Position numbers and translations under genes: made by a program
Shown: piece by piece, positions 1 through 64,000 of the stretch
How positions within the stretch are numbered: the stretch's first letter is position 1
Layout of the letters: the number at the start of each line of letters is the position of its first letter
Assembly: GCA_001599295.1 (NCBI GenBank)
Contig: BCGN01000008.1
Span: forward strand, 1 to 64,000
Reading direction: 5' to 3'
Length of the DNA: 64,000 nt
Source: Sporopachydermia quercuum
Lineage: Eukaryota > Ascomycota > Sporopachydermiomycetes > Sporopachydermiales > Sporopachydermiaceae
Notes under the pieces: model-generated
Databases searched by the model: none
What the model was told of the DNA's origin: nothing
The model's input: only the letters and a program-made list of their open reading frames with translations

Positions 1-2476
1 GCCTAGCGATGTTCCCGTATCTAGTGGAGTCGAGTCCAGTGGAGCAGTTTCTAGTGTTGCAGCATCTAGCGCAGGAATTTCTGGTGCTATAGTCAGTGCT
101 AGTGGTGGATCAACCATCGCGGCAGTTGGCGCATCTACAATTCCACCACCTGTTGTACATAGTCGTTCGACTGGTGAATCAGAATCTGCAAGCATTTCAG
201 ACGACCTCTATGGTAGCGCCACCNTAAGNGCTGCATCTAGTGGTGGATCAACCATCGCAGCAGTCGGCGCATCTACAATTCCACCACCTGTTGTACATAG
301 TCGTTCGACTGGTGAATCAGAATCTGCAAGTATATATCCGGTTCCAGTTGATGCTTGCGATTTAATGAACCAATGCCCTGAAATTAATTTATCAGACAAC
401 CCACCGGCCATCATTAAACCAGTATCTTGGGATATTGTTGCCGATGGAAAGTTATTAGTTACTTATTCTGTTCAACTTAATGAGTACGCCCATACTATTA
501 ACGATATAAGGAACCTGGCAGTCACGTCATCTGAAAAGGTGACCCTGTTGGATCGTGATAGCTGTAAGTGGAACATCAACAAAAATGTAAAAGCATTAGG
601 AAACTTCGAGTTTAATATCGAATTGGATATGATTAGGAGATCAGGATTATTGTGTTTCCCACCTATCACGATATCATTCTATGGATACGAGGGATTCTGC
701 CCTAATGGAGAATCTACTAGAATGCCAAACTGGGGACCAAGTATATCAGAGACTTTGTTTACATCTTGTGATGGTGTTCCCAGTTCTCCATTGTATTGTA
801 TTCCAGAAGCTTGTGGTACAGTAGATGGGCGACCCATAGATACTGATGAGTCACCAAGTAGCCACCTTTCGCCATCAAGAGGACCAGGAATTGTTTCGGT
901 CCGTCCAGTTTATGCAACTGATTCTCCAGTGCTTTCAAGTTCTCAAACTATTGCGAATAAGGAAGCAACACAATCACGAACCCTAGGTGTACCAACGGAA
1001 AATAGTTTTACAGATATTGTGACAACAACTATCACCACTAGTGCGCCTATAGTGGAAAGCGATGTCACTATAGGTTTCACAACATATGTGACTACTGCAG
1101 AAGTGACCATCGTGACTTTAACTGGAACACCAATCGAGGGCTCTCCTGATTACACCAACAGCATTGAGTCTGCTATTTCTTCTTTGGAGTCGGATTCGAA
1201 CACATTGGGTATTTGGTCCACGACTAAAACCGTGACAGATATAGCATATGAAGTTACAACTTCGGATGGTGTTGTTTCCACGTTGTCTACTATCGAAAAT
1301 GTGTACGGAACTGTCGTAACTTATCCAATGGTGACAGTCACCGTGAATGAAATGGTTACTTTATCCCACGGTGTTCCAACCATCGCTGCTAATATGGAAC
1401 GAGCTAGATCCAGTGCTACCTCAATGAGTGGTGGTGTTGTTACCCGAACAGTACCCGTCACATCAACTCTTTATAATTCAGAAGGATCATCAACTGGTGC
1501 CACTGTATATGAAACTGAAGCAGGTTATTATGTCGTTACATTGGTTGAGCCTCGTACAGTATCTGAAATGGTGATAAAGACAGTAACAGTAACCGAGGAT
1601 ATTGTGGATGAGAGGGGAAGCTCCGTTGGGGAGACTATTTATACCACTGTTGAAACATATGCTTTTGTAACAGAAGATGCTACACAAACTGAATTAGTTT
1701 CCGTACCAACTGATGAACACCAAGACTATGGTGAAAGCTATCCAGAAGAGTATGTTGTAACAGTGTATACTTCTGTTCCAGTGCCTGCTTCTGATGGGGA
1801 TAAATCAACGACGGAATATTCTGGTTTTGAAACTGAACTAACATACACGTTACTTCATGGAAGTACGATCGCTGCCGCCGGAGAAAGATACAGAACTAGT
1901 TCAGACGGACTGTATGTGACAAACTTACAAACCATTGTGCCTTGGGCCGAAATCTCTTTGACGTATGAACGCCAGGAAACGTTCAAGACTGCTGGAGTAT
2001 TTGATGATAGCTACATAACCACAATAACAACTACTGTACCTTGTACCGATGACAATGGTAAGACGACGGATTATTCTACTTTTGAAGTGGTCGAAACATA
2101 TTTACCGGCTTCTCATACAATTGATGATGATTTCTATGTTACAACTATAACCACCACCGTCCCATGTGTCGACAAAAATGGTTCAACTACCGATTATTCT
2201 ACTTACATGGTGGTTGAAACTTATACAAGTAGAAATCCAAATCATCCTGAAGTTGTCACATTTACTACCGTTGTACCTCTTACCGATTCTCATGGGGCAA
2301 CAACAGGTTATGGTACTTATGAAATTGTTACTACGCTTAACGATGGTTACACAGAGTCAAATGCTACACCACACCCTTCCAGAACAATCCCAATTGTGGA
2401 ACTAGGCAAGGGTTCTAAATACTCCTTCAATCGGGGATTATCTCTTGTTGCATTATTTTTCTATATTTTGATTTGA
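1..2476 (+). CDS. GPI-anchored cell-wall adhesin-like protein, 3' part (5' end outside window)
   Basis: The frame is open from base 2 to the TGA at 2474-2476, so the gene begins upstream of the window. The visible part is Ser/Thr-rich with few Lys, as in fungal wall proteins. It starts with two copies of a Ser/Gly/Ala-rich unit, then has a Cys-containing non-repetitive block (about 360-820), then many Val/Thr-rich segments. The C-terminal third carries diverged repeats built on YxTTITTTVPC followed by D-x-N-G-x-T-T-D-Y-S-T. The last residues form a short hydrophobic tail (GLSLVALFFYILI) after a Gly/Ser/Lys stretch, which fits a GPI-attachment signal. Role by analogy with flocculin/Als/Hyr-type proteins is adhesion or wall structure; I cannot assign a named family. 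Two ambiguous bases (224, 229) lie between the repeat copies. Confidence 0.8.
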   Translation, partial: PSDVPVSSGVESSGAVSSVAASSAGISGAIVSASGGSTIAAVGASTIPPPVVHSRSTGESESASISDDLYGSATXXAASSGGSTIAAVGASTIPPPVVHSRSTGESESASIYPVPVDACDLMNQCPEINLSDNPPAIIKPVSWDIVADGKLLVTYSVQLNEYAHTINDIRNLAVTSSEKVTLLDRDSCKWNINKNVKALGNFEFNIELDMIRRSGLLCFPPITISFYGYEGFCPNGESTRMPNWGPSISETLFTSCDGVPSSPLYCIPEACGTVDGRPIDTDESPSSHLSPSRGPGIVSVRPVYATDSPVLSSSQTIANKEATQSRTLGVPTENSFTDIVTTTITTSAPIVESDVTIGFTTYVTTAEVTIVTLTGTPIEGSPDYTNSIESAISSLESDSNTLGIWSTTKTVTDIAYEVTTSDGVVSTLSTIENVYGTVVTYPMVTVTVNEMVTLSHGVPTIAANMERARSSATSMSGGVVTRTVPVTSTLYNSEGSSTGATVYETEAGYYVVTLVEPRTVSEMVIKTVTVTEDIVDERGSSVGETIYTTVETYAFVTEDATQTELVSVPTDEHQDYGESYPEEYVVTVYTSVPVPASDGDKSTTEYSGFETELTYTLLHGSTIAAAGERYRTSSDGLYVTNLQTIVPWAEISLTYERQETFKTAGVFDDSYITTITTTVPCTDDNGKTTDYSTFEVVETYLPASHTIDDDFYVTTITTTVPCVDKNGSTTDYSTYMVVETYTSRNPNHPEVVTFTTVVPLTDSHGATTGYGTYEIVTTLNDGYTESNATPHPSRTIPIVELGKGSKYSFNRGLSLVALFFYILI
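101..330 (+). repeat. Two in-frame copies of a 92-bp direct repeat (138-bp period)
   Basis: Bases 101-192 and 239-330 are nearly identical (two differences seen). The period is 138 bp, or 46 codons, so the repeat keeps the adhesin frame. Each copy encodes a unit with STIAAVGASTIPPPVVHSR near its middle. The spacer holds two ambiguous bases, as expected where tandem copies are hard to assemble. Confidence 0.9.
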
Positions 2477-3504
2477 AGCAATTGGATATCTATCATATGA
2501 TTATATTTCAAAAGCATTTCACCATTTTTTTTTCTTTCTCTATTAATGTTTTATTTTTTTGTTGTTAGCTTTGTCTAATGAGACAGGCAAAATAGATCGA
2601 TAGATCACAATAATTATAATAAAGTTTTGTTTTATTTTACTTTTGCTAAAATGCGAGCCTCTATCACATGATATAAGAAACCTAAGTAACAATTCAGTAT
2701 GGGTGATATTCTCAGCTTTTCTTGAATAGAATTCGAGAACTAGACGTCATTGCTTGATACATATTTGTACAAGATAGGTGCTTGAAAATATATGTTTTTA
2801 CTGACATCTGTAATGAAACGATTCAAGGTAAGTGACTATGGGCATGTAAATAATACGGGATTCTCCTAGTCACCATAGATATTGTTCACACATTCTTGAG
2901 CATTAGAATTGTAAACAACAGATNAAGTTCGAAAGAGGAGATCTTACATGCTGCTTATCGACATCTGAAAAGAAGAAGCTTCTCTGCCACATATAAAACC
3001 TTATAATGCCAATACACTTCACACAACTGTAGTGAAATTAAAAAAGTTTAAGTTAGTAAAGGTGGCTTAGGTCGATGATATGATTCATCATAATGTATTC
3101 ATATTTTGTAGATGCAAACGTAATGTCCCATTTTGGATTTTTAAAGTGCTGACATACTTGAGACGATTATCGTTAAGTTAGATTTCCAATCAAGGCGGAT
3201 CTGGTTTTGGAGTTTAAAGTGGTAAACGTTAACCTTATATACTCTCGCGGCTCATAATGGGATAATATCGTCAAACCTTGTTGATAAATTCTGAAGACTA
3301 GTAATCTCCTATCACATATAAAGGTCAGATCTTTCTGGAAAATGACACATACAACATTCATGTAATGTGTATTACCAGTATCCGTCTTGAAACGTGACAT
3401 CATATCTAGTAGACCCTTCGTTTTACGCAATCCTTTTATCAAAATCAATATTCAACATTTAGTAATATGAATTTGAACAACTAACAACTAAATGCCGTAT
3501 ATCA
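2477..3504. other. Intergenic, adhesin to velvet gene
   Basis: No supported gene. A 91-codon minus-strand open frame (3173-3448) has no recognisable domain. T-rich tracts follow the adhesin stop at about 2525-2560. Confidence 0.5.
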
Positions 3505-4899
3505 ATGATGAATGATAAATTGCTCTGGGAGGGGAAAATGCTCTGGAATGGTACGAAAGATACAATGCTTTTCTATAATCTAGAAATCGTTCAACAACCA
3601 AGTCATGCCCGTGCAATTGGAAACACCATCAAATGTAAGTTTTACGCTGTTTGTGCTTCGTAGTTTTCTTCGAAACTGTAGAAATACCACCAAGATTCAA
3701 AAGTCAGAAACTAACTCAATCTTATAGTTTCTGGTAGACGAGTTATTGACCCCCAACCAGTAATAAAATTGCAAATATTTTTAAAGAAGCGTCAAGAATT
3801 GGAGAATATGTAAGTTTTTTTCTTCTACTAACCCTAAGGATCTACCACTGAAAATACAAAGATCTTTGAACTGTGGTACAGCATTTTCTTCCCTCATAAA
3901 TTTCGTTCGTGATTAGTCTAACAAGAAATTGAGTGAAGAACAGACAAGTACCCTGGTATTTTTGCTTTAACCGTGTCATTGATGAAGAAAACAAGTTACT
4001 TAGCTCATAATGTTAAACAGAAGACAACTGTGGCAAAACGCCAAATAACAGAGAACTGGGACAGGAGTAGAAATTTAGTAGGAGAGCAAACAGCAACAGG
4101 TATGATTGTTAATAAGGGAATTCACTCTACGAATCCAATGATTGCTTTTCTATTGGGAGATCTTTGTGTAAGACAGGAAGCAATATATCATCTCAAGTTT
4201 GATTTGTTAGAGTTTCAGTTGGAAGGAGCGTGCTCCAATGTTTATTACCGAGGCACAATTTATTCCGAAGAGTTCACAACTTATCCGGTAACTGATTTTC
4301 CCGGTTTTGTGCCCACCACGCCTTTAGTTCGAGAGTTAGCTGGATATGGCTTCAAAGTCAGAATAAGAAATTTCGCAACGGTTAAAAAGGATTATATGGA
4401 GCAAACCAGGAAGCATAATACGGATTGCCCACCCAATTTAATCACTTCCTCAAATACAGGTAAAGTAGTTAAACAACGTTTGTCAAACTATAGTCTCAAT
4501 AAGCTCGGGTCGAGCACCTCTCGTTATCTGACATACAGTTCAAATGAAAACAGAGCAAACAACATTACGCGAGTATCAATTCTATCTACAGGTGAGAACA
4601 ATACATTTACAAACAACCAAACAACAATTGCAGAATACCAGATGAAAATTGAACATGATACACTCATAACACCAACCTCTGAAGTTGAGACAGAAACTGC
4701 TTCTCTGCCTTGTACCATAGATATGTATCAAAATGATTATCATTCCCATGATAGATATATTTATTTTCAATCAGATCACTACATAAATCCTGGTTACGAT
4801 CTAAACAAGTTAGATTCGAGTTATCAATTAGAGCTATATGATCGTTCCTTAACACCATTGATTGATGATAAAGAAATATTTTGGGATATGCAGAGTTAA
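3505..4899 (+). CDS. Velvet-domain transcriptional regulator (VosA/VelB/VelC type)
   Basis: Three exons, 3505-3634, 3728-3809 and 3939-4899, give 390 residues. Donors are GTAAGT and branch sites ACTAAC and TCTAAC. Residues 22-71 read LFYNLEIVQQPSHARAIG, then SGRRVIDPQPVIKLQIF. This matches the velvet start, where a (V/I)-x-Q-Q-P-x-x-A-R-x-x-G motif precedes R-R-x-x-D-P-P-P-(V/I)-x-L. Residues 144-151 (GDLCVRQE) followed by YHLKFDLLEF match the F-x-D-L-S-V-R-x-E-G-x-Y-R-L-x-F-x-L-F-E core. Residues 191-214 (FPGF, then LVRELAGYGFKVRIR) match the end of the fold. The tail (217-390) is Asn/Thr/Ser-rich. Velvet proteins bind DNA with an NF-kappaB-like fold and control development and secondary metabolism in filamentous fungi. 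The start is uncertain: in-frame ATGs lie at 3505, 3508 and 3538. Which subfamily it belongs to I cannot say. Confidence 0.85.
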
Positions 4900-5210
4900 C
4901 ACTTTGATTACGTCAAAAGAAAAAGAAAAGAGAGAAAGCAACGAAGAGAAAAACAAAAACAAATAGATTAAAGAGAAAAAAATAAATTAAAAAAAAAAAA
5001 AAGAACTTCTCCGATGGTTTTGTGGGCTATTAGTTTTGATGGCTTGGTCAATGGGCTCTTTGTTTTGTTTACTTGTATTCTAAAACAAGAACATCATTTT
5101 CTAAGCTGTTTTCTCTTTTTGTGAGGATATATAGTAGCGTGTTGCATTTATTAGTAGACTTAGACTTCTTAATAGTGCTTTATGGCAGCTAATAATGTTG
5201 ATATGCCTCC

Positions 5211-5268
5211 TAAAGTTTCATAATATTTCAGATGTATGGCTTGTGTGATTGAAATATTATGAACTTTA
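5211..5268. repeat. Inverted repeat with about 19-bp arms
   Basis: The left arm at 5211-5230 and the right arm at 5250-5268 are complementary apart from one bulged T, with a loop of about 19 nt. Confidence 0.8.
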
Positions 5269-5314
5269 ATATATTGTCACATATCCTTTCCACTATTTGG
5301 TTATCACTGATTAA

Positions 5315-5342
5315 TTCCCAAAATGTCATGACATTTTGGGAA
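5315..5342. repeat. Perfect 28-bp palindrome
   Basis: The arms TTCCCAAAATG and CATTTTGGGAA flank TCATGA, so all 28 bases are self-complementary with no loop. It lies about 250 bp upstream of the MCH1-like start. Confidence 0.9.
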
Positions 5343-5477
5343 ATGTCCTCAAAATTTGTTAACATCAATATGTAATAGTTTGATAGAGGACAACGGAGAT
5401 TTCATTACACCATCGAGCGGATATCTAGGTATTGTATGTAGTCTTCTAAGCGAGACGCGAATTATAGAAAGGTTTTT

Positions 5478-5502
5478 ATATTTAGAGAATATCTCTAAAT
5501 AT
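5478..5502. repeat. Inverted repeat, 11-bp perfect arms
   Basis: The arms ATATTTAGAGA and TCTCTAAATAT are separated by three bases. It lies 94 bp before the MCH1-like ATG, so it would fall in the promoter or 5' leader. Confidence 0.85.
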
Positions 5503-5595
5503 GAAATATATTGGTATGAAGAATAGTACTGTATGTAGTTTTTTTTACTGATAGGTTGCACTTCTGAGAGCATTGCGTGAAATAGTTCTTTCAAA

Positions 5596-7305
5596 ATGAG
5601 GATCACCTCAGACAAGTGGCTATATATTATTGTTTCTTATACCTTATCTCATTATCATGAGTCGTCCATAAAAATCATAGCGTTTATATGCTCAATGTTT
5701 TGTTGTTTATGTGCCGGTTCAATAACATTATTCTCCATATATGTTCCTTCTTTCATGGAAGACTTGATGTACACCCAGTTGCAGATCAACATTATATCAA
5801 TGAGTGCAGAATTAGGAATGTATTTACCGGTTCCTTTTCTTGGATATTTAGCTGATATAAAATCTCCATCTATTTTAGCCTTATTATCAGGATTATTTTT
5901 GGTTCCCGGTTACCTGCTTGGTGCTTATACATACTTTTTGAGTAGCAATTGGCAGTTTTCATCTTCAGTGTTAAAGCATTCAGCCAACATAATGGCGGTA
6001 TCAATGGGATTTGTTGGAACCGGGACTTCATGTTTATATTTCTGTTCAATGTTAACTTGTGCTAAAACTTTTCCCAGTTATAAATCTTTATCTATATCTG
6101 CACCAGTAGCTGCATTTGGTCTTTCTTCGTTATTGGAAGCTCAATTGTTGACCAGGTTTTTCAGAACTTCTGTATCAAATACGGATCTATCTACAGGGTC
6201 TGTTGATGTGAAACATGCTTTTATGTTTTTTGCTATTCTTTATTTTATAACTGCAATCTTTGGATACATTAGCACCAAGATTATTATCTTCGAAAAGAAG
6301 TTTTGGCATGAACAAAATAAAAGACTTCTAGACCTGTCAAGTAACCAAACTGTTGAGCCATTATCGCCCGATGAGACTGTCCATTTGATCAACGATGAAC
6401 CAATCAATGATTATGTTGAACCTGGAAATGGGTTTTTAACACCTGTTGAAAGAACATCTAGTGAGCTTAGGGCACTTGAAATTTCTCATAGTCACAAGTT
6501 GATAAAGAGATTTTTTAGAGATCCAACAATGTGGCTCTTTCTTTTATGCTTCTTAACAATACTTAGTCCCCTAGAGATGTTTCTGAATAATATTGGATCT
6601 ATCGTCATGATATTCGATGATTCACCTTTTAACTCTTCCCAATTGGCATCCACGCATGTCTCTATACACGCATCAAGCTCAACTATCACAAGGTTAGCTA
6701 TCGCTGGGACTGCAGATTATCTTTCTAAACCTGGGAAGTCAATTTTTTCTTTGAGACCCATATCAAGGATTATTTTACTCTTAGTATTCGTTTCCTTAGT
6801 AATGACGGTATACTTTTTGTTGGCATCTGGTGTACTTACTCCAATAGCACCTAGTACATCCTCTATGATTTCTTCAAAATATCTTTTCATTGTTTCAGCA
6901 ACATCGGGAGCAGCATATGGTGCAGTTTTTACCTTGTTTCCTTCAATAGTGGCATTTGTTTGGGGAATTGAGATCTTGGGGACGTCATGGGGTGCTTTCA
7001 CCATTGCTCCTGCCATAGGCAGCGTGATATATGGCTTACTTTATGCTAAATCATTTGACGCTGTATGTAAGCTTCCAGATGGTTATGATTATGGCTTGAA
7101 TTGCATAAGTCCAACGTTTTATTTTTCTGCAATTGGCATGCTGATAGCTATTGGTATTATTTTACTCATATGGCAACTCAATTGGGTTAAAAGGAAAGCA
7201 TTGTTACGTCACAGTGATCTGATCTACGTTGACACGGATACTGTTGATCAAAATGAGGATGATGATATTATTGTAGATTTGGAAAGAACAATTTCTTTCT
7301 TTTGA
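5596..7305 (+). CDS. MCH1: Major facilitator transporter, MCH1-like (monocarboxylate transporter homologue)
   Basis: This intronless 569-residue membrane protein begins with a helix rich in Cys/Ala, followed by LFSIYVPSFMEDLMYTQLQI and MYLPVPFLGYLADI. The latter is the pattern of fungal Mch1 (TLFSLY..., LGxYLxxPxLGxxAD). About twelve hydrophobic segments are visible: roughly six in residues 20-230, an acidic central loop (about 240-300), and six in 310-540. FVGTGTSCLYFCSMLTCAKTFP is another family-typical stretch in helix 4-5. Mch1 of S. cerevisiae is a vacuolar-membrane transporter of the monocarboxylate family, but monocarboxylate uptake has not been shown for it, so the substrate here is unknown. 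The acidic C-terminal tail (DTDTVDQNEDDD) is cytosolic in such proteins. It converges on RRP3. Confidence 0.85.
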   Translation: MRITSDKWLYIIVSYTLSHYHESSIKIIAFICSMFCCLCAGSITLFSIYVPSFMEDLMYTQLQINIISMSAELGMYLPVPFLGYLADIKSPSILALLSGLFLVPGYLLGAYTYFLSSNWQFSSSVLKHSANIMAVSMGFVGTGTSCLYFCSMLTCAKTFPSYKSLSISAPVAAFGLSSLLEAQLLTRFFRTSVSNTDLSTGSVDVKHAFMFFAILYFITAIFGYISTKIIIFEKKFWHEQNKRLLDLSSNQTVEPLSPDETVHLINDEPINDYVEPGNGFLTPVERTSSELRALEISHSHKLIKRFFRDPTMWLFLLCFLTILSPLEMFLNNIGSIVMIFDDSPFNSSQLASTHVSIHASSSTITRLAIAGTADYLSKPGKSIFSLRPISRIILLLVFVSLVMTVYFLLASGVLTPIAPSTSSMISSKYLFIVSATSGAAYGAVFTLFPSIVAFVWGIEILGTSWGAFTIAPAIGSVIYGLLYAKSFDAVCKLPDGYDYGLNCISPTFYFSAIGMLIAIGIILLIWQLNWVKRKALLRHSDLIYVDTDTVDQNEDDDIIVDLERTISFF

Positions 7306-7786
7306 TCAAAACAAAAAACGAGAGAATCAAAGAAAAATAGAATAAAAACAAAGTTAGAGAAAAAATTGATAATTTTAATCATAATAATAAAAATGATAAT
7401 AAGAAAGGATTTAATCCCAGAATATACAGTTGGAGCTAAAAGAATCACCAGAAGCTGAGAATGATTTATAGAGTTAGAAACAAAAAGAATGAATTTACTC
7501 AATAGATAATATCTTACAAGAGTTGTAGATTCAGAACTTCGGAACTGTTGAATAAACCGATCTATTAGATTTACTCGTTTCTTATTTCTTACAGACAGTT
7601 CACCAATACCCATAATATCAAAAAACAAGTATGCCTCATAACTTCATTTTATCATTTAGATAGATTGTTGCTCCAGAGAGTTATACTGGGATAAAACCAC
7701 TAGAATATGAATCTATAGGAGTAAATTATGAAGCATGGGATATTCTAACTCTAGCTACTATTTTTGAACTATATACATTGTTATAT
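7306..7786. other. Convergent 3' intergenic region
   Basis: This is AT-rich sequence between the MCH1-like stop and the RRP3 stop, with an A-rich tract at 7306-7400. I see no gene in it. Confidence 0.6.
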
Positions 7787-9415
7787 TCATAATTCTTCTT
7801 TATCCATATCATCTTTACTATGTCTTCCTCTTTTTCCCCTATTATTCCCTTTCCCATGAGCTTCTTTCATTTGATAAATGGCCTGTCGTTGAGCTTCCCC
7901 CACTCTTTCACTCAGGAGCATTACTTCATCTTTATCTATTTCGTATTCAGGTAGCTTTTTATTCATAACACTCTCAATACGTAAATACAACTCTAAATCA
8001 TATTGTGTGACCAAGGAAATGGATTTACCAGCTCTCCCTGCACGAGCCGTACGGCCAACTCTATGAATATAAGCCTTTGAATCAGTAGGAATGTCATAGT
8101 TAATCACTACATCTACTAAAGGAATATCCAAACCACGGGCAGCCACATCTGTGGCAATTAAAATCTGACGTGTGCCGGATTTAAATTTGTTCAAAGCACC
8201 TAAACGGGCTGATTGAGACAGTTGACCATTCAGTGGAATTGCTGGAAATCCCAAGGATCTAGCTATTATCGATAACCTTTGTGAGTCGTTCACAGTTCTT
8301 GTGAACACGATTATCGAATTTCCCATCAACTCATTCAGGAGATAAATCAAATAAGTGTCCTTGTGCTTGAAAGGGAAGAATATGTACGATTGTAATAAAG
8401 TATCAACAGTAGAAAACTTGTCAGAAACTGCTATACATATAGGATTTGATAGCGAAGCTCGTTGAAGCTTTTCAACTTTCGAGGTCATAGTAGCTGAAAA
8501 CAAGTAAGTAGTTCTCTCTTTTGGTATTGCTCGTAAAATCTTGTCAAGTGATGGACCAAAATCCATATCCAATAACCTATCGGCTTCATCCATAACTAAA
8601 AATTTCAAAGTACGTAATGAAAACCCCTTAGTATGTTCCAAATGATCCATCAATCGACCAGGAGTAGCAACAATAATATGTGGTTTCTTGGAGAGAGAAA
8701 GTGCTTGTTGCATCATATCCATTCCACCAACTATTACAGTACATATTAAGCCAATGAGACTGCCTAACGATTCAAATTGTTCAGCTATTTGGTAAGCCAA
8801 CTCTCTTGTAGGAGCTAAAACGCATCCAAATAAAGGTGAAGGACTATTCCATAGTGCTTGGATAATAGGTAATGCAAATGCTGCTGTTTTACCAGACCCT
8901 GTTTGAGCAATGCCTATGATATCTTTTCCTTGTAAAGCATGAGGAATAGATTGGCACTGAATGGCTGTTGGCTTTTTGTAATTCAATTGTTCACACGCCT
9001 TGCACAAAGCAGGAATAAGCCCCAGCTCTGCAAATGTTTCGGCTTCATGTACAGGTTCTGCAGATTTGTCCTCACCATCACTGTTTATAGACTTCGCCTT
9101 ATTTTCACCGTATGTATCTCCGTTATTTTTTTCTTCATCGGTTTTAGTCTCTGAAATGTTAGTGTTATCATCATCGGACGCTTCGTTCTGTTCTTCAACT
9201 CCGTATTCTGTTTTTTCTTGTTTTAGTAGTACCTCTTCTTCTTCACGTTGTCCATCATCTTCCTGTTTCGCCTTCTTAGCTTTTTCTTTCAGTCTATCTA
9301 TCTGCTCACTAAGCAGATTCTTCTCTATGTTACTGCCCTTAATTCCTTTCTTCAATTTGTTCTTTACCTTCTTCACTTTAGAGGTTGAACCTTTAATCTT
9401 TAGTTGAATTGCCAT
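7787..9415 (-). CDS. RRP3: DEAD-box ATP-dependent RNA helicase Rrp3 (18S rRNA processing)
   Basis: The 542-residue protein has all DEAD-box motifs: a Q motif near 128-157 (F-x-x-L-G-L, PTAIQ), AQTGSGKT at 170-177, PTRELA at 202-207, TPGR at 251-254, DEAD at 276-279, SAT at 307-309, and [11 protein letters not shown] in the second RecA domain. The phrases [14 protein letters not shown] and [20 protein letters not shown] are characteristic of Rrp3/DDX47 rather than other helicases. A basic and then acidic N-terminal extension (1-125) and a Lys/Arg-rich tail frame the core. Rrp3 acts in the nucleolus in early pre-18S processing. It is transcribed divergently from SSF1, another ribosome-biogenesis gene, with 491 bp between the starts. 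The ATG is at 9413-9415 with no sign of an intron. Confidence 0.95.
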
Positions 9416-9906
9416 CTTGGAAATACTGAGTGAAAAATAACAGTAAAAAAGAATGCAAAAGAAACTTTCACGAACTTCTTTTTGAGATGAATATATTAAG
9501 ATGAGTTCGTTCAGTTGCTGATCTTTGATCCCTTATGACTTGATCTGATAAGTTTTCTTATCATCTCAAATAATAGAAAATGTTTTTCACGAATTTCTTT
9601 GCAAAAAGTTTAATACTATGGTGTTTGCCTTTTAGGTAATTAGACCCTGGACTTGGACTCTACTTGAATAGGCTAGTTTATTTATGATTATTTCATCCTT
9701 TATTATACTTTCCTGCTTCCTATTAATATAAAATTTTTTTAATGGTTGGGATAAGACATACAAATTCTCTATCATGTTGCAAGAAGACTATCTTAGAATC
9801 CGATGACAAGTCAATAGTTAAGAAAATATTTGTTTCAGTGAGATAATTACAAATCAGTCATTTGATTTTATTGAACTGGTGAACTAATAAGAACCGTTTA
9901 GTGATA
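9416..9906. promoter_or_regulatory. Shared divergent promoter of RRP3 and SSF1
   Basis: This 491-bp region lies between two divergent ribosome-biogenesis genes. GATGAG occurs at 9500-9505, GAGATGA at 9484-9490 and its complement TCATCTC at 9561-9567. These resemble the core of the yeast PAC element (GATGAG). This is a resemblance only; the full PAC consensus is not present. Confidence 0.4.
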
Positions 9907-11332
9907 ATGGCGAAAAGAAGAGTAAGTTGATCCATGAGTAACTGGAGAGAAGAGGAGAGATTATGATAAAGCTTGCTGTGTGACTTGTGACAACGAACTA
10001 ACCAACGAAATATAGATAAAAAAAAGAACGCACATGCAACCTGATGAAGATGAGATGAGTAGAACTCCTAAATCTATGGTTATCAATTTAGCTAAATCAT
10101 CAAGGCATCATCAGTCAGCGTTGTCAGCATCTAGTAGTCTCAAGAATCCATCGCTTAATCAGTTGGTGAAAGATTTCAGACAAGTGATGCAACCTCATAC
10201 TGCTGCCAGACTTAAGGAAAGGAAAAAGAACAAAATGAAAGATTTCGTTGTAATGTGTGGACCATTGGGTGTTTCGCATTTGATTCTTTTTAACCAAAGT
10301 GCTCTTCATGATACTAATGATGTCGTTACTGGAGGCTATGTAAACATGAGGGTAGCAAAGTACCCAAGAGGCCCTACATTCACTTTCAGAGTGAAGAATT
10401 ATTCCTTGTGTAAAGATATCGCTAAATTTCTTAAAGCGCCAAAGTCTCTCAGTAGCAAAAGTGTCGAGTTTGCTAAACCACCCTTATTAGTTATGAACAA
10501 CTTTCAAGTGACAGGTGATGAGATTGATAAGCTAGATATTAAGATTGATAAACTTACAACTACTACTTTCCAAAACATGTTTCCCCCAATATCTGTTCAG
10601 AAAACGAACGTTGATTCAATTAAGCGAGTTTTGTTACTGAATAAGGATAGCAAAACAGGCATGATTGATTTGCGACATTACGCCATTGATACTAAAACTG
10701 TTGATGTGTCTAGACCAATAAAGCATATCATTAAGTCAAAAAGTAAACTAAATACCAAGCTACCTAATCTAAAATCCATGGAAGATATGTCAGACTTGTT
10801 CTTACAAAATTACACAGGTTATGCAACAAGTGATAGCGAAGTTGAAGTTGATGAAATTGTGCAACTGACGGAAAGAAAGACAAGGAAAAGGGTGAAAATC
10901 AAGAAGGAGGTTGAGACAGAAAATGTTTCTAATGAACGAGAGCAAGAGGCCAATACCAGAAAGAAAGCTATCAAACTAATAGAACTAGGACCTCGGATGA
11001 ATCTTGAACTTTTGAAAATTGAAGATGGAATCAGCGAGGGTAAAGTTTTGTATCATAAGTATGTTGAGAAGTCAAAAGTAGAAGAAGAGAAACTAGAAAA
11101 GATTCATAAAAAGAGAAAGGATGAGAAAATCAGAAGACGTAAAGATCAGGAAGCCAATGTTGAGAGAAAGAAGAAAACTAAGAAAACCAATACCGTTTCT
11201 TTCGAAGTTGAAAGTAATGTGTCTGGATCGGGTTCTGAAGAAGAAACAGTCAACCCAGAAGATGCTTACAACGATCAGTTATTCGACGAGGATTCTGAAG
11301 ACGGATCCCACCCTGACAATGATTCAGATTAA
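9907..11332 (+). CDS. SSF1: Brix-domain ribosome biogenesis factor Ssf1/Peter Pan
   Basis: Two exons, 9907-9921 (15 nt) and 10016-11332, give 443 residues. The tiny first exon encodes MAKRR and splices, via a CTAACC branch, to IKKRTHMQPDEDE. This restores the conserved MAKRRxKKRTH start that would be missing if translation began at the exon-2 ATG (10034). The Brix domain spans roughly residues 40-300: KDFRQVMQPHTAARLKER, then the CGPLGVSHLILF and KYPRGPTFTFRV motifs typical of Ssf/PPAN. The C-terminal third is Lys/Glu-rich and probably coiled, ending in acidic repeats. Ssf1 is a nucleolar 60S assembly factor that works with Rrp15 and Rrp14 in 27S pre-rRNA maturation. It shares a divergent promoter with RRP3. 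Confidence 0.93.
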
Positions 11333-12482
11333 TCAATTAGGATAGTATTAATGCAATATCATGTAGCGTCAAATTCATACTTTTTATCTTTTAATATTCT
11401 CTCTCAATATTAGAAATTATTCTGTAGAGTCATATATCATTTCTATGTTCCTCTTAACTTCAATATAATATAGTATAGCTGTAATCACACTAAAATATAC
11501 TGCGATATGTGAATTGCAATCGCATTTGGTTGTTGGGATTTACGAGCATAGAATAAAGTTATGTTTTATACGAACAAGCTACAACGGTGAGAAAAGCCAA
11601 GAAATAAACAGGCAATAGAAGCTGATGAAGTGGTAATTTAAATATGAATAATATAAATAGCTGGATAAAACCCTTCTATTAATAATAATAATAATAATAT
11701 CTAGAAGAAGATTTGACGAACTATATAGAAAATGAAGAGAATAAGGAAAAATGGTACAGATATATAATTATTGATATTGTAAACAATAACATTGTTTTTT
11801 TTTATATATTATGTCATGGATTTTTTTTCTTATGTCATGGATACCAGCGTCCAAGCCACTGAAGGGACTTCTGAAGATAGAGGATTACAATAAAATAGCT
11901 TCTATATGATTCTCACGTGTTTAGAAGTAAATATACTTCGGGTTATCATTTCCGGTTTGAATATTTCCAAATCGAGTCTCGTGACCTTTCTATCATAATT
12001 TAGCTACTCAGTTGATATGGTGCATCAATCTCCTGTCTGATAACGGAACTACAGAAACTGCAAAAGTGTAATCAACCCAACCTCATTGTTTGTTATCAAA
12101 CTTATCATTGTGCTCACTTTATTAATAATCTATTACTGACTGAATTCACTTCACGACTCTCTTTATTAAATATTTTTATTTGATTATAAAGCCGGTGAAT
12201 GAGCTTCAACAAAATAGCTCTTCTGCGGAGTAATAGCAATAGATTTTTGTGTGAAGTTGAATCAAGGAATGAAGGATGTTTAAAACATGATCTATGTCCC
12301 TATGACCAATAAAGAGTATTAATTTTTTTTTCTTAGGAAAGGAGGGATTTGATTTTTTGCTTATCAGTTGGGCCGATTAAATATTTATCTATTTATTTCA
12401 ACCGATTACTTGATAAATCAAAAACAGCACTAAAAGACTGTTCAGAAAACTGTTGGGATCTGTATGCCATTATACTGACAGA
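11333..12482. other. Intergenic, SSF1 to FYVE-RING gene
   Basis: No gene is supported in these 1150 bp. An (AAT)n microsatellite of about six units lies at 11681-11699, and CACGTG at 11914-11919. T-tracts lie near 11795 and 11820. Confidence 0.5.
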
Positions 12483-13685
12483 ATGGCTAGTTCTCCTGCA
12501 TCTATCGCCTTATCTTCAAATAGTTCAGTATCAGAGCACAATATGTCAACAAATATGACTTCTAGCGTGAATACCATGAGGAGCAATAACGTACGACATA
12601 GCACATCAAACGAAAATGCGTCACAAAATAGCCCAAGTTTAGTGTCTTCGTTACCTTTACAGAGGCATTCTTCATCTACTCCCTTACAGGGGGTTCCAGT
12701 TTGGCAACCAGATGAAGAAGTATCAGGATGTCCTCTTTGTGGGTCACGGTTTAATTTTTTCAACAGAAGACATCATTGTCGGAAATGTGGTAGAGTTGTT
12801 TGTGGATCTTGTTCCGCAACTCCAGCAACTTATCTCCCATCTACTTATGTAGTATCACCTCCCAGTCAAATTTTTTTAGAATCTCCTCACGTACCTCATA
12901 GAACATGTGATGAATGTGTGGACGAACTGGAAATGATTCGGCATGCGTTACTTCAAGCTGATGTACCATCAAATTCAACTGCGAGATCTGGCAACAACGA
13001 ATTACATTCAACATCATCAACAATTATAAAAGCTGTTTCAAGCAAATCAAAGAAGTCTTCTCCTATTAATGATTTTTGCTTCTGTCCTATATGCGGTATT
13101 AGGATAGATTCTTTATCTGAAAGGGAGCAAGAAAATCATATCAATACTTGTCTAACTAATGCTGAATACTCTGGATCCCCTGATCAAAGAAGAAGTAATC
13201 GTATGATTGTCTATAAGATAACAGAACCAATTCACAACAAAAAGAAGTTAGACCCACCTATAACTCCAACTTCTTCGTCCAGGCGATCTTCCTTGTGTGG
13301 CCCATTACAGAACGAGTGTTCTGTTCTCAAGGATGATGTCAGTACTTCCTCCTTATCCTTATTAGCCCAGTCGCCAATGCCTGAGAAAGGTTTGATGAAG
13401 TCATTCTCTCCTTCAAAGCAAGTTATCAGAAATGTAAATGATAATGAAGATGACACGTTTCCAACCCCCAGTGATGTTTCTATGACTATCCCTAATGATT
13501 CAACTTGTTCGGATGATTCAGATTCTGATATTGAGAATGAATGTGTTATCTGTTTGGAGCCTTTTGAACCAGGTCAAACTGTTGGGAGATTAGAATGTTT
13601 ATGTGTTTATCATCTAAAATGCATAAAAGCGTGGTTCGAGAAAAGAGGCGATGGTGCGTGTCCTGTTCATGCTGTGCATGTTTGA
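12483..13685 (+). CDS. PIB1: FYVE-RING endosomal/vacuolar ubiquitin ligase, Pib1-like
   Basis: The 400-residue protein starts at ATG 12483; the open frame runs a little further upstream but has no ATG. A FYVE finger spans about residues 74-146, with the WxxD motif WQPD, the phosphoinositide-binding RRHHCRKCG (96-103) and paired Cys ending in RTCDEC. A separate CPIC...H...C cluster lies at about 199-223. A C-terminal RING spans about 354-394 (CVICLEPF, CVYHLKC, CPVH). FYVE followed by a C-terminal RING is the Pib1 layout; S. cerevisiae Pib1 binds PI(3)P on endosome and vacuole membranes and is shorter (286 aa). The extra middle Cys/His cluster is not part of the yeast protein as I know it. The rest is Ser-rich and probably disordered. 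Confidence 0.85.
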   Translation: MASSPASIALSSNSSVSEHNMSTNMTSSVNTMRSNNVRHSTSNENASQNSPSLVSSLPLQRHSSSTPLQGVPVWQPDEEVSGCPLCGSRFNFFNRRHHCRKCGRVVCGSCSATPATYLPSTYVVSPPSQIFLESPHVPHRTCDECVDELEMIRHALLQADVPSNSTARSGNNELHSTSSTIIKAVSSKSKKSSPINDFCFCPICGIRIDSLSEREQENHINTCLTNAEYSGSPDQRRSNRMIVYKITEPIHNKKKLDPPITPTSSSRRSSLCGPLQNECSVLKDDVSTSSLSLLAQSPMPEKGLMKSFSPSKQVIRNVNDNEDDTFPTPSDVSMTIPNDSTCSDDSDSDIENECVICLEPFEPGQTVGRLECLCVYHLKCIKAWFEKRGDGACPVHAVHV

Positions 13686-14017
13686 TATTGCAAGGTAAAT
13701 TTTATTCAAACTTAAGTTTCTCGGAATACCAAGTTGGAATTGATGGTGTTTTTTATATTACATTTTAATTCTCCTGGTTAAACTATTTTCTGTATTTATG
13801 AATGATGATTTTGCTCCCTGACGAATTGTTTCTTTTTTCTTCTTTCAAGGGTTTCTTTTTTGTTTCAATTTAAATTTTTTAAAGTTCTTTCTGGGTGATG
13901 TTTACTATTGGTAATTGTATAACACTTTAATACAAGGTTTACATATATTGAATGTTTAAGTACAAAGATTATCGTATCTTGTCACTTCAATACTGCAAAG
14001 TAATATACACTTTACAC
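13686..14017. other. Convergent intergenic region
   Basis: T-rich 3' sequence between PIB1-like and RXT3 stops; no gene seen. Confidence 0.6.
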
Positions 14018-15811
14018 TCACTTTTCTGTTTTCAAACTTCCTGCACTCAAACGAGCTAATTTTTCTTTGTCTTCATAATCGACTTTGCTCCCTTTTCTCC
14101 ACGCTTTCAGGCTAAATTGAACTCCAGAATCACTCTCGCTAAACATTTTATCCCATTTTTGAGCTTCACTTCGTATGAGTTCTCGTTCATACATTCTTTT
14201 CTTAGCATTTTTACGGCCGCAGCTGACAGCGGTTCCTTTTGGATGGAAAGACACTGAATGAATAGCAAAACTAATACCATCATGGTGTTGCCAACTACGA
14301 GAATTGATACCATGCCGAAAGCCCCCTTTATAATTGGCTAACTTCGGTAAAAGTTGTAAAGTGACAAATGCGTCGCCAGTTCGCTTATAGTCGTTTTTTT
14401 TGCCTTTGATGGGATCATCAAGTAGATGACCCGTATGATAGAGAACAGCAACTATGTCCGAATCGTCGGAATAAATATCAGTTCCCCATAATTCTCTTCT
14501 GATAACATGGCCATTGCTTTTATTAAGAAAGTCACGAGGAATTTTAACTTGAATCAAACAATTCACCTTGTCATCTAGCCTAGGCAAAAAGCAAAGTCTC
14601 TGCGGTTGATTATCAGGGTCAAGTATCGATTGGATTTTATCATTATATACAGGTTGATATAATGGGGCGTCTTCATCTATTAATGTCTTCACTGATGGTG
14701 TATAGACAAGAGTACCTAAATGATGTCTTGGAAATTTCTTTGCAAATTCAAAAACATCACTTGACTTGACATATATTTTCCTTTTCTTAACAGCTGGGGT
14801 ATCATTGTTAAATTTTGATTGATTGTTATTAGGATTTCTATGATGATGATGATGGTGATGATGATGATGGTGGTGGTGAGGATGAACCACTATATGATGG
14901 TGATGGTTGATCCTACTATTCGTTAAAGTATCTATTGAAGCCGCCTTTGTATTAATAGATGGGGAGTTGGGTTCTGGCTCTATATTTTGATTTGCGGAGC
15001 TAGACGTAGCAGTAGAATTGGATGCTGATGATGATCCAGCAGTTTGTTCTGGCAAAGAATTTTCTTTCACAATTTCGGGTTTACTATGTTGGGCTTCAGA
15101 TATTTGAGACTGCAAATTTTTTGTAGTGTCTTGAGATTCTAACTGTTTGATACTAGGTAGCACAGAAGAACCTGAACCCTGAGATGTAAATTGGGAAATA
15201 GGCTGCAAGTTTTTTAATGATCCAGCAGATACGGCTTGCGGTGAACCAATTATTGGTAATATTGTTGAAGAAGAAGTGTTGTCACCTTGCTGGTCAGTCA
15301 AAGGGTACGAAATGGGTGGTATCATGGATCTTTCATTTAAGCCATTCTGAGTCTGTTGATGCAGCGATGGAGTAATTGAAACGGATGAAACAGGTTGTGA
15401 TAAGCCAAATGAGGAAATTGATGGCAAGGAAGATATTTTGGTTTCGCTGTTTTGCAAAATTTGTGGACTTTTCTGATCAATTGATCCTTTGGCTACCGAC
15501 AAGTGAGGAGTATGCAACTGTCCTGAACCTTTGCTAGAAGCTCCAGCAATTGGTGAAGGTAGAGAGTTCGACGATGAGCTTGATAAAGATCTCAACTGTG
15601 GCGGTCCTGTTGAAGGTCTCAACAGTCCTGAAATGGGCATAGCTGACATATTTAAAGGTCCACTTGTTGATGGGATTGGTGGAGGGGGCAATTGACCATT
15701 GTGCATATCAGTTATGGAGTAAATTGGTGGTAGGCGAATTTGGTTGTGTTCATTTCCATTTCTTTTGAGATCTGGCAAGTCACCTAACTGTTCATTGGTA
15801 TTACCAGACAT
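14018..15811 (-). CDS. RXT3: Rxt3-like subunit of the Rpd3L histone deacetylase complex
   Basis: The product is 597 residues. The N-terminal half is low complexity (Pro, Ser, Gln). A run of about fourteen His, broken at one Pro, occurs near residues 302-325. A conserved domain follows from about 345 to 520. It begins KRKIYVKSSDVFEFAKKFPR, then has HLGTLVYTP and IQVKIPRDFL. It ends with RRELWGTDIYSDDSDIVAVL and YHTGHLLDD, the hallmark of the histone-deacetylation Rxt3 family. Rxt3 is a nuclear subunit of the large Rpd3 complex, which represses transcription through promoter deacetylation. The protein is longer than S. cerevisiae Rxt3 (294 aa) because of the N-terminal extension, as is common in other fungi. 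No intron is apparent. It diverges from the TRAPPC12-like gene across 1.07 kb. Confidence 0.9.
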   Translation of the reverse strand: MSGNTNEQLGDLPDLKRNGNEHNQIRLPPIYSITDMHNGQLPPPPIPSTSGPLNMSAMPISGLLRPSTGPPQLRSLSSSSSNSLPSPIAGASSKGSGQLHTPHLSVAKGSIDQKSPQILQNSETKISSLPSISSFGLSQPVSSVSITPSLHQQTQNGLNERSMIPPISYPLTDQQGDNTSSSTILPIIGSPQAVSAGSLKNLQPISQFTSQGSGSSVLPSIKQLESQDTTKNLQSQISEAQHSKPEIVKENSLPEQTAGSSSASNSTATSSSANQNIEPEPNSPSINTKAASIDTLTNSRINHHHHIVVHPHHHHHHHHHHHHHRNPNNNQSKFNNDTPAVKKRKIYVKSSDVFEFAKKFPRHHLGTLVYTPSVKTLIDEDAPLYQPVYNDKIQSILDPDNQPQRLCFLPRLDDKVNCLIQVKIPRDFLNKSNGHVIRRELWGTDIYSDDSDIVAVLYHTGHLLDDPIKGKKNDYKRTGDAFVTLQLLPKLANYKGGFRHGINSRSWQHHDGISFAIHSVSFHPKGTAVSCGRKNAKKRMYERELIRSEAQKWDKMFSESDSGVQFSLKAWRKGSKVDYEDKEKLARLSAGSLKTEK

Positions 15812-16885
15812 TTTCCCTTACTCAACACAACAAGACCTGAAAAAAAAATAACAAATTTCTAGACAAAACTGCTGTATATATTGTTATTGGTGTATCACTG
15901 TATGGAGACTGCCTCAAAACAAAGCAAATTAGGGAGATTGGCCGGCTGATAATAGATGTACCTTGAAAGTGAAGAATTTGATACAAGCTTGTTCTTTCAC
16001 TTTATTAGTATTCCGTCTTTCTGTTTCTTTAATACACTTTATTAATCATAACTTTTTGATATGTCTCATCAAAAACAACTAAAAATACATGAACTCAAGA
16101 ATGACTTAACCAGTTCGCCAGCAATAATAGCAGGTCAATAGCAACGTATTGAGTCAATCAATCCAAAATCAAATATTGAAAAGCAAAATCTCTATTTCAG
16201 TACTCACTAAAGACTAAAACTGTCTCTCGAATCAAATGATGATGAATTATCTAACTGACTTGAAACAGTAATTCATCTAGTATTGAATATGTTGAGTGAA
16301 GCACTTTTGAGTGGATATGAACGTGAAAGGCAAAACAGATTGAAGTTGTGCTTCTTTAGGTGTTAAACCTTAATTGAATTAGATGAGTTTAGTCATGTGA
16401 TTTATGTTGCCTAAACTGAAACCTCAAAGCGGTGGCTTTTGAATATAGATATTGTGACTAGTATTCATGTCTGATACCAGTTATCTAGCAAAATGAATAT
16501 AGCATTGTTCAGATCTTTCAACAAAATACAGTTTACTCTCAATAGCACTTTTGCAATCCTTGAATGGAACATACCTGAGTTGGTTTTTGTTTTACTTATT
16601 CATGTTCGCATGAACAGAATTAAGCCCTTTCATCCTATGCTGCGGTTTGTCCAAACTGTTTGTATCCGTTGAGATCGTAAACTGACCGGACATTTTAAGG
16701 AGCTATTTCTTTCTGGACAGCATTATCTCAAGCTAGTGTTAAGCAATAGAAAATGTACTGCAGTATGTCTTATCAGATATCAATAGCGATGAAGCATGAG
16801 AGCACTACTAAAAAGTCAATGAGATAAAGGATCAAGATATGTGACATTTTGTTTAATACGGGAAATTTAAGCTGTGAGACTTTCT
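15812..16885. other. Divergent intergenic region
   Basis: Contains the promoters of RXT3 and the TRAPPC12-like gene; no supported gene and no strong repeat seen. Confidence 0.5.
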
Positions 16886-18293
16886 ATGAAAATGACATCA
16901 ACAGACATCAACTCAATCATCAAGCTCAACTTAGTTGATATCATTGAAGCAAAGTCGTTTCAGCCTTTATCAATTGTAAGTCTACTAATCTTCTGTCACA
17001 GCAAGAAAACAGTTGAGATAATTGGTGTGCAATAAGGAAGTACTAACGAACAACTTCACGATAAAGCCAAATGTCGTTGCCAGTGTTTCAAACCCAAGTG
17101 TTGACTCTTTAATTGACTGTTTAGATGAAATAAAATGTTCTAAGGAAAGCGCCGATCAACTATTTTCAGTAGCATTGATATCTCGGTCGGAAATTCTATC
17201 CTCTAACTTTACGAACCTTTATAGAATATTTGTGCTATGGGAAACAAGATTATTAAGTTTAATACTTCTGAATCAAACATTGAAAGAAGTTGAAGGTAGT
17301 GCTGATTCAGATGCAATCAATGTTGCACGAACGGAATCCAGAAGGTTGTTGACAATTTTTAAAAAACTACACAAAGTGATAGAATCATATAGGCATTCAG
17401 AGTCAAGGAAGAATGAAGATCAACAGAAGTCAGGCGTGGAAGCAGCCATGACGAAAAGGACAGCGACTCGACTTCGAGGCAATTCGCTTTTGACTCCATT
17501 ATTTCAAAATCTAGGCACAGGAGCGCCATCACAACAGTTGCCATACTTTTATGGCTGTGTTTATCCGAACTTCGTTCCTTGGACATTACAACTTCTTCTC
17601 ACCAAGCTAGAACATTCGTTCATCGTTTCACGTCAAAGTACATCAACACCGATGGAGAATGATTTGGCAATGGTGTCAGACTTATATGCCTTATTGTATC
17701 AAGCCCGGTTTTATCATGCTTACTTCTCTAGTGTTTCTCATGAAAGCAATTCGCTGAAGCAAGTATGGGGCTTACGAATGACTCAACTTGCATTTATTAT
17801 AGGCAACTCACTTTTGAGCACAAATGCTGCAGATACTATTGCTACCCATTGGGGAACGATCCATGAAGTATTAAGGAACGGTTTGGAGTTAGACGTTTCG
17901 GTCGATAATCTTGATAATGTCATTGAATGTTTAAGTTTAATCAACAGCTATACAAGTAATGAAAGCGAAAAAAATGTTGAAGTACCTTGGGACATCTTTC
18001 GACTAGTATTGACAGGATTAGTTAAGTCGCCCGACAGCTACAGGAATAAAACCTTGTATGAGATAATTCAATTAGTGTCACAGGAGAAGGGTATTGAAAT
18101 TGGTAAAACCGCGAGTCGATTGTCAAGTTACATCTGTTCAGTCATGGAAGTACAGATCGAACAGGCTGTACATAAACTGATAGTTCAAATAGATGCGGAT
18201 TGGGGAGATGAGGAAATCAAGAAAGACAAAGCTCTTTATTCAAGTTTATTTCAACTTCTGACTCGAAATATGAAAGTATATAGTTCTCTATAA
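16886..18293 (+). CDS. Helical repeat protein, possibly TRAPPC12-like (TRAPP complex)
   Basis: I propose two exons, 16886-16975 and 17067-18293, giving 438 residues. The donor is GTAAGT and the branch TACTAAC at 17041. The stop just before 17022 and the lack of an in-frame ATG in exon 2 make a 5' exon necessary. An alternative in-frame acceptor at 17037 would add ten residues. The protein is all-helical. The order of motifs is LVDIIEAKSFQPLSI near the start, then FVLWETRLLSLILL, then VPWTLQLLLTKL, an LYALLYQARF helix, and WGLRMTQLAFIIGNSLL. This resembles TRAPPC12, a TPR-like subunit of metazoan and filamentous-fungal TRAPP that is absent from S. cerevisiae. The match is from memory and weak; it could be another helical scaffold. 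Confidence 0.5.
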
Positions 18294-18933
18294 CTCCAAC
18301 ACTGCATGAAACTATTCTCATGACAGCATAGATAGCATAATTTAATATTTATTGACATAATGCTACCTCCCTCTTTGTTCCAGTCTCTAGTTCCTATCAA
18401 AATATATGTAAATCTACAAATAATGATTACTCCTGAAAAATAAAAATACACTCCCAGAACAATTTGTTTTTTGCTCCCTCGTTCTAATAAAGATCGATGA
18501 CATTATTTTCATGGGTCTTTCTTTGTACTGTTATCATGCTTANTATCTCTCGTAATAACATAACAGGTCAGATAAGCAAAATATCACTATGTCGGGACAT
18601 TCTTGGTACAAACCTAATATATCATGTGCTTTTATTGAGGGTTTGGGCTTTGTATTTTTCATCATGATTACATATTTTTTCCTGTGAAAATTCGATTTCG
18701 GTTTTGGTGTGAAATCTCTATTTGGGATGTGTCCCAAGTTGTGTATGGCAGCGCCAAACCAAGCACGCAAACCATAGTACGCATGGTCGAATGCTCGCTT
18801 TCTAACTGTACTCATTATTTCACCTATATCACCTGAATATTACTTGTTAACCAACAGTCGATACTCATTCAATAAATATTATGATTGTTCAGTGGTTGAT
18901 CAACAACGACTAAAGACTATAATATCATTTAAA
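18294..18933. other. Intergenic containing the RPL31 promoter
   Basis: Covers the 3' end of the TRAPPC12-like gene and the RPL31 promoter. A 90-codon minus-strand open frame (18540-18815) overlaps the likely promoter and is not accepted as a gene. ACGCAA at 18765-18770 is 164 bp before the RPL31 ATG. Confidence 0.5.
18765..18770 (+). promoter_or_regulatory. ACGCAA element upstream of RPL31
   Basis: ACGCAA on the coding strand, 164 bp before the ATG. The same hexamer sits at nearly the same distance before RPS19 and RPL18. Confidence 0.4.
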
Positions 18934-19643
18934 ATGGCTGGAAATAAATCAAGAAGTGCCCTTTCCGACGTTGTCGCCCGTGAATACACCATCAACCTCC
19001 ACAAGAGAGTATGTTAATTTTATTTGATGCTATTTGAAGGACTTGATACCGACCGCACTTGGAACAAATGTGATAAGGGAAAATATTTCAATAGCATTGT
19101 GTTTGTCGACAAGATAAGCTATGTTTGTATGATGTGATATTTATGATAGTGTAGATAATTCAGTTTACTAGAGTCATCTTCCGTATCAGCTTCTACAACA
19201 TAGGCTGCAACGACAGTCATTTTAAATAGGGGGGAGTGTTCTCATCGGGAGAAAGATGGTCATTTGTACTGCGCTTATCGACTGTATCAAGCTTCAAGTG
19301 CTGCAAAATTGGTTGTCGTTGATACTGGTTACTAACATATGTTTAGCTTCATGGTGTTCAATTCAAGAAGAGAGCTCCCAGAGCTGTCAAAGCCATCAAG
19401 GCTTTTGCCAAATTACACATGGGTACTAGTGATGTCCGTATTGATCCTGCTTTGAACAAGGAATTGTGGAAGAGAGGTATCCAAGGTGTTCCATACAGAC
19501 TAAGAATCAAGATTTCCAGAAAGCGAAATGAAGAAGAAGAAGCCAAGGAAAAGCTTTTCTCTGTTGTTGAATACGTTAATGTTCCTTCCGTCAAGGGTCT
19601 CCAAACCGTCGTCGTTGAAGATGAAGAAGCTGATGACGAATAA
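18934..19643 (+). CDS. RPL31: 60S ribosomal protein L31 (eL31)
   Basis: Two exons, 18934-19008 and 19347-19643, give 123 residues. The 338-nt intron begins GTATGT and ends TACTAAC-N7-TAG. The product reads MAGNKSRSALSDVVAREYTI, then LHGVQFKKRAPRAVKAIKAF and MGTSDVRIDPALNKELWKRG, all strongly conserved in eL31. The acidic C-terminus (VVVEDEEADDE) is also usual, though eL31 is commonly 113-125 residues. It is a component of the large subunit near the exit tunnel, where nascent-chain factors dock. Codon choice is heavily biased, as in other highly expressed genes. The intron sits after codon 25; I saw no snoRNA boxes in it. Confidence 0.97.
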
Positions 19644-20841
19644 ATGTGTTAGTTATAAATGCATCAAAATAGTCATCGACGTCATGGGCAGTTATAATGA
19701 TAAAATATTAAAAAATTAATCATCTGTTATAATGTATAAATGCTGAATTTGTATTTCTGACTTCCATTCCCATTTAAATCAACCCGCATGATCCTCCTTG
19801 TTTTCTCCATTTTCAAATCTACAAAGTATCATTAACAGTTTCATACTTTCAACAGTAGCTATTATCATCTTATACTTTGATGATAATCAATCATCTAACG
19901 TAGAAATATTATCAAGATCACTGTAGTTGACGCTTACGCATATCTAACAATTATATGAAAAGATTTCGGATTCTATTACCTGCTACAACTTGCTACGACT
20001 TGACTTGATACTATCTATGTACAACTATCACGGAACAAAAAAATTATCTAAAGCTCGTTAGTAATTGTGGCTAGCAACCAACAGTACTTCACAGTATATG
20101 CATCTCAAATGAATATATTCAGTGTAACTATGACAAAAAAGAATGGTTCATCGTAAATAATTATAAGCCAAGACGGCAATTGATTTACTCCAATAGTAAA
20201 CAAAAAGTTATCATCATTTCAATACATTCGAGATTCTTATGTTGTTCTTATCAAACTTATGACACAAAAAACTTACCAGAGGTAAATCGAGTAGTCTCGA
20301 AATAAATTCATTGGAGTGGAAAAGGAATATTCATACAAATCTAATAAAATGTCTGTTTCAGAACGCTGATACTTTGAGAAAGGTGCTTCGTAACCCTGTG
20401 TTTAAATCATAGAGAAAGAAGAAGAAAAAAATTGCACTCTATATGTAGTGTAAGTCTTCAAACACACAACGAAAGTATTTTATCACCTGGGTGAACACAC
20501 AGTTGATTCCAATTTTATATTACGTGATCAAAACTTAGTATGTTGAAAAGGGTATGAGATCTACAGATGGAATAGCGAAATTGAGATAATTAAGTTAGGC
20601 TGTTTTTATTAAAATATAAATAGTGTATTAAATATTGTATTGATAGATTTAATTTCTTTGATTGGGTAGTTTTCACTTCAAGTCGAGACATTCAAAATTG
20701 CCCGAAACATGCTTTCCAGAAACTTACACACATGCATTGTAAGATGTACTAATAAATTGAACATCCCTTGAGTTGGTTAGTACCTATGCTTATTCGCCTT
20801 CATAAAACTGGAATCTCCAACATATTGTCGGTTGGTTTGGA
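19644..20841. other. Convergent intergenic region
   Basis: 1.2 kb between the RPL31 and DUS4 3' ends. I see nothing coding. This is long for a convergent spacer. Confidence 0.5.
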
Positions 20842-21876
20842 TTATATTCTAGAGATCATTTCTCTTTGTTGTTTGTAAGGAACTTCTATGCTACTAGCGA
20901 AGCCATCATCTCCGCTGCGTTTGAGTAAAAATGTAGAGTCAAAATAATCTATCAATTCGACCAAAGTGTTACATTCATTCATAGCATTACGTTCAGCTTT
21001 CGTAACGACACCATACAGCATTTCTGAAAAATGATGTTGAATCAATCTGAAGGGTAATCCATATGCAGTAGCACAATCCCAAAATAGTTCCACCGCTGAC
21101 CAGGGTGTTTTAGAATGGCCAGCAAACATTGCAGGATTAGCTAGAATGCCTCTTACTGCCATAACTCCATTTACACCTGTAACTTCTTTAATATAGTTTA
21201 CATCTTTCAGTGAAAAAGCGTCCCCATTTGCTACTACGACACAATTTAGTGCCTCGCGAACCAATCGTATGGCCTCATAGTTCGGCGGGGTGGTCGACCG
21301 TTGAGCTTGAAGCCTGCCATGAACTGTTATATAATCAACACCAGCTTCTTCAACTTTCTTCGCATAAGCTATGGTTTCATTTATATCTGAATGGATACGA
21401 ATTTTCACCTCAACACAGAATTCAGGTCCAAATTTTTCTTTTACACTTCGTACCATTTCTGCTACCAAATCAGGCTTACTCATAAGTGCTGCCCCGATTC
21501 CCTCACGAACTTGTTCTTTAATTGGGCATCCACAGTTAATTCCAATACCGTCGCAATGAGGATGAATCATTTCAACCATTCTCAGTAGATCTACAACGTT
21601 GTTAGCTCCCACTTGAACAACAAGAGGTGTATCTTGAGCATTAGTGGTGAAATCAGAATCGCGAGCAACCGAATTACGAACAAATTCTCTGGCCAGTATC
21701 ATAGGAGAATAAACTATGTCGACATTATAATTCCTAACTAATGCTCTGAAGGGTAGTTTAGAATAACGGACCATGGGGCCAGCTATATATGCTGGGCGTC
21801 CCTCAGCATTAGCTCTTGCGATCACCTTCAGCGGGTGATTCTCGGGGTTTCTTGATTCGATATGACGAGTAGACAT
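20842..21876 (-). CDS. DUS4: tRNA-dihydrouridine(20a/20b) synthase Dus4
   Basis: The 344-residue protein starts at the ATG at 21874-21876; the frame upstream has no ATG. It opens with AGPMVRYSKLPFRALV and YSPMILAREFVRN, the FMN-binding entry of the TIM barrel. The catalytic Cys lies in NCGCP (about 114-118, Cys117). KIRIH and the ITVHGR...PNYEAIR segment complete the active site, and GVMAVRGILANPAMF binds the FMN phosphate. The combination GPMVRYSKLPFR with SDFTTNAQDTPLVVQ is specific to the Dus4 branch rather than Dus1-3. The enzyme reduces U20a and U20b in the tRNA D-loop with NAD(P)H. It lies divergent from TRM11, another tRNA-modification gene, across 1.6 kb. Confidence 0.93.
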   Translation of the reverse strand: MSTRHIESRNPENHPLKVIARANAEGRPAYIAGPMVRYSKLPFRALVRNYNVDIVYSPMILAREFVRNSVARDSDFTTNAQDTPLVVQVGANNVVDLLRMVEMIHPHCDGIGINCGCPIKEQVREGIGAALMSKPDLVAEMVRSVKEKFGPEFCVEVKIRIHSDINETIAYAKKVEEAGVDYITVHGRLQAQRSTTPPNYEAIRLVREALNCVVVANGDAFSLKDVNYIKEVTGVNGVMAVRGILANPAMFAGHSKTPWSAVELFWDCATAYGLPFRLIQHHFSEMLYGVVTKAERNAMNECNTLVELIDYFDSTFLLKRSGDDGFASSIEVPYKQQREMISRI

Positions 21877-23519
21877 TCTAGTATTATTCAACAACTTCCA
21901 GTCTAGTACGGATTCGTCAAACTCGGCTATAATTTATTAATCAAATCAAACTGCTTTAAAAAGTTGTTCTTTACTTTGGACTAAACAATCCCGGTCAGCA
22001 AGTGTCTGATAATTCTCTTGAGGTACTATTATCAAAAAATCTCTAATATAAAACTTCTTTCTTTACTAATGAGTGTTGTGTATTTCAGAAAAATCTTCTC
22101 AGGTTCCAGCAATAGTTAACCAGTCAACAAAATGAGAGTAGGGGGCTAGTGATCAGACACTATAGATATACAATCACAAGGTTCACAAGAAGTAAACAAC
22201 AATCAACTACCACCTTCGGTCAAGTAACGACACTTTCACCTTATCTGAACCAATCGCCATGAATTTTAGCACCATAATGAAATCTAAGGTGCCACTTTTA
22301 CTCTTATCAGAAAGCTAAACAACTGTTGCCTGATTAAACATATCAAGCTCCCTACAATCAGAATGCTTATCAGTTTTCGACTTTCTTTTGCTTGGTCGGA
22401 AAACTTTTGGAGTGTCTTAATAAGGTAAGAAATATAGCCGCCAAAGCTTAATTTCATTCGGTTTCAACAAACATCACGTGCTCTTCATATGACTTCTAAT
22501 AAAAGAATCAGTCGCATATGTTTTCCTAGTTAGGAATTTCAGACCTATTATTGGACATTATTTTGCACATTGTGAAAGCACTGTAGATGAAAATTTTTTG
22601 TCTGGTGTGTTGAAATGCCCAACCTTTCTTCTTAGTGCTTTTCTTTCACTTGCTTCTCAGTCCTCCTTCCTATAAAATGAGATTTTATATTTTGTTTGTT
22701 GTACTCAGAAGTTTTCTTTCTTCTAATTTTTGTATTCTCAATTCGATAATCCCGTTATAGTATACATATTTTGGAAAGATAGATGTAGGTTTGTTGTGCA
22801 TTTAAAGATGGTAAGAGGTGAATCATATTGTCAATGGATAATGGTATGTTTGATGCTTTGAAGAAGAGTGAATTAAGGAAAATAATGATTGATTCAATTC
22901 TCCATTATGATGACAAGAGTGCATTTGGCTCGAGACGTGATGTCGGTGTGGAAAAAACCAAGCTACCTTATATTTTTTTGTCTGAAAGTTTTATGATTTA
23001 ATCGAAGTACTCCTTAGTCCTCTTACGCTATTGTCCGAAGACTTCGTTCTAACCATCTGATAGGTTCCAATTATCCAGTAGTATTAGCAGTAATTTGTTA
23101 TTATGTAGCCGAGTGCTGTTGTAGTATATCTATTAGTCATCAAATGAATTTTTTGCTTTTGTCTTATAACTATTCGTAGATTTTCTTCAGCTGTGGAAAT
23201 CATTCCTAAGTGAAGTGTACCTGCAAAGATGGCAAACTAAAGCCATTAAGTATTAAGTTAACACTTTTTATTGTCAACTAATATAATATCCTTAGACAAA
23301 TGCTTTCCCAGTCATCCGTCCTATTGCGTCTCCTTTGAAGCAGTACAAGAAAAAAACTTGCAATGGATATAAGAAATCACATCAGCAATTTGCCTTTTAG
23401 AAACTAAATGGCTTCTCATATTACTTCTCACGGAGGCTCTCACATTTCATTACGGGGGTGATTATATAGTGCACTTAACACAGATACAATTATACTGTTG
23501 TAATAAATGTAAATTCAAC
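21877..23519. other. Divergent intergenic region, DUS4 and TRM11
   Basis: No supported gene in 1.6 kb. CACGTG occurs at 22475-22480. An isolated 55-codon open frame at 22834-23001 starts with ATG but has no recognisable feature. Confidence 0.45.
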
Positions 23520-24872
23520 ATGGTGCAAGTTTTGCTTTTACTAGCCCAAAGGCATGAAAGCTTTCGTATGGCAGAGCTTGAATCATTGAGTGAGTATCAT
23601 GGCCTTAATATAGATTTTTCATCTCACGACAAGACGGTAAGTTTATCAAACCTTTGAGATAATTATTAGAACACTTCATGTTAGCTAACACTTAGTTAGA
23701 GTCCGTTTCTGAAAATTGAAGTCGAAAAGCTTGAAGATGCACAGCTATTGATATCGCGATCGGTACTTACAAGAGCTGCTTATGAACTTTGGGCTGAAGC
23801 TGACTCTTATGATGAACTACACCAAAAACTGAAATCAATACCTGAAGTTTGGAGAAGATATAAGTCAAGTGATATATCATTCAAATTCGAAGTTCTTGGC
23901 TTCCAAGGATCTCGAACGAAAGAAGAGCAACTTGAGATAATAGAGTCATTTTCTTACTTGGACTTTCAAGGACCTATAAGAATGAAGAATGCTGATCATA
24001 CCTTTTCACTTCTAGAAAATTACGAATTTAAATGTGACTTTAGTACAACTCTTACTCACATATTCTTTGGACGCTTTATTTCGGAATCGGGACGATCGGC
24101 GATTGATAAATATGACTTGAAACGTCGTCGTTATATAGGTACTACATCATTTGAAGCAGAATTGGCTCTTGTAACGTGCAACATAGGGCTCACTGGTCCA
24201 ACTCGTTTGATGTATGATCCATTTGCTGGAACAGGTAGTTTCCTTATTGCTGGAGGTCATTTGGGATCATTAACGATGGGTTCAGATATTGATCCCCGAA
24301 TGGTAAGAGGAAAAGGCAAAGCAACTATTTCAAGTAATTTCACGCAATATGGTATGCCAGAAAAGTTCTTGGATGTTTTGACAATGGATTTTACCCATGC
24401 AGCTTTTCGAGATGATTTCAAGTTTGATGCCATTGTGTGCGATCCACCTTATGGAGTACGAGAAGGATTAAAAGTTTTGGGAACAAAGAATCCTGAAAGG
24501 TTTGTTGGGAAAGAAGATGTTGTCCTAGAAGGAGAGAAAGCATATCTACGAAGAGATTACATAGCACCGAAAAAACCTTACGAACTGGGTGCATTGTTGG
24601 ATGATTTATTGGAATTTGCTGCTCAAAAGCTATTTGTTGGATGCAGATTATGCTTTTGGATGCCTACAGCTAATGATGATTTCACGGCTACCGATATTCC
24701 AAAACATAGGAATCTTGAGCTACTGTATGAATGTGATCAAGAATTCAACAAATGGTCAAGGAGGTTACTGGTTTATGTTCGAAGAGAAGCTGAATGGCAG
24801 GGAGAAGATGTGAAAGCAGATGGGAAAAAGAATTCTAACTTCAGAACAAAATATTTTCGTAAGTTCACTTGA
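23520..24872 (+). CDS. TRM11: tRNA (guanine-10-N2) methyltransferase catalytic subunit Trm11
   Basis: Two exons, 23520-23636 and 23700-24872, give 429 residues. The 63-nt intron has donor GTAAGT, branch GCTAAC and acceptor TAG, and skips an in-frame stop. Joining gives a THUMP-region start ending SPFLKIEVEKLEDAQLL followed by ISRSVLTRAAYELWAEA, as in Trm11. The Rossmann methyltransferase part has DPFAGTGSF (about 212-220) for AdoMet binding and the catalytic DPPYGVREG (about 287-295). With the Trm112 partner it makes m2G10 in tRNA in the cytoplasm. Length agrees with S. cerevisiae Trm11 (433 aa). The CTG codon in SPFL lies at a conserved Leu position, supporting the standard code. Confidence 0.95.
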
Positions 24873-25122
24873 ACTAAAGAGCAAAACAAGAAGCTTCGCA
24901 AATTTACAAAGGATAATAATGCCTCAATGTACTTATAACTGCAAATATGTGACCTGTAGGAATATTTATCACTTTATACAATTAACTAAAATCTTTCATA
25001 TAAATTTAAACAATAATATATTTCAATTACTTCCCTCAATCAAACGATTGAACCTACCCAAGCCAAACCAACCCTGCCGTGAATCCAAACAATATACCAT
25101 AACTATTAATGGCTACATTTCA

Positions 25123-25934
25123 TTAACAACTGCACATATTGTAATAGCTTTGAGACTCATTGCTATTTTTCTTCAAATCAATTACAACTGTATTATCATT
25201 GTTTCTATTCTTTTCAAGTATTCCTGCACCAACCACATTCTGCACCAAGTGGAAAAACAAATGATTGATGTCATTAGTATTTTTAGCAGTGACTTCATAA
25301 AACCCCGCAATGTTAATTTTCCTTTTCTCTAACTCAGCGCGATAATTTTCAATCATTTCTGGGGTTACTTGTCGTTCATCTGTCTTATCTCGCTTACTTC
25401 CAACAATAAATCTGACAGAATTATCTTGAGGACAATGGAGAAGACTTTCATTTAGCCAATAATCGACATCTTTAAACGATTCTGTATTACAAAGATCATA
25501 GACTAATAGAATTCCTTGCGCTTTGTTGTAAACTGATGATGTTACTGTCCTATATCTTTCCTGACCTGCCGTATCCTATATCGATGTTAGTATAATGATT
25601 TAACTGCCTAGGGAGAATTGAACATCGTTAAGCATACGTACCCAAAGGACTGTTTTGTATGTATTGCCATTTATATTGATCTTTTTCACTCTCAAATCTA
25701 CACCTATCGTTGAACGTGTGCTCCCTTCATCAAAAATATTGTCACAATACTTCAGTAACAATGCTGATTTCCCCACACCAGCAGCTCCTAAAACGTTACT
25801 TGTGTTAGTCAGAATCCTAAAATCCAAAACATCAATTATACTATATCGTTACTCAAAAGACGAAGTAAAGGACGCAACGTACCTATCACCAACAATTTCA
25901 CCGTCTGAACATCCTGTTTAGAATCCAATGACAT
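25123..25934 (-). CDS. Rab-family small GTPase, Rab18-like
   Basis: Three exons on the minus strand, 25934-25883, 25787-25642 and 25575-25123, give 216 residues. Both donors are GTACGT; branch sites are GACTAAC and TACTAAC. The joined P-loop reads VIGAAGVGKSALLLKYC. Switch I has STIGVDLRV, switch II WDTAGQERYRT, and the protein ends in the double-geranylgeranylation motif CSC. The combination GVDLRVKKI, AQGILLVYD and YWLNE recalls Rab18 more than Ypt1 or Sec4. Rab18 acts in ER and lipid-droplet dynamics and is lost from S. cerevisiae. The G4 motif, usually NKxD, is here SKRD, an Asn-to-Ser change in a guanine-specificity residue. The subfamily call is tentative. It converges on TRM11 with 250 bp between. 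Confidence 0.85.
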
Positions 25935-27081
25935 TGTTGTGGCTCATAAGAATATGAAAACTATGGTTTGAACTTCCTGAGTGCACTGATAAAAGCAAAC
26001 TTCTTTATATAGAATATATCTTCTCAATATACTGCTCTTGATGAATATTTTTCTTATTGTTCCACCATACAAGATATTCAATATACTATCGTATAACTGA
26101 GTAATGTTGAACTGTCGATTGGTGTCAATATTCGCCTCCCTGAATCGACAATTGCATTGAAAGTTCTAGCAATAGTAACTCTTTAATTCAATCAAGATCT
26201 TCAATGTGTATACTTCTGTACCCTTTCAATTTCCTCGTTTCATGAGCAACAGCTACAACTTGAATGGATAGAGAATGTTGACTAATTAGTGTAATGGATA
26301 CAATTTTTAATGATTTCACAGTAAATGACCAACTTGTGTGTTGATGTGATGACTTTGCTGCAGTATTGAAATCGTGACCTAATCAATATTCGTGTTTATG
26401 AATCCAACCAAACAAAAATAAAAATTCCTGAACGTTTATCAGAAGTAAATAAGAATTGTCTGTGACACAATCATTCCTTATCGCATAGACAGTTAACTTC
26501 ATAGTCTTGTTATCTATTAGCATTGTCACTCCTCAATAACTAAAGTTTGTGTCCTTTGCCTCGTTATAGTTTGACCTATGTAAGAATTTAATGATTATGC
26601 TATCCATACTAAAATGATAGTACTTGGTGGGTGATACTTGAGATAATCCTCTGAGCATGATGAGCTTGACGAAAACTTTAAATATCGCTAACCCCGCCAT
26701 TTTCGGCCCGAAATGTAGGATTCTGTTGTTTGAGGCTAACCTTCTCCCTCGGTTTTGATGCCCTCCCTTTTTCTATTTCATTAAGATATAGAACATCGGG
26801 AATTAAGAACATTTCGTTTTGATTTTGTTCAATTCAAGCTGAAAATCATCGTTGCTTGTTGGTGTGTCTTCATGAAATAGCTGATAACCTCTTGATCCAA
26901 GCGTGTGCTATTTGTTTCCAGTCAATTCTTACTCTCAATTTATTTACATTTCATTGGACAGAGTGTTTGTTTGATCTGTTCAACAGAAAGAGCCTGAATA
27001 AATTCAATCTATGTTATTAGTTCTGTGAAAGCGAAACCTAAGATTACTTCTTCAATTAATTGCAATTAAAAGCTNCTGAAA
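25935..27081. other. Divergent intergenic region, Rab and acyl-CoA dehydrogenase genes
   Basis: No gene is supported. A 13-bp palindrome TTTCGGCCCGAAA lies at 26701-26713 and CCTCGG at 26747-26752, in a locally GC-richer patch about 330-380 bp before the ATG at 27082. Confidence 0.5.
26701..26752. promoter_or_regulatory. Palindrome and CCTCGG motif upstream of the 3-hydroxyacyl-CoA dehydrogenase gene
   Basis: TTTCGGCCCGAAA is a 13-bp palindrome of CGG/CCG half-sites, as Zn2Cys6 factors often bind. CCTCGG at 26747 is the core recognised by the fatty-acid regulators FarA/FarB of Aspergillus and their relatives. The assignment is by motif likeness only. Confidence 0.35.
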
Positions 27082-28002
27082 ATGATTGGTCTCCGAACAT
27101 TCAATAGAAGAATGTTCTCAACATCATCAGTACTTAGCGATATCATTAAGCTTACCGTTCTAGGAGCAGGTCAGATGGGATTGGGTATAGCATTGACAGC
27201 TGCAAACAAAGCAGGTGTTGAGGTTGATGTTTTTGATAACTCTGAAGCATCTTTGACTAATGGGTTGAAGTTCATGGATAAACTCCTAGCAAAAGATGTT
27301 GATAAGGGTAGAATAACTGCTGAACATGCTGATAAAGTAAAAGGGCTGGTCAAAATATCACAATCATTAGAAACTTCTGTTTCAACATCTGACATTTTGA
27401 TTGAAGCAGTTCCAGAAATTCCTCAATTGAAGTTCGACATTTTCACTCAATTGGGTGAACTCAATAAGCAAAGCGGTAGGAATACAATTCTGGCGACAAA
27501 TACCTCATCTATTTCTATTACCAAAATAGCCTCATTCGCTAAAGGTTCTGAACATCGTGTTCTATCAGCTCATTTTATGAACCCTGTACCAGTTCAGAAG
27601 GGCGTAGAAATTATTACTGGTTTGCAAACCTCTCCTGAGACTTTAGCTGATACTTTGGAATTTGTCAAGAGAATGGGAAAGATACCTTCAATTTCTAAGG
27701 ATAGCCCAGGATTTCTTGCAAACAGAATCCTTCTCCCGTATATTAATGAAGCCATTATTTGTTTAGAAACTGGCGTTGGTACCAAAGAGGATATTGATAA
27801 TATTATGAAGAATGGTTGTGCTATGCCAATGGGACCTTTAGCTCTAGCTGACTTCATAGGATTGGATACCTGTTTGGCTATCATGAAGGTCTTGCATTCT
27901 GATACTGGTGATTCCAAGTATAGACCTTCAATTCTTTTACAGAAGATGGTAGACGCTGGATATTCAGGAAAGAAATCAGGAAAAGGATTTTATGAGTATT
28001 AA
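27082..28002 (+). CDS. 3-hydroxyacyl-CoA dehydrogenase, probably mitochondrial
   Basis: The 306-residue, single-exon protein starts with a Met/Arg/Ser/Thr-rich leader (MIGLRTFNRRMFSTSS) lacking acids, which is a likely mitochondrial presequence. The Rossmann motif is LGAGQMGLGIA (GxGxxG about 28-33). ATNTSSISI and SAHFMNPVP, with the catalytic His, follow. The C-terminal domain has GFLANRILLPYINEA and GCAMPMGPLALADFIGLDTC, and ends GKKSGKGFYEY, all hallmarks of HAD/3-hydroxybutyryl-CoA dehydrogenases. It oxidises L-3-hydroxyacyl-CoA with NAD+ in beta-oxidation. S. cerevisiae lacks this monofunctional enzyme and oxidises fatty acids only in peroxisomes, so this yeast may retain a mitochondrial branch. 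The stop is 187 bp before the RPS19 stop on the other strand. Confidence 0.92.
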   Translation: MIGLRTFNRRMFSTSSVLSDIIKLTVLGAGQMGLGIALTAANKAGVEVDVFDNSEASLTNGLKFMDKLLAKDVDKGRITAEHADKVKGLVKISQSLETSVSTSDILIEAVPEIPQLKFDIFTQLGELNKQSGRNTILATNTSSISITKIASFAKGSEHRVLSAHFMNPVPVQKGVEIITGLQTSPETLADTLEFVKRMGKIPSISKDSPGFLANRILLPYINEAIICLETGVGTKEDIDNIMKNGCAMPMGPLALADFIGLDTCLAIMKVLHSDTGDSKYRPSILLQKMVDAGYSGKKSGKGFYEY

Positions 28003-28189
28003 ATGATATTGATTATAGGTAAATAGAAGCACGTTTACATTCCATACGAGCAGCAAAAGATAAAATGACAATCATTGGGAACTTGATGGTCGTAAATCAA
28101 ACTGAATAATTAATTCGGTACTACATTCATAAATCAATAGATATTAATTAATAAAAAGAAATCATGTATCAATTAGTTTTAAACATAAT

Positions 28190-29132
28190 TTACTCTTCTC
28201 TTTCTTGTTCAAGAGTTTGAGCAGCAATACGATCTAAATCTCTTTGACCGTTTTCGGAGATTCTTCTACCCTTGTTAGCTTCTTCAACAATTCCAATCTT
28301 TTCCAAAGATTGTAAAACCTTTCTGTTAACAGATCCAGAAGCGTTTCTGTGATGTGAAGGTCTGAAACCACGGTTGATAGCACCACCATAAAGCTTGTTC
28401 AATTTACCGACACCCACGGATTTTCTCAAGTAGATGTGTCTAGCAATAGAAGCAGCACGCTTGTAGAACCAGAGTTCAGCTTCTTGGGGGGGAAGTTCGT
28501 TACCAGAAGAGGTCTTGACCAATTCAACGTAACCGGGAACTTCGAGCTTACCTTGTCTTTGCAAGAACAAAGCGTAAGCGTTAATAAAGCTCTGAGCAGG
28601 AACGTCTCTATAATTTTGTTAGAATAACCGAGTAGATAAGAATTAGAAGAGGTGAAGAGGTGAAGAGAAGTATTGTGAGCAGCTTTCAATAATATTGTAC
28701 TTTCATTTGCGACTGACATGCTATTGAATATCCAAATAAGAGAGCTTCCTTGCTGCATTAAGCTTTCTGTAACAATACTAACCATNTTGACTTCGTAATC
28801 TACAGACGCTTGTCGACATACGTACTGGTGCGAGTGACACGTCTCTCGTTTTACTTTGCTTTTCTTAAGCTGTATCCTTATCCTGTCGTTACAGTTCCTT
28901 GACAAAAAAACAACCAATGATCATGGCTGTTTATTGGCAATTAGAATTATTTTGCTCGAATTAAAATGCTCATATCAATTCAAGAATTGTTGCTATTGTG
29001 CTCTCAAGTCGATTATTACATATATTTATGCNCCTCCATCCTCACCAACCATCACTAAATCACCACGGAACGATCTCTTCTCCCAATCTTGCTGATTTCC
29101 TTTTGAACATACCTAACGGAAACACCAACCAT
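28190..29132 (-). CDS. RPS19: 40S ribosomal protein S19 (eS19)
   Basis: Two exons on the minus strand, 29132-29113 (20 nt) and 28607-28190, give 145 residues. Exon 1 encodes MVGVSVR, joined to DVPAQSFINAYALFLQRQGK, the invariant eS19 start. PGYVELVKTSSGNELPP, WFYKRAASIARHIYLR, GVGKLNKLYGG and GFRPSHH are all family signatures. The 505-nt intron has donor GTATGT and branch TCTAAC 10 nt before the acceptor. eS19 sits in the head of the small subunit and is needed for pre-18S 3' processing. The intron holds two ambiguous bases (28786, 29032). The gene diverges from the first F-box gene. Confidence 0.97.
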
Positions 29133-29942
29133 CTTGAATGTGCTATATGTGTAATTAGATGTGTGATGATCTACTCTGAACAAATTCTTGGCAATTGTTC
29201 ATAGGTGAATGATCTACAGTTAATATGTCAAGGCAGATAAAGTGAAATATCTATCGTTAAAGCAAACCTCGTCTGGTGTAGTCTGAGTATCTGCTGGAGT
29301 TTGCGTCGCATTCCTACCCGTCCAACACACTGTGAGTCATCCTTCTATTAATCCTTCTTTTGGGCGGAGTCTTTGAACTTTAAAATGCCTAAAATTACTG
29401 CGTAAAATAGTACNCTATGTATTTATCAGTACTCATCAAACCTAAAAACGTGACGTTTTAAAATACTATAGTCACGTGGATTCTATAAGGGTAATGAAGC
29501 CAAAGTATCGTCAGCCTTTATATAGGGGGTTAATAATAAAAGAGGAAATTGTGATAAGGGGATAAGACTATCTCTATACAAATCAGACACAAGCAAACAT
29601 TAATGGAGTTTTGTCTTTTGTAGATGATCTGTGAACAATCTATATAGTGGTACTTCTTGGAGACTATCTAACTATCTGTTACTCCATTTGCTTTATATAT
29701 CTTTTTGTTTTACTCAGCATGACAGAAATACACTAAGAAATCAATGAAACAAACTATTGGAAGACGCCCTTAGATAACCCACTCATAATTTAATTCATTG
29801 TATTGTCAACGGGGAGTAGAGTTTTGAAGAAACTATATGTGACATTTTTTATTAAAATATAGAATTTAATTTATAAAACGTTGTCAAATCTGTTATTGGC
29901 ATACAGAGTGCCTTGGTTAGTTGGTATAATTTTGATGCCTAA
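29133..29942. other. Divergent intergenic region, RPS19 and F-box gene
   Basis: RPS19 promoter and first F-box 5' region. A GC-richer stretch at about 29270-29340 contains TTGCGT (29301-29306). TCACGTGG lies near 29473, and one ambiguous base at 29414. No gene seen. Confidence 0.5.
29301..29306 (-). promoter_or_regulatory. ACGCAA element upstream of RPS19
   Basis: ACGCAA on the coding strand, about 169 bp before the ATG, within GACGCAA. It matches elements before RPL31 and RPL18. Confidence 0.4.
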
Positions 29943-31940
29943 ATGAGTGAAGGACCACTGGCTTCCCGATCTGGGATAGAACTGTTGGATCTTCCTGATG
30001 AGCTGTTAACCAAGATCGTTGAAAATCTTGAGATTGGACATGACCAAAATGCGAACAAGGGATTTCAGAGTGACATAAGGAATTTATCACTAACTTGTAG
30101 GAAATTGAGACTTCTATGTCTGAGGCCATTGTTTAAGATTATTCGTGTATTGGAAAGTTCTACAANCATTCACCCCTATGCCCATGATGGTCATGAAAAT
30201 GTTACTACAGTATCAAATCCCAGTAGTTCAAATGTTTCTATTGATTCAGAAAATAGAGGCAGTTATCAATATCTCGATGAACTCCACTACCACCAAGACG
30301 AAGCATGTAGTATGGAGTTTGACTTGGCAGATAACAGTTCTGATGTACCTATTGACGATCTCGTGAATGGATTAGAGCAGATAGAAAACAGACCAATCCC
30401 AAATATCACCAAATTTGTTGCAACCATTGAAACGAGTATATTTATTCAGCGGCAAACTGGAAAACAAAGATCTAAGTCGCATCTTGCGGATGAATATCAG
30501 NACCCGTACGATAATTGCAGCGTCAATATGCTCCGTTTNACAGAGAAATTGATCATTCAAAGAGTTGATGGTGAATTGTTGCTTTTGCTGAAGGATAACG
30601 CCCCGAAGTTGTATTTCTTATCTGTTGATGATCCATCTNTGGCAGATGATTCTTTTCAACTCTTCACCGAATTGTCTTTGGTGACACCTGATATATCCAA
30701 TTTGTTGTCTAACATCCGAAGATTAGAGATCAAGTGTAGTGAAAGGAGAATATTGACTACAGCAATGTTTTTCTTGAACTTGTCCAAAAATATTCGCCAT
30801 TTGGACTTATTTTTTACTCATACCGAGTTTCCTTCTAATTTTTTTCAGAANCTTTTGATTTGTGATCATAACAGAATGAATGAGGCTCACCCACAGTTTA
30901 TTTTCAATAAACAATCATTTAATCAGATTGAAACATTGGGCCTAATGTGCTCCAGAAAATCATTTGTAAACCTTTTCGGGTTTTTCTGTGAGGTGCTTAG
31001 TTATTTTGACTTCAGTAATTTGGTTAACTTATCGGTTCATAAAAGCACTAAAGACTTTGATAAGGTGTCATATTATGAGGTATATAATTATTTGGTTGAT
31101 CTGAACTATTTCTTAAGAACTCTCAGAAACAAGTTAAAGTTAAGATTCTTGCAATTAGATTGGGATACCATATTTAAGTCTGAGCTCACTTCTAGTACAA
31201 CCATCAGAAATGTGGAAGTTCTACAAATAATCGAGTATGCAGCATTCTGTCCATTCACTAATTTAGTATCAACCAGCTTAGCAGCCTTTCTTGAATCGAT
31301 CACATCGCTCAGTATGGTTTCTCTTATATATGGAGCTCAAACTGTTAGAACCCAGCACAGTCTTGTTATTCAGAATATGAAATCTCTTCTTGAAACAGTA
31401 GATGTATCAAAAGTACCATTGTTGAGATATGCCATGGTTGAACAAGGATGGAATGTCCTTGAAGAATGGTTCTTTAATCTCAATCAAGGTGTGAAATACC
31501 TGGAAACNGNAAGAGAAAGCGAAAATCCTAAAGTTTCAGAAGGGAGAGACTTCAAAAAGTTCTTTGAGCTATGGACTAAGTCTCCTCTGTCCTCAACACA
31601 TCGTGTAAGTAAGACAGGCACAAATGCGTTGAGTATCACATCATGTTGTTCTTCTATCCAACTCAAAGCAGTATGTAGTAGNTTTCAAGCATATCGAGTT
31701 CCTCAGATGTTTGAGCTTCGAAAATGTGAGTCATATGAAACCGGAGAAGTGTCAAGTATGTCCCCACATCCACAGCTTTCATCTAATTTGGGTCATCGAA
31801 TGGCTAATTCCAAGAAAGTTATTTTGAGTATGAGCCTTGAAGATTGCATAGAAAATGATGACTTCAGATACNGCAATCAATCTTGTTGGAACAATAGGTT
31901 GGGATGGTCATTTATCCTTACCGCTGATGAATTAATGTAA
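29943..31940 (+). CDS. F-box protein with leucine-rich-like body (first of a tandem pair)
   Basis: The 665-residue frame starts MSEGPLASRSGIELLDLPDE. An F-box lies at about residues 13-65: LLDLPDELLTKIVENL, then LSLTCRKLRLLCLRPLFKII. The body is rich in Leu and Ile, with segments such as NIRRLEIKCS and NIRHLDLFFTH that look like irregular leucine-rich repeats. F-box proteins bind Skp1 and bring substrates to SCF ubiquitin ligases; RBX1, the RING subunit of SCF, is also encoded in this window. I recognise no specific orthologue. The frame contains nine ambiguous bases, over a third of those in the window. No stop or frameshift is seen. It resembles the gene at 33136 in layout but the two are strongly diverged. 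Confidence 0.75.
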   Translation: MSEGPLASRSGIELLDLPDELLTKIVENLEIGHDQNANKGFQSDIRNLSLTCRKLRLLCLRPLFKIIRVLESSTXIHPYAHDGHENVTTVSNPSSSNVSIDSENRGSYQYLDELHYHQDEACSMEFDLADNSSDVPIDDLVNGLEQIENRPIPNITKFVATIETSIFIQRQTGKQRSKSHLADEYQXPYDNCSVNMLRXTEKLIIQRVDGELLLLLKDNAPKLYFLSVDDPSXADDSFQLFTELSLVTPDISNLLSNIRRLEIKCSERRILTTAMFFLNLSKNIRHLDLFFTHTEFPSNFFQXLLICDHNRMNEAHPQFIFNKQSFNQIETLGLMCSRKSFVNLFGFFCEVLSYFDFSNLVNLSVHKSTKDFDKVSYYEVYNYLVDLNYFLRTLRNKLKLRFLQLDWDTIFKSELTSSTTIRNVEVLQIIEYAAFCPFTNLVSTSLAAFLESITSLSMVSLIYGAQTVRTQHSLVIQNMKSLLETVDVSKVPLLRYAMVEQGWNVLEEWFFNLNQGVKYLEXXRESENPKVSEGRDFKKFFELWTKSPLSSTHRVSKTGTNALSITSCCSSIQLKAVCSXFQAYRVPQMFELRKCESYETGEVSSMSPHPQLSSNLGHRMANSKKVILSMSLEDCIENDDFRYXNQSCWNNRLGWSFILTADELM

Positions 31941-33135
31941 TGATTACCGGTTTTTTTTTGTAACTTGTTAATTGATCAGTTCATATGGTATTTATGTGAA
32001 GCAAGAAAACTGAATTTCAAGATTATGGAAGAGAACTTCTGTGACTAGAAATGGGAAGTAAGTCACAATGATCTTGACATGTTGTTTTATAAGATAATCA
32101 CACCTTATATCCAACCATACAACAAGTACATTTCATCTTTTTCTCAATCAAAACTCTGACGATACAATAGTTTTCTACCGAATGAATAGAATTTTGACAC
32201 AACACAGCGACCCTGTTTCGCTACATATATAACCAATAATCTACTTCTTTCATCATTCTTTGAAAGTACACATATCCTTATATCAATATTTCTGTCGAAT
32301 CATCATTTCATCCTATAATAACTCAATACACATCTATATGTAAGATTGTCTTGTATCGATTTTAAGAACATCAGTGATATGAATAAATAAATAAAGCCAA
32401 ATTTAGTCACAGGAACTTTATATTATTTTGACTTTCACGTCCATTAATTTCAGCAAAAAGCAGAGTATAAAACCAACTTTCATTAAAATTCCTGGCGACA
32501 ATAACTTGAACATGTACAGAGACAGAGATTTGGCTAATGTATATCTACCTACCTACTGAGATATGCGTTATTTCCTTCTATACATAAGCTGGAGAAGTCT
32601 GGCTCAACTAACTCTTGATAGTTTTGACTCGCGAGCAAAACACAGAGAAAGCCACGTGATGCGATAAGGTTCTTACCCCAGATTTANCTAACTAATAATC
32701 TACAAAAGAATACTAATAAATTAAATAACCCTAGAATTCAATCGTTTTCAGAACCAGGAGAGNTTAGTTGGACTTATCTCGACATGATTATACTAGTTGA
32801 GAAAAAACTGTTAGAGATAAGGATAGAGAATAGGAAATAATAAAAGTCAGAAACTAGATATATGCGATTTGGTACACATCATTTCTTGATCACCGAAACA
32901 TTCTAACCAGATTTAATTAGCTTACACAGCTTTCTGGTAAGAGAGATTGTTGAAACTTTGAGTGTATGCAGTGTTCAGAGTTGAAAAAGTGGTTGCTCAA
33001 TAGGATCTAATCTATTGAATAACTATTCACAGTTTTAAGAATAAGACGAATCATCCTTGGGGAAATCACCATAAAAAGCCTAGATTTGAAATTCTGACTA
33101 ACAAACAGCTTCTTTATAGACAACTATTTGTTAAA
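31941..33135. other. Intergenic between the two F-box genes
   Basis: 1.2 kb with no supported gene. It contains GCCACGTGA near 32653 and ambiguous bases at 32687 and 32763. No residual copy of either F-box gene was recognised. Confidence 0.5.
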
Positions 33136-34752
33136 ATGAATCATTCGGGCACTTCAGACACAGATAGGATCACAATATCAGAGTCAAAAGAGTTGAAAGT
33201 ATCCAATTCTGATAGTAGTAATGAACGTGGTAGTTGTATATTAGATTTACCTATTGAGNTGATCAGGGAAATTCTGGAATTAACGCTTGATGCTAATTCA
33301 ATAGCAGAATTGTCCTCAACTTGCAAAAGATTCCGACAAACACTTCTGCCTGTACAATTCTCATCAGTAAGACTATCAATAGTCAAGGATGTGGTGCTAG
33401 ATAATACAATATCGATTAGAGATAATTCAAGAATCTTTGTACAGTGCTTGAAGAAGAATGAAGAATTAGGATTACCATCAATTGCTTCCTGCATTAGAGC
33501 TATAGATATACCATGCGGTTGCGATGAAGAGACAATAGATTACCTCTGTCAAAAACTTAATCTTTTGGCGGTAAGAATAGTTAATTTCAAGCATCAGCCG
33601 ATTGTAAATAAATTTCTTGAACATAGTCTACACACAGTGCAGATAGCGACTGATGACGGTGACATAAGAATTCTAAATAATTTAACTAACTTGAAGAGGA
33701 TAGATATATTTGTTGGAANTAATAGTTTGGATATAGACAAGTTTGGAAACCTACCCATTTCATCGTACGATCCGGAAACATTTCTATTCTCTAATATCAA
33801 AATCTTGTCAGTTAGTGGAAATATTGATAATCAACCAAAAGTCCTTAGATATACGGCCAATCTCCTGAGGTCTGGTTTTAAGAGACTGAAATTTTTGGCT
33901 ATAGGTCCTTCTTACTCTTCATACTTTCTTTCAACGCGGAAGAATGATGGAAACACGTCTATTATATCGCGAGAGTGTGCTTCTGTATTGTGTGATGTGC
34001 TGGAACAGATACAGCGCAAGGACTACATCCGAACTTTGCAACTGAATGATTTTTTGATTCGAGGATTGTCAATTGTTTTCCTAGCGTCAGTTGGTAACAC
34101 TTCCGGAGTACAATTGTTACAAATAGTGAGTTTTGATCGTGTAAGACTATCTTTGCTTCTAAAAAGGGAAGTCTACATTGCTTTTTTTGGTCTCTTTCCA
34201 AATCTAAGGGCATGTTCAATAATATTATCGTCAAGAGTTTCTACAGAAATAGATGAAACATTCAATCACCCTTTTACTTATACTCGCATCAAACAAGAGC
34301 ATGATATCTATGGTTTTTTCGAAAGTTCAAGAATTGAATGCTCCAAACTTCAAACAATTACAGTTGAAGAAGGATTCCATGAACTACAAGATAATGACCA
34401 CATGTATAAAATTCATAATAGTTCTTTATCACCACCCACAGAGCGAAACTTCCTGATGCATGAATATTGTGATCCACGATATAGTGCAATGAGAATTATT
34501 GAGTTACAATCTTCGATAGCTACGTCTAGAAGTGTTTCATTTATCTTATACAGGACTCCTAGAATGTTCTCTATCAAACACAAATCTCAACCAGAAACTA
34601 TCATTGGCAGGTCTAATTTCATAATAGATATCTCAAAACATTGTGAAGGCAAAGAATTCACATTTGCTGATGGTTCTAAGCTGAATTATAATTTTTTATG
34701 GTCATTTATCGATTCAGCTGCCTGTTTGAACGTCTTAGAGAGTCTCAGGTAA
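33136..34752 (+). CDS. F-box protein, second of a tandem pair
   Basis: The 538-residue frame starts MNHSGTSDTDRITISESKEL. The F-box is at about 33-80: CILDLPIE, IREILELTLDANSIAELSS, TCKRFRQTLLPVQFSSVRL. The rest has repeating Leu/Ile-rich strands such as LNNLTNLKRIDIFV and NIKILSVSGNIDN, consistent with degenerate leucine-rich repeats. The likely role is substrate selection for an SCF ligase; the substrate is unknown. It lies on the same strand as the first F-box gene, 1.2 kb downstream, suggesting an old tandem duplication. Two ambiguous bases (33259, 33719) fall in it, one within the F-box. Its stop is 178 bp from the RPL18 stop on the other strand. Confidence 0.72.
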   Translation: MNHSGTSDTDRITISESKELKVSNSDSSNERGSCILDLPIEXIREILELTLDANSIAELSSTCKRFRQTLLPVQFSSVRLSIVKDVVLDNTISIRDNSRIFVQCLKKNEELGLPSIASCIRAIDIPCGCDEETIDYLCQKLNLLAVRIVNFKHQPIVNKFLEHSLHTVQIATDDGDIRILNNLTNLKRIDIFVGXNSLDIDKFGNLPISSYDPETFLFSNIKILSVSGNIDNQPKVLRYTANLLRSGFKRLKFLAIGPSYSSYFLSTRKNDGNTSIISRECASVLCDVLEQIQRKDYIRTLQLNDFLIRGLSIVFLASVGNTSGVQLLQIVSFDRVRLSLLLKREVYIAFFGLFPNLRACSIILSSRVSTEIDETFNHPFTYTRIKQEHDIYGFFESSRIECSKLQTITVEEGFHELQDNDHMYKIHNSSLSPPTERNFLMHEYCDPRYSAMRIIELQSSIATSRSVSFILYRTPRMFSIKHKSQPETIIGRSNFIIDISKHCEGKEFTFADGSKLNYNFLWSFIDSAACLNVLESLR

Positions 34753-34930
34753 AGATATTTTGTTGTAATCGATTGGATCTGGCTTTCCAATAATAGAAAT
34801 ACTTGATTCCAAACAATAAACTTTCCATTTGATTCATCGAAATACTACAATTCCCATATCATATACAAATTATTTCAATATATTTTGAATTATTCCATTA
34901 GAAGCAACTATAAACACTAGCTTCTAACGT

Positions 34931-35861
34931 TTAGACCTTGAAAGCCTTACTCTTTCTTCTACCTCTAGCTCTTTCAAACTTACGTCCCTTAGACATAACC
35001 TTAGGAGCCTTACCCTTGTGAGGACCGAAACCGAAGTGTCTGACAGCTTCTCTGGAATTTCTAGGACCTCTGATGAAAAGAGTGTTAGCACCAGTTGGGG
35101 CTCTGACAGCTAATTGATCAAGAGTGATGGTTTCACCACCGGCCTTGATAATTCTAGCTTTAGCACCAGCAGTGAATCTAAGAGCGGCAACAGTGACCTT
35201 AGGAACGTCAACAATTCTGTTATCATCGGTGACAGTACCAATGACAACAACAGTTTTTTCAGAGGCACCAGGTTGCTTAACAGCCTGGGCTATTCTGGAT
35301 AATGAAACAGGAGGTCTGTTGATCTTGGAAAGGAAAAGGTTTCTCAAGACAACTTTGTTGAATGGAGCATCAGTACGACCTAAAATGACGTTAGTAAATC
35401 ATCCTATTGAAAATAGATATTGAAGTGTCACTACTCAAACTGAACTGCTAGGTCAAGATTATGAATCACAAAAAACACAAGTTTCACTGGCAATATTGAT
35501 TGATGAGATTATTCAATCCATCCCTCTAAATATATTGAAAAGAGTCCGCTTTGAAGGAGATCTTCCTGCACCATACTCTTCCTGGTTGAATCGAACACGA
35601 CTTCTTAGTTGGCTGAATCATTCTTCTCTAAAAGACTCCTCATAGATACCAAATTACAACGACGATTCCAAATACTGAATACTTTTCACTTCAATACCCT
35701 TACAAAGCAGGAATGTTACTGTGGATCCTCTTTTAAGTAAAACACATACGAGCCAAGAAACGGTAGAGCTTGACCAAAAGCTTCAAGTAGACATTGTCTG
35801 ACTTGGGAGCCTCACGGTGTCCACTTCTTTGATGTTGTTTAGTAGTTTTATCAATACCCAT
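34931..35861 (-). CDS. RPL18: 60S ribosomal protein L18 (eL18)
   Basis: Two exons on the minus strand, 35861-35750 and 35379-34931, give 186 residues, exactly the yeast eL18 length. Exon 1 encodes [20 protein letters not shown] through FLA; splicing restores [12 protein letters not shown] and then [14 protein letters not shown]. The 370-nt intron has donor GTATGT and branch [42 protein letters not shown] and the basic end [16 protein letters not shown] are family signatures. eL18 is a structural large-subunit protein. ACGCAA lies 174 bp upstream of the ATG. It diverges from the prefoldin gene. Confidence 0.97.
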
Positions 35862-36506
35862 CTTTGATGATTGAAATAAATCTGCTGGTTATTGAACTAG
35901 CTAAATTAAACAAAACAGATATTCAACTATTATTTCAAATGAATGCTATGCAAGAAAGGAAGATAAACTATTCGAGTAGTGTGAAGATTACATTCTCTAT
36001 GGTTCTGAGAATGAAAGAATGCCATGCACTCTCCTTGCGTCTGTTCCAAGTTTCTGCGTGGATTCCTCTGTTTCCTGCAACTTTCTTTCTTACAACTATG
36101 TACTCTTCCATAATAGAAAAGTACACAGAATATCTATCTGTTCTGTAATGTTAGGACCGTTTTATGAGAAGCCCTTAATAGTATCACGTGATATAGGAAT
36201 TTTGTCAGAAGTTTATTTTACATCTCAATAAAGAAATGAAATAGCGAGTCGAGATATGATGTTGTTCTTCTAGTTTTTACATGTCATATCATGGTGACAC
36301 TTTTCAACATTAAAACAGTAAACTGTACCAAGATCGGAGTTTCTACAAACCAAATCGATTACTATTGTATACCAGAGCGAAGAACAAAAGGTCAACAAGC
36401 TCATCTTTTATTGAAAGAAATATTGGGGATATTATTCTCAGAAATATTTTAGTATTTGGGGATTTGATTTGTTGAAATCCCTAGTAGTCACAGATAGTAT
36501 TTCACA
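35862..36506. other. Divergent intergenic region, RPL18 and PAC10
   Basis: No gene supported. It contains TTGCGT at 36035-36040 and TCACGTGA around 36184-36191. Confidence 0.5.
36035..36040 (-). promoter_or_regulatory. ACGCAA element upstream of RPL18
   Basis: ACGCAA on the coding strand, 174 bp before the ATG, within GACGCAA, as at RPS19. A second related core (GCGTG) follows at 36056. Confidence 0.4.
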
Positions 36507-37505
36507 ATGTCTGGTACAAGTAACAAGTAAGGACCACAGTCAAGGCCAGTGTTTTCCAAGTGNGCTTTTGTTCTATTTCCTCTTCTCGAAATAGGACCTT
36601 GCTAAATATACTAACTATTATATAAGAAATGACGGTTCATATTCCAACCCGCGTGGAATACCACAAGCACCTTTTGTTGAGAAGGTAGAAGAATACGTCA
36701 AGTCTCCCGAAGATGCTGAATCAGTGTTGGCTTCGTTCCAAGAGATGTTGCAGTAAGTTAAGACTCTATTTTTTCATTCAGAGGAGCTATGAACGAGGTA
36801 GTACGGTATTTTTCCGAGTTGTATGATGATAGTAACTAACTTACAAATGATAGAAAGTATAAGTTCATGGTATGCAAAGTAGAATGAAGATGTTGTGTTA
36901 TGTAAATTTATTTGATATTGAATGAGGTCTGAAGCTAACAAGTTTCATCAGGAATCTGGTAAATTAAATTCTGTCAATAGTTTAAAACAAAAACTCCCTG
37001 AAATAAGGAAAACATTGGAAATGGTGAAGTTTCTAGACTCTAAGAAAGTATGTATAAACCTTTGGGGAAGAATGTCGACACTTGTTCGTTATTAACAATT
37101 TATTCAGGACACCGACGAAGAGATAACAGCCAATTACGAACTAAATGATACATTGTACACAGCTGCCACTGTGAAGCCTACTGAGACAGTTTATTTATGG
37201 TTAGGTGTAAGTTGATATGATATTTGTTCAATGCTGTTGAAGCTTTTTAGATAACTGAATAATCTAACTAGATATATAAGGCTAATGTTATGTTGGAATA
37301 TCCAATACAGGAAGCAATTGATCTGTTGAATAGCAAAATACAATCGGCTGAGAAGAATCTAAAGAATGCGGAGGAAGATTTGGAATTTTTGAGAGAGAAT
37401 ATAACAACCATGGAAGTGAATACAGCAAGGCTTTATAATTGGGATGTTCAACGAAGAAGAGAACTGCGGGAAGCTGAGGTTGCTGCACAAACAGTTAAGG
37501 CTTAG
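36507..37505 (+). CDS. PAC10: Prefoldin subunit 3 (Pac10/Gim2), six exons
   Basis: Exons 36507-36526, 36627-36752, 36854-36869, 36952-37047, 37108-37206 and 37281-37505 give 193 residues. Exon 3 is only 16 nt and supplies most of QKYKFM, which is invariant in prefoldin 3/VBP1; without it the frame breaks. All introns have GT donors and a CTAAC-like site before the acceptor (for example AACTAAC, GCTAAC, TTAAC). The product has IPQAPFVEKVEEYV, then LPEIRKTLEMVKFLDSKK, then VYLWLGANVMLEYP. The last stretch is LEFLRENITTMEVNTARLYN followed by WDVQRRR. Two long coiled coils flank a beta hairpin pair, as in alpha-type prefoldins. Prefoldin delivers nascent actin and tubulin to the CCT chaperonin. 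Confidence 0.95.
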
Positions 37506-37714
37506 AAGATTGTGTGGCACTCTGAATACTGAATACATGTTTGAAATAAACCCGGAGATGTGGAAAGAAAGATAATAAAACAGATATATATGAAATATTA
37601 ATTAAGGTGCTCAAACCCCGTTTATATTTACATTACGCCTTTAATTACCACCAACCATATTTACCAAGTTGCACTCTTTACTCAAAATATATAGCCATTA
37701 TCATCTTACAAAAG

Positions 37715-38702
37715 TCATCTTCTGACTGTATCGATCAGTTGAGAGAATAGATTGGACTCTCTATCCCATCCTTCTTCTTCATTAGTTTCCCCATCAGGCT
37801 GAACTTCGTTACCCAGTGCGTCCGAAGATGTCTGAGGTTCTTCTTGATGACCTTCAGTGAGCTTTCTCCAAAATGGCACTCTCCAATATTTACCAGGGAT
37901 TACCTCTCTTGTTACCAGTATCCCTAAAGTGAACCCAATCCAACTGGATACCAGTGATGACGGTATAGTGCTTAAAGCTATTTGGGCAACGCATATAAAG
38001 AAGAACACTCTATCCGTCAATATCAGCTTGGATTCTGATGAAGCATTCCATTGGACTTCAAATCGATAAATAGATGGTATCAAATCATAATACTGAACAA
38101 ATAATGCATATATTATACTTGTAGGCCCGCTTGTTATATGACCAAATTTATCGTTCAGATTTGAAGGAAGACATATCTGAAACACAAACAGCACACTGAA
38201 TGTCGTTATTATTGTGTAAACGTATATAACAATAACATAAGACTGAAACCAGAAAAGTTATTCTCGTTAGTAGTTAGGCCCAAAAGAAAAGAAGGGACTA
38301 CAGTCACTGGTATTTAAAACCACCAAAGTATACATACAATAAATTTATGAGAACCCATAATCCTTTCGAGGACCCTGTAATTGTAAAGCAGTATTGTGGC
38401 AAACAATACTTCCGATTCATTGTTATAAACGTTTTGAAACAGTAACAATCTCCACCATTGGTCTAATTACTAGTTAGTTCTCAAGTTCATAGATCATTTT
38501 ATTTATATCGCTAGCATTCTAACCATCCCCAGTCCCATCCAACCTATCACATACTCCATGTCCAAATATATGGTTGCAGTTTCAAATCAAACAAATATTT
38601 CACTCCAAACAGTGAAACTATCACTGGAGCACACACTGTTATATAAACAATATATCTAGAGCAGGGTGTTCCTCCAAATCCTTTCGGGGTATAAGCAAAC
38701 AT
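37715..38702 (-). CDS. DSC2: Rhomboid-like membrane protein, Dsc2-type (Golgi/endosomal Dsc ubiquitin ligase)
   Basis: Three exons on the minus strand, 38702-38555, 38462-38338 and 38242-37715, give 266 residues. Donors are GTATGT, branches AACTAAC and TACTAAC. The product has GFGGTPCSRYIVYITV, then FDLKLQPYIWTWNQWWRLLL, where Q-x-W-R is the rhomboid-superfamily L1 entry, and VLFATILLYNYRVLERIMGS. Several membrane helices follow, with LSTIPSSLVSSWIGFTLG late. No catalytic GxSG or later His is seen, as expected for a pseudoprotease. Dsc2/UBAC2-type proteins are scaffolds of membrane ubiquitin ligases. The acidic C-terminal tail is only about 55 residues and shows no obvious UBA domain, unlike the Dsc2 I know. 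It could instead be a related UBAC2/derlin-like scaffold. Confidence 0.7.
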
Positions 38703-39318
38703 CGTTCGAGTTATATGAATGAGTCTATGCAATGAGAGATCGTTCTTTATTGTCTNGAAGGTAGCAATCCAACAGATTGAACTTGAGCTCAAAGAAAACT
38801 ATCAACCGTAAATCTATTACAACTCTTTCCTTCCTTTGATACAACATAAGAACCAAAATACTAATAATTGATTGACAAAGGACAACAAACAGAAATAAAC
38901 AGTAAGTTTATGCTTCCTACCTTATCTACTTACCATTCGTACATATATACTATGATTTCTTTTGTGACAATACGAACAAAATAGACCTGATTAATAACTG
39001 TCCGTTAAATTAAGTCCGGTTAGAGANACTAAATATAAATACCATATCTCTTCATCACCGGACAATCAGTGATCTACCGGACAACAACTACCGAGGTTTT
39101 TCATATGATACTAAATTCAAACCTTGCTTGCTATTCTCTCTTTGAATCGATTGAAAGACAGATGAGAAACCACTAATTGAAAATACAGAATTACTAATTA
39201 TGTATTTAATGTTGAGAACTTGGGAAGAGGCGGTCAAGTTAGGTTATTGAGAACATGCAAAGTGTCAGATATAATGTGTGAAAAGGAGTTGTGATCCAGA
39301 AAGCAAAAAACATACATC
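38703..39318. other. Divergent intergenic region, DSC2 and PEX8
   Basis: No gene supported. CCGAGG lies at 39091-39096, and ambiguous bases at 38756 and 39027. Confidence 0.5.
39091..39096 (-). promoter_or_regulatory. CCTCGG motif upstream of PEX8
   Basis: CCGAGG on the plus strand (CCTCGG on the minus), 223 bp before the PEX8 ATG. It is the FarA/FarB-type core also seen before the acyl-CoA dehydrogenase gene. The assignment rests on motif likeness only. Confidence 0.3.
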
Positions 39319-41662
39319 ATGGATAGATTAGGAGCCCAAGGAAGAGCTATGGCTCAACGAATGATGGAACAACAAAAGTTTGATAACAGTGTTCAAATAT
39401 CACATCAAGGTCAAGTAGCAAGTCAACTTGAGCTTTTATTGAGAGAATTGGTCAATCCTTCTGGAAAGGTGAAACCTGAAGGGTACGTATGAAGCATGAC
39501 CAAGTAGTTTATGTTCGGTTCTTGCAGTATTAGAACCATTTGGCTATACACGATGAATTTTTATTGGCGTAGAATGAAAGAAAGGAAAGGAAACTAACAT
39601 AAATCAGGCTTTTGCAAAATACGGCTTATGAGTTAACAATAGTGATGAACCAACAGAATGTTGCTTTATTGATCCATTGTTTAGTGCAATGTCCTTATTT
39701 ACTATCAGAAAATTTGCTGGACATTTCAGCAGGTTTTAATGTATCAGAAGCTATTAGAAGCGCTGTAACAAGAAAGCATAAAATTTCAGAACCGTCGCTA
39801 TCAATTGATGGGTTTTATACAGGACTCTTGCAAGGATTATCATTGATTACGCTGAAATGGAAACGGATACCTATAATTTCTGGTATTCTGAGAGCTAATA
39901 TAGTTAATGACACAAGATATGTCAGAAATACCATCCGAGAATTAAAGGAAATGCTGATTGAAGATATACACGATACATTTACCAGGTCAGGAGCTCATTC
40001 TTTTGATGTTCTTGCCTTGTGTTTGGTATCTCTTGCTGTTAACTACAGTTCTATTTCTGATCATCACAAGCGTAAACTTCCTTATAAAGAGATATTTACT
40101 TTTGGGATCCGATTGATATTCAGTTCTCATTATGGATTTGAGTGTGGAAATCTTATCGATCCCACGAAACCGTTCAGTTATTCAAGACGGCATTATGAGT
40201 CCTCTTTGAAAGGACCTGTTCTGGCGACTCTTGGTTCTGTTTCGTTAGTAGTCAAGGACTGCGTGATGGTAAGATTGCATTACTTTGATGCAATGGACGC
40301 TTCATTGAATGAGTAAGTTTTGATGCTCATCGGATAATGAATTTTGATAGATTTATAATTAGTAAGCTTTATACTAACATTTGGTAGAATTGTTGCATTC
40401 ACAGATACTATTGCAAGCTCATGGGGAAAAGCATTAGCTATGGACAGAGCTGTGGAAAACGACGAGCTGTTCTGGAAGATAATGAAGTTACAGGTATTTT
40501 CTTTAACTGTTATACTGCAAGCTTATGTTAGCCTTGCATATCACTTGCCCAAAAGAACTGTCTATGCAGGTATGTTATTTTCTGAGGCATATTTCTCATC
40601 GGAATTCTCACCAGATTTCGCACCAGATTTCTATTGTTGAAATCCAATTGATGATTTTACATATACATACTAACATCACCGAAAGTGTATCCACGAATCT
40701 ACTATAAAATTCTTGAGATTTTATTTAATACCAATTTCATACTTGAAAAGATTGGAACTGGTGGCTACTCTCAATACAACTTTGTTTATTTAAGCACTTT
40801 AGATGGGATACTTGATTTATTTCCTAAGGATGCCGAAAATCTGGGTTTAGCTTTTTCAAATAACTGTCACCTTCTGGCCATAAAAAACGATCCAATCGAA
40901 TTTGCCAAGTGCCTATTTATGATCAGCTATTTTGAGCAGTTGATTCAAGTATGCAGTAATGAGTTTTCAGATAAATACATTTTACCAATCGCAAGATTAA
41001 TGCTCACACCTCAAAACAGTTTGCTAGACTATGACACGGAATCTCTTGAACATGTTCGACCTATTTTTGAATCTGCTCATTCTGTAATTTTGGCATCGTT
41101 ATCCGTCCCATCAAATGCTCTAATGAACATTAATATTATACCCGATTATCTTCAAGCAGTGTTGGCACTGTTTCCTCGCACTTTATCTGCACATCAGTTG
41201 CTTTTTGCGGTGGAAAGCATTGCCAAAGCTGTGTATCCACCAGGGGCTATTTATGCAGTTGACAATAAGATAAACCTTGGATCGTTTTTGTTTAATATTT
41301 TGTTCAATAAAGCTGATGTTACTATATCTGGTGTTCCCTTACCAACGAAGCATGGAATTGCAAAACCTCAAGGAGCTGAAGATAATAACGATCCACCGAC
41401 AGTCAGAGCTGCTTTAGGGTCGGCGATCATAGCGGTATTGACTTACAGTGAGATTCAAGAATTAGAATCTTGGCTGGATAGAGTATGGGGACTTATCCAG
41501 AGGACAGGTGATGTGCTGCTTCTAGAGCAACAAGAGCGTGTTTATTTGCTGGATCATTTATGGAAATTGATTTCAGATAAGTTGGATTTGCATAAGGCGA
41601 ATATTGGGATCAAATGGTGGTATGAAACAGTTGCTGGTGTAGTAGAAGCTCCAAGATTGTGA
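39319..41662 (+). CDS. PEX8: Peroxin Pex8 (peroxisomal matrix protein import)
   Basis: Four exons, 39319-39482, 39608-40312, 40388-40569 and 40686-41662, give 675 residues, close to other yeast Pex8 proteins. Donors are GTACGT, GTAAGT and GTATGT; branches AACTAAC and TACTAAC. Recognition rests on GYSQYNFVYLSTLDGILDLF, the FESAHSVILASLSVPSNA stretch (fungal Pex8 reads F-E-A-A-H-S-V-M-L-A-V-F-S), LPTK, and IGIKWWYETVAG near the end. Pex8 is a lumenal peripheral peroxisomal membrane protein linking the docking and RING import complexes. The C-terminus is PRL, which fits a non-canonical PTS1; other yeast Pex8 proteins end in SKL or AKL-like signals. The promoter has a CCTCGG motif. A TGA closes the frame at 41660-41662. 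Confidence 0.88.
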
Positions 41663-42421
41663 TAATGACTACTCTATGGTTATTTGAATATTCTCAGAAA
41701 AAAATTCTCGTTTATTGTTGAATCAAAGTTTTCTGTTCTGCAAGTGCCAGCATTGATTTTTCGTCTACAACTGGAGTGAATGTGGATATTAGTTTTCTAT
41801 TGAGCTACTGGTGGTATTCATGGAATGAGACACCTGTTCAAGAATGGATCCCAATGCATTCTTTCATTGAAAAGTCAAACTGCGAATCGGTGTATAAAAT
41901 ATCATAGAATAAAGCAGTATATTGTTGATTCACTGCATTCCCGAATCGTGAGAGATCTCCTTATCAAACCCCTGATTCAATACATCGGCATGGTTATCAA
42001 TCAATCAGCATATTAATTGTTCAGTATTTGGTATCAATTCCGATATTTTCATACTCTCACTCAACGTTTCTGACAGTATTTTTCGTCAGTGACATTTGTC
42101 ACATACTTTAAAACCTAAACCTTAATTAAATTTGTTTATAAATCATATATTCCATCAAAGTGAAAATTTGAATTTCTCCATCTCTCATACAAAATAAATT
42201 TTTTATTTATCTATGCTTGCGAACTAAACAATGTACCGTTGGATGATATAAGCATCACTAACTTGAATTGGTTTGATAATAGTTCAGAATACTATAGCAT
42301 CTACGGGCTAAGAACTACAAATGTTTTAAGAAAGTTTTATAGTTAAAAGATTGATATTGGTATATTCAATACCAAAGGGTCAACTATCAACTAGTATCTG
42401 TATTACTTTACTTAGTTCATA
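41663..42421. other. Intergenic, PEX8 to KRI1
   Basis: AT-rich. A short open frame (41825-42016) has no recognisable content. No gene supported. Confidence 0.5.
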
Positions 42422-44368
42422 ATGGGCAAACTAGAAAAGAAAGTCCTCTTCGATGAAGAGGACCCATTTGACGACGAATTAGGTAACGAAGATCTTGAAT
42501 TGAAAGTCAATGAAGAGTATGCGAAAAGGTTCAAGCATAATAAAGAACGTGATGAATTGATCAAGCTTGAAGAGAAATATAAAGGAGTTGATCTAAACAA
42601 TCTCTCTGGTCCATCAGATGATAGTTCTGATGAAAGTTCAAATGAAGAAGAAGATGAGTATGGTGAACTTATCACTGAAGAGGTTGAAGAAGGCATCAAC
42701 AAAGTTTTGACTGCTATTCGGAAGAACAGAAAAGACTTATTGTTGAATAAAGAGGTGAAGTTTTTTGAAGATCCTGAAGAGGCTGCAAGAAAGCTCGAAG
42801 AAGTAAAATTAGTGAACTCTAAGGATGAAAAACATAAGCCAATTTACTTAAAAGATTACCATCGTATGAACCTTTTAGATGAAATTGAAAATGACGAAAG
42901 ACCTTTTGCTGTTCAACAGAAAGAAGATAAAGAAAAATTACTGTCTGAAATCAGTAAGCAGTTTGAAGGAGATAACGATGAGGCTGAATCTGACTCCGAG
43001 GATGAGTTTTTAACCAAAAGAAAAGAAGAACGCGAAATAGAACCTGTGGTAATGCCTGATCCAGAAAAAGATAGCGAGAAGTTTTTGAACGATTTCATTT
43101 CCAAAAGAGCATGGATTCCCAGAGAAATTGATAAGGAAACCGGGAAAGAGATTTTACCAACATATGACGAGATTGTCGAATCTGAAGAAGAAGATGACGA
43201 AAAGTTTGATGAAGCTGCTGAAGCCTATGAAACTGCGTACAATTTCAGATTTGAGGACCCAAATGCCGCTGAGATTATGAGTTATGCTAGAAATAGGGCA
43301 ACTATGAGAAGATCTGAAGCAGGAAGAAGGCAAAGGTTACGGGAAGAGAGGAAAAGAAAGAAGATGAGTGAAAAGCAACGCAGAGAACAAGAAATAAATA
43401 GGTTAAAGAAGCTGAGAGTTAGTCAAGTAGCTGATAAGTTAGAAAACGTGAAGGAAGCCTTTGGTGATAATATAACGCCTGAAGTTGACGCTAAGATAAG
43501 CAATCTTATGGCGGAAATGATTGCTAATGGTGATTTCTCTAACGAAGAATGGGACGAAAAAATGCAGCAGATTTTCAATGAAGAGTTCTATGAAGAATCT
43601 TCAAAGAAGCCAAAATGGGATGATGATATAGACATTGGCGATATTGTTTCTGACGATGATGCTGAAGAGTTGTCTTTAAAGACGGAAGAGGAAGAAGAAG
43701 GAGAAGAGGAAAAGGAGAAGGAAGACAATAGTGATGATGACAATGATGATGAAAAGGATCAACCAGCTGAGAATGGAGATGAGGGGGAAGAACAGTTATC
43801 TAATAAGAAAGCCAAACTGAAAGCTAAGAAAGACGTCAAGAAACAACGAAAGGAAGCCAGAGTTAAGGCAGAAGAGCTCGTCAATACTTATATTGATTCA
43901 GTGGTTGAATCTGTTGATGATAATCTTGCCGAACAAAATGATGAAGCTCCAAAATTTAAATACCGTGAAGTTGAACCAGAAACGTTTGGCTTAACTACAA
44001 GAGATATTTTATTTGCTGACGATAAAAAATTAAACCAGTTTATTGGTTTGAAGAAATTTGCTCCCTACAGAGATGTGGACTTAGTCAAGAAAGACAAAAG
44101 AAAGTATGCTAAAGCTCGCAGGTTGAGAGAATGGAGAAAAGAGGTGTTCAATGATGAATCAGGACCAACTGATAGATATATCGAAGAGTTTTTCTCCGTT
44201 GGAATTAAAAACGATAGGAAAGGAAAGTCAGTAAAAGATGACAGGAAGAAGAAGTTTGATAAGGGAGATAAGAAAGTGAAAGATCGGAAAGAAAAAAAGC
44301 AAGTCAAGAAAGAAGCAACAAGTGAAATAGAGAGTGAAAAGAAGCATAAAAGATTTCGCCGACATTAG
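42422..44368 (+). CDS. KRI1: Ribosome biogenesis factor Kri1
   Basis: The 648-residue, single-exon protein is highly charged. EEGINKVLTAIRK followed by VKFFEDPEEA is the family N-terminal block. FISKRAWIPRE and FRFEDPNAAEIMSYARNRAT follow, then RRKEARxKAEEL-like basic segments. The Kri1 C-terminal domain has KYREVEPETFGLTTRDILFA, then FIGLKKFAPYRD, KDKRKYAKARRLREWRKEVF. Long acidic tracts lie near residues 410-460. Kri1 is a nucleolar protein that binds Krr1 and is needed for 40S assembly. Codon use and lack of introns are unremarkable. It converges on the ALR1-like gene with 342 bp between. Confidence 0.95.
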   Translation: MGKLEKKVLFDEEDPFDDELGNEDLELKVNEEYAKRFKHNKERDELIKLEEKYKGVDLNNLSGPSDDSSDESSNEEEDEYGELITEEVEEGINKVLTAIRKNRKDLLLNKEVKFFEDPEEAARKLEEVKLVNSKDEKHKPIYLKDYHRMNLLDEIENDERPFAVQQKEDKEKLLSEISKQFEGDNDEAESDSEDEFLTKRKEEREIEPVVMPDPEKDSEKFLNDFISKRAWIPREIDKETGKEILPTYDEIVESEEEDDEKFDEAAEAYETAYNFRFEDPNAAEIMSYARNRATMRRSEAGRRQRLREERKRKKMSEKQRREQEINRLKKLRVSQVADKLENVKEAFGDNITPEVDAKISNLMAEMIANGDFSNEEWDEKMQQIFNEEFYEESSKKPKWDDDIDIGDIVSDDDAEELSLKTEEEEEGEEEKEKEDNSDDDNDDEKDQPAENGDEGEEQLSNKKAKLKAKKDVKKQRKEARVKAEELVNTYIDSVVESVDDNLAEQNDEAPKFKYREVEPETFGLTTRDILFADDKKLNQFIGLKKFAPYRDVDLVKKDKRKYAKARRLREWRKEVFNDESGPTDRYIEEFFSVGIKNDRKGKSVKDDRKKKFDKGDKKVKDRKEKKQVKKEATSEIESEKKHKRFRRH

Positions 44369-44710
44369 ATGTATAGATAGAAAAAACCTAGTATACAATA
44401 AGAAGGGCAAGAGAAGATAGAGATAAGCATATAGAAACTTATCTTTGTGTGTCAATACAGAATAATTGGTAAATGTTTGAGCAATTGAATTCATTATGAG
44501 ATGCTATTAATATCAATAAATCAACGGGCTCAGTCATCCATCTCGAAAATAACTGAAGCATAAATAAAAACCAATAAAATGAACTCTATACAATCATTTA
44601 TGCTGATGAGCATGTATGTAATACAATAACGCGAGAGAATTGTTGAAGTTTAACTAACAGTAACTAACAGTAATGGAAACCGTTAGCTGCGACACACTAA
44701 TTAGCTACAC
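44369..44710. other. Convergent intergenic region
   Basis: Between KRI1 and the ALR1-like gene. A tandem AACTAACAGT occurs near 44652-44672. No gene seen. Confidence 0.5.
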
Positions 44711-47221
44711 CTAATCAGTTCTTCTTGACTCTGTTCTTGAAAGGGAAAATCTGTTGGCAAATGATCTGATTGACCGTCCTTCAGATCCTCTAGTCAAGCT
44801 TCGGGCTGGTACACCAGTGGATGTACCTGGCTCATCACTGAAATCGACACCATCATGGAATAACCAATATCTAGCAATAATACTGAAGAAGCAAACAAGA
44901 CTAAGAATTATACCAACAATAATGAAGAACCATTTCAAATTTCCTTGATCCTGTCCTGGGACTGTTACGTTCATACCAAATAAACCAGTAACCAAGTTCA
45001 ATGGAACAAGTATAGTACCTATCAATGTTACTTTACCCAAAACCTGAGTGACTCTATTATTTGCATTAACAGATTCTACTTGTAGTTGAGCAAGATAATT
45101 TGCATGAGATCTTGAAAAGATTTTCTCATAGTTCGACAGATTTTGAGACATTGTCAGGATATGATCTTGAATATCGCCTAAGTAAAGAGTGACTTCAGCC
45201 TTTGGAGTTAAATTCCAGTGCTCATTACATCGTTTGGCAAACATCTTAATAACGTCAGCTTTACCAGCTAGCAATCGAATTAAAGTCATCACTTTTCTAC
45301 GGGCTTCGCCAATTCTTCTCAACATAAAAGCAAAGTCCAGTTCTCGGGCAACAAACACCGAATCTTCTATTGCGTCAGCTTCATATTCAATTTCATGAAT
45401 AACCGGAGCAAAAGAATCAGTAATATCATCAATAATCGCATAGGAAATCCAATCAGCAGAAACATCAACATATTCACGCAATTGTCGAATTCTTCTTCTA
45501 ACGTTGGCACAATGCTGAATTGGAGCAAAATGGAAAGTGAGAATTCCATCTTTGAATACAACAATGTAAACGTTAATAGGCTCCAAGAAGTCTTCAGACT
45601 CTTTATCTTGATCAAACGAATTGAAGCAAATGAAGTAATAAGACTTGAAAAGTTCAACCTTCTCACGAGATTCTTCTAACCTGATATCTTCAGCTGTCAA
45701 AGGATGAATGGCAAACGCCTTTGCTAAAACTTTCATTTCAGCATCGGTCGGGTTCATACAATCTAACCACCAAGTGCCATTGTCCTTATTGAAAAGGGTT
45801 TTGAAAGATTCACCTTCGTCAACCAAAGATGGAATATCTGTGGCATGGATGGTTTCGTCGCTACTGGAGCTAAAAAAACTAAACCGTTCAGGCATTTCAC
45901 CTCTGGCTTCATATTTATTCCCACCAAAGGTTACACCAGCATTGCTTTTCTCCGAAGGGCATTCACTTGATTTAGAAGCATCACTAATTCCACGAGCTCT
46001 TGATTTGACTGTTCCAGTGCCATTGGAGATTATTCTAGAAAGTTTCTGCATTCTGGATAAACCAGCTTTCTCATTAAGAATACCTGCTGGAGTGTATCTT
46101 TGGGCATTGTAAGAGCTTGAGTAAGTAGACGTCGTATCTGTCTCTTCAGCTAAACGGCAAGCAGTAATAAAATCATCGATTTCACCAAAATTAATTCCTC
46201 TGATTCTGCCATTTTCCTCGTGAATCATAGGGAAACAAACGTCTTCTTCGGTGTCTTCGGTTAAACTTGCTTGAGATCCTGTATCTGATTCAGAAGTGTA
46301 GACATTCTCGTCTTCACTGCCATTGTTTCTGTTATCATTGGAGACACCAGTGATGTTCCCAGTGTTTCCAGTAGTATTATTACTGTTGATATTGCCTCCT
46401 GAAGAGTTTTGATTTGGTTCTAAAGACTTCGCTCGCTTTCTACTTCTGGCAGTGTTTCTTCTACTATACTGCTTACTCTGTTGACCAGGAGTGTTACTAT
46501 TAGCGTTATTATTGTTACCACTTAGGCCAGCAATTTCACTATCGGCTTCAAGAGCTCGTAGTAATTCTGCTGGATTAGCTTTAGAGCCACTGTTACTTCC
46601 GTTGAGTAGAATTCCTCCATCGGGTGTACTTACCGCTGAACCTCTGGAATGAGATCTACTTCTAGATACAGAACGAGATCTGGTTCTAGACAAAGCGTTG
46701 GCCACAGCACTGGCAAGTTTTATCGGTCCCGAGATAATAGATTCACTATCGTTGGCACCAGAGTTCGAAAAAGTTCTATGATGTCTTCCTGGGTGTAAAT
46801 GATTGTTGGAAGTACTGTGAAACGTATATCTAGGAGCTCTGGTTGATTCGCTAAATTCAACAGAGGTGAAAGAAAGATTGTTGGATGAGTTAGGACCATC
46901 ACGCTTAGAATTCCCATTGCTGCTACTACTTGTTCTGTTTCTGCCGTGTTTGTCAGATGTTTCATTGGAAATTGCTAGCTTTGGAACCGACAGAGATACC
47001 TTGTCTGAAGGTTCGATTTCCGGAGAGCTGAGTTCATCAGAGTATAAAGCTTTGTCATGGTCATGAGGAATATCAAGATCACCATCAACAGAAGATGACC
47101 GAGAGCTTAGCCTTCTGATGGGAAGAGAAACCGGTTGGTTCCTATGGTCATGCAACTCAACATCCGTATCGTGATGAATTGTCACGGTAGGAGAAAGAAT
47201 GTGTTCTTCGTTGTCAGACAT
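44711..47221 (-). CDS. ALR1: CorA-type plasma-membrane magnesium transporter, Alr1/Alr2/Mnr2 family
   Basis: The 836-residue protein has a long Ser/Asn-rich cytosolic N-terminus (about 1-460). A CorA domain follows: WWLDCMNPTDAEMKVLAKAF, HPLTAEDI, and YYFICFNSFDQD. A long helix ends with ANNRVTQVLGKVTLIGTILV. Two C-terminal membrane helices follow, the first ending in the universal GMN selectivity motif (LFGMNVTVPG, residues 749-751). The C-terminus is basic and Ser-rich. Alr1 imports Mg2+ at the plasma membrane; Mnr2 is the vacuolar paralogue. The long N-terminus fits either; the choice between them needs a tree. No introns. The 5' side faces an unusually long, 3.2-kb, gene-free region shared with EMW1. 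Confidence 0.92.
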   Translation of the reverse strand: MSDNEEHILSPTVTIHHDTDVELHDHRNQPVSLPIRRLSSRSSSVDGDLDIPHDHDKALYSDELSSPEIEPSDKVSLSVPKLAISNETSDKHGRNRTSSSSNGNSKRDGPNSSNNLSFTSVEFSESTRAPRYTFHSTSNNHLHPGRHHRTFSNSGANDSESIISGPIKLASAVANALSRTRSRSVSRSRSHSRGSAVSTPDGGILLNGSNSGSKANPAELLRALEADSEIAGLSGNNNNANSNTPGQQSKQYSRRNTARSRKRAKSLEPNQNSSGGNINSNNTTGNTGNITGVSNDNRNNGSEDENVYTSESDTGSQASLTEDTEEDVCFPMIHEENGRIRGINFGEIDDFITACRLAEETDTTSTYSSSYNAQRYTPAGILNEKAGLSRMQKLSRIISNGTGTVKSRARGISDASKSSECPSEKSNAGVTFGGNKYEARGEMPERFSFFSSSSDETIHATDIPSLVDEGESFKTLFNKDNGTWWLDCMNPTDAEMKVLAKAFAIHPLTAEDIRLEESREKVELFKSYYFICFNSFDQDKESEDFLEPINVYIVVFKDGILTFHFAPIQHCANVRRRIRQLREYVDVSADWISYAIIDDITDSFAPVIHEIEYEADAIEDSVFVARELDFAFMLRRIGEARRKVMTLIRLLAGKADVIKMFAKRCNEHWNLTPKAEVTLYLGDIQDHILTMSQNLSNYEKIFSRSHANYLAQLQVESVNANNRVTQVLGKVTLIGTILVPLNLVTGLFGMNVTVPGQDQGNLKWFFIIVGIILSLVCFFSIIARYWLFHDGVDFSDEPGTSTGVPARSLTRGSEGRSIRSFANRFSLSRTESRRTD

Positions 47222-47660
47222 TTTGCACGAATTATGATGAATAAAGTGATGAATAACGAAGTAGAATGAACCAATAAATGTATTACTTGGTCAATTGCTG
47301 TTTTGCTTTGTTCCTTTCATAAAAAAGCAACTGTGCTTTCATTTATAACGCCAGATTAAACAATAAATATGACCGGTAGAACTAGTGTTAATACTACTCT
47401 TGGTTTAAAAGCAAACAAGGTAGTAATAATTATCGTAGAACTTGTCGTTGTCGTATAAGAACGAAAAAACAGAATTGATCATAGGTAATAAACAAATCAA
47501 ATGATGTATTTGATTCAAAACTGATGACAAAGTATAAGAGTCTCTTCTATATGTCGTAGATGATTTCTCTTATCTTTTTTTATTTAACTATTGGTGGTTA
47601 TACCGGTCNATGTTATAAACTGTCTGTAGTTTCCGTGTAGGTTGTGTTCTGTTGAATGGA

Positions 47661-47870
47661 TTAATGTAAAATAATTTTGATGACTGATATATGGTAGCTC
47701 TTATTTCTCTTCTTCCTCCAATTAAGGTGGTCTATCAGTCTTTCCGTAATCTCTATGATTCCTTTGGACCCTGCTTTGAACCAAGCAAACAGGACCAAGA
47801 ACCAAACAAGTGTTTTGAATAGAGCCGGCCAGATTGGAAAATTTGTAGAGAAAAGCTTGAGGTCGTTCAA
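47661..47870 (-). other. Possible exon of a small membrane protein
   Basis: The frame encodes about 69 residues: PIWPALFKTLVWFLVLFAWF, a likely membrane helix, then an amphipathic basic tail (LNWRKKRN). It starts at a TTG and is open for only about 20 codons further upstream, with no ATG, so it would need a spliced 5' exon that I could not locate. It may be chance. Confidence 0.2.
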
Positions 47871-48563
47871 ATAAACCTTTACAAAGATGATACTTCTGAT
47901 ATTAAACTTGTTTGAGTTATATCAGAGTTATGTCTCTTTTAATAGATAATATTTGAATGGAGTTTGCTTTGTATCTTAGTGGTGAGGTTGTATCTGAACT
48001 GGTCGCAGAGAAATGATGAATTCAGTTGCTTTTCAATTTATGATTATACAGAGAATGCTCTTACAACTGAAGATTCGGTGTAATTTTCGTCGAACCGATA
48101 GATTTAATGAATACTAATGATTTTGTTGAAGTGTTTCCGATCAGTATTCAACAGACAATGTAATGCAATACTTCAAATTGAACTGTTATTCTCGGTTAAA
48201 TGTCAGGTACTTGTACTTTCTATCGAAACTTGTAATAAATGAAAAGAGGATCTAATAATAATACTATTAATATCGATATTAGGTAGTTCTAGTTACTCAA
48301 CTGTATAAATATCTGTCAAATTTTGAATATCTTAGTTTCGATTATATTAACAAAGAGGAAAAATTTTATCTGAAGAATGGGTGAATAGTTGATAGAGAAG
48401 GAAGGAAAGCAGCAGAAAAGCAAGGCGTGCAATAAAATAATTTCCCATAGTGATAGTGAATAAGGTTTTTTATAAATAGAGTTTGAGAAGAAAACTTTTG
48501 TGAATATTATTAGAGAAATTCGATTGTCCTAGTCACAGTCAATGCTGGGACATAAAAGATTTG

Positions 48564-48734
48564 TTCGGTTTGTACCGAAACCCCCGTGGCGCGATTGTCA
48601 TGCGGGAGAAGTTGTGAGGAATACTAATAGAACCTGCTCTCAGACAAGAGAGAAGAGCCAACTTTATTGAGTATTTCGAGGGATGACAGAGAAGACGGGA
48701 TTGTAATTTTATGACAATCGGTCATAGGTTAACC
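48564..48734. ncRNA. Candidate structured RNA element (strand unknown)
   Basis: Within 171 bp there are three hairpins. TTCGGT-TTGT-ACCGAA is at 48564-48579. A two-part stem, CCCG+TGGC pairing with GTCA+CGGG, is at 48583-48606. TATGAC-AATCG-GTCATA is at 48710-48726, with the palindrome GGTTAACC next to it. The first two fall in the most GC-rich spot of a long AT-rich spacer. I recognise no snRNA, SRP, RNase P or snoRNA signature. It could equally be structure in a long mRNA leader. Confidence 0.25.
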
Positions 48735-50382
48735 CAAAAGAAGAGCTAACGAGGCTGAAGGTTGGATTCTGTTCGGAGTTGTGAATAAGGTAAAATAGTT
48801 GGGATGGTGGTATGATAGAGAAGGTGAGACTTACAAAATAAAAAGCAGTTCGGGGGCTAGTTTGAAAGGTTGATTATCTGTTTAAGAGTCAGTATTTTGA
48901 GACATCTTATTTAACAGTGCTTGACACAGTAGACAGGAATGATAGATAGTTCGCATAGTTTAGCTGAAATACTTGACTATAATGGCCTGTACATGCAAGT
49001 TTGACCAGCACCACTTCCGACTTACAAGCCAATCAGTTTTGTTTATAATTAACTCTGAAGAAATCATTATTGTAGAAGTTCTCTCGTTAATATCCTAAGA
49101 TCCCCATATATTTCATTAATTAATTTCTGCTACATTTACCAGAAAAAACTAAAAGTAAAAACAAATCTCATTATCTCGGAAACGATAATAAATAAAGTTT
49201 CTTCGGCTTGGGCTCCATAAACTTTAAGTATTTTGTCACGACTGACAAGCATAAACGGTGAGAGGATAAAGATTACACTTCACATGTGAAACTGAGTCGC
49301 AACAATTTGAGCAAGTTGAAGTTATGAAGAGATGGGTCTATATTTTTACAACATATAAATCACTCATAATAATCTATCATGAGAATTGCTGAATTTGGGG
49401 AGCCCAATTGAGCAGAATTGCATTGGATTAGGAAGGAAAATACTTTAAAGTCATACCTTTCATTTGATAGAGGATAATGATATATAAGCTCTATTCACTC
49501 AATTCAGGTCTTCGTCTGGATGTTGATTGGTGGTTTGGTGATTGTTTGCTTGTTTGGTTTCAAAATTGAGGTAATTTGTGGTGGCATAAGATGAGTTTGA
49601 ATATTTGGCTCGTTAATGGGTTGTTTACTGATCTTTTGCAACTAGCTTTTACCAGTAGGTGATCGTAGAGTTTGACATATCCGGCTATTATGTATTCAGT
49701 ACTCTATTGAGCCGAGATCAGGCATATTATCTAATCACAGAACAGTTAACGAAAGCTCAAAAGAATTCTTGTTATAGCAAAAGATAATCAATGAAACATC
49801 TTGTCCATTTTTTGTCATGCTTTTTGAGATTAGAAGTATCATCGAAACATTTGTTTCATTCCTAGCTGAATCGATCAGAGCACGTGCTCTGCTTAACTTG
49901 ACCTCACTTTATATCCCTAGTAACTGAACCAAACACAAGGGACAAGGATGCAGAAAAAACGCAAGATTGCTTTATTCTTCTGTATTCAACTAACTCCAAG
50001 CGGTACTATGTATAGACAATCTTCTCAGTCACTTTTTTTGGCATCAGATGGTCATCTCTTTTTCTGTATCAATAGTTCTACTATCATTCGCATTTGATGC
50101 GAACACTATCTAACCTCCAATTCAAATTACGTAATCATATGAGACATCTCGACATAGTCTCTTCCTATAACATCACATCTCATCATGAAAATTTTTCATT
50201 CAGTATGTAAAATCGATTCTCACAAATAGAAAGATCAAAAAGCTGTTTAACTGGATTCAATAACAAAGGAGAATAGCCTTATAATCTATTAAAATGGATC
50301 TTAATGTAACCCTTGTATCGTCTTTTCAGAATATAAAGAGTATCATAAAAGTCGGGTTACTTTGAAAGTAAATTAGTATACA

Positions 50383-52950
50383 ATGGACTCAAGATTAATA
50401 ACACCGTTGATTCTATCATACTCTCTTGATTCGTTTCCATTGAATGAGCAAACAAATGAGGTAAAACAGTTTTTAACTGGAAAATACAGTTCAATTATCG
50501 AATCAAATAGAGGAATTTTTTCCATTAAACCTGAAGAAACTTTTGAAAATTTGGATCTTTCTGGCATCGTTACCCAGGGGATTTCGTGGAACAAATCATC
50601 AGAATTGAGCCAATTTTTTTATGCAGCCTCTATGCTCCAACTGTTCCTTCAAATCAATTTCACAGGTCCTACACCTCAGTTTGTTGATGAAAAAGATGAG
50701 TTTTCTCCAAAGGTATTACTTGCTGCCGTTCTTAATATTTCTGAACCAGTGGAAGATTCTTTCTTCAAAGAAACTGAAAAACAAAGTCTTGATGCCCTCA
50801 GTGTTGATGGACAATTACCATACTCCTTAGCATCATGTCCTTTTCTCTTAACAATCTCTTTGACTCTTCTAGCACATTTGACCAGCACTTCAAGGCCATT
50901 GGCCTTAGTAAGTCAATGGTGGTATTGTCGCGCTTTACTTATTCAACAAGCATTACTGGATGAAGATTCAGCCACTTTATTCTCCAAACTGAAAGGTCTG
51001 TTTGGTCAAGATCTTATCAGAACAATTAAGCTGGAAATTAATAAGGAATCAGAAGATACAATCAATGTTGTAGAGATAACTTTTTGTCTGGAATTAGCTA
51101 GAATGCAGATGACATTCACTCAAATGGAATCATCTTCAAAGACTAAGCTTCTTCTAGAAACGGCAGCTAAATTGTCTAACTTCTCATTCGGTGTTACCGG
51201 ACTGAAAGGTAAAAGAACGAAATTTCAAGAACGTGAAACGTCCCAGCTAGTTGTAGAAGCTGAAAGTCTTTCTTTGCAAGAGTCCTCTGGTACAGAATCT
51301 AGTAATAACGTATCCGTTCCTGCTAGTCAGCCTTTAAATTCCGATTTACTGTTAGAAACACCTGAATTCACTGGTCTGAAAGAAGTAACACCATTAGCTG
51401 ATTTGGACTCCATTATTCTGCTTCTTGAACAACATTTGATCAAAAGAAAGTCTCCTCATAATAATCCTTTGACTAACGAAGAAAGGCAAGCCTATATTAC
51501 CCGTATCATCAGTGCACCAATAGGCTCTGTCAATTGGTCGGTATTCTCTAGAGCTTTATGGATCAGGTCTACTCTAGAATCATCATCAGCAAAGACTGTT
51601 GAAAGAGGAACTTTTCAAATGCAATCTTTGGTTGACGAACTACGGCATTCAATCCAATCACGTTACATTCCCACTGCTAAGGAATCTTCTCAATCAGCTG
51701 ACGAAGGGCAAGCAACCGCTTTTATTAGATTGAAATATATTCATCTTCTACCACCTCTATCATCTTGGGACTTAGAAGTTGCATTAGCACAGCAATATTT
51801 GTCATTAGGTGCATTAAAATCAGCCGTTGAAATCTATGAGCATCTTGATTTGTGGGGCGAAGCTGCTTTATGCCACGCGGCTTCTGGAAATGAAAAAGCT
51901 GCTATTGAGCTATTGAACTCTAGATTAGAAGTTGATCCAGATAATGCTAGAGCTTTAACCATTTTAGGAGATTTGAAAGGAGATCCTTCCTTATGGGAAA
52001 AGGCGTGGGAAAAATCACATTATGGACCTGCCAAACGATCATTAGGTAAATATTACTGGTCTCCGCCTGCTCCTACACCAAGGGATCTTGATTTATGTAT
52101 TAAACATCTTCATGATGCATTATCTGTTAATCCCATGGATTACTCTACGTGGTTCATATATGGATGTGCAGGATTGGAATCAGAGCAATACGAACTAGGA
52201 GCAGAAGCCTTTACCCGATGTGTTGCATTGGATGAAACAGATGGTAAAAGCTGGAGTAACTTAAGTACATCTTTACTGAAATTGAACAAACAACGAGAAG
52301 CTTTTAATGCTTTGAAAAAGGCTGTGCGAACTATGAACGATGGCAAAAATTGGAAGGTTTGGAGTAATTATTTGAGTGTTGCAGCAGGATTAAGCGAATG
52401 GGATGACGTTCTTCTTGCTGAGAGAACAATCGTCAGTTTAAGGAAAGAGAAAGAAGGTGAATCAGCTATTGAAGATGCTGTGGTTGAAAAATTAGTATCA
52501 GTGTTGGTCTCCAGCAATAAAAAGGAAACGTTTACATTTTTTCAAAGAAGCTGTGTCAAATTTATATGTGAGGAAGTTGCTAGTTTAGTTACTTCATCTC
52601 CAAGGTTGTATCAATTGATTGCGAAGGTTGAGATATGGAGAGGGCGACCCAGCGCGGCTTTAGAATGTTATGAAAAGGCGTTCAGAATATACACTCATCA
52701 TCCTGAGTTAGATATAAAAGAAGAAGTCTGGAATGATGCTGTTGAGATGGCATGTGAACTCTGCGATGCTTATGTAAATCTGGGCGAAAGAGAGAAAGAA
52801 GGTTATCCTGGTGCATTAGTTTGTAAAGAATGGAGGTTCAAATGCAGAAATACTATCAGATTGTTGTTAGGCAAAGGTAAAACAATGTGGCAGGATTCTG
52901 AAGGATGGGAGAAGCTAAATGAAAAGAAAGAAGAGATCAATAAATTGTAA
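50383..52950 (+). CDS. EMW1: TPR protein Emw1 (TTC27 family)
   Basis: The 855-residue single-exon protein has an N-terminal helical part and a C-terminal TPR array (about 460-830). The array includes EVALAQQYLSLGALKSAVEI, WGEAALCHAASGNEKAAIEL, PMDYSTWFIYGCAGLESEQY and VALDETDGKSWSNLSTSLLK. The W-F-x-x-G-C-A-x-L and D-G-K-S-W-S/N-N-L phrases are hallmarks of TTC27/Emw1. In S. cerevisiae EMW1 is essential, with mutants defective in cell-wall integrity and membrane traffic; the precise biochemical role is unsettled. The size fits (S. cerevisiae 904 aa). Confidence 0.92.
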   Translation: MDSRLITPLILSYSLDSFPLNEQTNEVKQFLTGKYSSIIESNRGIFSIKPEETFENLDLSGIVTQGISWNKSSELSQFFYAASMLQLFLQINFTGPTPQFVDEKDEFSPKVLLAAVLNISEPVEDSFFKETEKQSLDALSVDGQLPYSLASCPFLLTISLTLLAHLTSTSRPLALVSQWWYCRALLIQQALLDEDSATLFSKLKGLFGQDLIRTIKLEINKESEDTINVVEITFCLELARMQMTFTQMESSSKTKLLLETAAKLSNFSFGVTGLKGKRTKFQERETSQLVVEAESLSLQESSGTESSNNVSVPASQPLNSDLLLETPEFTGLKEVTPLADLDSIILLLEQHLIKRKSPHNNPLTNEERQAYITRIISAPIGSVNWSVFSRALWIRSTLESSSAKTVERGTFQMQSLVDELRHSIQSRYIPTAKESSQSADEGQATAFIRLKYIHLLPPLSSWDLEVALAQQYLSLGALKSAVEIYEHLDLWGEAALCHAASGNEKAAIELLNSRLEVDPDNARALTILGDLKGDPSLWEKAWEKSHYGPAKRSLGKYYWSPPAPTPRDLDLCIKHLHDALSVNPMDYSTWFIYGCAGLESEQYELGAEAFTRCVALDETDGKSWSNLSTSLLKLNKQREAFNALKKAVRTMNDGKNWKVWSNYLSVAAGLSEWDDVLLAERTIVSLRKEKEGESAIEDAVVEKLVSVLVSSNKKETFTFFQRSCVKFICEEVASLVTSSPRLYQLIAKVEIWRGRPSAALECYEKAFRIYTHHPELDIKEEVWNDAVEMACELCDAYVNLGEREKEGYPGALVCKEWRFKCRNTIRLLLGKGKTMWQDSEGWEKLNEKKEEINKL

Positions 52951-53441
52951 CATTAGGAAATATATTTATATTAAGACAAGGGCTCTTCTTTGCCCTGTTC
53001 ATTTCATTACATCAAACCTGTTGTTGTATTTTTCAGCTTCAAACATAATTATATCATAACTACGAATGTAATTACTAGATTAACAAGCAGTGGTCTGGTT
53101 TTTGCGGCACTAGTAGCGGTATCTCTACTTTATTCTACTATAAAACCAGGCTTAGTGCTCACACTTACTGTAATGTTTACGTAATCATAATGTAATGAAA
53201 TTTATATCACGTGATTGAACTTTTTGTCCCATGTCAGGGATAGCAGTTTTGTTGAGCATTCGATCAACTTCCTCATAGTAATGGAAACTTATCCAATGAC
53301 TATTTGATTTGACCTTTCAACTGCTCATTCATACTTCGCTGAAATACATTCTATCAATTACTAAGGCTTCATGTAGTCTGATGGAACATTGGTAGAAACT
53401 CAAAGATATCTAGCCAACATATTACGAAGAACTGCATAATA
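52951..53441. other. Intergenic, EMW1 to ATP11
   Basis: Contains TCACGTGA near 53207. No gene supported; a 64-codon frame at 52990 has no recognisable feature. Confidence 0.5.
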
Positions 53442-54510
53442 ATGTTGCGTAGTTCAGTAGCAAGGTTACCCAAAGGGTTCGTATTTCGGCGAAGTTACGC
53501 TGGGGTTGTGTCTTATCAATTTCAACAGGCATCATCTCCTTCTAAAACAGCCATCAAGGAGGACATTCTAGCCAGATATAAGGAAAAACTTCAACAAAAG
53601 GCTCAAGAGTAAGTATCAAAGATGTGTAGGAAAGAAAGAAAGAAAAAAGAGCTTTACATACAGGCTGTCATAGGATTTCAATAACTAACAATGGATGAAA
53701 AATAGAGTCGGTGCTAGGGATGTTGATGACTTATTAGTTAAACTAGACGATGACATCAAATCAGTTAAGAAAGAACTGAACAAGGTTGATCCTTTGGCTG
53801 AATTAGAGGAGTTTGAAAAACAGCGAGCTGCAGAGGCATCAGGAAAAGCAACAATCAAGAAAGTTCCTTCACCATTGAAGCCAGTCGATCCAAGAGTGAA
53901 AGCTGTTGAAAAACCAAAATATGTTACATTAGAATCATTTGTTGATGTGGAAAAGCTGTCAAAGCATAAAGAAGATGAGATCAGTTTAATATGGAGAGCA
54001 AGATTTCAATCAGACCCGAACAATTTGTGTGCAGTTATATCAAAGACTCAATATGAGACCATTTATAAGAATGCTCGTCAATATCCACTATTTATTTTAC
54101 CTTCATTACCAAAAGAGGGTGCCGGAGAAGGCGATGGGGGCTTGGAACTCCATTATATTCAATGGTCTTTTGTTGGATCTAGTACAACCCATTGCATTAT
54201 GACATCTTTAGTAGAATATAAACTACATGGCGAATATGCTAGACCCCATACCACATTAATATTCCATCATGAATTAGCAGGTTCACACGATATTTATCTT
54301 TTGAACGGTAAATTAGAGAAAGATTCTCCTACAACCATTCAAGACGCTCATTACCTAGTGATGAATTTACAAAGATTTTATGGTGTTGGCAAAGCTAAAG
54401 ACACTGAAGGTGAGAAAACGAGGGCGGCATTGTTAAAGAGTTTCAATTCTGGGAGTGATGATTTCAGTTTGGATGAACTTATACAAGAGGCGAAGAAGCT
54501 GATCGTGTAG
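53442..54510 (+). CDS. ATP11: Mitochondrial F1-ATPase assembly chaperone Atp11
   Basis: Two exons, 53442-53608 and 53706-54510, give 323 residues. The donor is GTAAGT and the branch ATAACTAAC 14 nt before the acceptor. Exon 1 encodes a basic presequence (MLRSSVARLPKGFVFRRSYA) and the coiled KEDILARYKEKLQQKAQE. After the splice comes a charged linker. The Atp11 domain then starts LESFVDVEKLSKHKEDEISL and continues with IWRARFQSD, ARQYPLFILP and HYIQWSFVG. HTTLIFHHELAGSHDIYLLN closes the fold. Atp11 binds the F1 beta subunit in the matrix until alpha/beta assembly. The length agrees with the yeast protein (318 aa). Confidence 0.95.
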
Positions 54511-55256
54511 GTATTTAGATTATTTTAATTACATTTTTTGGAAAGATATGACCTCCTTTCTGTCGAACGCACTTAGGGGCTTGCTTGTGGTGTAACTTCA
54601 GCTGTATGATTTAACGGTAAGCGAGAAATGATGAGGTATCATACAAAAAAGTCAATCAAATACAGCTGCCTTTAAGTACCGTTTTTATTAATAACTATTA
54701 TTTTCTTTGCAAAGCTTCTCTTCTCCACCAAGCTCTCCATTAAGTACTTCTCTAATTCATCTTCGCCACATATGCAATCAAAATTTGAGATAGGTATGAT
54801 CGCGTACTCACAAAGGAAGTACTTTTTCTTTGCAAAGAACAGTACTTTTGATATCTCATAAACCAGAAATTTATTAACACATATGAATGAATCAATACAT
54901 TACAATTATAGAATACAAATATAAGCAGACTAAATTCTTTCCTTTCGAATTATTCCTTTCACCTTCTCACCTATAACTCATGACCGGCAAAAATAATTGC
55001 ATACAATCAATCTTCATGCACTTCCCACATATTTCCTGGAAACGCACGTGATTTATAATTCCCCCTTCAGAATAATGTCATACAGCTTGTAATTGTAATG
55101 ATAAATTGCGTCTGTCGCTGCTTCCTATAAAATTATAAGACAAGAAGAAGGTATACTTATAATACTAAATATAATGTGTTGAGCTGTTTCTATTTTTATT
55201 TGAGGGGTTCCCAGTATAGTTTGAGCCTTGAAACCAGCATTTTTGTTCTGTATATC
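54511..55256. other. Intergenic, ATP11 to PHA2
   Basis: AT-rich. Contains GCACGTGA at about 55044-55051. No gene supported. Confidence 0.5.
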
Positions 55257-56625
55257 ATGTCTTCAGAAGATCGCACAAAAGTCGCTTTCTTGGGTCCCTA
55301 TGGGACTTATTCACATCAGGTAGGTAATATGCCGTTTATGTATGATAGAAGAATTAATAACAGTGACATTCTTCAGCAAGAATGTGACATGGAAAAACTT
55401 GTATTTTCAGGAAAGTATCAGAACTAACAAATTTAGGCTGCTTTGCAGGCTTTCGATATCAAAGAGGGTATTGAGTTTGTTGCACAGGCAACTATTGGTG
55501 GTACGTACTGAACTTGAACAAGGTATACATCTCAAGAGTCATGGAATGAAAGCACTTTCTTGAAACTTTTACTATCAATAGATTTTGAAATTAGAGGGTT
55601 ATTTCATTTTCATGCATATATGTATTATAAACATACTTCAACATATCTCCATCTCCAACGAATCTACAACTAATCTACAGCTACTAACATTTGCTTAATT
55701 AGATTGCTTTACAGCTCTACAGAAAGGAGAAGTTTCTTTCAGCATTGTTCCATTTGAAAACTCCTCTAATGGTAGTGTTATATTCACCTATGATTTACTA
55801 AGAGATTGGTTTCATCCCAATTATGGAACACCAAGTCTGAAAGGTGAACCAAAATTCAGAGTCGTGTCAGAAGAATTCGTTTCTATACATCATTGTCTCT
55901 TGATAGAAAAGAACCCAAAATATGATTCAATGCCATTGGAAGAAATATTAAAGAAAATCACAACTGTTTATTCTCATCCCCAAGTTTGGGGTCAGTGTAC
56001 CAAATTTCTTACTGACAGCTTGAAATCTGCCTCGCGAATAGATGTCAGCTCAACGTCCAAAGCAGCAAGTATTTTGTACGAAAAGAGACCATCTGAAGAC
56101 GAGGAAGAAGAAGGAATCATTGCTGCTATTGCTAGCAAAGCAGCAGCAGCGGTTCATCAATGTAGAATATTAATCCCTGGAATTGAAGATGTTAAGACAA
56201 ATACGACTAGATTTCTAACGTTTGCTCCTTCGAAAGATTTACCCGACAATGAATCAAAAAATGGTGCTACAGTGTCAAGCTATGTGGAAAATATGCTTAA
56301 TAGTATTCCTACTGTACCCAGTGGTAAAGATATTACTTTTTTAAGCTTTTCTGTAAGGCCTAACGATCCTGGAACGTTATGTGATGCCCTAAAAGTGTTC
56401 AAGGATTTCCACTTGAACCTTACATCAATTATGTCAAGACCAACAAGAATGAGAATTTGGGAATATGTGTTTTTTATTGAGTACCAAAATCATTTACTTG
56501 ATAAAGATACTAAGGGTAGAATAGTTGGGAAGAAGCTTTTGAATGAATTGTTTAATTCATGTTTAGATATAAAAGTAATTGGATCTTTCCCAAGGTCAGT
56601 GGATTATTGGAAACACTCAAAATAA
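55257..56625 (+). CDS. PHA2: Prephenate dehydratase (phenylalanine biosynthesis)
   Basis: Three exons, 55257-55319, 55437-55500 and 55703-56625, give 349 residues. Donors are GTAGGT and GTACGT, with ACTAAC and TACTAAC branches. The joined N-terminus reads VAFLGPYGTYSHQAALQAF, then VSFSIVPFENSSNGSV, the two glycine/serine-rich loops of the catalytic domain. The C-terminal ACT domain has FLSFSVRPNDPGTLCDAL and SIMSRPTRMRIWEYVFFIEY, where the effector-binding ESRP motif is MSRP. An acidic insert (EDEEEEG) lies in the middle. The enzyme converts prephenate to phenylpyruvate and is usually feedback-inhibited by phenylalanine through the ACT domain. The start at 55257 is the first in-frame ATG. Confidence 0.95.
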
Positions 56626-57021
56626 GAAAGAAGGAAAAGAAGATAATAAGAAGATGAGCGTAATAATTAATGAAAACAACGTAAATCATTTTTCAAGAAG
56701 AATCTTTCATGTATATAAACACTATTTAAAAATAACGGTAGGTTCTTAACAATACATAGGACAGAATTTGTAGCATATGTCAAATTAACTGCTATCTAAG
56801 CAATGAAGCATTGTGTGCATTATCTATTATTGAGCCCATTCTCGGAATATAAAACAACCAGGAATTACATGTTCGATTATTTACACCAACTATCCATTCA
56901 TTATTAAAAGTACTAGACAAAGTAAAAAAAGACAACAAATGAAGACAACAGATGAAATATTCTTGTAGCCTGATATCAATATCAACAACCAAAAAACTAC
57001 AAATTCAACCGTATTCATTTT
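56626..57021. other. Convergent intergenic region, PHA2 and RBX1
   Basis: AT-rich 3' sequence; nothing supported. Confidence 0.5.
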
Positions 57022-57935
<914 letters not shown>

Positions 57936-59098
57936 TTTTGAATACTTGTTGTAGATATATTAATTTACCAAGAGCTCACCAAGTCGTTAAATGTTCAATA
58001 TTGTAAATGAGTATGGTTTTTTCCTTTATTGTGGTATCACCCTATCTGTGCTCTGTAACCCTTTTTCTATTTCCGGCGTTTCCTGCCAATGATTTCCGGA
58101 ATACGTTCCTGATATCATTCATAAGCTCACAATTACTGTATTATCCCGAAGTCCAGCAATAGGGGAATTCCTTGGGTTGATGCTAGTAAGTTGCAACTAA
58201 ATGTAATTTCTCCTCCGTTCTCAGTAATGAAATCACATATAGGCTGTTCAATGCAACGTTTAGATATGACCCAGTAAAAGTACCCTGTATATTTCTTCTT
58301 CTTTTAGCCACCTAAAACTATTGCAAGGTGTAAAACAGTGAAAATGCTTGATCTTGAACTAGAAGTAAAGTAAGTCGGAACTGATCGTCAATTTCTGACA
58401 CTATTGTATGGCAAATCGCTTACAAATTGAATAGATTGTTGATTTATAATATAGTTTATAGCATGAACTTGTTAGTAATATGAATAAAGTTGTAATTATA
58501 AATAAATAGATTATGTGATCAGTAAATACAAAGAGCTGGAATATTGTATATGCTTATGCAGGATTATGCAATATTCTCATACTATATATGTAACATATGC
58601 TTGGTAAGACTTGGCTTTAGTACAATATGTAAGATATATGATGTCAAACGAACTAGAGAGAAAAGGTATTATTGATAAACCTATAAGGCTGGAGGTATAT
58701 TTATATGAGTGTAAGTATCATGTTGTTTGAACCTATACGGAGTTCATCAGGTAGACGTAGTTTGTAGCGCCGGTTTCGATGCTCCTGGAGAGAGTGCAGT
58801 GGTCATGCCCTAAAGTTGCAGAATAATGGAATAATAGAGATATACTCATTATTCTCTTTAGCATCTGTGAAGGTGTTTAGTAAGAAGACATTTTGCTCTT
58901 GATTTGTCGCCATATTCTAATTGGAAAGTGAATCACTCCGTGATCTGTTCGAAAAGGAATATGCAACACTGAGGAAGCAATTTGAAAACAATCTCTCTTG
59001 ACCACTCAGCGCAATGTAATCCCCGCTAAGGTATCATTTCCATTTTCATTTCCATTTCCTATTGTACCAGACAAAATTTTATGGTAAAATGTCAAGAA
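57936..59098. other. Intergenic, MED7 to RBX1
   Basis: No gene supported. A short ATG-led stretch at about 58344 runs into a GTAAGT, like the first exons seen elsewhere here, but I found no convincing second exon. Confidence 0.45.
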
Positions 59099-59908
59099 TC
59101 AGCCAGAGTCACTATTCACCGAAATCTTTTCATTAGCCTCCCTTAAAATTTTACCAATTGCCTGAAACTTCGTTAGTACTTTACTATCTTTCTCTTTCAC
59201 ATCACTGTCTTTCTCTGTAGATTCCTCCTCAGCTTCATCCTTCATTTCTTTATCTCCATTATCATCCCAGGACCTATCTAATACATGTGTCCTACTTATC
59301 TTATCAGCCATTTCCCTCAATCGTTTCTCCACGTTGCGACATGTGGTTTCGATATGCTCTATCTCCTTGGTTTCTTGTTCGATTTGACCCTTCAATAGGT
59401 TAATCAGAGACTCACGAGATTGATGCGGTCGATACTCATTGATCAAATGATGAATATTGATTAGTATTATTCTGATATCTTCCAATTTCTCAGGAAACTT
59501 TTCTGGATTACTTGACATCAACCCTATAATTTCCAGAAAGTTCAAGAGCAAAGATTTAGTCAGCTTTTTCAATTCGTTGATTTTCCATACTGACTCTTGT
59601 TCCGTGCTGTAATTTGATTCACTCTCTTTGTACAGTTGTTTCATACCTAAGGACGATAGTGATTCAATCTTATCTTCTGTTTGCCATATATTACCGAAAG
59701 CTCTATACACAGAACCTTTTGGGTTGTCTGGTGGTATTAAAAAAGTCAATTCATGAGGTATTTTTGCTGAAAGTTTCCCATCGTCATCAAACTCTTGCTG
59801 TTCCCTTAATTCCTTAAGTCTGTTAATATTCTCATTCGTGAAAAATCGAACAAAAGGAGGAGGAGGAGGAAAAACTGCTGCTAAGTCAGAATCTTCCTGT
59901 CCTGCCAT
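59099..59908 (-). CDS. MED7: Mediator subunit Med7
   Basis: The 269-residue protein starts MAGQEDSDLAAVFPPPPPFV, then RFFTNENINRL; the P-P-P-P-F/Y-x-x-F-T opening is the Med7 signature. IPHELTFLIPPDNPKGSVYR follows, then a helix with LTKSLLLNFLEIIGLMSSNP and IRIILINIHHLINEYRPHQS RESLI, typical of Med7. A Glu/Lys-rich coiled coil forms the C-terminal part, which pairs with Med21 in the hinge. Med7 belongs to the middle module of Mediator, which bridges activators and RNA polymerase II. A final acidic/Ser tail is lineage-specific. It is divergent from the NT-C2 gene across 813 bp. No intron. Confidence 0.94.
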   Translation of the reverse strand: MAGQEDSDLAAVFPPPPPFVRFFTNENINRLKELREQQEFDDDGKLSAKIPHELTFLIPPDNPKGSVYRAFGNIWQTEDKIESLSSLGMKQLYKESESNYSTEQESVWKINELKKLTKSLLLNFLEIIGLMSSNPEKFPEKLEDIRIILINIHHLINEYRPHQSRESLINLLKGQIEQETKEIEHIETTCRNVEKRLREMADKISRTHVLDRSWDDNGDKEMKDEAEEESTEKDSDVKEKDSKVLTKFQAIGKILREANEKISVNSDSG

Positions 59909-60721
59909 TTTGATAGATGTATTAAGACGTATTTTGATCGAATTGCTATAGTGAAAACTTCACCTCTGCTAATTGTTAACTTATTTAGTGCATTAGTGTG
60001 CTATACCATTGGAGATATCGTAAAATTGAAGAAATGTTTGTTGATCCGGCGAGAATAAGAGAGGAATGTCAGAGTAGAATAGCGGATATGATTAAGTATC
60101 TCCGAAATCTGACTGCAGGATTTCTGGAGACTACAATCTAGGGATAGTCGTTCTGGATAACAGCACACAAATTTAATAGCGGAAGTAAGCTTTCAGCTAG
60201 ATTCTATCCATTGAATATAATATTAAACTATAAATAGTGAAAAATTTCACTCTAGAATATAACATTATCAATGTAATCGACCATCGTAGCACCCTCGATC
60301 TCTCCTACTAAATACTACTATTACCTCCGAAGTTTTAGTCCCATAAACCACTCTACATGTCCAAAATGATGTCCCATATTCTTATTTGTCTTGTCTCTCC
60401 ATCGCCTTCACATATCTAACCTAAGATAGCCACCTTAGGAGTTACTTACCGGACAAACTACTTCTTTCTCCACAATGCAACAAACGATCAAGGAGAATTG
60501 GCGAAAAAGAAGGCATAATTTTTATCCAATTATTCAAATATACATTAGTCTTTCAATCACTAATATCAGTTACCAGTAACTATCAGTTTATTGAAAGAAA
60601 TCTGCTGCTGCTTTGTTCTTCCTCTTTTGCGGGCATCCGTTGACTTATTCAGTGTCCAGTACTATCAAGACTCTCATTGTGCTTCTCTTAGCCCAATCAC
60701 TCATTATAGAGATAGACAACA
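59909..60721. other. Divergent intergenic region
   Basis: Promoters of MED7 and the NT-C2 gene. No gene supported. Confidence 0.5.
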
Positions 60722-61882
60722 ATGTTGAGTTCAATTGCTAATAGATCTCGGGCCCCTAAATTTCAGCTAGAAATTGATATTAGCGAGCTCACTAATATTC
60801 CCCAAGTATCTGGGAGAGTTTATGCAAAATGGAGGGTGAAAGGTAGTCCTAAACAAACATCTAGAGGTCATACTGAGATGGCATCCATCAAACACCATTC
60901 AGCAACATGGCATCATCATGGAACAACGACAGTGAGAGTGCCGATGGATAGAAATAAAGCACTACTTGAAAGAAATTTACTACTATCTGTCTATTCTCAA
61001 ACCGAGCATCGTCATTCTTCTACTAAAAGCTCTTCAGCTGAATCATCAAAGGTTCCCGCTAGTAGTTCTTCCTCTGTGACTCCTAAAACGAAGAGATCAG
61101 ATTCATCATCAACAAACTCCATGGATAAGAAAGTGCCACCAAAAGTGACTGGTAACAGCAGTGAAGGCAACAATAATCATAATCATTCAGCTACCAAAAC
61201 GCTGATAGGAAGACTAGATATTAACCTGGCCGAATACGCCGATAGTGAAGAACCAACAGCTAACAGGTACTTATTACAGGAATCGCGTACTAACTGTATT
61301 TTGACAATACGCATATCAATGAATCTACTGAAAGGTGAGTCTGATTTTATTGTGCCACCAATGAAATCAACCCAGATGTTTGGTAGTATCGCTGGTGTTC
61401 TGACAGGTGTTGGAGAAGAGAAGCGTCAGAAACAATTAAAACCTTTACTGAGTGATCCGGTGATCGCACAACTAGTCCATAGAGTGCTCCAAATGCCTTG
61501 GGATGACCCAAAAGATACTACCACTGCGCATGATTTTGTGGAAGCTGTTTTTGCTGGCACAAGTGGAATACCTACCGGTTCAACCGCCACAGCTAATAAT
61601 ATCAATAATCCAAGTGTCGCACAATTGAGACGTACAAGAGTTTCTTCTGATGTAAGCATGATTTCTTCAGAGTCTTCCATAGCAATGAAAACAGCCAGTG
61701 ATGGATATTCTTCTCATAGCTTGGTACCCAGAACTAGTGATCTTCACATAGATGGAAGGAAACCTTTGGGATATGGTGCTAGATCAAGTGGAAGCAATGA
61801 TGAGATAAAAAACATCAACATCGGTGTGGTGAGCGAGAAAGAGGTTAGAGATGATTTGAAAAGTTGGGATATACATGTATGA
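60722..61882 (+). CDS. NT-C2 domain protein (EEIG1/EHBP1-type; YBL086C-like)
   Basis: The 386-residue single-exon protein starts MLSSIANRSRAPKFQLEIDI, then ELTNIPQVSGRVYAKWRV, the entry of an N-terminal C2 domain. GHTEMASIKHHSATWHHHGT and VRVPMDRNKALLERNLLLSV continue it. A Ser-rich insert (about residues 95-160) separates off the last strands, where IGRLDINLAEYADSEEPTAN and RYLLQESRTNCILTIRISMN close the domain. The rest is Ser/Thr/Asn-rich and probably disordered. NT-C2 domains are thought to link membranes and the cytoskeleton; the S. cerevisiae relative YBL086C is largely uncharacterised. The gene lies about 2.1 kb from the window end with no recognised gene after it. Confidence 0.85.
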   Translation: MLSSIANRSRAPKFQLEIDISELTNIPQVSGRVYAKWRVKGSPKQTSRGHTEMASIKHHSATWHHHGTTTVRVPMDRNKALLERNLLLSVYSQTEHRHSSTKSSSAESSKVPASSSSSVTPKTKRSDSSSTNSMDKKVPPKVTGNSSEGNNNHNHSATKTLIGRLDINLAEYADSEEPTANRYLLQESRTNCILTIRISMNLLKGESDFIVPPMKSTQMFGSIAGVLTGVGEEKRQKQLKPLLSDPVIAQLVHRVLQMPWDDPKDTTTAHDFVEAVFAGTSGIPTGSTATANNINNPSVAQLRRTRVSSDVSMISSESSIAMKTASDGYSSHSLVPRTSDLHIDGRKPLGYGARSSGSNDEIKNINIGVVSEKEVRDDLKSWDIHV

Positions 61883-64000
61883 TATAGATTAGGGTATGAT
61901 GTTCTACTTATGCTTATGTTACGCGTTGTATTATATGTAGAATATGCTATACAATAAGGATTAAAGAAAGGTTAGACATGTTGGTATCATTTATTATTAA
62001 TAGACGACTAGTATTATGGGGAAATAGTGACGGGGGTAGATTAATGCTCTAAGAATGAGAACGCGATAATTCAATAGAATTTACATAATCAGATTAATAG
62101 GTAATGATACTTATGACTTCTTGTGAGAGGACATAGTCATAATGATATTATACTATCATTTCTTGTACTGAACGTACAAGAAAATTACTATTCCGAATAT
62201 TGGTAAATGATTGCCTTCTTATTTTCTCATCCAATTATCTATATATATTCCCGCCCTTCGAGTAGAAAATTACCAGCGAATAGAAAGGAGCAAGGAGCAG
62301 AGTGGAAGGGAGACAAAATAAGCTGAGATAGCTCGAAACTGAAGCCCTTCTAAATTTGAAAATTCCAATTTACCTGATATGTCTTTTATAATGAACCTCT
62401 CGTCTGTTCATTATCTGTTTATTAGCAATGGGCGATCCGGCAAAAGGTCAGAGAAGTATGTTTTAGCAACCTAAACACTATAACACTGCACACCTAGAAA
62501 GATTGGTATTTCCAGCTATCACTCAAGTATAAACTGTTATTTCTATGGCAGAAATAATGTTCTTTTGTTTCCGTTATTCATACATATAGGACTTCAGAAA
62601 TAAATAATGATGAAATCAGGAGAAATGCTCAAAAACTCCTATATGTAATGTCACATGAAACATAGAATCTGATAACACAATCACGTGAATACTATTAATA
62701 ATACTGGTTATGTATAATCAGAACTAGATAATTGTCCAAGACATGGGAGAGATAGGACAAGGAAATGGAGTTTACCCGACTCAACAGTGGTAATTCATGT
62801 TGCATGTTGATATTAGTGTACATAAAGCTAAAGTAACATATGAAGTCAGCAATGCTTTTCCTTTTTTATCCATTGGAGACCTTTAGTTTCCTGCGCTATC
62901 TTCTTGCCAATAACAAGGTAAATAACTATGTTGTCAAGATCGGACAATCCAATTGAGAAATGCTTGTGGACAAATGTCTGAGACTAAGGTTCAATTAGAG
63001 AATTCTTTCCACATTTATATGCATGAACATACATGAATTTCTCAACTTAACCAGGGGAACAATAACGTCCGATAGAACTCTTATGATATAAAGTAAAGTG
63101 TATGAAGAAAAACAAAAATATCTTTCACAACAAACAAAATTTATTACAGTATCGATTGAAATGACTATCTCTGCACAAAAGAAGATTAAAAGCTTTTCTC
63201 ATTCTACATAATCTTTCCTTACCCTTTCTGTTCTAAGTTCTTCCTATTATTACCCGAATCAGCATATCTACGTCTCACTATAGGAGTGCAATTCGAACAA
63301 AACAACTGCCAGAACCAGCCTACCCCTGTGAAAATACTTTGCCATTAACCATAAATCAAGATTTTTATTCAAAGTCATAGGTCAAATCACATCCTAATCT
63401 TTTTCTATCCCACCGTCTAATTATCTTCTCTCTCATTCTTCTTTCCCTTTGTCCCGCTCCTCCTATCCATATATGCACGTTTACGCATAAATCTCTCCAA
63501 CATCCCCTCAAAAGTCCAGATCTTTAACAAATATCTGGCTGAGAATTTAAAGTTCTCACCTATCAATCAAATAAGGTTTTCCCTTTTCCTCGTTCATTTA
63601 TTTTTTGTAGTATATTATTTTGACTTTGTAACAACTATTGCACAGATTCCTGAGTAGAGATATTGTTACAGATTAAAATTTCTTCTTACTTGCCTCACAG
63701 GATCATGTTTATGATCATGATTACGATTATCAACAGATCAAAGAATTTGTTTTTTTATTCTATAAAGTTTACAGAACTACATTTTTCCACAGGCCAATTC
63801 CTTTCAGAAATAGCTAAGTCTTACAGGAATTCTGTCTCAGTTCATAGCCCGTTCATTCATTTAATCAATCAATCATTGTCCCTGTCTGTCATTATACGTT
63901 GTTCGATCGTTGGGATAGTAAGATTATATGATACGACACGCTTCTGATATTTTATCGCGGTAGACAACAGAACACATTGGTTTATTTTAACAAGGACTAG
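61883..64000. other. Terminal intergenic region
   Basis: 2.1 kb with no supported gene. TCACGTGA lies near 62681-62688. The pyrimidine-rich stretch at 63400-63620 looks like upstream sequence of a gene beyond the window. A 94-codon frame at 63663-63947 is not convincing. Confidence 0.45.

Follow-up and report, generated by a model that had tools for sequence, protein, structure and literature searches.

A predicted three-exon velvet-family gene in a scaffold of likely budding-yeast origin

The gene at positions 3505-4899 of the 64-kb stretch of DNA analysed here (the window) very probably encodes an intact velvet transcription regulator, inherited within a Saccharomycotina lineage in which CTG means leucine and a fair number of introns persist. 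Most yeasts lack velvet proteins, which in moulds govern development and secondary metabolism. An earlier note on this DNA had joined three exons into one gene with a 390-residue product bearing the ordered velvet motifs, and our analysis bears out this structure: the predicted splicing leaves an unbroken 390-residue frame with canonical splice sites, and the motifs named in the note are present in the spliced product. The parts of the gene are as follows.

3505..3634, + strand: exon 1, residues 1-43 and base 1 of codon 44; carries VQQPSHARAIG (residues 29-39) and is followed by the donor GTAAGT.
3635..3727, + strand: intron 1, 93 nt, GTAAGT ... AACTAAC ... TAG; interrupts the codons of loop A.
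3728..3809, + strand: exon 2, coding for RRVIDPQPVIKL; aligns with the velvet N-terminal block of VeA, VosA and VelB.
3810..3938, + strand: intron 2, 129 nt, GTAAGT ... GTCTAAC ... AAG.
3939..4899, + strand: exon 3, with GDLCVRQE, YHLKF, FPGF, KVRIR and an S/T/N-rich tail of 174 residues; ends with the stop codon (4897-4899).
3568..4371, + strand: genomic span of the velvet domain including the introns, approximately residues 22-215, as delimited from the profile and PDB alignments.
3619..3741, + strand: loop A equivalent, residues 39-48 (GNTIKFSGRR), with intron 1 inside it; matched by eye with VosA K37/K39/R41/K42.

In its frame, no other ATG lies between the upstream stop and the ATG at 3505. 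Intron 1 falls after base 1 of codon 44, and CTAAC branch-like sites lie 12 and 16 nt upstream of the ends of introns 1 and 2, respectively. Working by hand through the AG dinucleotides at 3938, 3943 and 3948 as acceptors for intron 2, we found that only 3938 keeps the frame, which is broken by the other two; an acceptor at 3987 was also rejected, as it requires a different frame for exon 2 and loses part of the velvet domain. Exon 3 stays open for 320 codons, against a maximum of 138 codons among 500 shuffles of its bases. Over 82 ungapped block columns picked by eye, the query was shuffled 20,000 times, and not once did the score against VosA, VeA or VelB rise to the observed value. Together, these two sets of shuffles exclude a chance origin of the open frame and of the similarity.

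A search with the Pfam velvet profile (PF11754), which the earlier note had proposed as a check, returned a strong match to the spliced product in two stretches (E 2.3e-32; 113.3 bits, curated cut-off 25). Five PDB sequences were found at E values up to 1, of which the three significant ones were all velvet chains (VosA, 1.5e-9; VeA, 3.5e-8; VelB, 9.5e-7), the next lying at E 0.48. Both halves of the velvet domain are present in the profile and PDB alignments, the N-terminal half with QQP..AR..G and RR..DP.P and the C-terminal half with DL.VR, FPG and RIR. VQQPSHARAIG and RRVIDPQPVIKL can both be read in the 390-residue product, as can GDLCVRQE (residues 144-151), YHLKF (154-158), FPGF (191-194) and KVRIR (210-214). 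Judged by these profile and PDB matches, the gene belongs to the velvet family, as first proposed, and we infer a Rel-homology-like beta-sandwich fold for its product. An AlphaFold prediction of exon 3 alone from a single sequence (mean pLDDT 28.5) was uninformative on the fold, and searches of prokaryote and viral collections with the exon 3 frame as query, which gave 9 and 4 pattern matches with none confirmed, are uninformative for yeasts.

Published accounts of velvet genes in budding yeasts conflict. Statements in one paper (PMC5309816) have them absent from budding yeasts, and a 2026 review continues to describe Saccharomycotina as lacking them (PMC13006574), whereas 12 velvet-domain genes were reported in 2016 in the genome of Saccharomycopsis fibuligera (PMC5106798) and Wang 2024 finds such genes in a portion of the Saccharomycotina genomes and gives a tree of their proteins (PMC10845976). 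The latter study lists 31 Sac-VeA and 32 Sac-Tap-VelB proteins; on its inference, the ancestor of Saccharomycotina had a velvet gene, which most yeasts later lost (PMC10845976). In light of the 2016 and 2024 reports, the absence that the earlier note gave for Saccharomyces, Candida and Yarrowia is too strong a premise when extended to budding yeasts as a whole; such genes are already published, and the present one adds one more to a set that is rare in yeasts. Its likeness to the Saccharomycotina velvet proteins, including those of S. fibuligera, lies in being a velvet-domain gene of a budding yeast, the comparison being by description only. The basal yeast Geotrichum candidum is reported to be intron-rich and to have kept many ancestral genes, and the main text of that paper nowhere uses the word "velvet" (PMC4479816). 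Our literature search turned up no study on the function of any Saccharomycotina velvet protein, which is not proof of absence.

Within the velvet family the product leans slightly towards VeA. The comparison was made over the 82 ungapped columns, picked by eye from HMMER alignments, with VeA, VelB and VosA as references; no VelC chain was among the PDB alignments used, and the references held no yeast protein. Identity over this block was 40 for VeA, 37 for VelB and 33 for VosA, and VeA was the best reference in 1152 of 2000 column bootstraps (VelB, 546; VosA, 302), a weak lead; the whole-query PDB score slightly prefers VosA (40.7 bits vs 36.3 for VeA). Akin to the Aspergillus-type VeA (PDB 9i2s_A), with which it shares the velvet domain and the top identity (40/82), the query has one lysine and an RR pair in a loop A of about the same length, although its stretch from LLE to the following strand is shorter. 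As for A. nidulans VosA (4n6q_A), it is the best whole-query PDB match and has in common with the query the GDL motif and a short stretch ahead of the YSEEF strand, yet its block identity is the lowest (33/82) and its loop A carries three lysines and one arginine. A. nidulans VelB (4n6r_B) resembles the query in block identity (37/82) and in the single lysine and RR pair of loop A, but is described as carrying a 99-residue insertion within the velvet domain (PMC3876986). By eye in the PDB alignment, an insertion of that size is absent from the query, which exceeds VosA by only about 19 residues in the stretch from the N-terminal block to the GDL block.

From each of the three Aspergillus paralogues the query is at least as distant as the paralogues are from one another. 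It is identical to each at 33-40 of the 82 columns, as compared to 39-45 of 82 among the paralogues, and its substitution scores are 179-200 against the three, which score 213-248 among themselves. Relaxed constraint could be another reading of this greater distance.

The earlier note had left open whether the gene was retained from an ancestor or acquired, and of these two possibilities retention fits better than recent transfer. The GC content of the velvet coding sequence is 0.366, within the range of 0.348-0.408 for other window ORFs (12 compared of the 27 listed), and its GC3 of 0.33 lies within the 0.284-0.351 of the same 12 ORFs. The NNCTAAC branch sites of its introns match those of seven other window introns, which were picked by eye from 31 candidate rows by the criterion that the upstream frame closes within the intron; across these seven and the two velvet introns the donors are GTAAGT, GTACGT or GTATGT. 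Since composition and introns appear native to the window and no single Aspergillus paralogue is nearer to the query than to the other paralogues, vertical retention is favoured over recent transfer; the gene would then be a remnant of a mould-like ancestor. That the yeast lineage first lost its velvet genes and later gained this one horizontally from a filamentous ascomycete is quite unlikely: the patchy occurrence of velvet genes across Saccharomycotina described by Wang 2024 (PMC10845976) speaks for it, and one gene within 64 kb does not reveal the full velvet set of the genome, but the native composition and introns (which an old transfer would show identically) and the distances to the three paralogues speak against it.

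Three marker proteins of the window (eL18, Med7 and SSF1) were compared with PDB chains, the species of which were partly assigned from entry codes and molecule names. For eL18, the top seven PDB sequences scored 260-255 bits, followed by 224, 219, 211 and 210. Five of these seven we take to be from Candida albicans, Kluyveromyces lactis (KLLA names) and S. cerevisiae, 9spj and 6woo being unplaced, and the lower chains are presumably from Chaetomium (224), Neurospora (219) and S. pombe (211 and 210). For Med7, a top score of 197 compares with 123 and 121, chains that we assign to S. cerevisiae, S. pombe and Chaetomium, respectively; for SSF1 the sole three scores listed were 313, 279 and 185, which we believe to be those of S. 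cerevisiae, Chaetomium and human chains. With the species assigned in this way, all three housekeeping markers are thus nearest to budding-yeast chains, in keeping with the budding-yeast look attributed to the window in the earlier note.

The genetic code was approached through nine CTG codons in four proteins, read by eye from the first-shown PDB alignment (Med7, 4; RRP3, 1; 3-hydroxyacyl-CoA dehydrogenase, 2; SSF1, 2; eL18 has no CTG). Their partner residues were Leu in six cases and Ile, Val and Arg in one each; in this test for CTG reassignment, none of the nine stood on a Ser or Ala column. As CTG mostly faces Leu and never Ser or Ala, yeasts with reassigned CTG, including Saccharomycopsis, are unlikely sources. 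In Saccharomycopsis CTG is read as Ser, unlike the Leu of this window, and an affinity with that genus, raised by its 12 velvet genes, was set aside on this ground. The tRNA and Rfam scans of the 64-kb window gave no match, and hence no tRNA to fix the code. On these sequence comparisons the scaffold is likely to be from Saccharomycotina outside the CTG-reassigned groups, and the intron pattern together with the markers fits an early-branching, intron-retaining yeast. An origin from another AT-rich ascomycete, for instance of the Taphrinomycotina, in which a velvet gene would cause less surprise, is very unlikely: the intron density and the 3-hydroxyacyl-CoA dehydrogenase are unlike Saccharomyces, but all three markers are nearest to budding-yeast chains, and S. 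pombe is far behind in the two (eL18 and Med7) for which an S. pombe chain was recognised.

For the velvet gene, a function may be proposed from its loop A and from its Aspergillus relatives. Residues K37, K39, R41 and K42 in loop A of VosA matter for DNA binding, and velvet proteins function as homo- and heterodimers (PMC3876986). The query loop A has the basic residues K43, R47 and R48, and in the alignments one lysine and the RR pair are kept as in VeA and VelB; VosA K37 is without a clear counterpart in the query, VeA and VelB likewise having a single loop A lysine. The first arginine of the RAR motif is a histidine (H34). The C-terminal tail of 174 residues is rich in S, T and N, and its last 60 residues have a net charge of -8. 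Given the loop A equivalent and the VosA literature, the product is most likely, by analogy, a dimeric DNA-binding developmental regulator. It would dimerise via the velvet domain and contact DNA via loop A, as its Aspergillus relatives do; the S/T/N-rich tail, acidic at its end, might recruit partners or activate transcription; and the regulator may let external signals adjust a developmental switch, for example hyphal growth or sporulation. That the open frame is instead a decaying remnant, its product dead as a regulator, is most improbable: the loop A with just one lysine, the HAR in place of RAR and the greater distance from the three references than these have from one another would suit it, but 390 codons run without stop or frameshift, the splice sites are canonical, the velvet motifs are present and a single loop A lysine is found in VeA and VelB as well.

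Each velvet-bearing yeast offers a chance to probe the role of the ancestral regulator before the light and metabolite circuits of moulds, and the present case adds a well-formed velvet gene in a CTG-leucine, intron-bearing yeast. More speculatively, and with only a modest chance of being right, this VeA-leaning regulator, perhaps the sole one or without its usual VelB and LaeA partners, may have been rewired to govern a yeast trait of the hyphal-growth or sporulation type; in that case, nature would here have provided a minimal velvet system.

Of the 27 ORFs listed for the window, 24 were scanned with Pfam, as was the spliced velvet protein, the short ORFs 24814-25332 and 28426-28920 being left out, and 19 of the 24 gave matches at E 0.001 or better, including two F-box matches below the curated cut-offs. 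The neighbours of the velvet gene are the following.

2-2476, + strand: S/T/V-rich open frame of 824 residues, upstream of the velvet gene and running off the window start.
5581-7305: MFS transporter, downstream of the velvet gene.
7787-9532, - strand: DEAD-box helicase, named RRP3 in the earlier note, downstream of the velvet gene; best PDB match DDX47.

The upstream frame, which has no Pfam match, looks from its sequence like a cell-wall adhesin, with a hydrophobic C-terminus and a GC content of 43% in the first 2 kb. Further along, the frame at 27070-28002 (+) encodes a 3-hydroxyacyl/3-hydroxybutyryl-CoA dehydrogenase (PF02737, 1.7e-46; PF00725, 2.5e-34), the N-terminus of which resembles a mitochondrial presequence. 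In the PDB, the enzyme matches the 3-hydroxybutyryl-CoA dehydrogenase 9fbd best (255 bits), L-3-hydroxyacyl-CoA dehydrogenase chains scoring approximately 180. An enzyme of the 3-hydroxybutyryl-CoA dehydrogenase type is unusual for Saccharomyces-type yeasts. The two weak F-box proteins, both below the Pfam cut-offs, are adjacent (29943-31940 and 33019-34752, +) and their mutual similarity is slight (34% over 59 residues, E 0.014). An NT-C2 domain protein (PF10358, 1.9e-24) is encoded at 60716-61882 (+), a family known from filamentous fungi and animals rather than from Saccharomyces. Finally, the window contains 25 single N bases, 20 of them at 27075-39027, which look like ambiguous or heterozygous positions rather than gaps.
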